Part shown: positions 1-64,000 of the stretch, piece after piece | Layout of the letters: the number at the start of each line of letters is the position of its first letter | Numbering within the stretch: the first letter of the stretch is position 1 | From: Dromaius novaehollandiae | Taxonomy: Eukaryota; Chordata; Aves; Casuariiformes; Dromaiidae | DNA length: 64,000 nucleotides | NCBI RefSeq assembly: GCF_036370855.1 | Contig: NC_088106.1 | Coordinates: forward strand, 35,912,501 to 35,976,500 | Reading direction: 5' to 3' | Notes under the pieces: model-generated | Seen by the model: the letters and a program-made list of their open reading frames with translations, nothing else | What the model was told of the DNA's origin: nothing | Database searches by the model: none | Translations under genes and position numbers: made by a program

Positions 1-2764
1 CCAGGGTCTCTTCTACTGGCATCCCGTTTGCTCTTACTGACCGCCTTCAAGAATGGATACACAACACGTTTTCCAGCCTCATCTTGCAAGGTTAAGCATC
101 GGGCTTAACCTGAGAAATTTTATGAGCCCTAGGCTATTCCCTAGCTCTCCCCATAAGCTCATTTTTAGTGCATATCAGCAAGATTCAATAGGGAAGCAAA
201 AAAGCATGGTACTGCCTCTTACTTATCGCAATGCCACTAGCTATTTGTTGCGGATTATGAGCTTTTCATGTATTCCCCATCTCCCTCTCAGTGCAATGGG
301 ATGCTCAGAGACATCTGTTGTCAGAATTGCTTTTCATCTGGGAATCTCCACTGTAGCGTTGGCAATGGAGAGAGGTCACCAAGCTGCTCTCACCACATGT
401 TCAGTTATGACCTGTGTCCTCAGGTGGGCCTTCCCCTTCTGTGACTACCCTCTTGCTTTTGCTGCATTGAAATAACTTCTGTACTAGTAGCCGGAGACCC
501 TTCTGCAAAGCTCATCCCAAGCTCTCTTTAAGGCCTCTTCTTTTCCTTATCCTGTCTGATCTTACAGACTTCCCTGCTCTCCTGACCTCTGACAAACTAT
601 CTAGGACTCCAAGGACAACTTTCCCCTTCTCTACACAGTACTCCTTGCTTTCATAGTAAACCATACAGGGGGGTTTACTGGGACCCTTAGTCTTTCACTC
701 TTGATTGTAAGAAACAGGCTGCTCATGCTCTTCATGCAGAATTTTAGCAGCCTGCAGGCTCCTGCGGCTTTTTCCTGGGCAGTCTTCTGTAGTATTTTAC
801 TAATTGCCTCTTCCTTATGTCGCTCCCTTTCTTGAAATGATCTGTGTACATCCTGGCTCTGGTTGGCTTGCACTCTGCTATTCTCATGTTAAGCCCAGCT
901 GCACTTCACCACCCCAGAGTGACTCTCTCCAGTACCTCCCAGACTAAATCCTGCACAAACTAAATCCAGACCAAGTCCACCACAGTGTCTTTTCTCACTG
1001 CTTCACAGACCACCTGGTGTAGGAAGCAGCCCTTTACAAGCAGGAGACACTTCAGGTCTGAAGGCATCGTCTCCTGACAGGGCCTCTGGCCTTCTAGCCA
1101 AGCATCACAAGACGTCAGTGCTGCCTCTGTGCCTCTTCCCATCTTCCCCTTTGTGTGAGGCAGCCCAGCTGGAACCTCAGCCAGCCCTTCCAGGCCTTTG
1201 GCAGGCTCTCCCCCTCCTCCTCAGCGCAGGAGGAAGGCCAGGGCACAAAAGCCTGGAGCCTGCCCTGTCTGATGGAAAAGGGCAGAGAGGCATGCCTGCC
1301 TCTGCTTCGCCCAGCACCTACCGCTGTGTCACTGTTGAGCCATGCACAAATACTCCCCTGTGTCTCTCCCCATGTAGGTGTCACTTCCGCCTTGGGGGCT
1401 TTGGACCAAGGGCAGGGCTGTTCTCTTCAGTCTTTCAAAGCACTTTGTGTTCATGTCAGCCATGGTTGTCAGCCCAGAGGCTTTGTGTCCCTTGGCCAGG
1501 GCAGTTGCAAGGAGTTCAGGATCTAATGACAAGGCTGCTTTTCCTGTAACTCCAAGAGCCCCTGCCCTAAGGACCCCCTACCAAATGCCTGCAGACCAGG
1601 TGATCATCTGAGGCTGCAGCCTCCCTCCAAACCCCCTCTCCCAGAACATCAGGTGATGTTTCATCCTCAGGAATTTAAACGCCCACAGGCATTTCCAACA
1701 ACTCCAGGGCCTCACCCAGGGACATCCCCCCCGCCAGGGCTGGAGGCTCCCAGGGGCCAAGACCAGCTCCCCAGCATCAGCAGCCCCTGACTGCTCCCAT
1801 CCCCTGGGGTCCAGTCGAGACTGCCCATGCCAGGCCAAGTCCTCCCTCACCTCCGCCACACACTCCCTGGGTGCGGCTCCCCAAGGCCAAGGGGAAAGTG
1901 GAACGGTTCATGGATAAATGAGCGGCCCAACCTCACCTCTCCCCCATTACCTCCATCACACCCTGCCCCGCCAGCCCCATCTCGTGGGCCTGCCTCCCCT
2001 CTCACCCACCCCGCAGGCCTCCCCCACGCCAGCACCAGACATACCTGCCCAAGCTGGCAGGCCCTGCTGCGCACCCGGCCTCTTCTCCCCAGGCCGACAC
2101 GGCGAAGGCCACAGGCGACCTCCTTCCCTCCTGTGCACATGGGCATCATGAGCAGCAACACACCAACGGCCACCGACCACGGGGAGAACCACTCTGGCAC
2201 AGAAACCCCACGGCCGGAGCCCTGAGTGCATCTGTGTTCCCATGGCGATAACGGCCACTCAGAATGGAAGCAGAAGGGGGCCAGGAGGGGGCTGGGGGAG
2301 ACGGCCCTGTAGCACTCGCCTCAGCACTGCCCACCACGGCTGCAGAGACCAAACCTGGGAGCAGCCAGCACTTGCTGCTTTGGACTGCATCCCCCACTTG
2401 TTGCCCAGCTGCTTTCCCAGTCATGGTTTCTTCTGGGTGCAGAGGTTTGGGCCCGCCACTTGCAGCAGGACAAGAGCGCCCCAGCACTGTGCTGATGCTC
2501 AGAGAGGAGGATGTTATGCTACGATGGGACCCATCGTTCTCTGTCCCCACCAAAGCCCTCAGGCTGAGACCCCATCTGGGCATGTGCTGACACTCCCAAA
2601 CCAGCCTGGATAACCGGTACTGCACACTGAACCCCAGAGGTTTAGGGGCACTGTGCAAGGGAGCTGGGCGTGTGGTGCTGCACATGCAGCACAGCCCCTC
2701 TGCGCTGCTCCCACTTTGCCTGCTGGGGAGCAGCGCTGAGTCCAAGCACAGATGTCACAAAACA
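1..2764. repeat. Left copy of a tandem segmental duplication
   Basis: This block matches 61237-64000 in direct orientation, at an offset of 61236 that drops to 61235 after a 1-bp indel near 1140. Differences are scattered single bases, such as a small cluster near 263-275, and amount to roughly 1%. The two copies lie at the extreme ends of the window, so the similarity probably continues beyond both edges. The right copy sits directly upstream (minus strand) of the 16-exon array, so this left copy is probably the corresponding upstream part of another array gene lying before base 1. A collapsed or misjoined assembly is the alternative. Confidence 0.95.
631..873 (-). CDS. Conserved short ORF, possible exon upstream of an exon array
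   Basis: An 80-codon minus-strand ORF is kept unchanged in both duplicates (here and at 61867-62109). It is preceded by an AG (aatagcag) that could act as an acceptor near 887. The predicted peptide is charged at the start (HRSFQERERHKEEA) and then mixed hydrophobic and basic, ending at a TAG. I do not recognise the family. It lies on the same strand as the exon array, between the promoter module and the array in the duplicated arrangement, so it may belong to that gene. Identity between two recent duplicates is weak evidence of function because they are about 99% identical overall. Confidence 0.3.
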   Translation of the reverse strand: MQANQSQDVHRSFQERERHKEEAISKILQKTAQEKAAGACRLLKFCMKSMSSLFLTIKSERLRVPVNPPVWFTMKARSTV

Positions 2765-3264
2765 AGACAGAGCCCCCAGCGCGGAGCCTGGGCCGAGCTG
2801 GCACCTCCTCTCAACCCTGGTCCTCAGGGTGTGCAGCAGCTCAGGGCTGAGCCCCAGGGTCCTGCAGGGGCTGGGGATCCCCCTGCCGTGGGCCAGGCCC
2901 AGGGTGGTGGAGCCAGCACGTGACCAGAGCTGGTCGGTGCCTCCTGGCTGGCAGACAGGGTCCCAGGGCCAGCGCAGCCATAGCCAAGGCCGAGCGAGCT
3001 CAGGAGCCCCACGCTGACTCTGGCTGGGCTGCGCAGGGAGGGACTGGGGTATGGCATGGCCCTGCACCACTGCTCCCAGCACCGGCGGCCCAGAGCTGGG
3101 CTCCCCTTGCTGCCCCGCACGGCCCCCAGGGCAGCCAGGAGCCCCGCAGCGCTCCTGCGGCAGAGCCCAGCCCCTGCGGGGCAGCGGCCGGGCCCCGGGG
3201 CCCTGCACTGCCCAGGCACATGATGCCAGGCTGCCCCGAGGCCCCACCATGCCCCGCCCTGCCG
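2765..3264. other. GC-rich region downstream of the minus-strand promoter
   Basis: Very GC-rich DNA with many CpG and CAG/CTG words. Long open frames exist on both strands, as expected by chance at this composition. If the promoter at 3265-3490 is real, the first exon of a minus-strand gene should lie here, but no start or splice site stands out well enough to call. Confidence 0.4.
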
Positions 3265-3490
3265 CCCACAAGATGGTGCCCGGGCCGGGGAGGGCCGCCC
3301 ACCGGGTCACGTGGCACTAAGGTTGCTATGGCATCGTCCCCCCCATGCGGCCCTCCTGTTGGCTGGCAAGAGGATGAGGGTGGGGATCCCTTGGACTGAC
3401 AGTTCTGCCAGCCAATCGGAGTCTAGCATTCAGAGTCTGCAGGAGGGGAGGAAGTTGTGGGGCCTCATCTGGAGGAGAGAAGAGAGAGGA
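3265..3490 (-). promoter_or_regulatory. Putative CpG-rich promoter, minus strand
   Basis: Read on the minus strand the order is an oligopyrimidine tract, a CCAAT box (CCAAT on plus at 3412-3416), a CACGTG E-box (3308-3313) and a YY1-like CCATCTT (AAGATGG on plus at 3270-3276), with CpG-rich flanks. The same elements occur in the same order and nearly the same spacing on the plus strand at 39100-39325, with clear sequence similarity between them. This is typical of a TATA-less CpG-island promoter. It points left, towards the duplicated block that precedes the exon array in the other copy, so it is the best candidate promoter for the array gene family. No transcript evidence is available. Confidence 0.55.
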
Positions 3491-3625
3491 GAGAAAGAGA
3501 GAGCGAGGGGGGGAGAGAGAGAGAAAAAGAGAGAGGGAAGTGAAAGAGAAGAGGGAGAAAAGAAGGGGAGACGAGCATGGAGGAGCGAGAGAGCAGCGGG
3601 AAAGCAAGAGAGCAGGGCAGAGCTG
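3470..3625. repeat. Purine-rich (GA)n low-complexity tract
   Basis: About 150 bases are almost purely A and G on the plus strand, with gagaga runs and interspersed G runs. It adjoins the promoter module on its upstream side. The paralogous promoter at 39 kb carries the equivalent pyrimidine tract, so part of this tract predates the duplication. Confidence 0.85.
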
Positions 3626-3629
3626 TGCT

Positions 3630-6600
3630 GGCAGTGACCACTGCTCCCTCGCCTCTCCCTGTCACACTGAGGTTACCTCTGCCTTCCCCACAGCCTCCTG
3701 CCCTCCCTGCAGAAATGCTTTCTCCCCAGCTTTGGCCAGCCAAAAGCCCTCCCGGCCTCACTGAGAAGCACGGGGCCCTGACAGCAAAACTGCCCCAACC
3801 CTGTGGGGGCTGCAGGGCCAGCGCAGACACCTGCTCTCACCAGGACCTTTAGCAAAGGGGGCCATTTGCCAAGCAATCTGGGTGGGGGGAAATGGCCAAG
3901 ACTAGGCATTTCCCCCAGGGCTGGCCTACCCTGGAGCTCAGATTTAACTCTGCTCCTGCTTCTCTGAGCCTGGTGTCCTTTTCCATGGCAAGAGCACGCA
4001 GTGCAGCGCCTGTGCCCATTGCACAGCCCCGGAAGAAGTCCCCCACCAACCACCTTGGCCATGGGGGCCTTGCAGATGCTCCTGAGATCACTGTGCCTCC
4101 AGCAGGTTGCAAGGTATCCCCTCTGGGCCCTCCCACCCAGACACACCGGGGAAAACCCACCCTTTGGGAACAGGGGTCACAAAGCCACCTCAGGGACTAG
4201 CTTTGGTCACTCGCTGCTTTGGGGCACTTACCCAACATCTCCTGCCGTGCACGCATCCTCCCTCCCTCCCTGTATACTGGCAGGACAGTGCTCCCTGCCA
4301 GGGGCTTCTGACACTTCATTGCAAACAGCATCACCTGTGCTGAGAAAAAAAGCCCCTCGTGGGTAAATGAGAGCAGAACTGGGACAAGACCAACATGTGT
4401 CCCTCTGGCACCCCAGGTCCCAGGTCAGGCTCCTGCCCAGAAAACTCCAGCCTAACAAACGCTGGCTGAGGACTGGCTGCCTGCTGTGAAGAAGCCAGAG
4501 ATCCTAGCTGCTCCCCAAAATGACCTGCCTGGCAGCACCCAGGAGGCAACAGCTGCAGATGCAACCAATATTTAGCACTACCCCAAGAGCACTAACAAGC
4601 AGAGCCACTGTTGTGCCCCACACACAGTGTTGCCCCCCTCCCCCCCAAAAAATCCCAGGGTAGCAGCGGGTTGTCAGGGAGCCCCAGCGATGGGCACAGC
4701 AGGCCCCAGGCCCAGACATTTCTGCATATCCATGGACAAGCGCTAAAAGCTCCTTCACAGCTCCCCCCACCACAGGAGGAGAAGGCAGAAGAGCAGTCAG
4801 CAACCACAACCTGGTGTAGCAGAAGCCAAAATATCCCCCCTCGTCATGGCAGGGCAGGGCCGGACCCCAGCTGGACACCACTCCCTGAGCCCTTCATGGC
4901 AGAGACCTCGCTGTAGCCGTGCTACCAACAGCGGCTCTGACCCATTGCAAACAAAGAGCTGCCATCACTGGGGATTTATGGGCCACACGGAGCATCAGGG
5001 GGATGCTTGAGCCTCTTCCCAGGGAGAGGGCAGCGAGGGGCATATATAAAAATATGTGCACACAAAAATACACACAAATCACTGCACACCCTACAAATCA
5101 CCAAGAGACCTCTACTTTTCAGATGAGCCTTTGTTACCTGATTATTTCCCTATTTCAGTTATCTTTTCACTTCAAGTATCAAGTATCTTCAAGTATTTAG
5201 CCATTCCTGCAAGTATCATTGTTGCAATTGGCATTTCTCCCACAGGAAAACCCACAGGCCAGGACTGGGGAGGGCTGAGATTAGCCCCAGTCCCCTTAGC
5301 AGCTGCTTCAAGGAGAGATTTCAACTCTGGCCCAGGAAGAGGTCTGGACCCATCCTTCCAGAAGCTTCATCCCCAATAACCCCGCCAGGGACTTGGGGAC
5401 TCCTGTTCCAAACCTCAATACATCCGCTGCTTGCCTCGGGACCCCCAGCAAGGGCACAAAGCACCCAAGGGACAGGGGGGGCTTTCTCCAAACGCTGCCA
5501 GCGACTCCTGCCCCACGACAGGCTGTAACACAAGAGCCCCAAAACCTCTGCTTCCCTTAGTGCTTACTCAGCCCAGAGTTGAAAACACAATTTGAGCAGG
5601 TTTGCTTTTAGACTGCCTGGAAACCTCAACACACTTTCCTTCCCCTGCGCTCCTCCTGAGCGGGCTGCTCGCACCTCCTTTCCTCTCTGTCTGCCCTGGC
5701 TGGGGAAAAGTGCCCAGGAAGTCTGCCTGCAGTGCTTCTAGTTGGGCTCTTCTCATTGCTTGTCCAAATGTGCCACAGAGCCTAGGAAGGGGATTTTCCT
5801 GCTCCAAAGATGCACAACGTGCCTGTCCTGCATGGCAGGAGCAGGGTACAAATCCAAGTGAGGAATCAGAAGTGAGCTCCATGGGCCCTCCCAGCCCTTG
5901 CTGGCTCCCTCAGGAGACTCCTTTCCTCTGAGATACCAAGGCCTTGCCTCCAGGGATCAAGACACTGAGCTTGCTAAAAGGAGCTGAGTGCCTTCATGGC
6001 AAAATTCCTGTTATCCAAGAAGAGTTGGGGTCATTTCCATGCAGGAGGTGCTGCCTCCATCATGTCAAAAACCAGATGCTCAAACACGGAAGGAGGCACA
6101 ACAGGCTCCATGGCACCCAGTCTGTCTGCTGGACCCTGCTGCTTCATTTCAGGCACCACTTTGCAAAAGGAAGGAAAATCCATGCCCCCTCCTCACCTCT
6201 TTCTCTGCCTGGCCCTGTTGCCTGCCTGGAGCCCCCAGCCAGCTCCTGCCAGGTGCAACCAAGCGGCTGCTGCCACCCACCCCAGCTGCATCCTGCCCTC
6301 TCCCTCAGCAGTGCCACTGCTTCCTCCCTCTGACCACTCCCAGCCTTTGGGCACTTTCTGCTTCTGGGGTTTGGGAAAATGCAGCAGGCTCAGAGCAAAG
6401 CAGAACCACTGCAATTCAAACCCCAGGGAGGGGAGGTAGAGCAAGGCCATTCTTGCACAGCCCCAGGGCAGCCAGGGACCCCTGGGCAGAAGGATGGGAT
6501 GGGGCAGCCCCAGGATGGACCAGAGCATGACCAGGAGCAATAAAAAATCTCCGCTCACCCTCTGGTCCTTTCCAGTCCTCAGCCTTGGTATCCTGTTCCC

Positions 6601-6970
6601 CTCCAGCTCCCTCATGCCTGCGCTCTCCCCAGGCTCGTTGAGGGCAGGCAGGGGGACTACAGACCCCACACCCATCCCAGGGAGCCCAGCTGCCTCACTG
6701 ACCCCAGCCCAGCTCTGGCCACGAGGCCCCACTGCCTTCCCACCACCAGAAGAGCTCAGCTCTCCAGCTCTGCCCACGCTCTGTCCCCGGACCCTCCTGC
6801 CCTCCCACTGCTCGAGAACCCCCGCTACCTGGGGGCCAGGGGGAGGCTCCCACAACCATCAATGCCCTGAGCATTGCCAGGTCCCTGCTGCATGCTGGAA
6901 CCTTGGGCCGGGCCAGGCCAGGAGGGGGCTGATGTGCTGGAGCCCCCCTGGCTGGCCCTGCTCTGGCAGC
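3630..6970. other. Intergenic, no gene recognised
   Basis: Moderately GC-rich unique-looking sequence with many short open frames on both strands, none with a recognisable motif or consistent splice sites. Short CCTC and AC-rich stretches occur near 4255-4275 and 5040-5090. Confidence 0.4.
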
Positions 6971-6974
6971 ACTG

Positions 6975-7345
6975 CTGGGACCATGCTGGAAGTACTGGGA
7001 GCAGTTCTGGACTCCCAGGACAAGACAGACATGGTCGTGCTGGAGCAAGTCCAGCAATGGGCCACACGGATCATTGGGGGGCTGGAGTATCTGCCACCCG
7101 AAGCGTGGCTGAGGGAGCTGGGACAGTTTAGCATAGAGGAGGGGAGACTCAGGGGGACCTTTTCAATGGGTATAGAAAGAAATACATGATGTGGGAGGGA
7201 GAGGTTAAAGAAGATGGAGCCAGACTCTTCTCAGTGGTCCACAGGGACAGGACAAGAGGCAATGGGCACACAAGGAAAGACAGAAATTCCATTTAACCAT
7301 AAGAAAAGCCCATTTAACCGTGAGGGTGATTGAGTCCTTTCCTTT
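6975..7345 (+). mobile_element. CR1 LINE fragment
   Basis: The plus strand resembles the 3' part of the CR1 reverse transcriptase ORF and following UTR seen more completely at 24466-25826. The shared segments are around gagcaagtccagcaatgg, gaggggagactcaggggg and gacaggacaagaggcaatgg. The reading frame is broken and no terminal tail repeat is visible. It is an old 5'-truncated insertion. Confidence 0.75.
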
Positions 7346-7545
7346 CCAGGGGCTCACTGTGCTGCCCTTTGGCATGGTGTGCTAGCAATGCCTGCACTCA
7401 GAATGGCTGTGGGACCTCCACCAGGATCGGCCCCTTGCTCTGCACCTTTCCCTTGAGTCATCCCGGCTCTCCTGGAGTCCTGCATGGTGACAGTGCTCAG
7501 TCCTCCCCGAGAAGACCTGCACTTCACCTTGGGAGCCAGGAACTC

Positions 7546-8341
7546 ACCTGTCAGTGTGAGCCCTGCTCCTGCGCCTCCTCCACCAAGCTGAGGACGCATA
7601 GTGCGCTGTGCCCAGGACTCCCCAGCGGAGCTGGTCGCCTCGGGGGGACCTGCTGCCGGGCCTCTCTTGGTCAGGGGAAGGCTCCCTGTGCCTGCTGCAC
7701 CACCTCAGGGGCTCCTGCCATGCTTTGCCCCACGCCGATGGCAGGGCGTGCGCTGTGGGGGCAGAGTTGGATGGGGCCCTGTCAGAGCTCTCTGAGGTTT
7801 CCCCAGGAGAAGCTTTGGCTGCAGGAGCCCACACAGAGCTGGTGCAGGAGGGCCTCACACCTTCCTCCTCCCCAGGGGCCTGGCCGGGCTCAGACACCTC
7901 CTCCTAGCTGGGGAGTCTCTGGCCCCGCATGTGCTGCAGCCACCTGCGGCCATCATGGTTCTGCCTCGGGCACCTGCTTCGGGCCCTCTCTGGGGCCCCA
8001 GCATGGCCACTGTCGCTGCCACGGGAGCTCCTGTGCTAGAGGGCTGCAGAATGATGCCGCCTGCTCGTCGTGGAGTGGGAACAAAATCTCCCTCCTCCAT
8101 GGCTGGCCGAAGAGGAGCTCTCGGAGTGCCCAGTGTGGTACTGCTGGAAGTCGTCATCCACTCGCACCGTGTGGAGGACAGAGTGAAAAGGGTGCTGGCA
8201 GAGTGGTCACTCACCTCTGGTTTCTGACCACTGCCGGATACAGGCAAAGCAGCTGTGCAAGCAGAAGGCAGTGTAGTCAGTGTTGTCAAGTGTGTCCAGG
8301 CAGAAGGGGCACAGCCCATCTGGAGAGGCGTCCGGCAGCAT
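7546..8341 (-). pseudogene. TOPORS-like RING E3 ligase pseudogene
   Basis: From an ATG at 8341 the minus strand encodes a RING-type zinc finger close to that of TOPORS: CPFC near the start, then CLHSCFACIRQW, then PLC and a conserved following stretch (VRVDDDFQQY). The family normally has a Cys-Pro-Leu-Cys pair; here the first of those Cys codons is TGA (8207-8209), removing a zinc ligand and ending translation. The H-x-F-C step is one residue short as well. The frame continues past the stop with family-like sequence, reaches further stops, and ends in an Arg/Ser-rich tail (7546-7897) like the basic tail of TOPORS. TOPORS is a nuclear ubiquitin and SUMO ligase; this copy cannot make a normal one. 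An in-frame TAG lies just upstream of the ATG. Confidence 0.7.
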
Positions 8342-9530
8342 TGCCTACTGCAGCTGGCTCATGCTGGCACCAGGGGAAGTGCCACCATCCTCTGAGAAGT
8401 TCTCCTGATGATGCCACGTCCTATGAACAAAAGAGATGTAGAGTTCATGAGCTGTTCTCGAGACTAAAAGAGGAGAAAGCAGAAAAGCTGTGGCAGTCAG
8501 GATCAAGAGAGACAACCACCAGGAGACCATCTCAGGGGACACAAGGGGCACCTTCGTCAGCTCCTCCTCAGCAGGGAAGCGTGGGCACTGACTTCCCAGC
8601 ACACGTGCACAGGTGTTGCAAAGGCCAGAAAGCGGTTCCCAAATTCTGGGCAATTGCAGCCCCAGCCTGGGAGTGGGGCAGGGTGGAAGCAGAGCATCCC
8701 AAGCCCTGCCAGCCTCCCCATCTGGCAGAGCCCACCCACACTCTCGCCAGACAGCCAGCAGCATTGGCGGGGGGGGGCGGGGGGAGGGAGCCTTCTCCTC
8801 CCTGACCCCCCACAGAGTGTTTGATGGAGGCACTGGCGGGGGTGGGGGAGAGCTGGCAGTCCCCAACAGGCTCCCAATGCCACACTGCCGGCCACAGTGC
8901 CTGCCTGCCTTGGATCAGCACAGCTCACCTGCACACGTCTGTCCCTGCACAGCAGGGAACACCCCATATGCCTGAAGAGCTTCCCAGTGCCCTGGCACCT
9001 CTGGGCACCCCCGGCCACGGGACACCAGCCCTGCGGGGTCCACAGCCCCCACGTCTGCCAGGCAGAGCTGCTGCTGGCCGTGGAGCAAAGCCCAAATGTG
9101 AAGCGACCCTGCTGGGCACGGGGCACCTTGCGTGCTGCCCAGCGGGGAGCCTGGGGCAAAGTGAGCAGGGCCCGACTCTGCAGCTGTCTGAAAGCAGTGA
9201 TGTCATGGGAGTCCCAGGAACTCTGCAGTGACATCACCGGGGTCTCGGGGCTGCACCCAGGAGACCCCCCAGCTTCAGACACATCCTCAGTGCTTGCAAA
9301 GTCCATTGGACAGCCCTCTTCACCCCTCTGTGTTTGCCTGGGTTTTTCCTAAGTGGGCCTGTGGTTGCTTCAGACTATGTCAGAGTTTGCATTGGCTTGA
9401 ATGGCAGTCTAGGGCGGGATTTTGGCAGAAATCTCAGACTCGCTGAGCTTTTTTCCCTTTTCTCCTCTGTCAGCAGACTTCAAGCTGAGTGCTGCCAACC
9501 AGCAGAGTGGCCAAATTCAGCCAGAGCCAT
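8342..9530. other. Region between the two RING relics
   Basis: GC-rich sequence with a G-rich run at about 8766-8785 and scattered open frames. The minus strand just above 8341 is the presumed 5' side of the TOPORS-like relic and carries an in-frame TAG. Nothing else is recognisable. Confidence 0.35.
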
Positions 9531-9534
9531 GCTT

Positions 9535-9835
9535 GTGAACTGGGCAATGTCTTCTGCCAAGCAGAAAAGCAACCTCTTCCCTCTGCTCCCCACCTTCCCT
9601 GGGCCATGACAACGCATGCCCTGCATGGAGGGGTTGGGTCCTTTCTGAAAAAAGCCCAACTGGACAAGAGCCTGGGGATGTATTTGACACAAGGGGCAAC
9701 AAGCAAAAGCCTCCCCAGGCAATGTCAGAAGCGCCCAGGCAGAGAGGGCAGATTAGAGCGCAGATGGTGCCAGCGGCATTGCCGGGCGCAGCTGGCTTGT
9801 GCTGGCTCCAGGGAAAAAGGCGCCATCATCCGAAA
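9535..9835 (-). pseudogene. Second, more decayed TOPORS-like RING fragment
   Basis: The plus-strand stretch 9765-9835 matches the 5' side of the relic at 8330-8400 (gcattgcc..gcagctggct..tgctggc). Reading on along the minus strand gives a degraded RING-like segment with CPLCLGASD, followed by residues spaced as in the first copy but lacking most cysteines. It is a separate duplicate of the same gene, about 1.4 kb away, with more substitutions. Its distal part may have been separated by the adjacent LTR at 9936. Confidence 0.45.
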
Positions 9836-9935
9836 TTCCTCCCTCCTCTGCCAACATCACAGACTAGAAAAGAAAGAGACACTCAGCTGGTGACAGCAGC
9901 GTGGAGTGAGCCAACAGCTGGGCTGCATTGCAGGC

Positions 9936-10999
9936 TGTCCCGATCCAATACTGGGGGGGTTTCGTTACGATCCCAAGGACGAGATTAAGACGCTAAAACC
10001 AGTCAAATATCGTACAACCTTTTAACTTTATTTTCCACAAAGTGGGGAGAAAAGGTGGGGAAAGGCGAAGGGGAGACGAAGGGAAGAAGGGAACAAGGGT
10101 AAGGGGAAAGATAAAGTTGGAAAAGGAGAGGAGAAGCTAGCTACCACCACTCCGAGTCCGATGATGTTCTGCCGACTCCGTTCGAATTACAGCTCAGGCT
10201 GGGTGCCTCCGAAGAGGGACCCCGAACAAAGAAATCCCTGGGCAATTATACTTTCCAGTCTAAGCTCTCCGCCCTTCACGCAGTAGTTTGGACCAATAGT
10301 AATATTTAGGTCTGGGGTCTCCTGCTCCTTATTGGGTCCCTAGGTAGGTTGTTTACCGTTGTGGTTTCTGCTGACAGATGCGTTTTCATTCTTTGGGTCT
10401 TGCCCTTATCTCTCAAAGCCCTGACAATTTATTACTTCCCCAGCAGTGACGGTAGGTGTTATTTCCCAAGGTCCAGACAAAGGGAATATGATCTGGACCC
10501 CGAGATAGCCCAGACCCCCCCAATCAGCATTGTTTCCGCAGCAAGAGGAGGCCCTGCTCCCCAGGGTCCCGGTGCCCAAGCAGGCCTCACTTCAATGCCT
10601 TGACATCCTCCCTCCCGGAGCGTGAAGCATGGGAATGCAAACTGCTGGTAACCCCCTTGTCTTTGCTGCCTGCACCAGCTCTGGGGCCCTTTCTCACTGA
10701 ACTAGGGAGTGCGGCCTAAGGCTTCAGCAAATTTAGCTACTCATGCTAAGCAAGCTTTATAGAAGTTGTGCTAAGCAGCAGTAATTTATAGTCCAGGTCC
10801 CAAAGTCTCTGCCCGATCGTGGTCTGGTTCGGCGCAGGCTCGGTGTGTCCTGAATGGTTGCAGGGAGACCATTTCGGGGGTCACAGCAGCTCAGTCCTGT
10901 TCCCGCCGGGAACAGATGGCTTGTTTGGGGTTATGGTTTGCTTGCACCTTATGTACCAAGAAATGTTTAAGGCAAAAGTTCACTCATCTGTCCGCCACA
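9936..10999 (-). mobile_element. Solo LTR with 5-bp target duplication
   Basis: The element begins TGTCCCG and ends CCGCCACA on the plus strand and is flanked on both sides by the same 5-mer, caggc (9931-9935 and 11000-11004). Its interior is similar to the LTRs at 19492-20770 and 41984-42717; shared blocks include gctgggtgcctcc, gggcaattata, gaccaatagtaat and gcggcctaaggcttcagcaaat. Compared with the LTR of the provirus at 42-47 kb, U3 lies at the right end, so the element is in minus orientation. No internal viral sequence remains, as expected after LTR-LTR recombination. Confidence 0.9.
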
Positions 11000-11149
11000 C
11001 AGGCGATCCACACCAACCTCCCATCTGCCTGCAGGCAGCCCCGCTCCGGCCCTGGGCTCAGCGCAGATCTCGTGGGAGGGCACCGTCCCACAGCCCTGCT
11101 CCGACAAGGCGAGCGGGCAGGGCTTCGCCTGGCCCAGGCTGCCTCTCTC

Positions 11150-11345
11150 AGCCTCTCTTCCTATGACAGATGCTGCGGTCCCTTCATCATCTTTGTGGCC
11201 CTTCACTGCACTTGCTCTGGTAGCTCCATGTCCCTTTTGTCCTGGGGAGCCCAGGACCACACGCAGCACTCCAAGTGTAGGGGGGAGTCCGTGAAGGCTG
11301 TGTACAGAAGATGCCTGGCCTCATCTGGGGATAAATAACACTAAT
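11150..11345 (-). mobile_element. CR1 LINE fragment, antisense
   Basis: On the minus strand the sequence reads like the end of a CR1 ORF2 (ggctccccaggacaaaagggacatgg, then the gagcaagtgcag and aggaagagaggctgag segments), homologous to 25330-25480. It is short and frame-broken. Confidence 0.65.
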
Positions 11346-11934
11346 CAAGCATTGGACTGACAGCAGGGCAGGGCCCATCCCCGTGGGCAGTGTGGGCAAA
11401 GAGCCCGCGTGGGCAGGGGTGAGTTGCGCCATGGGCACAGGAGCGGAGCTGGGCTGCCCCAGGGGCTCCCTGTGTGTGCCGAGCCCATGAGATGCCCTTG
11501 GCTGGGGCCAGGGCAGAGCCCAGGTGCCCTTGGCCCTTGGGAGCAGAGCGCAAAGGCAAGGCCAGAGGCCAGCTGGCCATCCTGCGGGACGTGGTCCAGG
11601 GCCCGTGTCCCCTGCCCCTGCCCTCCGTGTGCTCCTTGGCTGCCTCAGCCCCATCTGTCCTCTGCTCCCACCTGCCCCGCACAGCTTTGGGTGCTCTGGG
11701 TCTGCCCTTCCTCACAGCCCCTGCTGTGGCCGAGTGCCCCCCAGCCCCCCAGCCATCCCCGCTGCCAGGCGCTTCTGATGCGCTCGATGGCCTCACAGCT
11801 CTGTGGTGGCAGCAACCTCACTGTCCCAGCCCTGTCCCATCCCACGGGGGCAGCAGCCACAGAGGGCTGTGTGGGGAGGCCAGGGCAGCTCCAAAGGCTG
11901 CATCCGCTCCCAAGCCCTCGGCCCCAGCCCCGCC

Positions 11935-12087
11935 ATGCTGGACGCCATGGGGCTGGCTCAGCACAGCTGGCTCTCCCTGCTCTGGGGCAGTGGCAGCCTC
12001 CTCTGCCTCTGCCCCGGCTTCCTTCTGCTCCTGGCTGCCTGGGCCGCCCTGCGCAGCCAGCGCAGCATCTCTGGCCAACACCACCAG
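11935..12087 (+). CDS. SPATA31-like gene, first exon with membrane anchor
   Basis: The ATG at 11935 (context ccgccATGc) opens 51 codons ending exactly at CAG|gtagga. Residues about 14-38 are a hydrophobic segment rich in Leu, Ala and Cys, preceded by few charges and followed by Arg-rich sequence (LRSQRS), so a single N-terminal signal anchor is predicted. SPATA31 proteins (spermatogenesis-associated, formerly FAM75) start with such a membrane segment in a short first exon. The assignment rests on this layout together with the motifs of the exon ending at 13480. The start was chosen for its Kozak-like context and because the frame ends at the donor in phase 0. Confidence 0.5.
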
Positions 12088-12715
12088 GTAGGAAGGAGGC
12101 TCCGGGCAGCCCTTCCTGGGGAGCCTGGCCAGCCTGGCCCCATGGCGAATGACTCCTGCCCTGCAGGAGGCCCCGGCTGGTGGGACCCACATGCACCATG
12201 GGTCGGGGCCTGGGTCCTGCGGGTTCAGCCGAGGCCACGGTCACAGTGCGGGTGATCCTGTGCCTGCAGGTCTCTCCCTGGAACTGGTGCGGGGGGAGGC
12301 ACTCAGAAGCCCAGGACCCAGGCGAGGCTGCACCACCCCAGTGCCGGCTCCTGCTGGGGATGGCGTGCCCACCTGGCTGGGCTCATGGCCCCAGCCTGGA
12401 GCTGGGCTCCAGGAGCTGAGTTCACACCGCACACGTTGGGAGGGAGGCTGTTCCCAGGGGGCTTGCCATGGGACAAGCCCTGCTCTGGGATCCTGGGACG
12501 TGGGGGTGTCTTGTCCATCTCTGCCCTGCTGATTTGTGTGTCCCTGCTGGGGGCTCCCAGCCCTCCCCTACCTCCCGCCATCCTGGGGTCCCAGCAGCTG
12601 CCCCAGGCTGGAGTGCATCCATGCTGGGAGGAACCAGGTCCCAGGACACAGGGCTGTTTGGGGCAGACCCACTCGGCCCTGCTCAAGGTGCTGTGTCCTC
12701 CTACTGTGTTGCAGG

Positions 12716-13480
12716 TGATGTGCAGCGGATGTCCAGCTGCAGGGGCTGGCTCCTCGCTGCCCACGGCAGGTTCCTGGGCCAGTTCCTCTGCTACGACCTC
12801 AGCTGCGGGCCCTGCAGCGAGGCTGCCCGGGAGAGGCAGCGAGGGCTGCGTGCAGCGCGACAAAGCCCCTGGGCCTCTAGCAGTCCAGGGTCGCCTTCCT
12901 CAGGGGGCTCCAGCCTTGGGTGGGGTGCAGTGTGTGGAGGAGACTCCTTCCCCAGCACGGGGCCTGCTCAGTCCTGCCCCAGCCCCTGACCTCGGGCTTC
13001 ACAGCTGGGCCAAGGAGCTGGAAGACGCAACTCGATCACTGCCCAAGAGAGACGTCAGCTGCGAGGCTGGCTTGCCTGCCACCCCAGGGTCGCGCTCGGT
13101 GGATGGTGGTAGCAGCCAGCCTGCTGGTGCTGACCCTCACCCCATGTTGAGGCTGGAGCTGGAACAGGGTTGTGGGAGGAGGTTGCGGATGCACACCATA
13201 AGGAAGTGCGTAGAGACCCATCTGGGAAGCTTCCCCGCTGTGGTGCAGAGATCCCACGAGGTGTCCATCTGCGGGCTGGTGCCCCCCACGCCCCTTGCCC
13301 TGCTGCACTCCGGCATAGTGCCTGTCTGCTTCCACATGACGGAGGCCCTGTTCCTGCTGGAGGAGGCCCGGGAGGCCCTGGAGCTTTATGTCCGGGCAAA
13401 GAGGCTGCACCACCAATGGGACTTGTCCAGGAAGTCCCTGGGAGCGCATGCGCCCCAGGCACTGGTGTCAGCCCCCTGAC
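12716..13480 (+). CDS. SPATA31-like gene, large 3' coding region
   Basis: An acceptor (tgtgttgcag) at 12706-12715 opens a region that stays in phase 0 with the first exon up to a TGA at 13478-13480. The C-terminal part contains two segments resembling the SPATA31 repeat: MHTIRKCVETHLGSFPAVVQRS, and LELYVRAKRLHHQWDL with its basic-aromatic HHQW core. The N-terminal third has another open frame that looks more protein-like (RFLGQFLCYDLSCGPC), so one more intron with a phase change may exist. Possible small exons near 12167 and 12271 were not resolved. SPATA31 genes act in the male germ line and evolve fast. An AATAAA occurs at 14503. Confidence 0.5.
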
Positions 13481-13489
13481 AGCACTGCG

Positions 13490-15015
13490 CAGACACCCAC
13501 ATCCAGCACCTCCCTCGACATCCACCGTGCCATTCCCAGGCCACCCAGCACCACATGGAGCCACAGCCTGACCACTTCCCTCTGGAGAAGGACCAGATCA
13601 GCAGCTGCAAAAGAAAGACATACCACGAGGTCTGGCTTGGCATGCCTCCTGGCCTGGTGCAAGAGTCCCAGAGAGCAGAGCCCAGCATGTGATCACCCAC
13701 ATCCCGTCCACATTCTTACTAAATCCTATTTCTAGCTCTTTTTTGCATGGCCGCATTCCCTCTTCTGCACAGCATGTGTGAACTGCTGGCAACCCTCAAG
13801 CTGATCGAGGTAGCGAGGAGGCTGGGGTGGCTGCAGGAGGGTTTTGCTCCAGTATCACCCCACAGAGCTGGGATCAGGCTCCTGTGCTGTGGGTGTTTCT
13901 CTGGGGCACACATGGCTCTGGGGGTAAAGAAAGGCCAACAGCATCTCTGGGTTGAGTGGAAATGCCTACTGAGGCTCTGGGCTCACCATGGACTGGCGGA
14001 GCGATGCTGAGCAACTCAAGAGGCTCACAGAGGGCCTGGGGTCCTGGGGGGCCAATGCAGGACCCTGGGGGCACCAGGACTCACCCACGGCATGTGTTGT
14101 GGCATGCGGAGAACAAAGGGTCTCTCTGCAGTGGGGCACAGCCATGAACCTCCTCTCCCAGCAACTTTCCCAGTGCTAGTTACGGCCCGAATTTGTGTCC
14201 TGATTGTGCCAAGCCTCAGCTTGGATTCACAGCTGATCTGTTCACATATACCGCGGCTTCTCCACAGCTCAATTTCACCTCACTGAGTCTTGGGATGGAG
14301 CATCCTCATGACCGAGTGGCTTCCCATTGCCTCACCCCACAGATGTGACATGGAGGGATACAGGGGAGGGGGACAGAGGCAGTGGGGTGGTACCCAAGGG
14401 ACCACAAGGGGCCTGAGACAGGGAGCAGGAAGCTCTCACCCCACGGGGTCCTTCCTCCCCACCCGTGCTGAGCCTGACCTGTACTGGAGCCAGGAAGGAC
14501 AAAATAAACATCAGCATCACCTAAACTGCCCTCCTGAGAGTGTAAAATCGGGAGTAAGGCAGAGGGGCCTTAATAAAGTCATCCCAATCATGTGGTGGGC
14601 AAACCCACCACCATCCTCCTCCTACTGATGAAGAAACTGGCACCTTCAGCCAACTCTTACCTGCCCCACCCCAGCCTGGGCAGACTGGGGCTGAGAAGAG
14701 GTAGCCCCTGCACAAGACATGTAGGTATATTAATGAGACTTTGCCTTTAATAAGACTCTTTATTTGAGTTTTTCCACACTAATTTGAGATGGACTAATTA
14801 TAATGCTCTAATTGGATGGTTACTCATGTGATGACAGCAACAGCAAGTCCTTGGCTTGGCCCCTAAAGGGTGCTCCCTTGGGGTACAAGCATGTTTCCTC
14901 CTGCCCATCACAAGCCTTTGAGCATGATCAGTCAGTGCAGGATGTGGGCAGCCCCTGTTTGGGATCCTGGGGTGTTTCAGGGTCCTGTCAGCATCTGCCT
15001 TAGCAACCCCAGGTG
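13490..15015. other. 3' flank of the SPATA31-like gene, no further gene seen
   Basis: Mixed-composition sequence with short open frames only. An AATAAA near 14503 (gacaaaataaac) could serve as the polyadenylation signal of the upstream gene if its 3' UTR is about 1 kb. After 14720 the sequence becomes AT-rich. Confidence 0.35.
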
Positions 15016-15019
15016 AGAT

Positions 15020-15775
15020 CTCCCCCCTTTCCTGAGGGCTGAGAATTCCCCTCCATCCCTTCTGCCCCTCTGCATCCCCCACACCTCTCCATCCCTGCCT
15101 GCCTGCCAGTCCCTGCCTCCAGCTCTCAGTCAAGCTCTTCTTCATCTCTCTCTCTCCCCATGTGTTCATCCCCTCCCCCTCCATCACCCACCTCCATGCC
15201 TCTTCACCTTCCTCCATCCTGCTGTCTGTGCATCCTTCCTGTCTGCCCTCCATCCCTCTTTTCCTCTCTTCCACTCTCCATCGTCTGGCCCTCTATCCAT
15301 CTCTTGGGTGTTCCATACTTCTATATCTCTTTCACACCCTCTGTCCAGCTCCCCCTCCTCTATTCCTCTCTCTGTTTTTCTGTCCACACTTACATCCCTC
15401 TTTTCTACCCTTCTGCTCCCCATTTCTCTGCCCAGCCCTCTGGCCCTCTCTTTCTGACCCTCTGTCCTCCTCTCAGTCTTTCACCTTTTGCAGCCATCTC
15501 TCTGCTTCTCCATGCCTCTCTTTCCTCTTTTCTCTCTCTGTCCAACTCCCCCTCCCTCTTGTCCTCTCTCTGTTCCTCTGTCCACCTCTACATCCCTCTT
15601 TTCCTCTCTTCTGCTCCCCATTCTCTGCCCAGTCCTCCATCCCTCCTTCTGTCCCTCTGCTCAGCTCCCCATCTTTTTGTCTGGGTCTCCATCCTTCCCT
15701 TTCTTTCTCCATCTCTCCTTCCAGCTCTCTATCCCTATCTCTCTCTCCCCATCCCTCTGTCTGGCTCTGGCAGTC
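15020..15775. repeat. Pyrimidine-rich minisatellite
   Basis: About 750 bases of C and T, with recurrent degenerate units around ccatccctctgtcc, tctctctctcc and ctgctccccat. The long open frames here on both strands come from the repeat and have no protein-like composition. It marks the boundary between GC-rich DNA on the left and AT-rich DNA on the right. Confidence 0.9.
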
Positions 15776-15789
15776 CCTGGCAGCATAGA

Positions 15790-16990
15790 GCAGAGATCCT
15801 GGGGAGGGGCTGGGGGTGCTGGCTTACAGCTGGGCTGCTGATGTGTTGGAGCTGATCCTGGGGCACTCACCCACCTGGGCTGGGTTGGAGGAAGAGTCTG
15901 GGCAGCATGATTGGGGCCAGATTGTTCTTCATCACCCACAAAGATATACCACGGCTCTTTCTTTCTCTTCCTCTTGTAAAGCAAAGAGCCAGATGTCTAA
16001 TTTGGAGTAACGTTACATGAATAACACACAATCAACCTGCGCCTGTAACCAAGCAGTACCTGAGATGTCCTACTCTAGGGCATTATTTTCAATGACATAT
16101 TTACATGGTAATTTAAAACATTCAGCAGGACTACAAGTACATTTTAGAAAAGAAAGTCTCAAGTAAAAAAAAAATTTTTAAACTTTGTTTCACAGGAAAA
16201 TCTTGAACAAAAATCTGAAGAACCACTTATGACTGGTTTTGATGGTAATTTTAATGCTTGGATAATATATTTTGAATTTTAATGGTTAGAATTGTTTTGA
16301 TGATGTTTATCTGTTGGTTTTGATGCTAAGTTGCGGGGTTTGATGGTAAGTTTAGTCTGAGCATTGCAGGCTTCTGTCGGTAAGCTCTGCATCTGAAAGA
16401 CAGAGAGGAAGCGATGTCATTCCCTGTCATGATACTCAGCATAAAACTATCTGGCTGAGGGTTTGATTTCTAAACAGCAAAGGCTTGAACCTCCAAACAG
16501 CTTGATCTGCTCTGAGGCTACAGGAACAAACTCGCTCAAGAGGGAGGCTTCCAAAACCCTTACGTGAAAACTGACTGTATTCCAGTTTTCTGCTAAGAGT
16601 GGTGTACTGTACAGAGGATTAGGATAAAACTACCTGCTTTAATAGCACATGGTAGACCTTAGCTAAGTGAAATCTGGTGGAAGTCTCACCTAGAGGTTTA
16701 GCATGATGGTACCCTTGTTTTACCAATGATTTTCCAGTCAAGCTGAAGAAAAGGAAAGACATGAGAAACACCCAATAATCATGGAAAAACTGCTGATTAT
16801 GCTGTAATCCTTGCTTATTTGTAATTCTTCTCTCAATGTTTATCTTTGGACTTCTTTTCCTTCTTGACTTTATTTTTTTTTATTTTTGATCACCTGAAAG
16901 CTCTTTCTCTATCTCTCTGTGCTTTTTTTTTTTCCCTATTTTGGCTTCACTCCCCTCTGCACAGGTATGCTTTCTTTTTCTGTTTCTTTG
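15790..16990. other. AT-rich intergenic DNA
   Basis: No gene, repeat family or RNA is recognisable. There are T-rich runs near 16868-16935. Confidence 0.4.
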
Positions 16991-16999
16991 TCAGTCATT

Positions 17000-19900
17000 T
17001 TTCTGGGAACAGCCCTCAGAGTTTGAATGAACCCACACAGGTGGAAGTACCTGGCTTTCATGAGAAGATTTTTCAGATTGCTGCTGAGGCACTGAACAAC
17101 GATGTGAGGCTGCTCTGCGGCTGCTGGAGTGGTGCACATCCTCTCTAGAGAGTGGATGGTGAAGCCCTCTGCTTTTGTAAGAATCCTTACAAGACCTGTT
17201 GCTGTAAGTGTGACTTGATTTGTCAAAGTCCTTATCACAATCAGACAACTCTCTGCCACCTGTCATTGCAGAAGAGGAATGGTAATCACTGTAGCATCTG
17301 CACTGTTCCCATCTCCATGGTTCACCTTGACAGGATCTTTCTCTGCTCCAAGCTCGCTCTCTTTTGGAATGAGTACAGCAATTCCTGTCTTGTTCTGTTC
17401 TTCTTCTCTTTCAGGATCTGAAAACAGGACATTTTCCAAAGCTTCTGCCATTATCAGGGATGTTTCTTTCGTTATCAGAAGAGCTATACATGCTTTCATT
17501 TCAATAAACCTGCTCATGGCAATTTTGCTGCTTTGTTTCCACCACGCAAGAGCACCCCTCCTGTGAGAACGACCATCTGTTCTGCTTCCATTTTGCTTGT
17601 CCTGCTCTCCAGAGACAGTGTTCTCTCTTCCTTCTGTAGTGCTCTTTGTGAGTTTTTCTACAGTGTTTTTTCTTATCTGTATAGTTATTTTGTAATTATC
17701 TACTTCTCAGATAACTAGATAGATAACTAGATAATTGAGGACTATTATGTACTTCTTATCTACGTAGCTATTAGAAATGTCCTTTGTATCTTGGCATGTA
17801 TCATCTGTGGTATCCAGAGACACAAGATTTTTAGAAGTATGTTCAATGTCACAGAGGAAGTTTGCCCTAATATCTCTTCAGTCTCTGATGTACAAAAGGT
17901 TTTCTTTCAAAATAAGTCCAGTTTCTTCTGATCTTCTAGGTTTGCCTTTGTCCCCACTGCCTTCAAACTCACACTGCCCAAGCAATTCATCCTCAGTGTC
18001 CAAGGATCATTTCCTGACCTTGTGCTGACCTTTGGTATCGGGATGCACATTACCAGCTTTTATTATAAGACTTTCAGCAACTTCTTTGTTGGTGGAAATT
18101 GTTTCAGAATCTGACTGGATAAAAAGACTCTCAAGATCACAGCTCAAGGTGGTAGGAACTCTTCTGGATTCTTCACAGACAAGCGGTGCTTCCATCACTA
18201 CAGTTTCCATAAGAGCATCAGTCTCAGAATATTTTTGCGGTCCAGAGAAAATGCACAAAACAAAAATGCCTTCACATTCAGTGAAGTGAAAAAGAGGAAA
18301 GAAGAATGCAGAAAGTATAGACAGGATGACAAAATGAAGAGAAAAAAATCTATGTAGAAGCCCAAGTTTTCAGTGAGGCATCAGCCACATGTTTTTAATA
18401 TCCAATTAATACGTTGCAGTGCTGATCGCTAGTTCTGTTCATAACACTACGTGCAGTGTGGAATTCTCTCAACTGATTTAAATCTTCCCATTAAATAGTG
18501 TCAGTAGAGAGATAAACCTGTGCTAACCTCATATAAAAACTTACTTTAATCAAAGCATACTTATTTTACCTTATTTCCTTGGACAAGCTGTTAAATAGGC
18601 TGCCTGTGAGGGATTATAAAATTCTCTCTTGAGTGACTGGAGGCAAAGCTATAGGCATCTGTAATTAAATTATACAAGGTAACAGGTAGGAAGGTATTGT
18701 TGGGAGTAGAAAACCACTGTTTGCAAAATTTCTACATTAGGTGTTAAATATGGAAATTTACACTCCCCCTTCCCAAAACAGAGTTCATGAAGATCTCATG
18801 TATTATTATCTCAGCTAAGTTTTTCTAAAGTTGACAAGTTCTAATATATCAGCTGTGTTCTGTAAATTCTAATTGGTTAATGACACAAAGAGCTACAGTG
18901 AAATGTGTGCTGTGTATTTTCTCAGTACTTCGCCTGGATTAGGAACATGATAATAATCCTGAATACTGAATACATCATTGGTGAGAAATTTTAGATGCAA
19001 CCAACACAACTCCCTCTTCCCAGCAATCCATTTGTTTTAGAAAAGAAAATCTCAGAAGCTTTAGAAGGTTGGATGTGGCAAGTGGAATCATGAAGTTTTA
19101 CTCCTGTTTTTTTTTTTTAGATTCATTACCTAAGCTAATAGCACCATGGAGTGACTCAGTTTTGGGTTACTCAGGCTGGCATCTTTCTTCTTCAGAACTC
19201 TGACAGGAAGAATGGGAAATCTTCAACACATGGACTACCTTCCAAATCACAATTCCATTTGAAGGTATTGCATTGCAGTTCCTTTCTGCTGAGCTCTTTG
19301 AGTCCTTCTCATTTTTTTCTGAAGATTCTGCACCATAAGGGACCATATTATAAAAAAGGAGTTTGGGATTTCCAGCCACTGCTGGCTCAACAAGAATTTC
19401 ATCAGCAGCTTCTTGTTTGGAGATGTTAGTAGCAATTGACATGGTGGATGCATTTGAGCTAGACTCTGCTGCAGAAGAGTTTGCAACTGTGTGTCGCAGC
19501 CCGAAAGCAGTCGTTTAGGACGACTTCCCTCTCCTTGGGACCAACGACCAAGTTCGTGATGCTCTTGGACTGAACTAAGGTGAAATGATGCCAGCCAACC
19601 AATCAGTTTTATGATTTATTAATACAAAAGACAAGGCATGTGGCTAAATATGATAACTCGATGACGACTACTTTAACTAAATAAACAAGTCCCGTGCCGC
19701 ACGATTTGAACAGATCTTATAGACTTTCATCAAAAAAGAGGAAGGAGAGAGACAGAAAGAGAGAGAGAAAGAAAGAGAGATCACCACCCGTGGATCCAGC
19801 AGTGTCTCGATGGTCCTCTTCACCCTGGGTGTCTTGGAAAAGTTCAGGGCCAAATCAAGGCAAATTAAATAAATAAATTGTAATGACGCGCGTGCAGTAA

Positions 19901-21060
19901 TTGCAGCTCGAGCCGGGTGCCTCCAAAGAGGGACCCCAAACAAAGAAATCCCTGGGCAATTATAACTTTCCAGTCTAAGCTCTCCACCCCTCACGCGGTA
20001 ATTCAGACCAATAGTAATATTCAGGTCTGGGGTCCCATGCTGCTCATTGGGTCTCATCACTGTCCCTAGGCAGGCTGTTTATCTTTCCTGTTGCGGTTTC
20101 TGCTGACAGAGGTGTCTTCATTCCTTGGGTCCCACCCTTGTCTCTCAAGGTCCTGACGACCGGGAGATAGTAATTCCAGCAATTAACACTGCCCCAGCAG
20201 TGACAGTAGGTGTTATCTCCCAAGGTCCTGACAAGGGGGAGATAGTCCAGACCCCCCCCACCCCAATTAACACTGTTTCAGCAGTGAGAGGAGGCTTTGT
20301 TTCCCAGGGTCCTGGCGCCCAAGCAGGCCTTATTTCAAAGCCTTGACCTCCTCCCTCCCGGAGTGTGGGGCACAGGAATGCAGACTGCTTGTAACCCCCT
20401 TATCTTTCCAGCCTGCACCAGCTCTGGGGCCCTTTCTGACTGAACTAGGAGTGCGGCCTAAGGCTTCAGCAAATTTAGCTGCTCATGCTAAGCAAGTTTT
20501 ATGGAAGTTGTGCTAAGCAGCAATAATTTACACTCCAGGTCCAAAAGTCTCTGCCTGATCGTGGTCTGGTTTTTCGCAGGCTCCGTGTGTCCCGGGTGGT
20601 CGCAGGGAGACCATTTCGGGGGTTGCAGCAGCTCCGTCCTGTTTCCGCTGGGAACAGATGGCTTGTTCGGGGTTATGGTTTCCTGCAAAATCTGCAATGT
20701 GCGCAGGAAGGCTTTCACCTTATGTACCAAGAAACGTTTAAGGCAAAAATTCACTCATCTGTCCGCCACACTGTGGATGAAGGAACAGGCTTGTTTAGAT
20801 CCTCATCCACCACAGCACTGCTAAAACAGTCAGGCTGAGACAGTTTGATGTGCAGGCAGTTTGTTATGAAGTGATCTTTTGTTTTTCTGAGGGATCAGCA
20901 AATAAAGGCCTGGTAATTGCCTAGTTTTGAACACAAGCTGTTGGTGGAGCCGAAGAAGGCCTTTCTAGGGTAACAGCAATGGTATTTGGATCTTCTTTTA
21001 GGGGTTCATTTCCATTTAAATGACTTGATTTCTGCATTTAAAAAGAAGAGATTGCAAGAT
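17000..21060 (-). pseudogene. Decayed coding region, interrupted by an LTR
   Basis: Several minus-strand stretches have coding-like composition (acidic, Ser/Thr/Glu-rich, few long hydrophobic runs) but are broken by stops and shifts. One stretch at 17260-17517 contains EALENVLFSDPEREEEQNK. One at 18007-18258 has ESLFIQSDSETISTNKEVAE, and its frame continues with one TGA through 17780. Others lie at 19167-19486 and, beyond the inserted LTR, at 20776-21000. Removing the LTR at 19492-20770 and one target duplication leaves a continuous frame across the insertion point. The gene is not recognised; the composition suggests a large nuclear or scaffold protein. It could be an old retrocopy or decayed exons. 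Confidence 0.45.
19492..20770 (-). mobile_element. Solo LTR with 5-bp target duplication
   Basis: The element starts TGTCGCAG and ends CCGCCACA on plus, flanked by ctgtg on each side (19487-19491 and 20771-20775). The right half closely follows the LTR at 9936-10999, including the end cttatgtaccaagaaa..gtccgccaca. The left part differs and includes a GA-rich insertion (about 19738-19785) and an inner duplication around the agcagtgacagtaggtgttat segments, making it about 215 bp longer. It has inserted into the decayed minus-strand coding region. Confidence 0.9.
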
Positions 21061-21064
21061 GGAT

Positions 21065-22155
21065 ATATGCAAACACACAGCCTTTAAAATCCCCAAACAG
21101 AACACTCTCCTACTAGATATCTCTACAAACGGCCTCGACACCTAGATAGAAAAAAGCCACCCTGCTTTAATTATATATGCAAGTCCAACAAGTGTGGTTA
21201 ATTTCTACATTCAGGTTTCTGCATATTGGTATCAAATGAGGACCATTCTTGAAACCCTACCCAAACAGCTCAACATGGATTAAAGCTATTCCAAAATATA
21301 TATGTTTTTCTCCATTAAACATTCCCTGAAAACCCTGGAATAACTGTTCTTATGCTCAGGAAGGAGACAGTTTGGTTTCACTGTCTCAGCTAAAGTGAAA
21401 CTACTAAAACTAAAACAAATAATCTCTTTTTTTAATGTTTTAAGCATTGGTAAGATCCACTTAAAATGTATCAAGAGGATATTTATCAGAGCTGTAGGAA
21501 GCTGAGCTGGAAGTATAAAATAATGGAAGCAGCACTGCTGCAAAATTTAGCATTAGCTACTATTTGGATGATTCTGGTTGCAGCATAAGGGCTGTGAAGA
21601 AAGCTGCAGTGAGGGAGAGAAAATAAAACTCAGATGCTAAAAAAAAACAAATCCACTACTAATTTGGTATCATTATCTGTTGCTTTGCCCCCAAATCACC
21701 TTAACCATACAAGGAGGAAGCCATGGTCATGTAAATCTGGCCTGCTTACTACTGGCCCCCTGCTGACCAAAGAATGGATGGGGATAAGACAGTGCTGCTG
21801 ATAACTAAAAGGCACATTCTCCAAGTGTGAAATCATAATGTCTTGGTAAACAATCGCGCTCTTAGCTTAGAATTGTTCTTTCAGCCCACTCTTGAGTTAA
21901 ATCCCATTCAAGATAATGGTCTTACTACTATATCTATCCCCTTCAGAGCAATAACTCGTCTTTATACTATCTATGGTATTAATTGCTCCTCCTTCCTAAA
22001 TTAGCCAACGACAGAGAGTAGATATGCAGCAATTCACACAAGTGTAGCAGTTGAAAGCCAAGCGATTAAAGATAATGACATGGGGAATTTCAGATAAGAC
22101 AAATGAATTATTCAAATAGTAATTTTCTCCTTGGACAGGAAGAAAAATACTTACG
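21065..22155. other. AT-rich region, no gene recognised
   Basis: Only short open frames. If the deubiquitinase fragment at 22585-23403 belongs to a larger gene, its 3' exons would be expected here on the minus strand. I looked for the Trp-Tyr and Leu-Phe-Tyr segments that follow the His box in the family and found none. Confidence 0.35.
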
Positions 22156-22157
22156 AG

Positions 22158-22211
22158 GAGAAGAAGAAGAAGAAGAAGAAGAAGAAGAAGAAGAAGAAGA
22201 AGAAGAAGAAA
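22158..22211. repeat. (GAA)n microsatellite
   Basis: About 17 uninterrupted gaa/aag units on plus, (TTC)n on minus. It produces a run of leucines in one frame that is not a protein feature. Confidence 0.98.
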
Positions 22212-22584
22212 GTCAGTAGCAGGAAAGTAAATGTATTCTGAACACATTTTAATACTTGTTATTACCTGATATTAAAAAGTAAATAAGCTTGCTGACTGAG
22301 AACCATTTTGATTTCACAAAAGACTACAGAGGCATCATTCATCTCATATCAAAGTCTACCAGCAGCCTGCAAATAAAAGCAGCCATGTCTTCAGAGGAAC
22401 TGCACACTTTCTAAATGAAAACACAAAGAGAACTCTTCAGAACAGAGAATACACCAAAAAAGATCAAATTAAACATGAAATAAAACCTTTTTCCCTAAAA
22501 GCAGTGGTTACCAGTAAAGTTTTCATGCAAGTACCTCCTCACCAGCACAGAGCTCACCCCGTTAGAAATGAAATTGTTATTTAC

Positions 22585-22725
22585 CTTTGTGTAGCAGAAA
22601 TAACGTCCTGCATGACTACTGACACCTCTATATACCAGGACTGCATATAAGGCATAGAGGAGTGGTTCTCCAACGGATTGAGATACGTATGTTCGAAGAT
22701 CCAGATACTCAGGATATTTCACATC
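22585..22725 (-). CDS. USP36/USP42-like deubiquitinase, His-box exon
   Basis: This 141-nt phase-0 exon has the acceptor tctctctttag and the donor AAG|gtaaat. Its 47 codons begin [11 protein letters not shown] and include [20 protein letters not shown] and SHAGRYFCY, an unmistakable match to the C-terminal part of the USP catalytic domain as in USP36 and USP42. USP enzymes use a Cys-His-Asp triad to remove ubiquitin, and the catalytic His lies in the G-H-Y of this box. Here the codon is CGT, giving Gly-Arg-Tyr, so the copy is probably inactive. Intron structure is kept, so it is a duplicated genomic copy and not a retrocopy. Confidence 0.8.
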
Positions 22726-23125
22726 CTAAAGAGAGACCAAGAAGACGCAACAATTATCCTGGAATACTTTATGAAATAGCCTGATAAAAACACATCAAAG
22801 AACACAGACTAGAAGTACTTAAATGTATTTACTGGTTCACTAAAAAGAGGTCCTCCCAATAAACAACATGGAGTAATTTCAGTTGCAGAGAACTGTTCTC
22901 TGCAAAATCAGCTTTCATAGCAGAGTATATGTTTACCATCACATGAACTTTATTGTTGCCAGAAGAGAAAAAAGAAATACTTATTGCAGTGATTTTCCTT
23001 TGATATCTTCAGTCTACAGTTATTGTCTGTAGATATTAACAACTTTTAGAAGACTATTCTGCTTTGGGAAATCTCCCATTCCAAGAAGACAAAGTTGCAC
23101 TACAATTTTACATATATATATACAC

Positions 23126-23223
23126 CTTGCTAATCTTCCCACCAGTGAAAGCTGCAAATCTTTTCAGAGATATTGTGAGATGTATTGTAAATCTCTTTGA
23201 TGCAGGAACCATCTCTTTTACAC
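23126..23223 (-). CDS. USP36/USP42-like deubiquitinase, preceding exon
   Basis: The acceptor ttgtttttaag and donor AAG|gtgtat enclose 98 nt. The frame reads [14 protein letters not shown], then [16 protein letters not shown], and joins in phase to the His-box exon. The family segment between TIH and SLKRF is normally about five residues longer, so this copy has an in-frame deletion in a conserved part of the fold. Phases agree with the exon at 23331-23403, which supplies one nucleotide of the split codon. Confidence 0.75.
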
Positions 23224-23330
23224 CTTAAAAACAAGCACAACCAATTTTTTAAAGTATCTTTTTTTCCCCAAAAAGAGTCAAACCAGTTTTGATGCCTCAC
23301 ACATGCCTATGCTATTTGAGTGATACTTAC

Positions 23331-23403
23331 TTGCACTTTTCTTTTCATAAATCCATATGCTGCATTTCACATTTGCTAATTCAGAGAAGATGGCAGGATA
23401 GAA
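23331..23403 (-). CDS. USP36/USP42-like deubiquitinase, zinc-finger-side exon
   Basis: A 73-nt exon between ttgttttgtag and CAA|gtaagt. The frame includes SELANVKCSIWIYEKK, which aligns with the KCSKCKK zinc-binding segment directly before MVPASKRF in USP36/USP42. The second Cys of the CxxC pair is missing. A further upstream exon ending at a GTG|gtaagc donor (23479) is possible but too diverged to call. The three exons together cover only the C-terminal half of the catalytic domain. Confidence 0.55.
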
Positions 23404-23569
23404 CTACAAAACAAAGCATTGAGAACATCATCTTTTGACAGACCATCTATTTTTATTATGCCAGAAAGTAAGGCTTACCACCAACTCATAATGTAGCAGG
23501 AATCTCTCCCTAGAGCGGATGACCACAATGTTACACAAGGCAGCACTTCTTGTGCTTTCAAAGAGGTGT

Positions 23570-24190
23570 CAAGAATGGAAGGCATGAATAGTGATGATAA
23601 AATGTGTTTTTCTCTAGGCAATAGAGCTGGATAAGTCTGTGTATTATAAGCAAATTCTGCATAATTCACAAATATCAAGGTATTGCTGAAGTCTTGACTC
23701 ACAGGAATAGTTCCATGTTCTGGCCATTGCTCTTATCTGCAACAGAGGAGAAAGCTCTGGCTGACATAAGAACATCAAGAAGCATTCCAGAAAGAAAACA
23801 GCAGTAGAAATCCTGTTAATGAATTTCAGAGAAATAATTCTGAGAACTAAATAGCTCATGCAAATGATTAACACCCCCCCTCCCAAGCGAAACACACAAA
23901 GCACATTTTTCCATCAAAACTGTGTCTGTGCTACTCCCCACTCCCTTCTCCCAGGCTCACAGGAGCTGCAGGCAGCAACACATCCAAGCCCTGGCCTGGA
24001 GAGATGCAGAAGGAGCTGTTTGGCCCCAGCTCAGAGAAATCTTGGGAAAGGAGAGCCAGAGAAGGCTTGACAACTGATTTCTTCCTGGTTTCTTCTGCCC
24101 TTCCAATAAATACTTGCTTGGATATAATTTTGGCAGCAATACTTGTGAGATTTTTCACCCATCATATTTACAACTCTCCCTCACCCTTCT
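23570..24190. other. No gene recognised
   Basis: AT-rich sequence where the N-terminal exons of the USP-like copy, with the catalytic Cys box, would be expected. I cannot find a Cys-box motif here. Confidence 0.3.
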
Positions 24191-24192
24191 CC

Positions 24193-24219
24193 CCACACAC
24201 ACACACACACACACACACC
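24193..24219. repeat. (AC)n microsatellite
   Basis: About 13 ca units in a C-rich context. Confidence 0.95.
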
Positions 24220-24465
24220 TCCCCCTCCATCAGGGATAGTCTCATCCTCTCACTTCATTTTTTTATGCACTTACAGAAGTTAATTATAAATGGATTACCA
24301 GTTAACGTTGTAAGGTTGTTGATCAGTAGCTGCTTGTGTTGTGTCTTTCTGTTTGCCAGAGTGCATTGAAGTTGTGAAACAGTATGCCGGCTTATAAGCA
24401 CTCCTGATCTTTCAGTAAATCAGTGCATAACGAGATCTGAATTCCTTTGTTTGACTTTCCTTTTC

Positions 24466-25826
24466 CAGAACTACAGGCCAGGCAGCCTCACCTCAATCCT
24501 TGGGAAGGTGATGGAACAGCTCATCCCGGATACCATTTCCAGGCTCATGAAGGATAAGAAGGTGATCAGTAGTAGTCAGCATGGATTCACAAAGGGGAAA
24601 TCATGCTTAACCAGCCTGAGAGCCTTCTGTGATGGGATGACTCGCTGGGTAGAGGAGGGGAGAGCAGTGGATGTTGTCTCCCTTGGCTTCGGCAAGGCTT
24701 TTGACACTGTCTCTCATAAGATCCTCATAGGCAAGCTGAGGAAGTGCAAGCTAGATGAGCAGACAGGGAGGTGGACTGAAAACTGGCTGAATGGCAAAGC
24801 TCAAAGGTTGTGCTCAGCAGTGCAAAGTCTACTTGGAGGCCAGTAACTAGCGGTGTGCCCCAGGGGTCAATGCTGGGTCCAATATTGTTCAACTTCTTCA
24901 TCAGTGACCTGGATGAAGGGACAGAGTGCACCCTCAGCAAGTTTGCTGATGATACAAAACTGGGAGGAGTGGCTGATACACCAGAGGGCTGTGCTGCCAT
25001 TCAGAGGGACCTGGACAGGCTGGAGAGATGGGCAGAGAGGAACCTCATGAAGTTCAACAAAGGCAAGTGTAGGGTCCTGCACCTAGGGAGGAATAACCTC
25101 ATGTACCAGCACAGGCTGGGGGATGACCTTCTGGAAAGCAGCTCTGTGGAGAAGGTCCTGGGGGTCCTGGTGGACAAGAAGTTAACCATGAGCCAGCAAT
25201 GTGCCCTTGTGGCCAAGAAGGCCAATGGTATCCCGGGGTGCATTAGGAAGAGCATTGCCGGCAGGTTGAGGGAGGTGATCCTCCCCCTCTACTCAGCCCT
25301 GGTGAGGCTGCATCCGGAGTACTGTGTCCAGTTCTGGGCTCCCCGATACAAGAGAGATATGGACGTACTGGAGCGAGTCCAGCAGAAGGCTACTAAGTTG
25401 ATGAAGGGACTGGAGCATCTCTCATATGTGGAAAGACTGAGAGAGTTGGGACTGTTCAGCCTGGAGTAGAGGAGGCTGAGGCGGGACCTTATCAATGTGT
25501 ATAAATATCTGAAGGGAGGGTGTAGAGAGGATGGGGCCAGACTCTCTTCAGTGGTGCCTAGCGACAGGACAAGAGGCAATGGGCACAAACTGAAGCACGG
25601 GAAGTTCCATCTGAGTATGAGGAAAAACTTCTTTACCGTGAGGGTAACCAAGCACTGGAACAGGTTTTCTAGAGAGGTTGTGGAGTCTCCATCCTTGGAG
25701 ATATTCAAAAGCCGTCTGGACATGATCCTGGGCAATATGCTCTAGGTGACCCTGCTTGAGCATGGGGGTTGGACTAAATGATCTCCAGAGGTCCCTTCCA
25801 ACCTCAACCATTCTGTGATTCTGTGA
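24466..25826 (+). mobile_element. CR1 LINE, 5'-truncated, with RT domain and 3' tail
   Basis: The plus strand encodes the CR1 reverse transcriptase core in order: YRPGSLTSI, HGFTKGKSCLT, a degenerate KAFDTVSH block, [11 protein letters not shown] and FADDTKLGG (the catalytic FADD box), then the C-terminal region through [14 protein letters not shown]. The ORF is broken by a frameshift near 24840 and a TAG at 25467. The 3' UTR ends ccattctgtgattctgtga, the tandem tail typical of CR1. The break at the 5' end is the usual truncation. It is no longer autonomous. Confidence 0.95.
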
Positions 25827-26051
25827 AACACAAGAAAGCAGCTGAGGAATGAAGACAGGGACAGAAAAGGCCTCTTCTCCCACACAGGTTGCAGCCCTCG
25901 CAACACTGAGGTTTCAGCCAACCACAGCAGGCATTCTCCACACCAGGGCGGCTAAGACAGGAGCCTGAAAGGTCTTGAAGGTGGTGAGTTTCAAAGGGAA
26001 CTTAGAGGACAACAAAAGGGGAAACTGAGAAGACCACACTGAACTCAGGCA

Positions 26052-28158
26052 ATCTTACCCTTTCTGTGTAAGTAGTATATTTCGCACAGCAGAGTAATGC
26101 TTCTAATGTAGCAGAAATAACTTCTTTCACAGAGTATCACGGTCTGAGAAAACTTTCATTTTTCCTCTCTAATTACGATTTACATATTGATAGGTATGAC
26201 CATGCTAGAGGCATGCTCTGAGCAGGGAAGACATAGCTTCTTCCTCAGAAAATGTGAATAACAGTGAGAAGTTAGTATATACGCTTTATGCTGCATTCTC
26301 TGAATTGCCTTTTTGTGATTTTTGTATAGATACTCTGCTTACAAACAGCTGTTTCAGGACTTGTTTTTCCACTTTAAAACTTATCAGAAATAATGGCTGG
26401 GGTTGAAATATGCAAGAAGACTGTGTGATGCCTTCCATTGCCTAGGCACAACTAAGCTGTTAAGCTTTTGTGATTTTACTCCTCAGCTCCTGAATCTTAT
26501 TGTTCCACATGCACAAAAGAATGATGTTTGCCTGGGCAGTGTGGTTAGCCTACAGGCTCAAAGGCACTGCTTAGCGTCCTGTGCTTGTCCCTGTGGCTGA
26601 GATTTGGATTCCCATTTGCCTGTTTTTCCTTGACATCTCCTCACCTCCCAAAGAATCTCCTGGGTGCTGTAGTTTAGTTGCCTGTTACAGGCAAAAGGAT
26701 CCCAGAATCATTTTTATAAATTGACTTAAGCTCCTCTGTAATATACTCCCTTCATTGAGAGTCACTTCCAGGATTTCCTTTTTAGGGAACTGCATTTATT
26801 GGGTGTAGGGGCAGACAGTGAGGGATCGGACAAGATAGAGTTAAGGAGCCGAAGGCCATGGGCTGAATAGATAGCAGTATGGGAACATAGGGAGTAACCG
26901 CACAGAATGAGGGAACATGACCTTTGGGAAGGTATAACGTGGCACTTGCAAGGAGAAGAGAAAGTACCGTAAATCACTGTGGGAAAGTACCAGTCCGGGC
27001 TAGAGCTTATATATAGGGCTTGCTTGCTTGAATACAGTTGATTCTGATCCAGCACATCGGAGTCCGTGAATCAGACCGCCACAACTGGGGGCAAGTTTAT
27101 GAGTATTTGTTCTTGTACCAGCATTACTTGTGGGCGTAACTGGTTCTCTGTCCCTAGAGCAACTTCTATTATATGTAACAATCATATTTCCTCTGTCTTA
27201 GTTTTGCTATGTCAAATTACATTCTCCTAGTGTGCTTTTGAATGATTGGCACTTTGTTTTTGGTGCATCTTCATAGCTTGCCTTTGTCACTTTTCGTTTG
27301 AATCTCAGTTCCCTTTTTTCAAATGGGACCAGAATTGCTCACGCTATTTTGTATGATCTCTCTCAAGTGACAGTATGAACAGTTCTGTGGCTGCTGAGGA
27401 ACTATTGCTTTTTTCATGATTCTACTGGTGGATTAGTAGTTGATGATTAGCTGATACGCTCCGTTTTGTATCTGGATAAGAATTTGCAGCAACCTCCACA
27501 TTTACTGAGCCTTGGTTTAGAGCAAAAATTCTTGTGCTGCTGCATTTTTGTACTGAGGAGTTAGTCAGTAGGTGCTGCTGTCAGTGCCGGCCTGGAAATC
27601 AGAGCTCTCCTCTGGGCACTCAGTGGGAAATAATGTGGGAATGAGGGTAATTCGTGAAAGGAAGAAACTTGACAGCTTTCAGGAGAATGCTCTTTGTGAT
27701 TAAGGGAATAAGTTCAGCATATGATCTTTAGAGCCACTTTCTGAATGGATCTGAGTGGGGTAAGGCTGTATTTGAGGACGGAAGAGGATGTTGCAGTAGT
27801 TGAGCTCATCATGCCTTGAGGAAGAGATGTAATTATGCAATAGCTTGTGAAGGCAGTACCTCACTCATGTTCTGCAGCCTGTGCAAGACTTGAACAAGGA
27901 GAATAAAAATGTATAAAAGGGTTCAAGCCAAAACCTGTGTGCCTCATAATTATCCTCCTGCATGCATCATAATTAATTGAAGCTCCCTCAGGAGCGCCCT
28001 TCTCGATCTGTCCTGCTGTTTTGGTCACATCTGTGAACATGAAGTTCAGAGGAAATCAGGGGGAATAGATTCACAAATACAGTTACTTTGCAAGGCTCTG
28101 GCATACTGTGTGCCAAAGTCAAGCTGCATATAAGTACCAGGTGCTTTTCTAATCACTC
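26052..28158. repeat. Duplicated segment A, left copy
   Basis: Matches 40135-41983 in direct orientation with a few percent difference. The left copy starts at atcttaccctttctgt, which in the right copy is the last part of an exon plus its GTAAGT donor, so only the end of that exon was included. It carries a 280-bp LTR that the right copy lacks. The right copy has about 25 extra bases near 41460-41485. No gene is recognisable inside. Confidence 0.95.
26804..27083 (+). mobile_element. Short solo LTR (about 280 bp), different family
   Basis: Begins TGTAGGGGCAGACAG and ends CGCCACA, flanked by attggg (26798-26803) and actggg (27084-27089). The other copy of the duplication at 40882 shows the empty site, attggg directly followed by ggcaag, confirming the insertion and its 6-bp target duplication. 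A TATA-like gcttatatata lies about 75 bp from the 3' end, indicating plus orientation and a short R-U5. A 6-bp duplication and small LTR fit alpharetrovirus-like or other short avian LTR families. Confidence 0.9.
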
Positions 28159-28159
28159 A

Positions 28160-29880
28160 GATGGCAATACTAATTTCCTCTTGGATTATTTCTCTGTAGA
28201 AGTACTCTTAAACAAGAAAAATTCCATAAAGAAGTGTTAATGGCGATTGTGGTGAGAAAGGTTGTTTTGGATGCTGTAAGCACTTGGAGCTTGGAGAAAG
28301 CTATCTATTGCTTGATAAGAACACTTTGACATTCTTTAGAGCAGTCAGTTTAGGAAAGAAGAGGGGGCCTCAGTTTTGGAAGAGCGATGATTCAATACAT
28401 ACAAAGGGCTTATGTTTTACAGAGTGGATACTTAATGCTCAGTGAAACTGGGTGCTCTGTGTGTCTGATTACAGATTTGAACAACTTGTAGCTGAATTTT
28501 GATTGTAAACTAGTTAAACATTTCACCTTCCCAGCAAAGACTGAATTTTGCTCTCACAAGGAGAAACGTGTGATGCAGTTTGAAATCAGATGCACGAGGA
28601 ATACAGATAATGGGCTGGAAACTTCTTAGCTCTCACAGTACATTCTGGAGGAGGCTTCACTTGATTTTTGATGTGATTTAGTGTGACCTAGTCTTGTTTT
28701 TGTTACTGCCTTTGAAATGCTTGTGGATGGAAACATGAAGTCTACAGCAGTGATTCCCCATCCTCCTCCTCTGATGATGAGGAGGAACATTTTGCGAGGT
28801 GTAGGAAGCACAGCCCTAACAGAGCTGTCAGAAGGTGAGTGTGATTAGAGAAGAGGGGAGGGAGGAATCTGCTGAAGAGGCAGAGCAGCTGCCTGACTGT
28901 GAAGTGTTCTCCTCCCTGCTCCTATGCAGACTCTAAACGGTGGCAATATTTAATCCATTAGCATAATATGTAACTTACTGGCACTGGTGGCTCTAAGGGG
29001 GCTCTCTGCAATTGGATTTTTAGACTTGACTCTTTAAAAGCAATTGGATTTCTTTGAAGGGGTTAGGCGTAAACTCTAAATATTTTAATGTAAAATTCTA
29101 CTGCCCCTCTGCTTTACAGTAGGCTATTCAGAAAGAAACCCCCCCAACAGAAAATTTATAAATAGAGGCGGTGATGGGGTTTCTTTGCCTTTCTTAAACC
29201 CAGGACATGGGTTCTGTTGGATTTAGCTTTAGGTAAACTGAGACATCAATACATTTGTGTGCTTGAAAAGCTTCTGCCATTACTGAGCTTTTATAGTAGC
29301 AGTAAAAAGTAATTTCTTAAGAACAGATGAAATCCAGAATATACATAGATTCAAAGTATAGGGGATTGCTTGCCATAGTTAAAGGCTTAGTGTCTTGTGT
29401 GATAAGCGGAAAGTATACTCAAAACATGTCCTGGTTTAAAAAGGTGGTTTGGGAGTTTTGTCTATGAATATTTTTACATACCTGAGAACCTGATTAATTC
29501 ATAAGCTGGAGAGATTTATCTGTTGGAAGTCAATTGCAATTGTTTGCTTGAAAGACCAGGCATTTCCCTTTATGGGTGCAATGTCTGTAGATTTACTAGT
29601 TAGCTGTATATATTCTCTATCAGCAAAACTCAGTTCACAGCATGAGGAAATATAACTTTAAATTCTTCTCTTTCAAGAAGGTTAAAAGTACTGCAAATAA
29701 GGAAAGAAAAACCTTCAAATGTTTTGCTGCTTGATTCATTGGCATTCTCTTCTAAACAATGGTAGCTTAGCCTTTCTACTTGATATTTAAGTATTATCTG
29801 GAAATACAGAATACCTTTTTCTTCCTCCCAGCTTTAGACTTTCTCCTCAGCTACTGCCGACCATGGCAGCCGCCAGGGCT
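28160..29880. other. AT-rich DNA without recognised genes
   Basis: Short frames only. The flank that follows duplicated segment A here (agatggcaatac..) does not recur after the provirus at 47 kb. Confidence 0.4.
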
Positions 29881-29882
29881 TT

Positions 29883-30441
29883 GTGTGTCTGTGTCTGTCT
29901 GGGGCTGGGTAGCCCAAACTGGACCCTATTCCCACACACGGTCTCTCCCAGGCCGAGCCAAGGGGAGCAATGCCTTCCCTCGCCCTGCTGGCTGCCCTCT
30001 GCTAACACAGCTGGGGTGCGGGGCCGGCCGTGCTGCCGGGTCACGCTGCTGCCTCCAGCTCCGCTTGTCCCCAGGATCTCCTACCTACCTTGGGTACCCA
30101 CCACCGCTGTGACCGTCCCCGAGTGCCCTGCCCCTTTGTGCTGGGAGCTTCCTCCAAAAGGGTCCTACCCCCACCCACTGCTGGGAGCTGCCTCTCACGG
30201 TGCCCTGCAGCCACAGGCTGTTTCTAGCCAGGCCGCTTTCCGGCCCAGGCACCACCACAGCAACAGCCACAGCAGTCTCAACTCATCTGCTGTGCCGTTC
30301 TGCGCAGCAGCACTTCCCTGGCCTCTGTGCAGGGCCAAACTGAGACTGAGGCATGGCCATCCTGTCTCTGCATGGCCTCGCTGGCCATCCCAGGGCCTGA
30401 CACACGGCTCTGCTGCAACCCCAGCTGCCCTTCCGCCCCCA
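29883..30441. repeat. Duplicated segment B, left copy
   Basis: Direct repeat of 38095-38653 at a constant offset of 8212, about 98% identical. It encloses the five-exon gene at 32.6-37.5 kb. Long frames occur on both strands but none shows a recognisable domain. Confidence 0.95.
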
Positions 30442-30807
30442 GCGGCTGCCCCCTGAGACTCCCCAGGCCTGCCCCACCCCCGGGCACACCTTGGCATCCC
30501 AGGGCTCTCCCAACAGCACTGTCAGCCACCCAGGCCAGCCGCGAGGGCCTCTGCTGAGGTGTCCTGCAAGACCTGGCCCGCCCATGGTGAGCCTGGCCAA
30601 CAGGTCTGTAGGGACCTCCCTGGGGACTGTGAGTGCCTGGAGATCCAAGCAGCCAAGGAGAGCAGCTGCCTGGGCAAGGCACAGAGGAGCCCCGAGCTGG
30701 GCAGAGGAAGAGTCTTCCTACTCCCCAGAAACCCGCTCCCAGCTGGGCTCAGAAACTGGGCCCACAGGGCTGGAGGCAAAGATGGGGATCGCCACGGGCA
30801 CAGCAAG

Positions 30808-30842
30808 GCACTGTGATGGGGGGGGGGTGGCGGGGGGGGGTG
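30808..30842. repeat. G-rich run
   Basis: Two runs of eight or more G separated by tggc, a potential G-quadruplex or an error-prone site for sequencing. Confidence 0.8.
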
Positions 30843-30974
30843 GTGTCTCCACGGGGGACTGCCAGGAGATGGTCATGGGGGTCCCCATGGCGAGCGCCAG
30901 GGCTTTGTGATGGGGCGGCATCGTGCCCTCAAGGCCATTGTGAGGGGGCGGTCCCCGTGGTGACCATGTCCCTG

Positions 30975-31640
30975 CTGCGGCCAGAGCCCCCGGGGTCCCC
31001 ACTCTGAGGAGAGCAGCTCGATCAGCTGCCAGAGTGTCAGGTCCCCAGGAGAGCATCCTGGAGATGGACAAGGAGCGGCAGGCAAGCGCCTGCTCCCAGC
31101 CCGCGGATGGCCTCCCAGGAGCGCGGGAGCGCAGGAGCGAGGTGAGTGATGGGGCTGGAGGCAGGGGCAGGCAGCAGGGATGGGACCTGCATGGAGAGAG
31201 CAAGGGTGTGGGGTGGGCGAGCTGGGGGTGGGACAGCCAGCCCTGAGGTACTCCAGTAGCAAAGGGTATTATTAATTCCTGGCCCCCAGGGCAGACTGGG
31301 GCACACGGATGCTCCAAGGCCACACGGCCGCAGTAACCTCCACCCAGGGCAGAGAGCAGCTCTGGGCTGAGCTCAGCCTGGCTGTGGCCAGCCTTGTTCT
31401 TGCCTTACAAACAGACCCGGAGTTTTCCACCCTTCAGTGGCCTCATGTGCAAACACAACTGCCTGCATCCTGCCCCTCTTTCTCCCCGCACCTGGGCCAC
31501 AGGGAGATGCTCGCAGCAATGCAGCGCAAACAGGTCGGGGCTTCATGCCACGGGGATGAGCAGCCTTCACTCCCCAGCCCAAGGAGATCACGGGCCTCTG
31601 GGAAGAGACAAAAGCTATATGGCTGAACAGAGACAGTGGT
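30975..31640 (+). pseudogene. Diverged duplicate of exons 1-2 of the downstream gene
   Basis: Bases 30985-31141 match the end of the exon at 32588-32884, including the cgag|gtgagtgatggggctggagg donor, at an offset of about 1744. The following intron also matches. The second exon (about 31500-31620) aligns with 33239-33367 around gcagcaatgcag, but its acceptor (cgcacctgggccacag) and frame are altered. This is an internal tandem duplication whose upstream unit has probably lost function, although the first donor could still be used. Confidence 0.6.
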
Positions 31641-32587
31641 AAAACTTTCTCGAGCCTCCTCCAACCTGCCGATAACCGGACTGGAGGTGCCTGGAGAGGC
31701 CAGGAGGTCCCCTGACCCCTTGCAGGCTGGCTGCCTGCTCTGCACAGGGAGTTCACACTGCAGATGTGTGACCCACCTGAAAATCATTTGCCCCCTCTTC
31801 AAACACACAAGGGGACCAGAGCTCGCAACCCTCAGAGCCCAGGTTTGGTTTCTCATCCCTCGGCAGGCAATGAGGCAGCGCAGCTCCCAGGGGCTGGGAG
31901 CACCTGCAGCTCCCACTGCCATCAGGACAATCCTGTGGCTCCGGGATCTCTGGCCTCCAGCTCAGCAATAGGGAGGCTGTTCCCCAGGCGCTGCGGCCAG
32001 CGTGAACTGGCCTTGAAGAGCACAGTATTCCCATAGCTGCTTCTCGCGTGGCTTCTCCAAGCATCTCCTAATGCTTCTCCGCTTCCCCAAATCCTCCTGC
32101 CCCTTTGCAGGCCCTTTCCCCCAAAGAAGGCTCCCCCAAAGCCCACAGTCAACCAGCCCCTACCCTCCCCCTGCTCCCACCACCCTGCACCCAGCATCAG
32201 GGCCCAGCCCCAGCCTCTGAAACTCAGCCGCATGCCCTTGGGATGGCCCCATCAGCCCCATGCACCTCCTCGCCTGCCCCATGCAAGCCAACAGGCAGCC
32301 CATCCAGGTTCCCATGGAGAAATCCTCCCTTGGCCCCGTGGGACCACAGCGAGGCCCAGCTGTCTGCCAGGGCATCCGAGAGAGCCTTCTGCGCCCATTG
32401 CTTGCCCTGTGGTAACGAGCCCTCTCCCTGCCTGGCTGTTCAGAGCGGGGTGGCAGACGCCTTGACGGGAGAGCACAGTCATCCAGGTTGGCATCATGGG
32501 TGGAAGACGTTTGCCAGTTGGAATGGATGGAGAGCAGGGAGGGCAGCACCAGGCTCACCTGGCCTCTCTTGTTTGCTTCTCTTGCAG

Positions 32588-32884
32588 AGGGACAGGGTGG
32601 AAGAAAGGAACAGGGAAATTGAGAGCATCATGAGAGCGTTTTTGAGGCAGCTTATAGGGATCTTATACCCACTTGCCTGCGAGTATGCAGAGGTCTCGAG
32701 AGCAAGTGCACAAGCTTCGGCACACTGGAGTCCCCACTCTGAGGAGAGCGACTCGATCAGCTGCCACAGTGTCAGGTCCCCAGGAGAGCATCCTGGAGAT
32801 GGACAAGGAGCGGCAGGCAAGCGCCTGCTCCCAGCCCGCGAACGGCCTCCCAGGCTCCCAGGCATGCAGGAGCGCAGGAGCGAG
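32588..32884 (+). CDS. Unrecognised five-exon gene, first detected exon
   Basis: The acceptor cttctcttgcag and donor GAG|gtgagt delimit 297 nt, exactly 99 codons, phase 0 at both ends. The peptide starts with a charged helix (RDRVEERNREIESIMRAF), followed by a short hydrophobic stretch (LIGILYPLACEY), then Ser-rich sequence (HSEESDSISCHS) and a basic end. The initiating exon lies further left and was not identified; the open frame continues upstream of the acceptor to 32105. The other exons, also phase 0, are at 33239, 33741, 35710 and 37007. Confidence 0.6.
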
Positions 32885-33238
32885 GTGAGTGATGGGGCTG
32901 GAGGCAGGGGCAGGCAGCAGGAATGGGACCCACACGGAGAGCACGAGCATGGTGGGGAAGGGGAGCTGGGGCAAGACAGGCAGGCATGAGCTCCTCCAGC
33001 GAGGGGGCATTCATTCCTGGCCCTGGGCATTTTCTCTCAGACAAAGCACACTGACCTGGATGCTCCAAGGCCCACACGTGCCCCGTGAGCTCTGCCCTGA
33101 GAGCAGCTCTGGGCCAAGCGCAGCCAGGCTGTGTGCAGCCATGAGCTTCCCTTGGACACGGGCTTGGGGTTTCCTGTGCTTCAGGAGCTGCTCCCACCAA
33201 TGCAACCACCCCCATCACGTGTCTCCTTCTCCCCACAG

Positions 33239-33367
33239 GTGGGCCAGCAGGAGCTGCACGCAGCAATGCAGCACAGCCGGACCCCGGCTCCGTCCCACCA
33301 AAGGGACAGGCTGCCTTCGCTGCCCGGCCCACAGAGCTCACGAGCCTCGGAACACGGCATCACAAAG
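33239..33367 (+). CDS. Unrecognised five-exon gene, second exon
   Basis: The acceptor ccttctccccacag and donor AAG|gtacag enclose 129 nt (43 codons), phase 0. The peptide, beginning VGQQELHAAMQHSRT, is hydrophilic with many His, Ser, Pro and Arg, and has no known domain. A diverged copy lies near 31500. Confidence 0.6.
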
Positions 33368-33740
33368 GTACAGAGCTGAGCAGAGAAGGTGGCAAAGCCT
33401 CTGCCTGACTCCCTGCAGCTGCTGAGCAGCAGACGGGAAGTGCTGGCCGAGACCAGGCGGTCTCCGCCCCCCGGCAGGCTGACTGGCTGCTCTGCATGGC
33501 AGCCTGCAAGCACATGCCTTGGGGCGTCCCAGGGAGCTGCCTTTGCCCATCTCTTGCCCCATGGTGAGGACCCTTCTCCCCACCCAGCCTTTGGGAGCAG
33601 GGCAGCAGCCGCCTGTGTGGGAGAGCGCTGCCATAATCGAGGGCGTCAGGGGCCGCAGGAAGTTTCCATGATGGAAGGATGCAGGGCAGCGGGGGGAACA
33701 ATGGCAGTAACTTGGCCTTTCTTGTGGGTTTGAGTTGCAG

Positions 33741-35543
33741 ATGGTGGAGGACACTAGCAGGGATGTCACAGTGCAAGCTCTGCATGCCTCCACCGGCCTT
33801 CTCAAGAAGGCTCCTTTGAGGCACGGGGAGACACTGCCTGGCAGGACTCATGCGGGAGCAGAGACACCACATCTGCCCGGCTTAGCACCGCTCCCAGCCA
33901 AGGCAGCTAGGCAGGCACAGGGAGGCCCGGAGGCCTCTGCATGTAAAAGAGCAGGAGCTACAAGTCAAACCAAGCTGCCTGCTCTGGAAACATCCGGCAG
34001 ATCTTCTCCCCAAGGCTGGGCCAATGCCATGGATGCGGAAGCTGTGAGCAGGAGAGTCCTGGAGAGAATGACCAAGGCATTAGAGAGGCTGGCTACAAAT
34101 TCCAGTGAAGCTGCTGCCAAGGAACACTTCCCGCTTGTTAGTGGGGCTGGGATGGCTCTGGGCTCAGGGAAGAGCCTGGAAGAGGAGGAACTAAAGCCAT
34201 CCCAGCTTTCCTTGCCTCCCCTTCAAAAACCCAAGCGGGAAATTTGTGCTCTTCCCCAGGCAATTCAAGAGCACGTCCGCTCCTTGCCTGAGTCCCGGCC
34301 TGGGTCTTCCCCATTAGTGCTGGGAAAAGCAAGGATGTTGCAGGACGACGGCAGCAGAACACCTCTTGCCCTGAAAAGCCAACAGCTCTCAGGAAGCTCC
34401 TCCTTTGGTGCAGGAGCACAGACCGTTCCTGAAAGGGAGCTGCGAGGCACACCAGCGTGCAAGGAGCGGCACGAGGCCTGGCCAAGCTGCCTGACAGTGC
34501 CAAGGCTGCCACAGTCCCCGTCAGCGGTGGGTTTTGCCAGCACTGGCCAAGAAATGCACCAGGAGCTAGTCAGCAAGCTGCCCCCGGCTCCCAGAGATGC
34601 CTGTGCCCAGGAGGTCAAGGCACAATGCTTGGACGCAGTGGTGCAGAGGCAGGACTTGGTGCTAAGCAAGTCCTCAGCATCCCAAGGGGCAGACCTGCAG
34701 CCTCCCCACCTGCAAGTGCCCCCAGCTGAGATGCCCCCGGAAGAAACAGCCTCTTCTCCCCTGCAGTGTGCGATGGCAGCCAAAGCTGTTTCAGACACGG
34801 CTGGACTCACCAGCCCTCCCTTCGCAGAGGTACCACCCAGCTCTGCAGAAGACATCGCTGCCAGGTGCCACAGTGAAATGGCCCCACCTGAGTCCCCATC
34901 GCCTTCCCTGCCGGAGCCTGCTGGCCTTGTTGAGAGCATCATTGCAGAAGCTGGCAGGCAATTGAGGGCTGAGAGCCAGGGGCCTGCCCCACATGGCCCC
35001 GCACCGCCTGCCGTGGCTCTGGAGGACGCGGGCCTGGGCCTCGAGGCACACACCATCGATGCAGCAACACCGGCAAGGCCAGACCAGCACCAGAGCACAG
35101 AGCGTGGCAAAAGCACAGCCCCCGCAGCTCAGCAAAGGCCTGATCCCCACGCTCATGGGGGCAAAAGGCAGGTCAGCGGGGCTGGTGCACCAGCTTCCCC
35201 AGGCAAGGGTGCGGGGACGGGGACACCACAACCAGCGCCGGCAGGGCAGCGCCCAAAACAGCAGCCTTTGGGCATCATCTGCCGCGTTGGAGGAAAGCCG
35301 CTGCGCATTCACCCGGACAACACCTCGCAGTACCTGGCAGTGCTGTCGATCAAAACAGAGACGCTGGAGGAGCTCAACAGCAGCTGCCTGGCCCGCACCG
35401 GGCAGAGCTTGGCCCAGCTGCGGGAAGCCTGTTTGCAGAGGAGGGAGCAGAGCCTGAAGGAGAGCGAGGGCGAGCAAGAGCAGGGCGAGGGGAAACATTT
35501 CTCCCTGACAGCCTCAGGATCCCTCAACGTCAAACCCAAGGAG
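33741..35543 (+). CDS. Unrecognised five-exon gene, large third exon
   Basis: The acceptor gtttgagttgcag and donor GAG|gtgagt enclose 1803 nt, 601 uninterrupted codons in phase 0, the longest such exon in the window. The first codon is ATG (MVEDTSRDVT), so translation could also start here. Most of the protein is Pro, Ala, Ser, Glu and Gln-rich and probably disordered. The last 130 residues look ordered (GIICRVGGKPLRIHPD, then LSIKTETLEELNSSCLA and a charged helix LAQLREACLQRREQS). Genes of this style (one huge disordered exon, short flanking exons, fast change) are common in the germ line, but I do not recognise the family. The intron before it resembles the intron before 32588, another sign of internal duplication. 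Confidence 0.7.
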
Positions 35544-35709
35544 GTGAGTGCAAGGGCTGGGCCGGGGCAGGTGCCAACCCTCCCCGTGCTGGGGCCAGCC
35601 GCTGCGCCGTGCCACGACAGCCTGCTTGTGCCAGTGCTGGCGGGGCCCCGCGAGGCCTTTCCTGGTGGGAAAAGGAGCTGCCTTCACAAATCTCCCCCTC
35701 TCCTTTCAG

Positions 35710-36432
35710 CTCCTCGCCAGAAACTCCTTCTACAACTTGTGGAAACCGGAGGTGACGCGAGTGGAGCTCCTCAAGGACGCAAGGTGCAAGTGGGAGGTGC
35801 TGGAGCGGCTGTATGCCCATGCCCCCAGGAGGGAGCGGGAGGTGGGAAGAGGCAAGAGAGTCCCGGGAGCGCTGCAGGAGGAGCAAGCGGACTGGCCCAG
35901 TGAGGAAGAGCACACTGATGAAGAGCTTCTGCAAGGGGAGGAGCTAGAGGGAAAGCCCTCCCTGTGCATGACCTGGGTCAGACCTAGCCTCAGGAGCCTC
36001 TTCACAGACACAGAGACGTGCCCCCAGAAGGTGCCCTGCTCTCCCAACGGCAAGGCCAGAGACGCTACCGGGGAGGCAACGGGCGACCTGCAGAGCACGC
36101 CTCTCGCCCCAGCAGTGCCCAGAGGAGCCGAGGCAGCGGCACCTGCTTTGGCCGATGGCTTTCAGGACGCGGGGGACAGCGCGTCTCTCGCCCCATCAGC
36201 ATTTCTGAGCGCAGGAACGAAGCCGGAGGAGGCCTCCCCCGCAGCCAGCATCCCTCCGGATGTGGGGGAAAATGCACCTCTGACTCCATCAGTTCCTGCA
36301 GAAGCTGTGCCACAGGCCTCTCCCTTGGCCGCAGGCACTTGGGCTGAGAGCAACAGCCTGCCTCTCCAACAGCCTTTGCCCAAGGAAACACCACCAGCGA
36401 CCTCTGCCTTGGCTGGAGGCCCTCCTCACCAG
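35710..36432 (+). CDS. Unrecognised five-exon gene, fourth exon
   Basis: The acceptor cccctctcctttcag and donor CAG|gtgagc enclose 723 nt, 241 codons, phase 0. It begins with an ordered-looking stretch (LLARNSFYNLWKPEVTRVEL, then KDARCKWEVLERLYAHAP), passes through an acidic segment (EEEHTDEELLQGEELEG) and ends in about 100 residues of Ala/Pro/Ser-rich sequence with loosely repeated units around Leu-Ala-Pro-Ser. Confidence 0.7.
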
Positions 36433-37006
36433 GTGAGCAACGAGCACGCCATTGGCACCCATGATGAGAGGGAGCTGCTGTGTCAGCTACGTCTGGGGTG
36501 TGCAGCGTGGGGGCAGAGAGCTGCCCCATCGCGTGGCACCCCCCGGCCATGGTGCCAAGCGGTCACCCCCAGCCATTTATCCTCTGCAGTATCTCCCATG
36601 GGGGAGATGCCTGCTCCTCTCTGTTTCAAAGTGCCAAAGGCACAGGGCTGACGTGCCCTCCACCCCTTGTGCTGCGTTCAGCCCTGGGGCATGGAGGCTG
36701 AGCGAGGAGGGGAGGGGCGGCCCCAGCAGCAGCCCCCTCCCACACCCGGTGAGCGACCCCCACTTCTGCCATGCACCCGGCCGCCTCCATTCGCCGCTGC
36801 CCGTCGCGGCCCCCAGCCAGCCCAGCCCTGCTGCTACGGCCTTGTGCCATTGCTGTGCCAGCCGCAGCTCCCTCCCCTTGGGACTCGCAGCTGGTGGCAG
36901 CATCCCCCGACCCCAAGCCCTTTCCCCCGTCCATCCCGGGGCACCAGTATCCTGAGCATCGCCAGCTGATGGCACGCGGGTGTGTGTTCTTGCTCTGCCC
37001 ATGCAG

Positions 37007-37528
37007 GTTGCCTCTGAGCCCAAAGGCGAGCAGAAGTCATCCTCTTCCTTCAGGCACACACCAGAGGCTGACCCAGGTACGTACCCAAGTCAAGAGCCCT
37101 TCTGGGGACGGGGGGCCTGTGCCGGCACAGCAAGGGGCACCGAGGCCGGCAGCAGGAAGCCCTCGGGAGCTGGCTGTGCCGAGGCCACGACCCCGCGGGA
37201 AAGCCCTTGGTGGCAGGGGACAGGCAGGTGCCGGTCCTGCGCCCTCGCTGCCCCTCACACGCGGCTCTCCTTCCCGCCACAGGCAACGCCACCCTCCCGC
37301 ATGCTGCAGCGCCCAGGCGATGGCCCTCACGGCTCAGCACAGCACTTCGGGCTCTGCGCAGAGCTTTCTGCTGCCGCTGTGTCACGGGGCAGCGAGAGGA
37401 ACGGCGTGCAGGTGCAAGTGCCGGGCAGGTCCCCTGAGATCGGGGCTGGCGCAGAGCAGAGAGCAAGAGCGACGGAGATGCTGTCCTGGGTGCTACAGAA
37501 ATGCTGCCACAGCTCTCACAAGCCCTAG
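37007..37528 (+). CDS. Unrecognised five-exon gene, last exon
   Basis: The acceptor ctctgcccatgcag opens a frame in phase 0 with exon four and runs 173 codons to a TAG at 37526-37528. A possible internal intron (donor at 37077, acceptor at 37281) would change the frame and end early at 37437, so I prefer the unspliced form. The C-terminal end, RATEMLSWVLQKCCHSS, looks like an amphipathic helix. With the other four exons the product is at least about 1157 residues. Confidence 0.6.
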   Translation, partial: VASEPKGEQKSSSSFRHTPEADPGTYPSQEPFWGRGACAGTARGTEAGSRKPSGAGCAEATTPRESPWWQGTGRCRSCALAAPHTRLSFPPQATPPSRMLQRPGDGPHGSAQHFGLCAELSAAAVSRGSERNGVQVQVPGRSPEIGAGAEQRARATEMLSWVLQKCCHSSHKP

Positions 37529-37553
37529 CCGGTGACAGCCATTGCCTGCTTCG

Positions 37554-37559
37554 AATAAA
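37554..37559 (+). terminator. Polyadenylation signal AATAAA
   Basis: Canonical hexamer 25 bp after the stop codon of the five-exon gene. The close position supports the choice of last exon. Confidence 0.7.
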
Positions 37560-37684
37560 AAACCCTGGGAAGCTTTTTCTGCCCATGTTACTTGGTGTTG
37601 GGCACATCTCCAGAGGAAAACTAGTGCAGGCAACGCCAATAAAGCCAGTCAGGTCTGGAGGGAAACCCATTCAAGCAGTCAAAG

Positions 37685-37818
37685 AGTCCCAGAGCAGCTG
37701 GGGTGGGAAGGGGCTTCTGGAGGTCTCTGCTCCAAGCTCCTGCCGCAAGGGGTGGCAGCCAGAGGGGGTTTCCCAGGGCCTGGCAGAGCTCGGACTCTCT
37801 CTGTTGGAGCACCCTTAG
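37685..37818 (-). mobile_element. CR1 3' UTR fragment, antisense
   Basis: The words ggtgggaaggggcttctggaggtctctgctccaagctcctgc and cccagggcctggcagag follow the reverse complement of the CR1 3' region seen at 25690-25800. Confidence 0.55.
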
Positions 37819-38094
37819 GCTTCAAAGGCTTTTGGCACTCTCAGATGGGAATTTTCCCTGCTGCCCCTTGTGTCCTTGCCCCTCGTCCTGGCCCCAGGCA
37901 CCTCGCGGATGTGCTGGCTCCATCCTCTGGCTCCATCCTCTCCCCACCCTGCCCTTGGCAGCTGCAGGCAGCAGCCAGATCCCCCTGCACCTTCCCTTCT
38001 CCCAGCTGAACACACCCAGTGCCCTTGGCCTCGCCTCATACGTCCCATGCTGCAGCTCCCCACCGGCTCGGGGGCCTCCGCTGGGCTCGCGCCA

Positions 38095-38653
38095 GTGTGT
38101 CTGTGTCTGTCTGGGGCTGGGTAGCCCAAACTGGACCCTATTCCCACACATGGTCTCTCCCAGGCCGAGCCAAGGGGAGCAATGCCTTCCCTCGCCCTGC
38201 TGGCTGCCCTCTGCTAACACAGCTGGGGTGCGGGGCCGGCCGTGCTGCCGGGTCACGCTGCTGCCTCCAGCTCCGCTTGTCCCCAGGATCTCCTACCTAC
38301 CTTGGGTACCCACCACCGCTGTGACCGTCCCCGAGTGCCCTGCCCCTTTGTGCTGGGAGCTTCCTCCAAAAGGGTCCTACCCCCACCCACTGCTGGGAGC
38401 TGCCTCTCACGGTGCCCTGCAGCCACAGGCTGTTTCTAGCCAGGCCGCTTTCCGGCCCAGGCACCACCACAGCAACAGCCACAGCAGTCTCAACTCATCT
38501 GTTATGCTGTTCTGCGCAGCAGCACTTCCCTGGCCTCTGTGCAGGGCCAAACTGAGACTTAGGCATGGCCATCCTGGCTCTGCATGGCCTCACTGGCCAT
38601 CCCAGGGCCTGACACACGGCTCTGCTGCAACCCCAGCTGCCCTTCTGCCCCCA
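38095..38653. repeat. Duplicated segment B, right copy
   Basis: About 98% identical to 29883-30441 in the same orientation. The similarity ends abruptly at gccccca on the right and gtgtgtctgtg on the left. With the left copy it brackets the five-exon gene. Confidence 0.95.
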
Positions 38654-39099
38654 TAGCACAGCAAAACACCCATTATGTACCAGTTACTACCCCAAAAGAA
38701 CACTACCTTCTGCCCATGTATTACCTACACCCAGCCTACGACACTTAGGAAGTGGAGAACAGCCCGGAATTCTTGGCAACATTTTCTAATGGGAGCATTG
38801 CATGGGAGCAGCGATCACGGAGCTGAGGACAGCAGGGCCTCCTGTGCCATCAGGGTGAGAGGCCTTCCCACAACTCGGCAGTCAGCAAACGCTCTGCACA
38901 GCCAGGACAACAACCCTTCTCCTAGTTCAGGGTTTGACCTGCTGCAGCTCCGGCAGGAAGCAGCCCCATCGCCAGCACCACTGCCCCGCCCCAGCGGGAG
39001 GGCACCCGCCCGCATCTGAACACACCCACAGCCCCCCCCCACCCGTCCCCAACCCCGACCCAGATGCACCCGCCCGCTTCCTCCTCTCCTTTCCTCCCT

Positions 39100-39335
39100 C
39101 CTCTTCTCTCCCCCAGGTCAGGCCCCACCCCTTCCTCCCCTCCCCGAGGACCCTGCATGCTGGACTCTGATTGGTTGATAGAGCTGTCAGTCCCACCCAG
39201 ACCCGCCCACCTCCTCTTGCCGGCCAACAGCAGGGCCGCACTGGGGGTGTTGCCATGGCAATGCTGTGGCCACGTGACCCGGTGGCGACCCCTCCCCTGG
39301 GCGGGACGGCGCCATCTTAGTGGCGGCTGCGGGGT
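39100..39335 (+). promoter_or_regulatory. CpG-island promoter, plus strand
   Basis: In order: a pyrimidine tract, inverted CCAAT (ATTGG at 39170-39174), CACGTG E-box (39271-39276) and a YY1-like GCCATCTT (39311-39318), then GGG|gtgagag, a possible first-exon donor at 39334. YY1 sites are often found just downstream of the start in TATA-less promoters. The paralogous module at 3265-3490 has the same order; spacing is 97 against 99 bp and 35 against 32 bp. USF/MITF-type factors and NF-Y are expected binders by motif. Confidence 0.65.
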
Positions 39336-39830
39336 GAGAGGCCCCTCGAGCGCTGACGAGCTGCTGCTCCAGGCTGAGGCGCATCGAAATGCGGTTCGTG
39401 CGTGGGGCGAGTCCGGACACGGGGGCAGAGGGACCGCAGCCTGCCCCGAGGAGTCCTGACGTTCCTGCAGTTCTGCCTGCGGCCTCCTTCCCGACGCGGC
39501 CCTCGGGCAGCCCAGGCTGGCGCTGTCTCCTGGGGGAGCTGCAGCGTGGGGCCGCCGCGGGGTGGCCTGTCCGACGTGTGCCGCCATGGAGCAACGCCCG
39601 CGGTTTGCACCCCAGTTAGGAACAGAGAGCCGCTGGGTCTGGGGGAGGCTGTTAGCTGCAGAGGACTTCCTGCTGTCCTGCAGAGCAGTTCAAGTGCTGT
39701 TAACGTCTGCCATAATTTCTTTCTCATGTCTGACTATGACCTTTAGAATTTCTCTTTTTCTCCTACAAAAGTGGATTTTTCACTGTATTCGGGGGAGGGA
39801 AAATGAACCTCAGTGCAGTGTGTGATTGCA
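39336..39830 (+). other. CpG-rich 5' region with a short ORF in good Kozak context
   Basis: CpG density stays high to about 39610. An ATG at 39586 in the strong context gccgccATGg opens 79 codons (MEQRPRFAPQLGTESRW..) to 39825, with two hydrophobic stretches and no recognised family. It could be a start exon, an upstream ORF or chance. Confidence 0.3.
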
Positions 39831-40028
39831 GAGTCTCAAGCACTTGTTCTTAAACCGCTCTGTACAAAGCAAACATTTGAACTAACTTTCTTTTAGTTTT
39901 GAAGAACCTGGCTAAGTGTTAATTTGACTCTGTCGTTATGTGAAGTCCACACTGAGATGTCCTGCTGCTTGTATGCATTGTGTCCAACCTTTTTTGACAC
40001 TTGGTTTTCTTTGCTCTTGTGTGTGCAG

Positions 40029-40150
40029 CTTTCTGTCAGTCCCACAGAAGCAGTATAGCAAGCCAGCAGATGATGTGAAGGTGATGGAAGATCTTGTGTT
40101 GTTTGGTGATGCAGAGAAGTTTAAACATTCATTTATCTTACCCTTTCTGT
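40029..40150 (+). CDS. Probable internal exon of the gene driven from 39.3 kb
   Basis: A good acceptor (ctttgctcttgtgtgtgcag) and a consensus donor (TGT|gtaagtag) enclose 122 nt. One frame is open and protein-like (VPQKQYSKPADDVKVMEDLV, then LFGDAEKFKHSF). I cannot name the gene. The donor end is where duplicated segment A begins, so the copy at 26052 kept only the last 16 nt of this exon with its donor and intron. Confidence 0.5.
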
Positions 40151-41983
40151 GTAAGTAGTATATTTCGCACAGCAGAGTAATGCTTCTAATGTAGCTGAAA
40201 TAACTTCTTTCACAGAGTACCACGGTCTGAGAAAACGTTCATTTTTCCTCTCTAATTACAATTTACATATTGATAGGTATGACCATGCTAGAGGCATGCT
40301 CTGAGCAGGGAGGACATAGCTTCTTCCTCAGAAAATGTGAAATAACGGTGAGCAGTCAGTATATAGGCTTTATGCTGCATTCTCTGAATTGCCTTTTTGT
40401 GATTTTTGTATAGATACTCTGCTTACAAACAGCTGTTTCAGGACTTGTTTTTCCACTTTAAAACTTATCAGAAATAATGGCTGGGGTTGAAATATGCAAG
40501 AAGACTGTGTGATGCCTTCCATTGCCTAGGCACAACTAAGCTGTTAAGCTTTTGTGATTTTACTCCTCAGCTCCTGAATCTTATTGTTCCACATGCACAA
40601 AAGAATGATGTTTGCCTGGGCAGTGTGGTTAGCCTACAGGCTCAAAGGCACTGCTTAGCGTCCTGTGCTTGTCCCTGTGGCTGAGATTTGGATTCCCATT
40701 TGCCTGTTTTTCCTTGACATCTCCTCACCTCCCAAAGAATCTCCTGGGTGCTGTAGTTTAGTTGCCTGTTACAGGCAAAAGGATCCCAGAATCATTTTTA
40801 TAAATTGACTTAAGCTCCTTTGTAATATACTCCCTTCATTGAGAGTCACTTCCAGGATTTCCTTTTTAGGGAACTGCATTTATTGGGGGCAAGTTTATGA
40901 GTATTTGTTCTTGTACCAGCATTACTTGTGGGCGTAACTGGTTCTCTGTCCCTAGAGCAACTTCTATTATATGTAACAATCATATTTCCTCTGTCTTAGT
41001 TTTGCTATGTCAAATTACATTCTCCTAGTGTGCTTTTGAATGATTGGCACTTTGTTTTTGGAGCATCTTCATAGCTTGCCTTTGTCACTTTTCGTTTGAA
41101 TCTCAGTTCCCTTTTTTCAAATGAGACCAGAATTGCTCACGCTATTTTGTATGATATCTCTCAAGTGACAGTATGAACAGTTCTGTGGCTGCTGAGGAAC
41201 TATTGCTTTTTTCATGATTCTACTGGTGGATTAGTAGTTGATGATTAGCTGATACGCTCCGTTTTGTATCTGGATAAGAATTTGCAGCAACCTCCACATT
41301 TACTGAGCCTTGGTTTAGAGCAGAAATTCTTGTGCTGCTGCATTTTTGTACTGAGGATTTAGTCAGTAGGTGCTGCTGTCAGTGCCGGCCTGGAATTCAG
41401 AGCTCTCCTCTGGGCACTCAGTGGGAAATAATGTGGGAATGAGGGTAATTGGTGAAAGGCTCTAGCAACTTTGCTTGCTGTGAGGGAAGAACCTTAACGG
41501 CTTTCAGGAGAATGCTCTTTGTGATTAAGGGAATAAGTTCAGCATATGATCTTTAGAGCCACTTTCTGAATGGATCTGAGTGGGGTAAGGCTGTATTTCA
41601 GGACGGAAGAGGATGTTGCAGTAGTTGAGCTCATCATGCCTTGAGGAAGAGATGTAATTATGCAATAGCTCGTGAAGGCAGTACCTCACTCATGTTCTGC
41701 AGCCTGTGCAAGACTTGAACAAGGGGCATAAGAATGTATAAAAAGGTTCAAGCCAAAAACTATATGCCTCGTAATTATCCTCCTGCGTGCATCATAATTA
41801 ATTGAAGCTCTCTCAGGAGTGCCCTTCTCGATCTGTCCTGCTGTTTTGGTCACATCTGTGAACATGAAGTTCAGAGGAAATCAGGGGGAATAGATTCACA
41901 AATACAGTTACTTTGCAAGGCTCTGGCATACTGTGTGCCAAAATCAAGCTGCATATAAGTACCAGGTGCTTTTCTAATCACTC
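40135..41983. repeat. Duplicated segment A, right copy
   Basis: Homologous to 26052-28158. It has the empty site of the short LTR at 40882-40887. The match ends exactly where the proviral 3' LTR starts. Confidence 0.95.
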
Positions 41984-42717
41984 TGTTATGGAAATTAGGC
42001 TTGTCGGCCACCATAACAGGGCTCGACCCTAGGTTCCCGCAAGTACAGTTCAGAGCCAATCAGAATCAAAGCAAATTAAATAATTAAATTTTAATCACGC
42101 ACGTGCCGTAATTACAGCTCGAGCTGGGTGCCTCCAAAGAGGAACCCCAACAGAAAAAATCCTGGGCAATTATAGTTTTTTCAACTTAAGTTTCCCACCC
42201 CTCACGCAGTAGTTAGACCAATAGTAATTTTTAGATCTGGGTTCTCCTGCTCCTCATTGGATCTCACTGATGTTCCTAGGTAAGCTGTTTTTCTCCTTAT
42301 CTTTATTTTTTGCGGTCTCTGCTGACGGTTGTACCTTTATTTTGGTTGGGTCTTACTGTTTTCTCTCAAGGTCCTGAGGAGGAGGAGGAGGTGATTCTAA
42401 ATCATAACAATTAACACTGCCCCAGCAGTGAGCTAAGGCTTTGCCCCTCAAGGTCCTAATGCCCTGCACTGGTCTTATTTCAAAGCCTTGACACCCTCCC
42501 TTTTGGAGTGTGAGACGCAGGAACGCAGACTGCTTGTAACTTCCTTATCTTCCCAGCTGGAACCAGCTCTGAGGCGCTTTTCTTCCTGGACTAAGTAAAA
42601 GTTCATTATTTTATCTAAGTGCGGCCTAAGGCTTCAGCAAATTCAGCTACTCATGCTAAGCAAGTTTTAGAGAAGTTGTGCTAAGCAGCTACAGTTTCAG
42701 TTTGCTATTCCTTAACA
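41984..42717 (-). mobile_element. 3' LTR of a minus-strand provirus
   Basis: Starts tgttatgg and ends ccttaaca on plus, so the ends form the TGTTA/TAACA inverted repeat. Its middle is similar to the solo LTRs at 9936 and 19492 (gagctgggtgcctcc, gcggcctaaggcttcagcaaat). On the minus strand the polypurine tract AAAGGGGGGAC (42718-42728) directly precedes it, fixing the orientation. Confidence 0.9.
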
Positions 42718-43195
42718 GTCCCCCCTTTGTTTTTATTAAGCATCCCTGCTAATGCTTTAAACAGAGTTCTCGAAGCCTTTTGAGGCGTACTATCACTTTC
42801 CATAATCTTATGTATAATATAATCATAAGTAATAGGCATAACAGTTAACACAACTACTACTGGGTGCAACACATGATTATAAATCCCTGTTGCAGTTGGT
42901 GACCATCCTAGAAGAATTTGCCAGCCATGATGCTCTCTGTCCTTCTTTACCCTTTCCAAGATGTGGTGTATCTCTTCCGCATCATGATGAATGGTGATGA
43001 GAGGTTTTTTTTTTTTTGTCCATTGTTTCGGGCGAGTTCTAGCAGTCGACGCAGGTCATCATGTTGTAGTAGTTTCTTCACCAGTGTGAGATTCATTCCA
43101 ATGGGGGTAGGTAGTAAATTTTGAATTAATGTATAATTAGATTGTAACAATTGATAAGATCTAATAGGAGCTGAATAATTAAAGTCGCATCCCAT
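42718..43195 (-). pseudogene. Env transmembrane-subunit remnant of the provirus
   Basis: Two overlapping minus-strand frames (42947-43195 and 42718-42959) resemble the end of a retroviral Env transmembrane protein: a helical region, then GWSPTATGIYNHVLHP next to a hydrophobic membrane-spanning stretch and a short tail just before the polypurine tract. A frameshift separates them, and the surface subunit and the remainder of env are missing. It cannot make an Env protein. Confidence 0.55.
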
Positions 43196-43561
43196 AATTT
43201 TGGGTAAAGTTACAAATACAAATATTTGAGTAATTAATTACTTGTATCTACAACAATGTTATCTATGAATATAAGATTACAAAATGTTCTTACACATACA
43301 CATCCTTTTTTAACATATACAAGTACAGTTCAACTCAAACAGCAAAATAAGGTGGTGTGGATTGGTATCATTGAGCGTTTGTTTATTTATTTATTTTAAA
43401 GATTTTCAAGCCTTTTTTGCATACTTAGAACATACTGGATTAGTCGTTCATCTCTGTCTAACAGGCTGGTCTTAGCTGGAATAGTAAGTGCCTGGTATCG
43501 CTAAATGTCTCCCCAAAAGAATCTCTGCTGGTGTTAGTCCTATGGGTTGCCGTGGGGCATT

Positions 43562-44755
43562 TCAAACATCCCATAGAGCTAAGTTTAATGCTTCTGGCCA
43601 TTTTAGGCTAGCATGTGTGCATATTCTTGTTCTTTTTTCTTTTAATGTTCTATTCATTCTTTCTACTTGTCCTGAAGACTGAGGGTGATAAGGGGCATGT
43701 AGGTTTCTTTTTATTCCTAATGATTTATGTAATTGAGTGATGATGCTTGCCGTAAAATGGGAGCCCCTGTCTGAATCAATGGCTTCTGGGACCCCACACC
43801 TGAGTATGATTTCTTTCAGTAAGGCTTTCACTGCTCCCCCTGCATCAGCCTTTCTTGTTGGGAAAGCTTCTACCCAGCCTGATAACTGATCTACTCTCAC
43901 TAACAAGTGTTTATACCCATTGGCAGATGGCATACCCGCATAATCTATTTGTAGCCTTTGGAAAGGGAAGTAGGCCCATGGTCGTCCCCCTAACTCTGAG
44001 CTTGGTTGGCTACTTAAAGTCTTCTGGCAGGTCAGGCAGCTATTCATTATTCTTTTAGCAGCCGCATAAATTCCTGGAGCAGGCCATACTTTCTGTACCT
44101 GCTTAGCTATTGCCTCGGCTCCCCCATGAGCTGTATTGTGAAACCACCTAGCTATAGTAATTAAATATTTTTTTGGTAGAATTGGTTTTCCTCCACTTGT
44201 CCATATTCCATCATCATTTTGTTTTGCTTCCCACTGTTCCCATTGTTTTTTCTTTTCCATGGAGCAGTCCTTTTCATACATGGTTTTGGGGTCTATTAAA
44301 TTTGGCCACTCACTTTGGTTCATCCTTGGAACTGCCCCCATACATTCTCTCAGAGGTTGTCGAGCTGCAGCCTTCGCAGCAGCGTCAGTTAATGTATTTC
44401 CTCTACTACTTTCTGTAGTGTCTTTAGTATGGGCTGGGCAGTGTATTACAGCAATTTCTTTGGGGCAGTTGAACTGCTTCCAGCAAATCACGTATTTCTT
44501 CTCCACTAGCTGATTTCTTTCCTGATGACAAAAAAATCCTTGTTCTTTCCATAACATCCCTGTTGCATCAAATACTCCAAATGCATATTTAGAATCAGTA
44601 CAGATATTTACCTGCAGCTTCTTACCAATTCTTGCTGCTTGGGTCAATGCTATTAATTCTGCTCCTTGAGCACTTACAGACGGAGACAAAGGATTGGCCT
44701 CAAGTACCTCAAAGATGTTAGTGACAGGATAACCTGAGTGGCGCCTTCCGTCCAA
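43562..44755 (-). pseudogene. Proviral pol: RNase H (rest) and integrase
   Basis: The frame carries the RNase H TDSKYAF block, then an integrase with an HHCC zinc-binding domain (NTAHGGAEAI, CLTCQ) and the catalytic core Asp-Asp-Glu (QIDYAG, DSDRGSHF, GQVERMN). It ends early at WDV-stop, losing the integrase C-terminal domain. In the proviral reading frame it is separated from the upstream RT frame only by an in-frame TGA directly after the RNase H FTDG. Together the features indicate a class I (gammaretrovirus-like) element. Confidence 0.9.
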
Positions 44756-44764
44756 ATAATAGGA

Positions 44765-45793
44765 TCATCCATCTGTAAACAGAACTAAGTCCGGGTTCTC
44801 CAAAGGTTCATCTTTAAGGTCCTCCCGGGGCTTGCTCGAGCCGACGATCACCTGCTCACAGGAATGATGCGGCTCTCCATCCTCCAGCAGAGGCAATAGC
44901 ATTGCTGGATTTAAGATATTGCATCTCTTTAAAGTCACATTATCTGCATGCAGTATTATCAGTGCATAGCGGTGAGCTCTCTGTGGGGATAGTGCTGGAG
45001 TTGCGTATTGTTTCATTAACAGTTCTACTTCATGTGGCACATACACAGTCAGTGAGTGACCCAAAACTTCAGGTCGTGTTTTTTCAAGAAGAGCTGCAGT
45101 AGCTGCTATTGCTCTGATGCATCCTGGAGTGCCTTTAGCTACCACGTCTAGCTGCGTGGAGTAATAGGCCACTGGTCTACGGTGAGGACCTAGTTTTGGG
45201 GTCAGTACCCCACTTGCTACTCCCTGTCGTTCATGGACAATTAATTCAAATGGTTTGCTATAATCTGGCAACCCTAGAGCAGGGGCTGAAACCAACACCT
45301 TTTTTACAGATGTAAAAGCTTTCTCCCTTTCTGGGCCCCAGGCCAAAGGCTCTATCTCCTCTTTTTTTGTTGCCTGCACTAAAGGCTTAGTAAGTTCTCC
45401 TAACCCAGGAATGCATGGTCGGCAAAATCCTACAGCTCCTAAAAATCCCCTAAGCTGTTTTTTTGTTACAGGACGAGGCATATCAAGAATTGTCTTTACT
45501 CGTTCCGGATAAACTAACCTGTGTCCTTCCTTTAAAATAAAACCCAAATATTTTACCTCTCGTCGACACAGCTGAAGCTTAGACAGAGATGCTTGATGCC
45601 CTTTTTCTGCAAGAGCATTACATAGAGAAATAGTGTCTTTTAAACATGTCTCATAATCTTTACCTGCTAATAACAAATCATCCACATAGTGTATTAACAC
45701 TGAATGTCCTGGAAGTTCGATATCTGAGGGATCATTTTTGAGTATACGCGAAAAAATAGTCGGAGACCCAGTAAATCCCTGCGGTAGTCTCAT
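44765..45793 (-). pseudogene. Proviral pol: reverse transcriptase
   Basis: Contains the LPQGF-type motif (MRLPQGFTGSP), the catalytic YVDD box (HYVDDLLLAG), thumb and connection sequence, and the start of RNase H up to FTDG, where a TGA interrupts. The beginning is missing: the frame shifts between 45794 and 45986, removing part of the fingers and the first catalytic Asp region from a continuous reading frame. Confidence 0.92.
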
Positions 45794-45986
45794 CCAAGTT
45801 AATTGTCGTCCCTTCCAAGTGAAAGCAAAGAGATCTTGGCTATCTTCAGCTATCGGTATACTAGAAAAAGGCTGCCGTTAGGTCAATCACGGTAAAATAA
45901 GTTGCCCAGTGAGGTATTTGTAATAACACGGTTGATGGGTCAGGAACTACTGGGTGTGGAGTAATTACATGTTGGTTTATAGCCCT

Positions 45987-46691
45987 TTAGTCTTGTACAA
46001 ACTGATACTCTGGATCACCATCAGAATCTTGCCTGTTCTTTTTAACTGGCAGAACTGGGGTGTTGTACAGGGATTCACAGACTCTAAGAATACCTAGTTT
46101 CAAATAATGATCAGTTTGTTTTTGGATACTCTTCTCTGCTTCCTTTGGGATAGGGTATTGTTTAACTGCGGGAGGCAATCCCCCCTTTGTTTTTATCGAG
46201 ACTGGACTAGCTGATTTCTGTAGTCCCACATCCATTCCTGAAGAGCTCCATAACTTTTTAGGAACTGATTCTAAACCTGTTAGAATCTGCAGATTAGTTG
46301 ACTCTGGTTCTGGTGTCTTAGCCAGAACACATGAACCCATAATTATTAATTTTATCCCTTCCGGCTGTAAACAGATCTGAGTATCCGAGGCTTGCAGGAG
46401 ATCTCTCCCTAAGAGGCAAGAGGGCGAGTCTGTGGAAATTATAAAACAGCCCCACACTCTTTTACCTCCAATAGTGGGCAATAAAGGCTTAGATAACATT
46501 TGTTCGCCTTTTCCCATTACTCCTCGCATCACTATTTTATCTGGTGACTTGCATCCTTTAGGCTCCAAATTTAAAAGGGAAAGGGTGGCTCCAGTATCCA
46601 CTAGAAAGGGAACTTCTAAACCTTCTGTATTTGCCATTACATGGCCCTCAAAATCCAAACCTATATCCCATAAATTTACCCCAATTTCCAC
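45987..46691 (-). pseudogene. Proviral protease and RT N-terminus
   Basis: An aspartic protease is marked by VPFLVDTGATLSLL and a later LLGRDLL; this is followed by the RT start (PVLPVKK). It is in the same frame as the upstream nucleocapsid ORF, separated by a TGA, which matches the gag-stop-pol arrangement of gammaretroviruses, where readthrough is used. A frameshift then breaks the link to the rest of RT. Confidence 0.9.
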
Positions 46692-46718
46692 AGTATTTTC
46701 TGAGTCTCCTATCTCCTG

Positions 46719-46991
46719 TCATTGTGGACTGACTGGGAATCGCCTGATCTCCTTCTTAGTGTTTGATTGTCTCATGCTGGCCCCTCTATTCCTAAATACA
46801 CGGGGCCTCACTGGGCATTCCTGCTTCCAGTGTCCTTGTTCCCTGCAATAATGACAAACATCATTAACTCTTGATTGTACAGCACGTTCACTTTGATTCC
46901 ATCTATCTCCCCTGGTTCTGCCGTGCCCCCTCCCCTTGCCAGCCTGGCATATGCTCTTTAAAATACTTAAAAGTGTGTCTTGTTGAGCCAA
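46719..46991 (-). pseudogene. Proviral gag end: nucleocapsid zinc knuckle
   Basis: One CCHC knuckle, CHYCREQGHWKQEC, in a basic Arg-rich setting, followed by TGA and the protease frame. Matrix, capsid, primer-binding site and 5' LTR are absent: recognisable viral sequence stops near 47000. Confidence 0.85.
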
Positions 46992-47029
46992 TCAGCTCTT
47001 ATTGTCCCTCCTGGTTTGTGTTAGGTTAT

Positions 47030-47810
47030 GGGACTAAAGGCTAATCTCCACACACACAGAGGAGCAGAGGAACAATGACAGGCTGAGGAACCCTCCGTAA
47101 CCTCATCAGAACCAACAGGGCTCCCTAACATGGCTCCTCAGCCCATGATCCTGGTGTGACACCCACCACATGAGTCAATGGTCTCCCTGGACCACCTTGC
47201 AGATCCCCTTGGAGGGGTTACTGCTTGCAGGGCTATGGGACTCAATACGGGATGCCAGGAAGAACATCTTGCAATTGAGACTCATTATGGGCTGTTTAGA
47301 GGAAAGACCCAAGGCAGTGAAAGAGAGGGATCAAGCTAGTTTTGGGGAGGAACCAATGTGGAAAAGCAGAAGAAAAAGGGGATAAAAGGTGCAGATTGCT
47401 TGTGAAAAGGTGCTTGGCCAGTAAGCTGCTCTGGCCCTGTGCCTGATAACTGCAGCCTGTCCTGTCCTCTTCTTAACTCCCTTGTGAACTATTCTCTGGG
47501 GTGAGGGGACCCTCTCCTTTCTGTTTGTGCAAGTGCTGTTTTCTGTGTTGAGCTGTGTGATTGGTGATAAATATATGCAGTGTGTGCAGGTGTGCTTGTC
47601 TGACTACTGGTAAAACAGGTTCAGCCTTGCTATTGCCTGGACCTGGGGACATGGAGCTGTGGCAGCCTGGCTTCTGCTGGGCTATCGGATTTGGCATCTC
47701 CTACCTGAGTGCACATACAAGGCTGAGTGGAGGCAGTCTCGTGTGGGAGCTCCCACTGCTGCTGTCAGTGCTGGCCCCTCTGTACCACTGGTGTTGTTAA
47801 AAAGCACGTG
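47030..47810 (+). mobile_element. Possible LTR-like sequence beside the provirus end
   Basis: The plus strand has a TATA-like gggataaaaggtgcag (47376) followed by a C/T-rich stretch and TGTGTTG-type words, as in R-U5 of some avian LTRs. No clear termini or target duplication could be fixed. It does not match the LTR at 41984, so it is not the missing 5' LTR. Confidence 0.25.
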
Positions 47811-47814
47811 TGTG

Positions 47815-50800
47815 GTGGCATACTTTCCCAGCTGCTCAAATCTACCTATGAATGCAAAAGAAAGATGGTTTTGTGCTGCTTCCCAGCAGAAGCGACCAGC
47901 CTGTGCCTTGCAGTGGATTTCCCTACAGGAAAGGGGAGCTGCTCAACCTCATGCACTATCCCACAGGCCACTGTAGCATAAAGAGCTCTGTCTGTTTGCC
48001 TCTCCTTTCAGCTAGGAAGCTCAGGAGCAAGCAGTGCAAGCCAGACCCTGGACTGGGGAATCAGGGTGTCTGGGTGCTGTAGGGGCCTTCCTCCAGGGAC
48101 ACCCCCCCCCCCCCCGAAGGTAAGCACTGCCCCAGAGCTGACACTGGACAGCCCAGGGACTGGCTGAGGCACAGAGGAGAGAAATGGCATTCCCCAGACT
48201 TGGCTGCCAGCAGTGCACTGGAGCTGGGAGGGAACCCAGGTGTCTGGGCTCCCAGTCAGCCTCTCCCCTGCTCTCCCCAGTAGACCCCTGCCTTTCACCT
48301 TCCCACCCAAACCAGAGAGGAGGGAGGCAGTCTTTGTGCACCAGCCCTGCACCACCCCCATGCCCAGCCCCGCTGCCCCAGGGCTGTGGGTGCAGCAGGT
48401 GCAGGTGTGCTGGACACTGTGCTGTGTGCACGCAGCACTGTGTTTGGGCAGGTGTGTGGAAAAGGGGCATGTGCAGCGTCCACGGCGTGCACAGGTCTCT
48501 TATCCCCATTCGGAACCACAGATATTAAGGGGGATCTTTGGCCACACCATGCTGCGTACTTCTGTAATATGCCCATTTAACGGTAAATTCTCTTGCTCCA
48601 GACCAACTGCAGGAGGTATCTTGGGGATGAAGGCACTCGCACCAGCTCCATGAATTCTGAGTCCATTGAACCACATCAGTGTGTCACAAGATGTGCAACT
48701 CGGGAAGGCGAGAGAAGAAAGAGGGAAAAAGAAGAATCAGAGACTCTAAATGCAGCAACTTAGGAAATTATTGTTGGTCTCTCTCATCTACTGACATAAA
48801 CAAGCACAAAGTGCAATGGACTTTAGCAGCATTATTATGTTTTGGAAAGTCCAGTAAACTGGTGCTGCTTGGAAGATATACTGCAGAGGGAAATACAAGT
48901 TATCCCCGTACTTACCCTGAGATCTGCCTTGTGATAAGCTTGTATCACTGCTGCAATACCTTTGCTGAGGCAGCCTGGAAAAATGCAAAAAGACAGAGTG
49001 CCCATACCCTCTATTAGAACAGGTTTGGCTTTCAGGAACAAGGTGCTCTGAAAGACAGGAAATAAACTCTCCTGCATCATCTAGGAAAAACATTTTCACA
49101 GACAATGGACAAGCTGCATCAATCTCCTGGCAAACATCAACAAGCCATATAGTCTATGATGGCTTCCTTTCCCCTAAATGCCTGGCCTGTGGTTTATTTT
49201 AGCTGTGCTGACAGCAGATCGGCCCCTCTCCAGCAACTCAGTTGACAGTATGAGAAAGACAGGAGTGCAGCTCCCATCACCTTGCTCAGTGTGCTCTCAA
49301 GAGGACCAGAAAGAGAAGGACCAGGGTAATGTTTCGCCCCGGTCTCCTGTGGGACCTTGCAATGAACTGCCACAGGCTCTTGCTTCCTTCCACAAGGGGC
49401 ACTAAACCCACCCACAGACAGCCTTGCTCATCAGGCCTTTTTCAAGGTACGCCGAGCAACCTTGAGGGCAGCTGCAAACAAGCAACTGTCCCCACAACCC
49501 AGTCCCCACAAAAATTGCGTTTAATTTACTGAGGGAAGAAGTCATTCACTGGCAACTTTCACACAGCATCTGCTCTAAAACTGACTGCTGGCACTCTAGT
49601 TTCTGAGGTCTGACAAGGCTTTGTCACCATAACTGGAGGGGAATTCCCCCCAGAAGGTAACACAGTACCTGCTGACATTCTTCCCACCAAGATCAGGCTC
49701 TTGCTGAGAAGCACATCCACCCTTCAGAGATGCCGAAACACAACGCCTCCAAACGTCTAAGTGTGACTCTGCAGTGACTGACCGAACATGTCACAGGTTG
49801 CCTACATGGAGCAGAGAGAGAGCACAGGTGACTTTGCTGAGTAGCATCATCCTCAACTCCAGCAGAAAATGAGAAAGCCTCTTTCCCTTACAGAGCGTAA
49901 CATCCTAGGTAAATCTCACCCGCTGTCCCTGGTTTACTGAAAACAGACAAAAAATCATGGGAAGGACAAACCACCTTGGAACAGAAAGGTCACAAATGTT
50001 GCGCTTTTTTCTGTTTTCCCCCCTCTGATTAGAGGCCTCCATGAACATTTTTGCTAGCTCTCCAGATAGGCAGGAGGACACAACTGCATGCTGTTCGTTG
50101 CTTGCTTCCACCCAGGGGTCTCACAGGGAACATGCTCAGACCTGCTTCCCTGCAGGAAGCTTACATAGAAAATCCACCCACGAGGAGGGCTCTGATGGCT
50201 TTCCAGACTGTCTGTATTGTCAGGAAAAAAAGACAGTCTGCACTGCAGTCAGCGTACAAAGGAACAGGAATAACGCTGGGTTCTGGATTCAAAGAGGGAG
50301 AGAAGGGAGAGCAGTTCAAAAAGAAGAAGGAATCTCCTTGCTTTGAGAGAAGCCTGTACTCCAGGACTGTCATGCAGACACCGCAGACAGACACATGATA
50401 GGAAGAGAAGGGTCTTGTACAAACGTACTAGGGCCTGATACATTCCTTTAGGGAACGGGTGCTGTAAACATGAGGGGGTATTTTTCTGGTTCCAGTGTGG
50501 ACTGTGTGGAAACAACTGCGGGGCGGGGTGGGGGGGGGAGGAGAAGAATACCCTGGTTTCTACCTCTCATCTAATATCTGAAAAAGAGTGATGAGAGACC
50601 TCCCTTATACTGCCAGGAGGAATGAGTGATAATTACCCTAAGAAGATAAAACTGTCAGTCAAGGGAAACGCCAGGACTGGCCTTCAGGAATCAGAGGTAG
50701 CTGGAGATGCCATGTTCTGAAATGTCTTTCAAGCCCTGCCCTACAGCATATTGGAATCACATTAAGAGAAATAACCTGATAGCCGCTCTGTGACATACTA

Positions 50801-53800
50801 AGTTGATCTTACTTCGGGAAGATTATGAATGAAGGAGCAGGGGGAAGAGAAGGAAGGAAGGGAGGGAAGATTGGGTCTCTTTGGACACCACTGCATTTGC
50901 CCAGCCACAGTATTTCTCGCCACAGTATTTCTCACTTCGGAATGATTTCTGAGGAGGGAACTAGAACATGTAGTTAAGTGTGTCATTAAATACTTAGGAA
51001 GCAAAATTGTTAGTGGAATTCTGTTTTTCCTTCCTATAGATATGTTCCTCAACAAAAAAAGAAAGACAATCCAATAACATTCAGAATCAGAGCTGGAAGA
51101 TGGCTGGCAACACCTTTGCTCCGCTTATATTTCTTCATCATTTACAGTATTTTGAAAGCACAATTTGCTGTATGAGTGCCTCAGCTCTAGACACATTCTT
51201 TGAATTTAAATACGTTTTCAATGGCTGGTGACATCCACTGTACCCAAACTGTACTTGGGTTGCAACAAGATCAGTTTGCACTTGTAGCTCTTTGTTAGCT
51301 GGTGATTTGAGACCCAATTCTGCCAAAGCGTGCCTGTAGATAGAATTTTAAATGTTCATGGTTTCAGAAATTTCTTCTCGAGCAGCATCCCCTCCTTCAC
51401 TGAGCTCAGGATGCCTATGCCACACCTGTGTGGAGTATAAAATAATGAGGACTGAAAGCTTAAGTGTGTCTGTAACAAGGTGGAAGAGATGCTTATGGCT
51501 GCAACTCAGTATGAGAGGGAAAGCAGGAAAAAGCAGGAAAAGCAAAGAAGCGTTTTCAGAAAGGGCTAAAGAACCCAACAGAGGAGAAGAAGATTTAATA
51601 CTGCAGCTGGGTGTTTTTTTCTTCCCCAACTCTCAAATCAACTATTGATCAGCAAATTCAAACATTAACCAAGATTTGTTTTTTTATCCCTCTCAGTTCT
51701 GCCAAACGTCAGTGTAATACATGCTAGGCCTTTTGTTTCAGCTGGTGCATCCTGACGGCATGGCAAAGCCAAGGCATTGTAGGTCCCCTGCTTACACCTG
51801 TCCATAACTTTGTTGTGCTGGTCAGGATTCCCTGAGAGTTGTCATTAGGTGCAATTCATTTACCCAAGAACGTAAGACACTAGCTCCTCTTTAATATTAG
51901 CTGACAGGTTATGTTATATAGCATCCTTTCCCAGAAGCAGTGGAGAAGAAGTCACAGTTCAACAGATAATGGGTTATTTTCCAAAATTCCTGGAAAGGAC
52001 AATACCAATTGTAATTTGGCTCCACAATTTATAGTACACTGTTAAACACTGTGGAGAATGGCAAGAGGCCAGAAGGAGGCAGAATTGAGTAAAATTGCAT
52101 CTCAGCTGTAAAACAGGTCATTTTGAATGCATGCGGTCCAGAGGCGCCTGAATTTTACAGACCTCCATACTACGAGCTCCAATTGAAACAAAATGCTTCT
52201 GTACATTGCTGCTTCATAATTTCATCTGTTAGATGCAGTTCCAACTCTTAGTCCTTTGGGTTCTGTAAAACAATCACTTCCATTGCAAAAATGAATGGTA
52301 TTGAGAAAAAGCCTACTAAAAATGGGGGGGAGTAGCTGAATTTCACCCTACACGGGATTTTTACAGCAGCCCAAGTCACATATGGCAGCAATGGCTTCTG
52401 CAGAGAGGCCCAAAGCTGCCTTCTCCACAGAACTGACAAGGAAAAAAACCTTCATCCTGTTTGGCTGATCTCAAATATACAGGCCCAGAGCATCCAGGCT
52501 GTTAACAAGACTGCTTTAGAGTACCAGTCTGAAAGATTCAGCACCACTTTGTCCTGTGGTCACAATACTGGAAAAGCCCTGCCCAAACCTCAAAATCTAT
52601 TCGCTAGTAGACATGAGGGAAAAAGGCCCACAAAGTCCTTCAAAATCAAGATGCCAAGCAAGAAGTATCGTTTGAATCCAATTCACTCTAGCTGGCTATT
52701 CTGCAGATGAATAATGAGTTCACTGCCAACTTGCTGCTCTTCATGCTTTGGACACAGCAAACAGGAAAGAAGAAAAGGTTGGGGGGGGGAAGGGGGAGAA
52801 AGGAAAGAAGACAGGGAGTAGAAATGGGCATTTTGGGCTGATATTGTTAGGATACCAGAGAGTTATCAACAAGAAAATAGGCTGGGCTGTCACATTAAAC
52901 ATGGCTTTTGACAGCTGAGAAACAGTAGGGCCTGGATGCAGAATCAATTCCTGCCACAGACTTTTCTTCTCAGGAAGTTCTTGTCCATTCCTGCTTAACA
53001 CAAGACCTGGGCACAACTCAGCCCCTTAAAGAGGCTGTAAACTGGAGCTGAAAAGTGCCCGACTCACCTTATTGTGCCAGTCTTGCTCAACCCCCTCCTA
53101 AACTTCACTTAGATGTGTGGCACTGCAGTACGTGATCATGACAATTCAGATTCCCAGAACACCTAGCTGGAGCAGGAGAGACTTCTAGTCTCTACTCTAG
53201 CATTTCTCACTGCTGAGGGCTTGCCTTTGCAACCTTGAGATTGTTTGTATTTCAAGAAATTGTATTTTAAACTGCCAAAAGTCCTTCTAAGCAAGTAACG
53301 CATAGCACGGGAGCTGTCAGGACACATCAGCTCCTTAGTCCCACTGAGCTTCCTTTCACCTGCTTGAACTACAAGAACTAACTGCAGCAACACATTATTC
53401 TTTTTTAGAAAAACCTACAGTGCAACCACCTCATGTATTTTCCCAGTGTATTTCCCAGTACCTTATAGGCAGCAGAGAGATGCTGAAGCTGGAGAATAAG
53501 GAGCTGGCTCCAGGTTTGCAGAGTGTTCTCTGGCAGTTCTCCCTCTCTCTGCTGCTGGACTCCTCAGCCCTTCTCCTCTTGGCAGAAGCTCAACTGCTTG
53601 CCCATCTCCAATAGACTTTTTTGTGCTCTTGCAGTAAAAAGGAACTCACTAGAACAGCAGAAGGTGGCACATCAACAATAACAGCTCTACACCTCCCTAC
53701 TTCCCAGCTGTTGGCTCTGAAGCAGGAAAACATCAGAATTGCTCTGCTTAACAGAGGCAAGGACAGTTCCCCCTGCCCCCACCAAATGGTTCTTCTCCCT

Positions 53801-54350
53801 TATCATCCAAAACAGCTGAATCCTTTAGACTGCCTCCTTCCCAGAAAAGATCTGCCCAAAATATAAGCAACTAAACCTTGTATCCAGCAACTGCTGAAGA
53901 TCAAATTCAGCTATAGGCACCTGGTGCCACCAAAAGATTAAAGAACATCATAATCATAGGATGTTGCAGGAAGAGCCTCTTGAAAGGGATCTTAAACTCA
54001 TGGCTGTAACTTCTCTTCCACTTTTCTGAAGCTGTCTCATGGGTCTATGTTACCACAGTCCAAAATAAGTTGTCCACAGTCCAAAAGGGGGTCCAAAAGT
54101 TGTCCAAAGTCACCACAGTCCAAAAGCCCTCCCTATTCTGCTTGAAAGTCGTTCAGAAAAGCTCAGATGCCCTCTTTCAGCCTTATTCATATGCTGTTAA
54201 GAGCATCAGCTTGTAGAAATTCTTAGGCTAATGTCAGAAACTGTCAGCAGCCATGTTATGCTGAGTACCTGCCCTCTTACCTGAGCAGTTACTAGGTTTC
54301 ATCTGTATCAACAAGACATAACAGTGTAGCATGCAGCTGATGGAACACTA
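47815..54350. other. Long stretch without recognised genes
   Basis: Short frames only, on both strands. There is a G-rich run at 50518-50540, purine-rich tracts near 52765-52815, and a tandem ccacagtccaaaa word at 54050-54125. Bases 53940-54010 weakly resemble a CR1 end. If the exon-array gene ends at 54.36 kb this is its 3' flank. Confidence 0.4.
48102..48115. repeat. Poly-C run
   Basis: Fourteen consecutive C in a GC-rich setting, likely length-variable. Confidence 0.95.
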
Positions 54351-54360
54351 TTTCAGAAAA

Positions 54361-54366
54361 TTTATT
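54361..54366 (-). terminator. AATAAA downstream of the exon array
   Basis: TTTATT on plus, AATAAA on the minus strand. It lies about 390 bp past the stop of the proposed short last exon and 13 bp past the stop of an alternative frame (54380-54604). The match could be chance in AT-rich sequence. Confidence 0.4.
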
Positions 54367-54379
54367 TAATTTTCCTCTC

Positions 54380-54604
54380 CTACTTCCTGCATGCTGTTGC
54401 CAATAATTCTGAAACCACGTCCTCCACAAACATCTCTTCGAATACAAGGTGGTTGCTTACAAAGTGCTTCCCAACACTTTTCAGAGCAAATGAACCTCCA
54501 GAAGACAGCCAGCCACACTCCGCAAGACAGCCTGGGACGCTCGCATGCTCAGCTGAAACCTTCTCCCGCATCCCCACGATTGTTGCTACAATGCAAGTAC
54601 ACAT
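54380..54604 (-). CDS. Alternative final coding frame of the array gene
   Basis: An open minus-strand frame with protein-like composition (GMREKVSAEHASVPGC..HLVFEEMFVEDVVSELLA) ends at TAG 54380-54382, just before AATAAA. No acceptor linking it in frame to the array could be established. It may be 3' UTR. Confidence 0.2.
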   Translation of the reverse strand: MCTCIVATIVGMREKVSAEHASVPGCLAECGWLSSGGSFALKSVGKHFVSNHLVFEEMFVEDVVSELLATACRK

Positions 54605-54755
54605 GCCAGCACAGACACAGCCTTCCTAAACGCAGCTCTCTCCTGCCTGCCACAGCCACTCACACAAAAAGCCTCCATGGCCTGGGCAGCTCTTCCACTT
54701 GGGGGAGACACCCAAGAGTTCCCGCTCCTACAGCACCTCCTTTATCCCGGCAGCA

Positions 54756-54806
54756 CTACGACCTCTCACTGCCCTTCAAATCCAACACTCCCAAAAAGAA
54801 CGACAG
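54756..54806 (-). CDS. Candidate last exon of the exon-array gene
   Basis: After exon copy 1 the usual intron diverges 29 bp in and runs instead to a strong acceptor, ttttcctgttgttgcag. In phase 0 the exon encodes LSFFLGVLDLKGSERS and a TAG. The intron would be only 62 nt, shorter than most vertebrate introns, so a longer intron to another exon is possible. Confidence 0.35.
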   Translation of the reverse strand: MSFFLGVLDLKGSERS

Positions 54807-54868
54807 CTGCAACAACAGGAAAAACACAATCCCCAGGGTTCCCCAAACTAACACCTGCCGCCACCTAC

Positions 54869-57800
54869 CTGGGAGCTGCTGCCTGAGCTCGACCAGTCCA
54901 TCGGCTGGGGTGACCTGGCCGATGCCAGCCCAGCTGTCTTCACCGCCTGCAAAGCAAAAGGAGGCATTTTGAGGCAAAGGCACACTGAGAGAACCACCAA
55001 GAGCCACTGCCTCTTCTCTCCCGGGTCCTGCCACATGCCAAGGACAGCAAACACAAGCCCAGGTGCCCCTGCAACAATGTCTCTTGTATTATGCCCCATT
55101 TTGGGCACAGCCAAATGCACGCAAGGCACACAATGGTGCCCCATTTTGTGCACAACCAAAGGCACACAAACATGCATGCAAAACAGGCTTCCAAGCTCTC
55201 ACTTCGAAGACCATCTCGCAATGGCACCTCTCTGCTCAGCGGCACACACCCTTGCCAAGCCACCCTCCCCACCTCTCCCCAAACTAACTCCTGCCGCCAC
55301 CTACCTGGGAGCTGCTGCCTGAGCTCGACCAGTCCATCGGCTGGGCTGACCTGGCCGATGCCAGCCCAGCTGTCTTCACCGCCTGCAAAGCAAAAGGAGG
55401 CATTTTGAGGCAAAGGCACACTGAGAGAACCACCAAGAGCCACTGCCTCTTCTCTCCCGGGTCCTGCCACATGCCAAGGACAGCAAACGCACTTCCTGGC
55501 CAACTCGCAACAAAGTCCCCTCTACTCTAGCCCAATCTGTGCCCAAGCAAAGGCACACAAGGCAAACATTCGTGTGCCCCATTTTGGGCACAACCAAAGG
55601 CACACAAGCATGGATGCACAACAGGCTTCCAAATTCACGCTTCCAAGCCCATCTCGCAATGGTGCCTCTCTGCTCAGCAGCACACACCCTTGCCAAGCCA
55701 CCCTCCCCACCTCTCCCCAAACTAACACCTGCCACCACCTACCTGGGAGCTGCTGCCTGAGCTCGACCAGTCCATGGGCTGGGCTGACCTGGCCGATGCC
55801 AGCCCAGCTGTCTTCACTGCCTGCAAAGCAAAAGGAGGCATTTAGACGGAGAGGCACACAGAAAGAACCACCAAGAGCCACTGCCTCTTCTCTCCCGGGT
55901 CCTGCCGCATGCCAAGGACAGCAAACACATTCCAAGGTCCCCCTGCATTATACCCCATTTTGTGCACAACCAAAGGCACACAAGCATGGATGCAAAACAG
56001 GCTTCCAAGCTCACGCTTCCAAGCCCATCTTGCAATGGTGCCTCTCTGCTCAGCGGCACACACCCTTGCCAAGCCACCCTCCCCACCTCTCCCCTAAATA
56101 ACTCCTGCCGCCACCTACCTGGGAGCTGCTGCCTGAGCTCGACCAGTCCATCGGCTGGGGTGACCTGGCTGATGCCAGCCCAGCTGTCTTCACCGCCTGC
56201 AAAGCAAAAGGAGGCATTTTTAGGCAAGGGCACACAGAAGAAACCACCAAGAGCCACTGCCTCTTCTCTGTCGGGTCCTGCCACATGCCAAGGACAGTAA
56301 ACAAATTCCCAGGTCCCCCCGCAACAATGTCTCTTGCATTATGCCCCATTTTGGGCACAACCAAAGGCAGACAAGGTACACATTTGTGCCCCACTGTGTG
56401 AACAACCAAAAGCACACATGCATGGATGCACAACAGGCTTCCAAGCTCACGCTTCCAAGCCCATCTTGCAATGGCGCCTCTCTGCTCAGCGGCACACACC
56501 CTTGCCAAGCCACCCTCCCCACCTCTCCCCAAACTAACTCCTGCCGCCACCTACCTGGGAGCTGCTGCCTGAGCTCGACCAGTCCATTGGCTGGGCTGAC
56601 CTGGCCGATGCCAGCCCAGCTGTCTTCACCGCCTGCAAAGCAAAAGGAGGCATTTTTAGGCAAGGGCACACAGAAAGAACCACCAAGAGCCACTGCCTCT
56701 TCTCTCCCGGGTCCTGCCACATGCCAAGGACAGCAAACACATGCCGAGGCGCCCCTGCAACAACGTCTCTTGTATTATGCCCCATTTTGGGCACAACCAA
56801 AGGCACACAAGCGTGGATGCAAAACAGGCTTCCAAATTCACGCTTCCAAGACCATCTTGCAGTGGTGCCTCTCTGCTCAGCGGCACACACCCTTGCCAAG
56901 CCACCCTCCCCACCTCTCCCCAAACTAACTCCTGCCGCCACCTACCTGGGAGCTGCTGCCTGAGCTCGACCAGTCCATCGGCTGGGGTGACCTGGCTGAT
57001 GCCTGCCCAGCTGTCTTCACCGCCTGAAAACCAAAGGGCAGCATTTTAAGGCAAGGGCACACAGAAAGAACCACCAAGAGCCACTGCTTCTTCTCTCCTG
57101 GGTCCTGCCACATGCCAAGGACAGTAAACAAATTCCCAGGTCCCCCTGCAACAACGTCTCTTGTATTATGCCCCATTTTGTGCACAGCCAAAGGAACACA
57201 AGGCGCACATTCGTGTGCCCCATTTTGTGCACCTCCAAAGGCACACATCCATGGATGTAAAACAGGCTTCCAAATACACGCTTCCAAGCCGATCTTGCAG
57301 TGGTGTCTCTCTGCTCAGCGGCACACACCCTTGCCAAGCCACCCTCCCCACCTCTCCCCAAACTAACTCCTGCCACCACCTACCTGGGAGCTGCTGCCTG
57401 AGCTCGACCAGTCCATGGGCTGGGCTGACCTGGCCGATGCCAGCCCAGCTGTCTTCACCGCCTGCAAAGCAAAAGGAGGCATTTTGAGGCTAAGGCCTGC
57501 GGAAAGAACCACCAAGAGCCACTGCCTCTTCTCTCCTGGGTCCTGCCACATGCCAAGGACAGCAAACACATGCCCACGTCCCCTCGCAACAACGTATCTT
57601 GCATTATGCCCCATTTTGGGCACAAACAAATGCACGCAAGGCACACATTGGTGCCCCATTTTGTGCACAACCAAAGGCACACAAGCATGCATGCAAAACA
57701 GGCTTCCAAGCTCCCACTTCCCAGCCCATCTTGCAATGGCACCTCTCTGCTCAGCAGCACACACGCTTGCCAAGCCACCCTCCCCACCTCTCCCCAAACT

Positions 57801-60800
57801 AACTCCTGCCGCCACCTACCTGGGAGCTGCTGCCTGAGCTCGACCAGTCCATCGGCTGGGGTGACCTGGCCGATGCCAGCCCAGCTGTCTTCACCGCCTG
57901 CAAAGCAAAAGGAGGCATTTTGAGGCTAAGGCCTGCGGAAAGAACCACCAAGAGCCACTGCCTCTTCTCTCCTGGGTCCTGCCACATGCCAAGGACAGCA
58001 AACACATGCCCAGGTCCCCCCGCAACAATGTCTCTTGTATTATGCCCCATTTTGGGCACAGCCAAAGGAACACAAGGCGCACATTCGTGTGCCCCATTTT
58101 GTGCACCTCCAAAGGCACACATGCATGGATGCAAAACAGGCTTCCAAGTTCACGCTTCCAAGCCCATCTCGCAATGGTGCCTCTCTGCTCAGCGGCACAC
58201 ACCCTTGCCAAGCCAGCCTCCCCACCTCTCCCCAAACTAACTCCTGCCGCCACCTACCTGGGAGCTGCTGCCTGAGCTCGACCAGTCCATTGGCTGGGCT
58301 GACCTGGCCGATGCCAGCCCAGCTGTCTTCACTGCCTGCAAAGCAAAAGGAGGCATTTAGACGGAGAGGCACACAGAAAGAACCACCAAGAGCCTCTGCC
58401 TCTTCTCTCCCGGGTCCTGCCGCATGCCAAGGACAGCAAACACATTCCAAGGTCCCCCTGCATTATACCCCATTTTGTGCACAACCAAAGGCACACAAGC
58501 ATGGATGCAAAACAGGCTTCCAAGCTCACACTTCCAAGCCCATCTTGCAATGGTGCCTCTCTGCTCAGCGGCACACACCCTTGCCAAGCCAGCCTCCCCA
58601 CCTCTCCCCTAAATAACTCCTGCCGCCACCTACCTGGGAGCTGCTGCCTGAGCTCGACCAGTCCATGGGCTGGGGTGAACTGGCCGATGCCAGCCCAGCT
58701 GTCTTCACCACCTGCAAAGCAAAAGGAGGCATTTTTAGGCAAGGGCACACAGAAGAAACCACCAAGAGCCACTGCCTCTTCTCTGTCGGGTCCTGCCACA
58801 TGACAAGGACAGCAAACAAATTCCCAGGTCCCCCCGCAATACATCTCTTGCATTATGCCCCATTTTGGGCACAACCAAAGGCAGACAAGGTACACATTTG
58901 TGCCCCACTGTGTGAACAACCAAAAGCACACATGCATGGATGCACAACAGGCTTCCAAGCTCACGCTTCCAAGCCCATCTTGCAATGGCGCCTCTCTGCT
59001 CAGCGGCACACACCCTTGCCAAGCCACCCTCCCCACCTCTCCCCAAACTAACACCTGCCGCCACCTACCTGGGAGCTGCTGCCTGAGCTCGACCAGTCCA
59101 TGGGCTGGGCTGACCTGGCCGATGCCAGCCCAGCTGTCTTCACCGCCTGCAAAGCAAAAGGAGGCATTTTTAGGCAAGGGCACACAGAAAGAACCACCAA
59201 GAGCCACTGCCTCTTCTCTCCCGGGTCCTGCCACATGCCAAGGACAGCAAACACATGCCGAGGCGCCCCTGCAACAACGTCTCTTGTATTATGCCCCATT
59301 TTGGGCACAACCAAAGGCACACAAGCGTGGATGCAAAACAGGCTTCCAAATTCACGCTTCCAAGACCATCTTGCAGTGGTGCCTCTCTGCTCAGCGGCAC
59401 ACACCCTTGCCAAGCCACCCTCCCCACCTCTCCCCAAACTAACTCCTGCCGCCACCTACCTGGGAGCTGCTGCCTGAGCTCGACCAGTCCATCGGCTGGG
59501 GTGACCTGGCTGATGCCATCCCAGCTGTCTTCAGTGCCTGAAAACCAAAGGGCAGCATTTTAAGGCAAGGGCACACAGAAAGAACCACCAAGAGCCACTG
59601 CTTCTTCTCTCCCGGGTCCTGCCACATGCCAAGGACAGTAAACAAATTCCCAGGTCCCCCTGCAACAACGTCTCTTGTATTATGCCCCATTTTGTGCACA
59701 ACCAAAGGCACACAAGCATGGATGCAAAACAGGCTTCCATGCTCACGCTTCCAAGCCCATCTCTCAGTGGCACCTAACTGGGAGCTGCTGCCTGAGCTCG
59801 ACCAGTCCATGGGCTGGGCTGACCTGGCTGATGCCAGCCCAGCTGTCTTCACCGCCTGCAAAGCAAAAGGAGGCATTCAGACGGAGAGGCACACTGAGAG
59901 AACCACCAAGAGCCACTGCCTCTTCTCTCCTGGGTCCTGCCACATGCCAAGGACAGCAAACGCACTTCCTGGCCAACTCGCAAGAAAGTCCCCTCTACTT
60001 TAGCCCAATCTTTGCCCAAGCAAAGGCACACAAAGCACACATTCCTGTGCCCCATTTAGTGCACAACCAAAGGCACACAAACATGGATGTAAAACAGGCT
60101 TCCAAATACACGCTTCCAAGCCGATCTTGCAATGGTGCCTCTCTGCTCAGCGGCACACACCCTTGCCAAGCCACCCTCCCCACCTCTCCCCAAACTAACT
60201 CCTGCCACCACCTACCTGGGAGCTGCTGCCTGAGCTCGACCAGTCCATGGGCTGGGCTGACCTGGCCGATGCCAGCCCAGCTGTCTTCACCGCCTGCAAA
60301 GCAAAAGGAGGCATTTTGAGGCTAAGGCCTGCGGAAAGAACCACCAAGAGCCACTGCCTCTTCTCTCCCGGGTCCTGCCACATGCCAAGGACAGCAAACA
60401 CATGCCCAGGTCCCCCCGCAACAACGTATCTTGCATTATGCCCCATTTTGGGCACAACCAAATGCACGCAAGGCACACATTGGTGCCCCATTTTGTGCAC
60501 AACCAAAGGCACACAAGCATGCATGCAAAACAGGCTTCCAAGCTCCCACTTCCCAGCCCATCTTGCAATGGCACCTCTCTGCTCAGCAGCACACACCCTT
60601 GCCAAGCCACCCTCCCCACCTCTCCCCAAACTAACACCTGCCGCCACCTACCTGGGAGCTGCTGCCTGAGCTCGACCAGTCCATTGGCTGGGCTGACCTG
60701 GCTGATGCCTGCCCAGCTGTCTTCACCACCTGAAAAGCAAAAGGAGGCATTTTGAGGGAGAGGCACACTGAGAGAACCACCAAGAGCCACTGCCTCTTCT

Positions 60801-61120
60801 CTCCTGGGTCCTGCCACATTACAAACCCATCAAACACATGTCCAGGTCCCCCTGCAACAACGTCTCTTGCATTATGCCCCATTTTGGGCACAATCAAAGG
60901 CACACAAGCATGGATGCAAAACAGGCTTCCAAGCTCACGCTTCCAAGACCATCTTGCAATGGCACCTCTCTGCTCAGCAGCACACACCCTTGCCAAGCCA
61001 CCCTCCCCACCTCTCCCCAAACTAACACCTGCCGCCACCTACCTGGGAGCTGCTGCCTGAGCTCGACCAGTCCATCGGCTGGGCTGACCTGGCCAATGCC
61101 AGCCTAGCTTTTTTCACCAC
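54869..61120 (-). CDS. Sixteen tandem 78-nt exons encoding a 26-residue repeat
   Basis: Exon copies, from left: 54869, 55305, 55743, 56119, 56555, 56946, 57384, 57820, 58258, 58634, 59069, 59460, 59778, 60216, 60652 and 61043, each 78 nt. Every copy follows an AG acceptor (mostly ttttgctttgcag) and fifteen precede gtaggtgg. Phase 0 is open in all sixteen and would give 16 x 26 residues: AVKTAGLASARS at the start and MDWSSSGSSSQ at the end, with no cysteine and a serine-rich second half. Phase 1 (GEDSWAGIGQ..) is open in fifteen but has a TAG in the copy at 61043. The last 33 nt of the exon are invariant in all copies; variation is confined to the first 45. Being symmetrical, any number of copies could be spliced in or skipped without a frame change. 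No homologous protein is known to me. The first exon and promoter should lie right of the window. Confidence 0.6.
59778..59855 (-). CDS. Array exon copy 13, donor lost
   Basis: The only copy whose donor is changed: CAG is followed by ttaggt, not gtaggt, and the adjoining intron lacks about 120 bp compared with its neighbours (unit 318 bp). The acceptor and reading frame are intact. This exon is probably skipped, or spliced at gtgcca 4 nt further on, which would break the frame. Confidence 0.7.
61043..61120 (-). CDS. Array exon copy 16, most diverged
   Basis: This first copy in transcription order has several changes of its own (VVKKARLALARS in phase 0). It carries a TAG in the phase-1 frame, the main sequence argument that phase 0 is the coding phase if the array is translated. 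Splice sites are intact. Edge copies of arrays usually diverge most because they take part least in exchange. Confidence 0.6.
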
Positions 61121-61236
61121 CTGCAATGCAAAAGGACACATTTTGAGGCTAAGGCACACAGAAAGAGTCACTGCCTCTTCTCTGTCAGGTCCTGCCACAC
61201 GCCAAGGACAGCAAACACATTCCCATGCCTGCCCCA

Positions 61237-64000
61237 CCAGGGTCTCTTCTACTGGCATCCCGTTTGCTCTTACTGACCGCCTACAAGAATGGATACACAA
61301 CACGTTTTCCAGCCTCATCTTGCAAGGTTAAGCATCGGGCTTAACCTGAGAAATTTTATGAGCCCTAGGCTATTCCCTAGCTCTCCCCATAAGCTCATTT
61401 TTAGTGCATATCAGCAAGATTCAATAGGGAAGCAGAAAAGCATGGTACTGCCTCTTACTTATCGCAATGCCACTAGCTATTTGTTGCGGATTATGAGATT
61501 TTCTTGTATTCCCCATCTCCCTCTCAGTGCAATGGGATGCTCAGAGACATCTGTTGTCAGAATTGCTTTTCATCTGGGAATCTCCACTGTAGCGTTGGCA
61601 ATGGAGAGAGGTCACCAAGCTGCTCTCACCACATGTTCAGTTATGACCTGTGTCCTCAGGTGGGCCTTCCCCTTCTGTGACTACCCTCTTGCTTTTGCTG
61701 CATTGAAATAACTTCTGTACTAGTAGCCGGAGACCCTTCTGCAAAGCTCATCCCAAGCTCTCTTTAAGGCCTCTTCTTTTCCTTATCCTGTCTGATCTTA
61801 CAGACTTCCCTGCTCTCCTGACCTCTGACAAACTATCTAGGACTCCAAGGACAACTTTCCCCTTCTCTACACAGTACTCCTTGCTTTCATAGTAAACCAT
61901 ACAGGGGGGTTTACTGGGACCCTTAGTCTTTCACTCTTGATTGTAAGAAACAGGCTGCTCATGCTCTTCATGCAGAATTTTAGCAGCCTGCAGGCTCCTG
62001 CGGCTTTTTCCTGGGCAGTCTTCTGTAGTATTTTACTAATTGCCTCTTCCTTATGTCGCTCCCTTTCTTGAAATGATCTGTGTACATCCTGGCTCTGGTT
62101 GGCTTGCACTCTGCTATTCTCATGTTAAGCCCAGCTGCACTTCACCACCCCAGAGTGACTCTCTCCAGTACCTCCCAGACTAAATCCTGCACAAACTAAA
62201 TCCAGACCAAGTCCACCACAGTGTCTTTTCTCACTGCTTCACAGACCACCTGGTGTAGGAAGCAGCCCTTTACAAGCAGGAGACACTTCAGGTCTGAAGG
62301 CATCGTCTCCTGACAGGGCCTCTGGCCTTCTAGCCAAGCATCACAAGACGTCAGTGCTGCCTCTGTGCCTCTTCCATCTTCCCCTTTGTGTGAGGCAGCC
62401 CAGCTGGAACCTCAGCCAGCCCTTCCAGGCCTTTGGCAGGCTCTCCCCCTCCTCCTCAGCGCAGGAGGAAGGCCAGGGCACAAAAGCCTGGAGCCTGCCC
62501 TGTCTGATGGAAAAGGGCAGAGAGGCATGCCTGCCTCTGCTTCGCCCAGTACCTACCGCTGTGTCACTGTTGAGCCATGCACAAATACTCCCCTGTGTCT
62601 CTCCCCATGTAGGTGTCACTTCCGCCTTGGGGGCTTTGGACCAAGGGCAGGGCTGTTCTCTTCAGTCTTTCAAAGCACTTTGTGTTCATGTCAGCCATGG
62701 TTGTCAGCCCAGAGGCTTTGTGTCCCTTGGCCAGGGCAGTTGCAAGGAGTTCAGGATCTAATGACAAGGCTGCTTTTCCTGTAACTCCAAGAGCCCCTGC
62801 CCTAAGGACCCTCTGCCAAATGCCTGCAGACCAGGTGATCATCTGAGGCTGCAGCCTCCCTCCAAACCCCCTCTCCCAGAACATCAGGTGATGTTTCATC
62901 CTCAGGAATTTAAATGCCCACAGGCATTTCCAACAACTCCAGGGCCTCACCCAGGGACATCCCCCCCGCCAGGGCTGGAGGCTCCCAGGGGCCAAGACCA
63001 GCTCCCCAGCATCAGCAGCCCCTGACTGCTCCCATCCCCTGGGGTCCAGTCGAGACTGCCCATGCCAGGCCAAGTCCTCCCTCACCTCCGCCACACACTC
63101 CCTGGGTGCGGCTCCCCAAGGCCAAGGGGAAAGTGGAACGGTTCATGGATAAATGAGCGGCCCAACCTCATCTCTCCCCCATTACCTCCATCACACCCTG
63201 CCCTGCCAGCCCCATCTCGTGGGCCTGCCTCCCCTCTCACCCACCCCGCAGGCCTCCCCCACGCCAACACCAGACATACCTGCCCAAGCTGGCAGGCCCT
63301 GCTGCGCACCCGGCCTCTTCTCCCCAGGCCGACACGGCGAAGGCCACAGGCGACCTCCTTCCCTCCTGTGCACATGGGCATCATGAGCAGCAACACACCA
63401 ACAGCCACCGACCACGGGGAGAACCACTCTGGCACAGAAACCCCACGGCCGGAGCCCTGAGTGCATCTGTGTTCCCATGGCGATAACGGCCACTCAGAAT
63501 GGAAGCAGAAGGGGGCCAGGAGGGGGCTGGGGGAGACGGCCCTGTAGCACTCGCCTCAGCACTGCCCACCACGGCTGCAGAGACCAAACCTGGGAGCAGC
63601 CAGCACTTGCTGCTTTGGACTGCGTCCCCCACTTGATGCCCAGCTGCTTTCCCAATCATGGTTTCTTCTGGGTGCAGAGGTTTGGGCCCGCCACTTGCAG
63701 CAGGACAAGAGCGCCCCAGCACTGTGCTGATGCTCAGAGAGGAGGATGTTATGCTACGATGCGACCCATCGTTCTCTGTCCCCACCAAAGCCCTCAGGCT
63801 GAGACCCCATCTGGGCATGTGCTGACACTCCCAAACCAGCCTGGATAACCGGTACTGCACACTGAACCCCAGAGGTTTAGGAGCACTGTGCAAGGGAGCT
63901 GGGCGTGTGGTGCTGCACATGCAGCACAGCCCCTCTGCGCCGCTCCCACTTTGCCTGCTGGGGAGCAGCGCTGAGTCCAAGCCCAGATGTCACAAAACAA
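61237..64000. repeat. Right copy of the tandem segmental duplication
   Basis: Matches 1-2764. It lies immediately upstream, on the minus strand, of exon copy 16. By analogy with the left copy, the promoter module should lie about 0.5-0.7 kb beyond the right end of the window. Confidence 0.95.
61867..62109 (-). CDS. Conserved short ORF upstream of the array (right copy)
   Basis: Identical in protein to the ORF at 631-873. Here it is 747 bp upstream of exon copy 16 on the same strand, so it could be an upstream exon of the array gene. No donor that would join it in phase to the array is evident after its TAG. Confidence 0.3.
   Translation of the reverse strand: MQANQSQDVHRSFQERERHKEEAISKILQKTAQEKAAGACRLLKFCMKSMSSLFLTIKSERLRVPVNPPVWFTMKARSTV

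Follow-up and report, generated by a model that had tools for sequence, protein, structure and literature searches.

The 64000-nucleotide stretch of emu (Dromaius novaehollandiae) DNA analysed here, called the window, raises the question of whether the tandem array at 54869..61120 on its minus strand is a series of exons, and of what kind of gene, or a repeat that merely resembles one. The array consists of 16 units, each with a 78-nt exon, with introns of 240-360 nt between the exons and an exon spacing of 318-438 nt. Exon unit 1 (61043..61120) reads VVKKARLALARSAQPMDWSSSGSSSQ; in other arrays, VVKKAR-type exons usually come first. It is followed on the same minus strand by units 2 (60652..60729), 3 (60216..60293), 4 (59778..59855), 5 (59460..59537), 6 (59069..59146), 7 (58634..58711), 8 (58258..58335), 9 (57820..57897), 10 (57384..57461), 11 (56946..57023), 12 (56555..56632), 13 (56119..56196), 14 (55743..55820), 15 (55305..55382), and 16, the last (54869..54946). 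The donor of unit 4 is TT, the sole broken donor among the 306 exons read across arrays. This architecture had been claimed in an earlier note and was recovered in full, with 16 units at these coordinates, all of 78 nt, AG acceptors in 16/16, and GT donors in 15/16; phase 0 is open in all 16 exons, as was also claimed, while phase 2 is open in 15/16 and phase 1 is closed in 16/16. A weak candidate for a terminal exon is present at 54756..54806 on the minus strand (positions counted by eye), which in phase 0 would read LSFFLGVLDLKGSERS followed by TAG. The intron preceding it would be only 62 nt, and the flank that holds it is replaced in two other arrays (L013 and L019).

A profile search was used to collect the 306 exons, which come from 21 arrays. 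The acceptor AG was present in 306/306 and the donor GT in 305/306, with donor hexamers GTAGGT (278 exons), GTAGGC (16), GTGGGT (11), and TTAGGT (1). An exon of L022 that the profile scored as an AG miss has a 3-nt deletion inside the exon and an intact CAG. Exon length was 78 nt in 304 cases, 75 nt in one, and 81 nt in one, a multiple of three in all 306, whereas the 285 unit spacings scatter over the remainders modulo 3 (127, 143, and 15 for remainders 0, 1, and 2), which bears out the claim that the exons are symmetrical. Unspliced coding across the units was rejected, as unit lengths fall in all modulo 3 classes. Phase 0 is open in 306 exons, phase 2 in 277, and phase 1 in 8. Two indel events were found in the exon, both of 3 nt, and 29 in the other 330 columns, 21 of which are not multiples of three. 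Judged from sequence alone, the units carry an entire exon, acceptor and donor included, and a frame-neutral one in the 306 exons, as would an exon-carrying coding VNTR.

Conservation was measured on 261 distinct units among the 285 internal units of the 21 arrays. One of these in total deviates at the four splice-site nucleotides, a level that four random intron columns matched with P=0.007 and two random intron dinucleotides with P=0.011, and when near-identical units were removed (95 representatives at 3% intron distance), there were no AG deviations and one GT deviation. Intron dinucleotides were as well kept as the acceptor in 28/296 cases and intron 9-mers as well kept as CAGGTAGGT in 26/277; single splice sites are less striking than the exon architecture as a whole. 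Counting lengths of 45-200 nt, the aligned unit contains 321 AG..GT intervals, of which 301 are sense and 20 antisense. Of these, 15 sense intervals and 1 antisense interval kept both sites in at least 99% of units, and a single one, the 78-nt exon, additionally kept its length modulo 3 and had an open reading frame, likewise in at least 99%. A 73-nt deletion beside the donor is present in 29/261 distinct units, and 35/306 exons read GTAGGTGCC; we infer that these copies are the units with the deletion, the donor having been retained. The retention of AG and GT and the frame-neutral length across the 306 exons support the claim that the exon architecture is under selection, indicating that splicing of the exons is likely selected for. 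The earlier note had named outgroup arrays with lost splice sites as evidence against its reading; when the paralogous arrays were checked for such loss, none turned up, and the sites are kept.

The most tightly kept part of the exon lies at its 3′ end. A 36-nt block, made up of the final 30 exon nt and the donor hexamer and ending at donor +6, has a mean deviation of 0.004, compared to 0.020 for the lowest of 225 intron windows, and conservation drops directly past donor +6 (at 6-nt resolution). The acceptor tract is conserved more weakly (P=0.016), and exon nt 1-48 show no clear excess of conservation over the intron (deviation 0.065 vs 0.085, P=0.09). The claim that the conserved part of each unit coincides with the exon was thus upheld for the last 30 nt and the donor hexamer, which are extreme, but not for exon nt 1-48, which are near the intron level. 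Short intron stretches, such as +126 to +137, vary as little as the conserved block does. Within the block, third positions are just as quiet as first and second positions, indicating that the constraint there acts at the nucleotide level. The CpG in the block is kept in 255/261 units (0 TG, 6 CA), and the 12 other columns where CG occurs in 20% of units or more retain it in 20-62%; in phase 0, the CA form of the block CpG is synonymous, while TG would turn Ser into Leu. A functional hairpin in the block was rejected, as the block folds no more stably than shuffles (z -0.28).

A genome-wide search for the conserved block, allowing up to 3 mismatches, gave 651 places, many of them close to the ends of contigs; the reversed control gave 0. 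A core so nearly invariant in nucleotides at so many places would be consistent with a non-coding satellite, in which the core works as an element of the DNA itself, bound by protein or linked to recombination, and its likeness to an exon is accidental. Such a satellite should show no internal constraint tied to splice sites, yet the core ends at donor +6, the acceptor tract is kept too, donor changes with one exception yield other usable donors, and 1/321 candidate intervals passes all the exon tests. We consider a satellite very improbable.

In phase 0, the 53 distinct variants give a replacement/synonymous (N/S) ratio of 0.93, which is near-neutral, and of 0.67 when weighted by copy; the synonymous excess is not significant on either measure (P 0.31 and 0.12, for 52 variants with the misplaced L022 exon removed). 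Stop-creating variants are absent in phase 0 (P=0.043), while phase 2 shows no depletion, and the depletion in exon nt 1-45 alone is not significant (P 0.12). On the whole, the amino acids are under weak constraint, the strong constraint being on nucleotides; coding is less certain than selection for splicing. The phase 2 reading (GEDSWAGIGQVSPADGLVELRQQLP), more protein-like by eye, was rejected, as 29/306 exons contain a stop and stop variants are not depleted. An intronless copy of an exon-exon junction had 0 matches in the genome, a result that neither supports nor refutes splicing.

The suggestion that the repeat resembles no known family was confirmed as far as the searches reached. The repeat in phase 0 and phase 2 matched no Pfam family above cut-off; we regard the best sub-threshold matches, NucS_N in phase 0 (18.7 bits, cut-off 23.9) and WH3_Lhr in phase 2 (23.9 bits, cut-off 27, the best of 7), as chance. 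The phase 0 repeat matched no PDB structure, and the phage, viral-contig, and prokaryote-contig collections gave no match. Named proteins of 229-728 aa or 72-227 aa with the repeat were not found, the sole match being a 78-aa read-through ORF; short-read assemblies probably collapse such loci, which could account for the absence of a named protein. Family scans of window ORFs recognised no upstream coding exon or 5′ exon. These scans covered 256 of the 276 listed ORFs of at least 78 aa between 2.7 and 55.2 kb, the other 20 being low-complexity (5, at 3.3-3.9 kb), in or around a retroviral stretch (13), or overlapping the array (2), with 3 of the 20 scanned separately, as well as 78 of the 213 minus-strand ORFs of 38-77 aa in the regions considered. 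Judged by titles and abstract openings, the literature search found no paper on the array or the 26-residue repeat among those listed, and a search for emu and LOC135329235 returned 0 papers.

These results bear on the main rival explanation, that the exons belong to a repetitive long non-coding RNA which is spliced, in which the ~30-nt 3′ exon sequence is functional or just a splicing signal and the open frame is incidental. Nucleotide-level constraint confined to the last 30 exon nt, the donor, and the acceptor tract would be expected of such an RNA, and it would need neither the named protein nor the upstream coding exon, neither of which was found. It gives no reason, however, for an exon length of 0 modulo 3 in 306/306 exons with exon indels of 3 nt only, or for a single stop-free frame, and in addition to the block folding like shuffles, no Rfam family matched the array (no match in the window reached gathering score, and none over 54700-61300 had E<=1). 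We judge a non-coding RNA unlikely, though still the strongest competitor to a coding gene.

The window array sits in a 61.2-kb tandem duplicon with copies on many emu contigs, mostly near contig ends. The left end of the duplicon (1..2765) is 99.3% identical to 61237-64000, where the next copy starts (61237..64000), and the neighbouring copy has its array immediately to the left of the window. At least 34 arrays were found, with a unit length of 0.3-0.57 kb; those on C5 and C9 are separated by about 41-61 kb of duplicated block, and copy number differs between arrays, the 20 that are uncut by a contig end having 8-19 units.

A FSIP2-like gene lies at 30968-36261 on the strand opposite to the array. 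Membership of the exon in the FSIP2 family (PF15783) was rejected, as neither phase 0 nor phase 2 gave a Pfam match above cut-off and the FSIP2-like gene is on the opposite strand. The six C5 arrays have no FSIP2-like neighbour among the matches listed (best candidates scored). Older arrays beside inward FSIP2-like copies were rejected for the two 10-kb stretches compared (L031 and L032), which at the matching offset showed nothing similar to the window at E 1e-5. About 8 kb upstream of the array, on the same strand, is a relic of a RING gene, which we take to be TOPORS-like, with one in-frame TGA in each of the 33 copies listed, indicating that part of the duplicon looks dead. The exon profile had no match below E 0.24 in RING relatives with an open frame (L033 and L034; two tandem gene units), and a link between the array and the upstream RING gene was rejected, since the RING copies look dead and neither of the two open-frame relatives has the exon.

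The dead look of all 33 listed RING copies would suit a relic, in which a formerly coding array is now untranscribed, its units are alike through gene conversion and recent duplication, and its splice sites survive only because the amplification is young. The CpG depletion of the region fits this, as do flanks that differ by ~1% in the one duplicon pair compared, a divergence so low that paralogue comparison has no power to detect 5′ exons. Against this, the intron columns of units differ by 13% on average, indicating that the unit types are old relative to the duplicon pair, yet among 261 distinct units the splice nucleotides show a single deviation, and homogenisation alone leaves the fall in conservation right past donor +6 unexplained. 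A relic is improbable in our view.

The account that we favour, and hold to be a little better than an even prospect, takes the units for genuine internal exons. They would belong to a subtelomeric gene that the emu carries in many copies, and its product would contain 8-19 copies of a 26-residue repeat. Transcription would proceed from the minus strand, with each 78-nt exon joined in phase 0 to the next, yielding a transcript with 8-19 copies of the serine-rich module (V/A)VKTAGxASARS(A/P)QPMDWSSSGSSSQ. The 26-residue module is of low complexity. Transcription, the joining of all units into one RNA, and translation in phase 0 are what we infer beyond the exon architecture itself. Since every exon is frame-neutral, unequal exchange, or skipping of a unit with a dead donor, would shift length by 26 residues and leave the frame intact; the array is probably made of gene parts, with a product whose length varies in 26-amino-acid steps. 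The whole block may have spread by duplication, both in tandem and between chromosomes, for the most part close to contig ends. More tentatively, and with rather less than even confidence, this may be a new ratite gene family, encoding a repeat protein built from many near-identical, singly spliced 26-residue exons, with tens of unit-exchanging subtelomeric copies, fast in-frame turnover of length and composition, and a germ-line role, as suggested by the neighbouring FSIP2-like sperm gene. If transcribed, the arrays would form an exon-VNTR system of unusual density for a vertebrate, with ~651 near-identical exons on many contigs, and would offer a direct measure of whole-exon gain and loss by unequal exchange, show how the spliceosome handles 8-19 successive near-identical exons, and give a view of the origin of a new repeat protein in subtelomeres.

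Several known systems share part of this arrangement. LPA KIV-2 is a coding VNTR (PMC12776774). Its repeat unit holds exons and introns and encodes a folded kringle of a known expressed protein at one locus, while the emu array, known here only as sequence, has one 78-nt exon per 0.3-0.57-kb unit, a low-complexity module, at least 34 arrays, and no detectable homology. The MUC1 repeat is 60 bp, or 20 residues (PMC12776774). Like the MUC1-type single-exon Ser/Thr-rich VNTR proteins, the emu array has a short Ser-rich module in variable copy number (in emu, between arrays), but the MUC1 repeats all lie within one exon, whereas the emu modules are separate exons with their own splice sites. Collagen-type arrays likewise have many short, symmetrical exons of equal length and a repeated motif; the exons of collagen are old, have diverged, and encode Gly-X-Y, while the emu units are much alike, with no Pfam match above cut-off. 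The SNORD115/116 host-gene arrays consist of tandem units with small spliced exons, which the emu array resembles in its tandem units and small exons with predicted splicing, though its units match no snoRNA or other Rfam family. In Dscam-type genes, homologous exons are tandemly duplicated within one gene and one per group is chosen (PMC9013439); the emu exons are also tandem and homologous, but as near-identical, frame-neutral copies they are suited to being included together.

The minus strand of the window carries, at 54869-61120, an array of 16 copies of a 78-nt segment (all units read). A pyrimidine-rich tract and AG stand before every copy, and GTAGGT directly follows 15 of the 16. Phase 0, the proposed coding frame, is open in all 16, phase 2 in 15 and phase 1 in none. 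An earlier note had read these segments as exons, and its counts of acceptors, donors and open phase 0 frames proved exact; the same architecture now extends to 306 exons in 21 arrays, comprising the window array and 20 paralogous ones (L009-L028), a subset of those existing in the emu genome. Since the search profile covered nothing but the exon, the flanks provide an independent test. The 306 exons represent 106 distinct sequences. As placed by the profile, AG is present at 305 acceptors, and the exception, in array L022, is an exon that has lost 3 nt internally and whose preceding CAG is intact, bringing the count to 306/306. Donor GT is present in 305/306 exons, the hexamers being GTAGGT (278), GTAGGC (16), GTGGGT (11) and TTAGGT (1), the last of which marks the sole dead donor, in window unit 59778-59855 (minus strand). 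Exon length is 78 nt in 304 cases, 75 nt in one and 81 nt in one, and phase 0 is open in all 306 exons, phase 2 in 277 and phase 1 in 8. Array L014, cut by a contig end, contains 7 exons, and the remaining 20 arrays contain 8-19 each.

With regard to selection versus mere copying, internal units are on average 13% apart in intron columns, whereas single-copy flanks are ~1% apart in the one duplicon pair compared, indicating that enough time had passed for the units to diverge. Across 261 distinct units out of 285 internal units, diversity falls below 0.02 over the final 30 exon nt and the 6 intron nt that follow them, then climbs to 0.136 in the six bases directly after the donor hexamer. The intron interior also holds short quiet stretches; none of 225 intron windows of 36 nt is as quiet as this 36-nt block (0.004 versus a lowest value of 0.020). 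The acceptor tract is likewise less diverse than the intron (P = 0.016), and exon nt 1-48 show no clear extra conservation over it (P = 0.09). Merging near-identical units to 177, 124, 95 or 59 representatives left no AG deviation and one GT deviation each time. As a control, all AG..GT intervals of 45-200 nt on both strands of the aligned unit were compared (n = 321); for 16 of them, 99% or more of the units retain both sites, and of these only the proposed exon also stays open in frame and constant in length modulo 3. Among 296 intron dinucleotides, 28 are no less conserved than the acceptor and 30 no less than the donor, while CAGGTAGGT, present in 207/261 units, is equalled by 26 of 277 intron 9-mers. 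The splice sites taken one by one are thus less striking than the full exon architecture, which, together with its retention, is directly observed. We consider it likely that the 78-nt segments are exons.

Given that reading, the odds that the exon encodes protein are somewhat better than even. Unit spacing leaves remainders modulo 3 of 0, 1 and 2 in 127, 143 and 15 cases (n = 285), whereas exon length is always a multiple of three. Two indel events were seen in the 78 exon columns, both of 3 nt, where about 7 would be expected at the outside rate; outside the exon, 21 of 29 events are not multiples of three. Phase 0 lacks variants that create a stop codon (P = 0.043 across the exon as a whole, P = 0.12 when nt 1-45 are taken by themselves); phase 2 shows no such depletion (P = 0.99). 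The block contains a CpG that 255/261 units retain, with TG in none and CA in 6; read in phase 0, a change to CA is synonymous and one to TG would not be. Elsewhere, the 12 columns in which CG reaches 20% of units or more retain 20-62%, although some of these may be derived rather than decayed CpGs. Residues K3, S12, M16, S19-21 and S23 are invariant across the 304 exons that measure 78 nt. On the other hand, the phase 0 replacement/synonymous ratio is near neutral (0.93; copy-weighted 0.67), no significant synonymous excess was detected in phase 0, and third positions in the conserved block are as quiet as other positions, so that constraint on splicing is better supported than constraint on amino acids.

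In a protein database including ratite RefSeq proteins, with ~8,000 best candidates scored in each search, neither the phase 0 nor the phase 2 repeat matched any protein of 229-728 aa (E ≤ 0.1), and the phase 0 repeat matched one protein of 72-227 aa (E ≤ 10). This match, P0011, is an unnamed 78-aa protein from an ENA contig of 16,210 bp; it is the first unit of such an array read through into the flanks and is nearly identical to window ORF 61025-61327. Stop-free ORFs scanned against Pfam (256 of 276 of at least 78 aa, 10 large ones and 78 of 213 short minus-strand ones) gave matches to FSIP2, retroviral pol, CR1-like reverse transcriptase, RING finger, Yae1_N (one match at 0.004) and CofB, a bacterial repeat domain (one weak match, 1.6e-4).

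On its 36.19-Mb contig the window (C9:35912501-35976500) lies ~0.2 Mb short of the contig end, and its positions 1-2765 are 99.3% identical to 61237-64000; it therefore covers a single period of a tandem duplicon 61.2 kb long. In the emu genome (1.47 Gb, 271 contigs), unit arrays were found on C5, C6, C8, C9, C33, C86, C182 and C215, and the array 5' flank, with at least 23 full-length copies, adds C10 and C48. Counting unit, block and flank matches together, there are at least 34 arrays. The block GACTGG...CCCAGGTAGGT occurs at 651 genomic places with up to 3 mismatches, and its reversed control at none. For the tabulated arrays on C5, C6, C8 and C9 the distance to a contig end is 98-331 kb, for the single C33 array read it is nearly 0.4 Mb, and C86, C182 and C215 are short contigs; these distances suggest that the arrays are subtelomeric. 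In arrays L013 and L019, other sequence stands in place of the usual 3' flank.

Two neighbouring genes were considered as hosts, and neither was shown to be one. The FSIP2-like gene (30968-36261, plus strand; Pfam and genome matches) lies on the opposite strand, and none of its listed matches stands beside the C5 arrays. Within it, 83% of ORF 33711-35900 (+) aligns at 100% identity with the uncharacterised emu protein LOC135329235, which has relatives in ostrich and rhea; this match marks the window as emu sequence. Twelve matches span all 730 residues at 95-100% identity, and one of them contains a TAG. Another set, at 84-94%, lies further inside C5, C6, C8, C9 and C10 (on contigs of known length, 0.5-2 Mb from the end), with one on C182 ~30 kb from its far end, and a large set at ~54-66% lies on C91, C49, C209 and C216. 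That a gene with kinship to a sperm-sheath protein has been amplified in this way in a ratite merits separate study. The RING finger relic (8240-8311, minus strand; Pfam), which we take to resemble TOPORS, shares its strand with the next array and lies ~8 kb upstream of it. Among the matches listed (the best 150 of 367 candidates scored, so the true number may be higher), each of 33 subtelomeric copies has one in-frame TGA, and all others fall in a large tandem cluster at C9:30.45-32.37 Mb with periods of ~4.7, 6.2 and 7.3 kb, whose presumably TOPORS-like genes have open frames mostly of 320-409 aa; the array exon is absent from the two open-frame cluster units fetched (L033 and L034). The window also contains three ORFs that preserve remnants of an endogenous retroviral pol (protease, RT, RNase H, integrase; 43565-46718, minus strand) and a LINE reverse transcriptase-like ORF (24780-25466, plus strand), presumably a CR1 element by its look; Pfam RVT_1 was matched in 2 of 145 ORFs scanned.

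A minus-strand transcript would take in 8-19 frame-neutral exons, which would presumably be spliced together and translated, and a dead donor, as in unit 59778, would just skip 26 residues. Arrays on different contigs have common runs of unit types (e.g. L-J-E-H, E-P-M-B-T and I-K-G in L009-L028) and a common first unit type, VVKKAR, which suggests exchange between chromosomes; copy number would accordingly depend on exchanges among units and among duplicons. A germ-line role is hinted at solely by the neighbouring FSIP2-like gene. In kind, the arrays stand close to the exon-carrying coding VNTRs exemplified by LPA KIV-2, among which they would form an unusual, dispersed variant.
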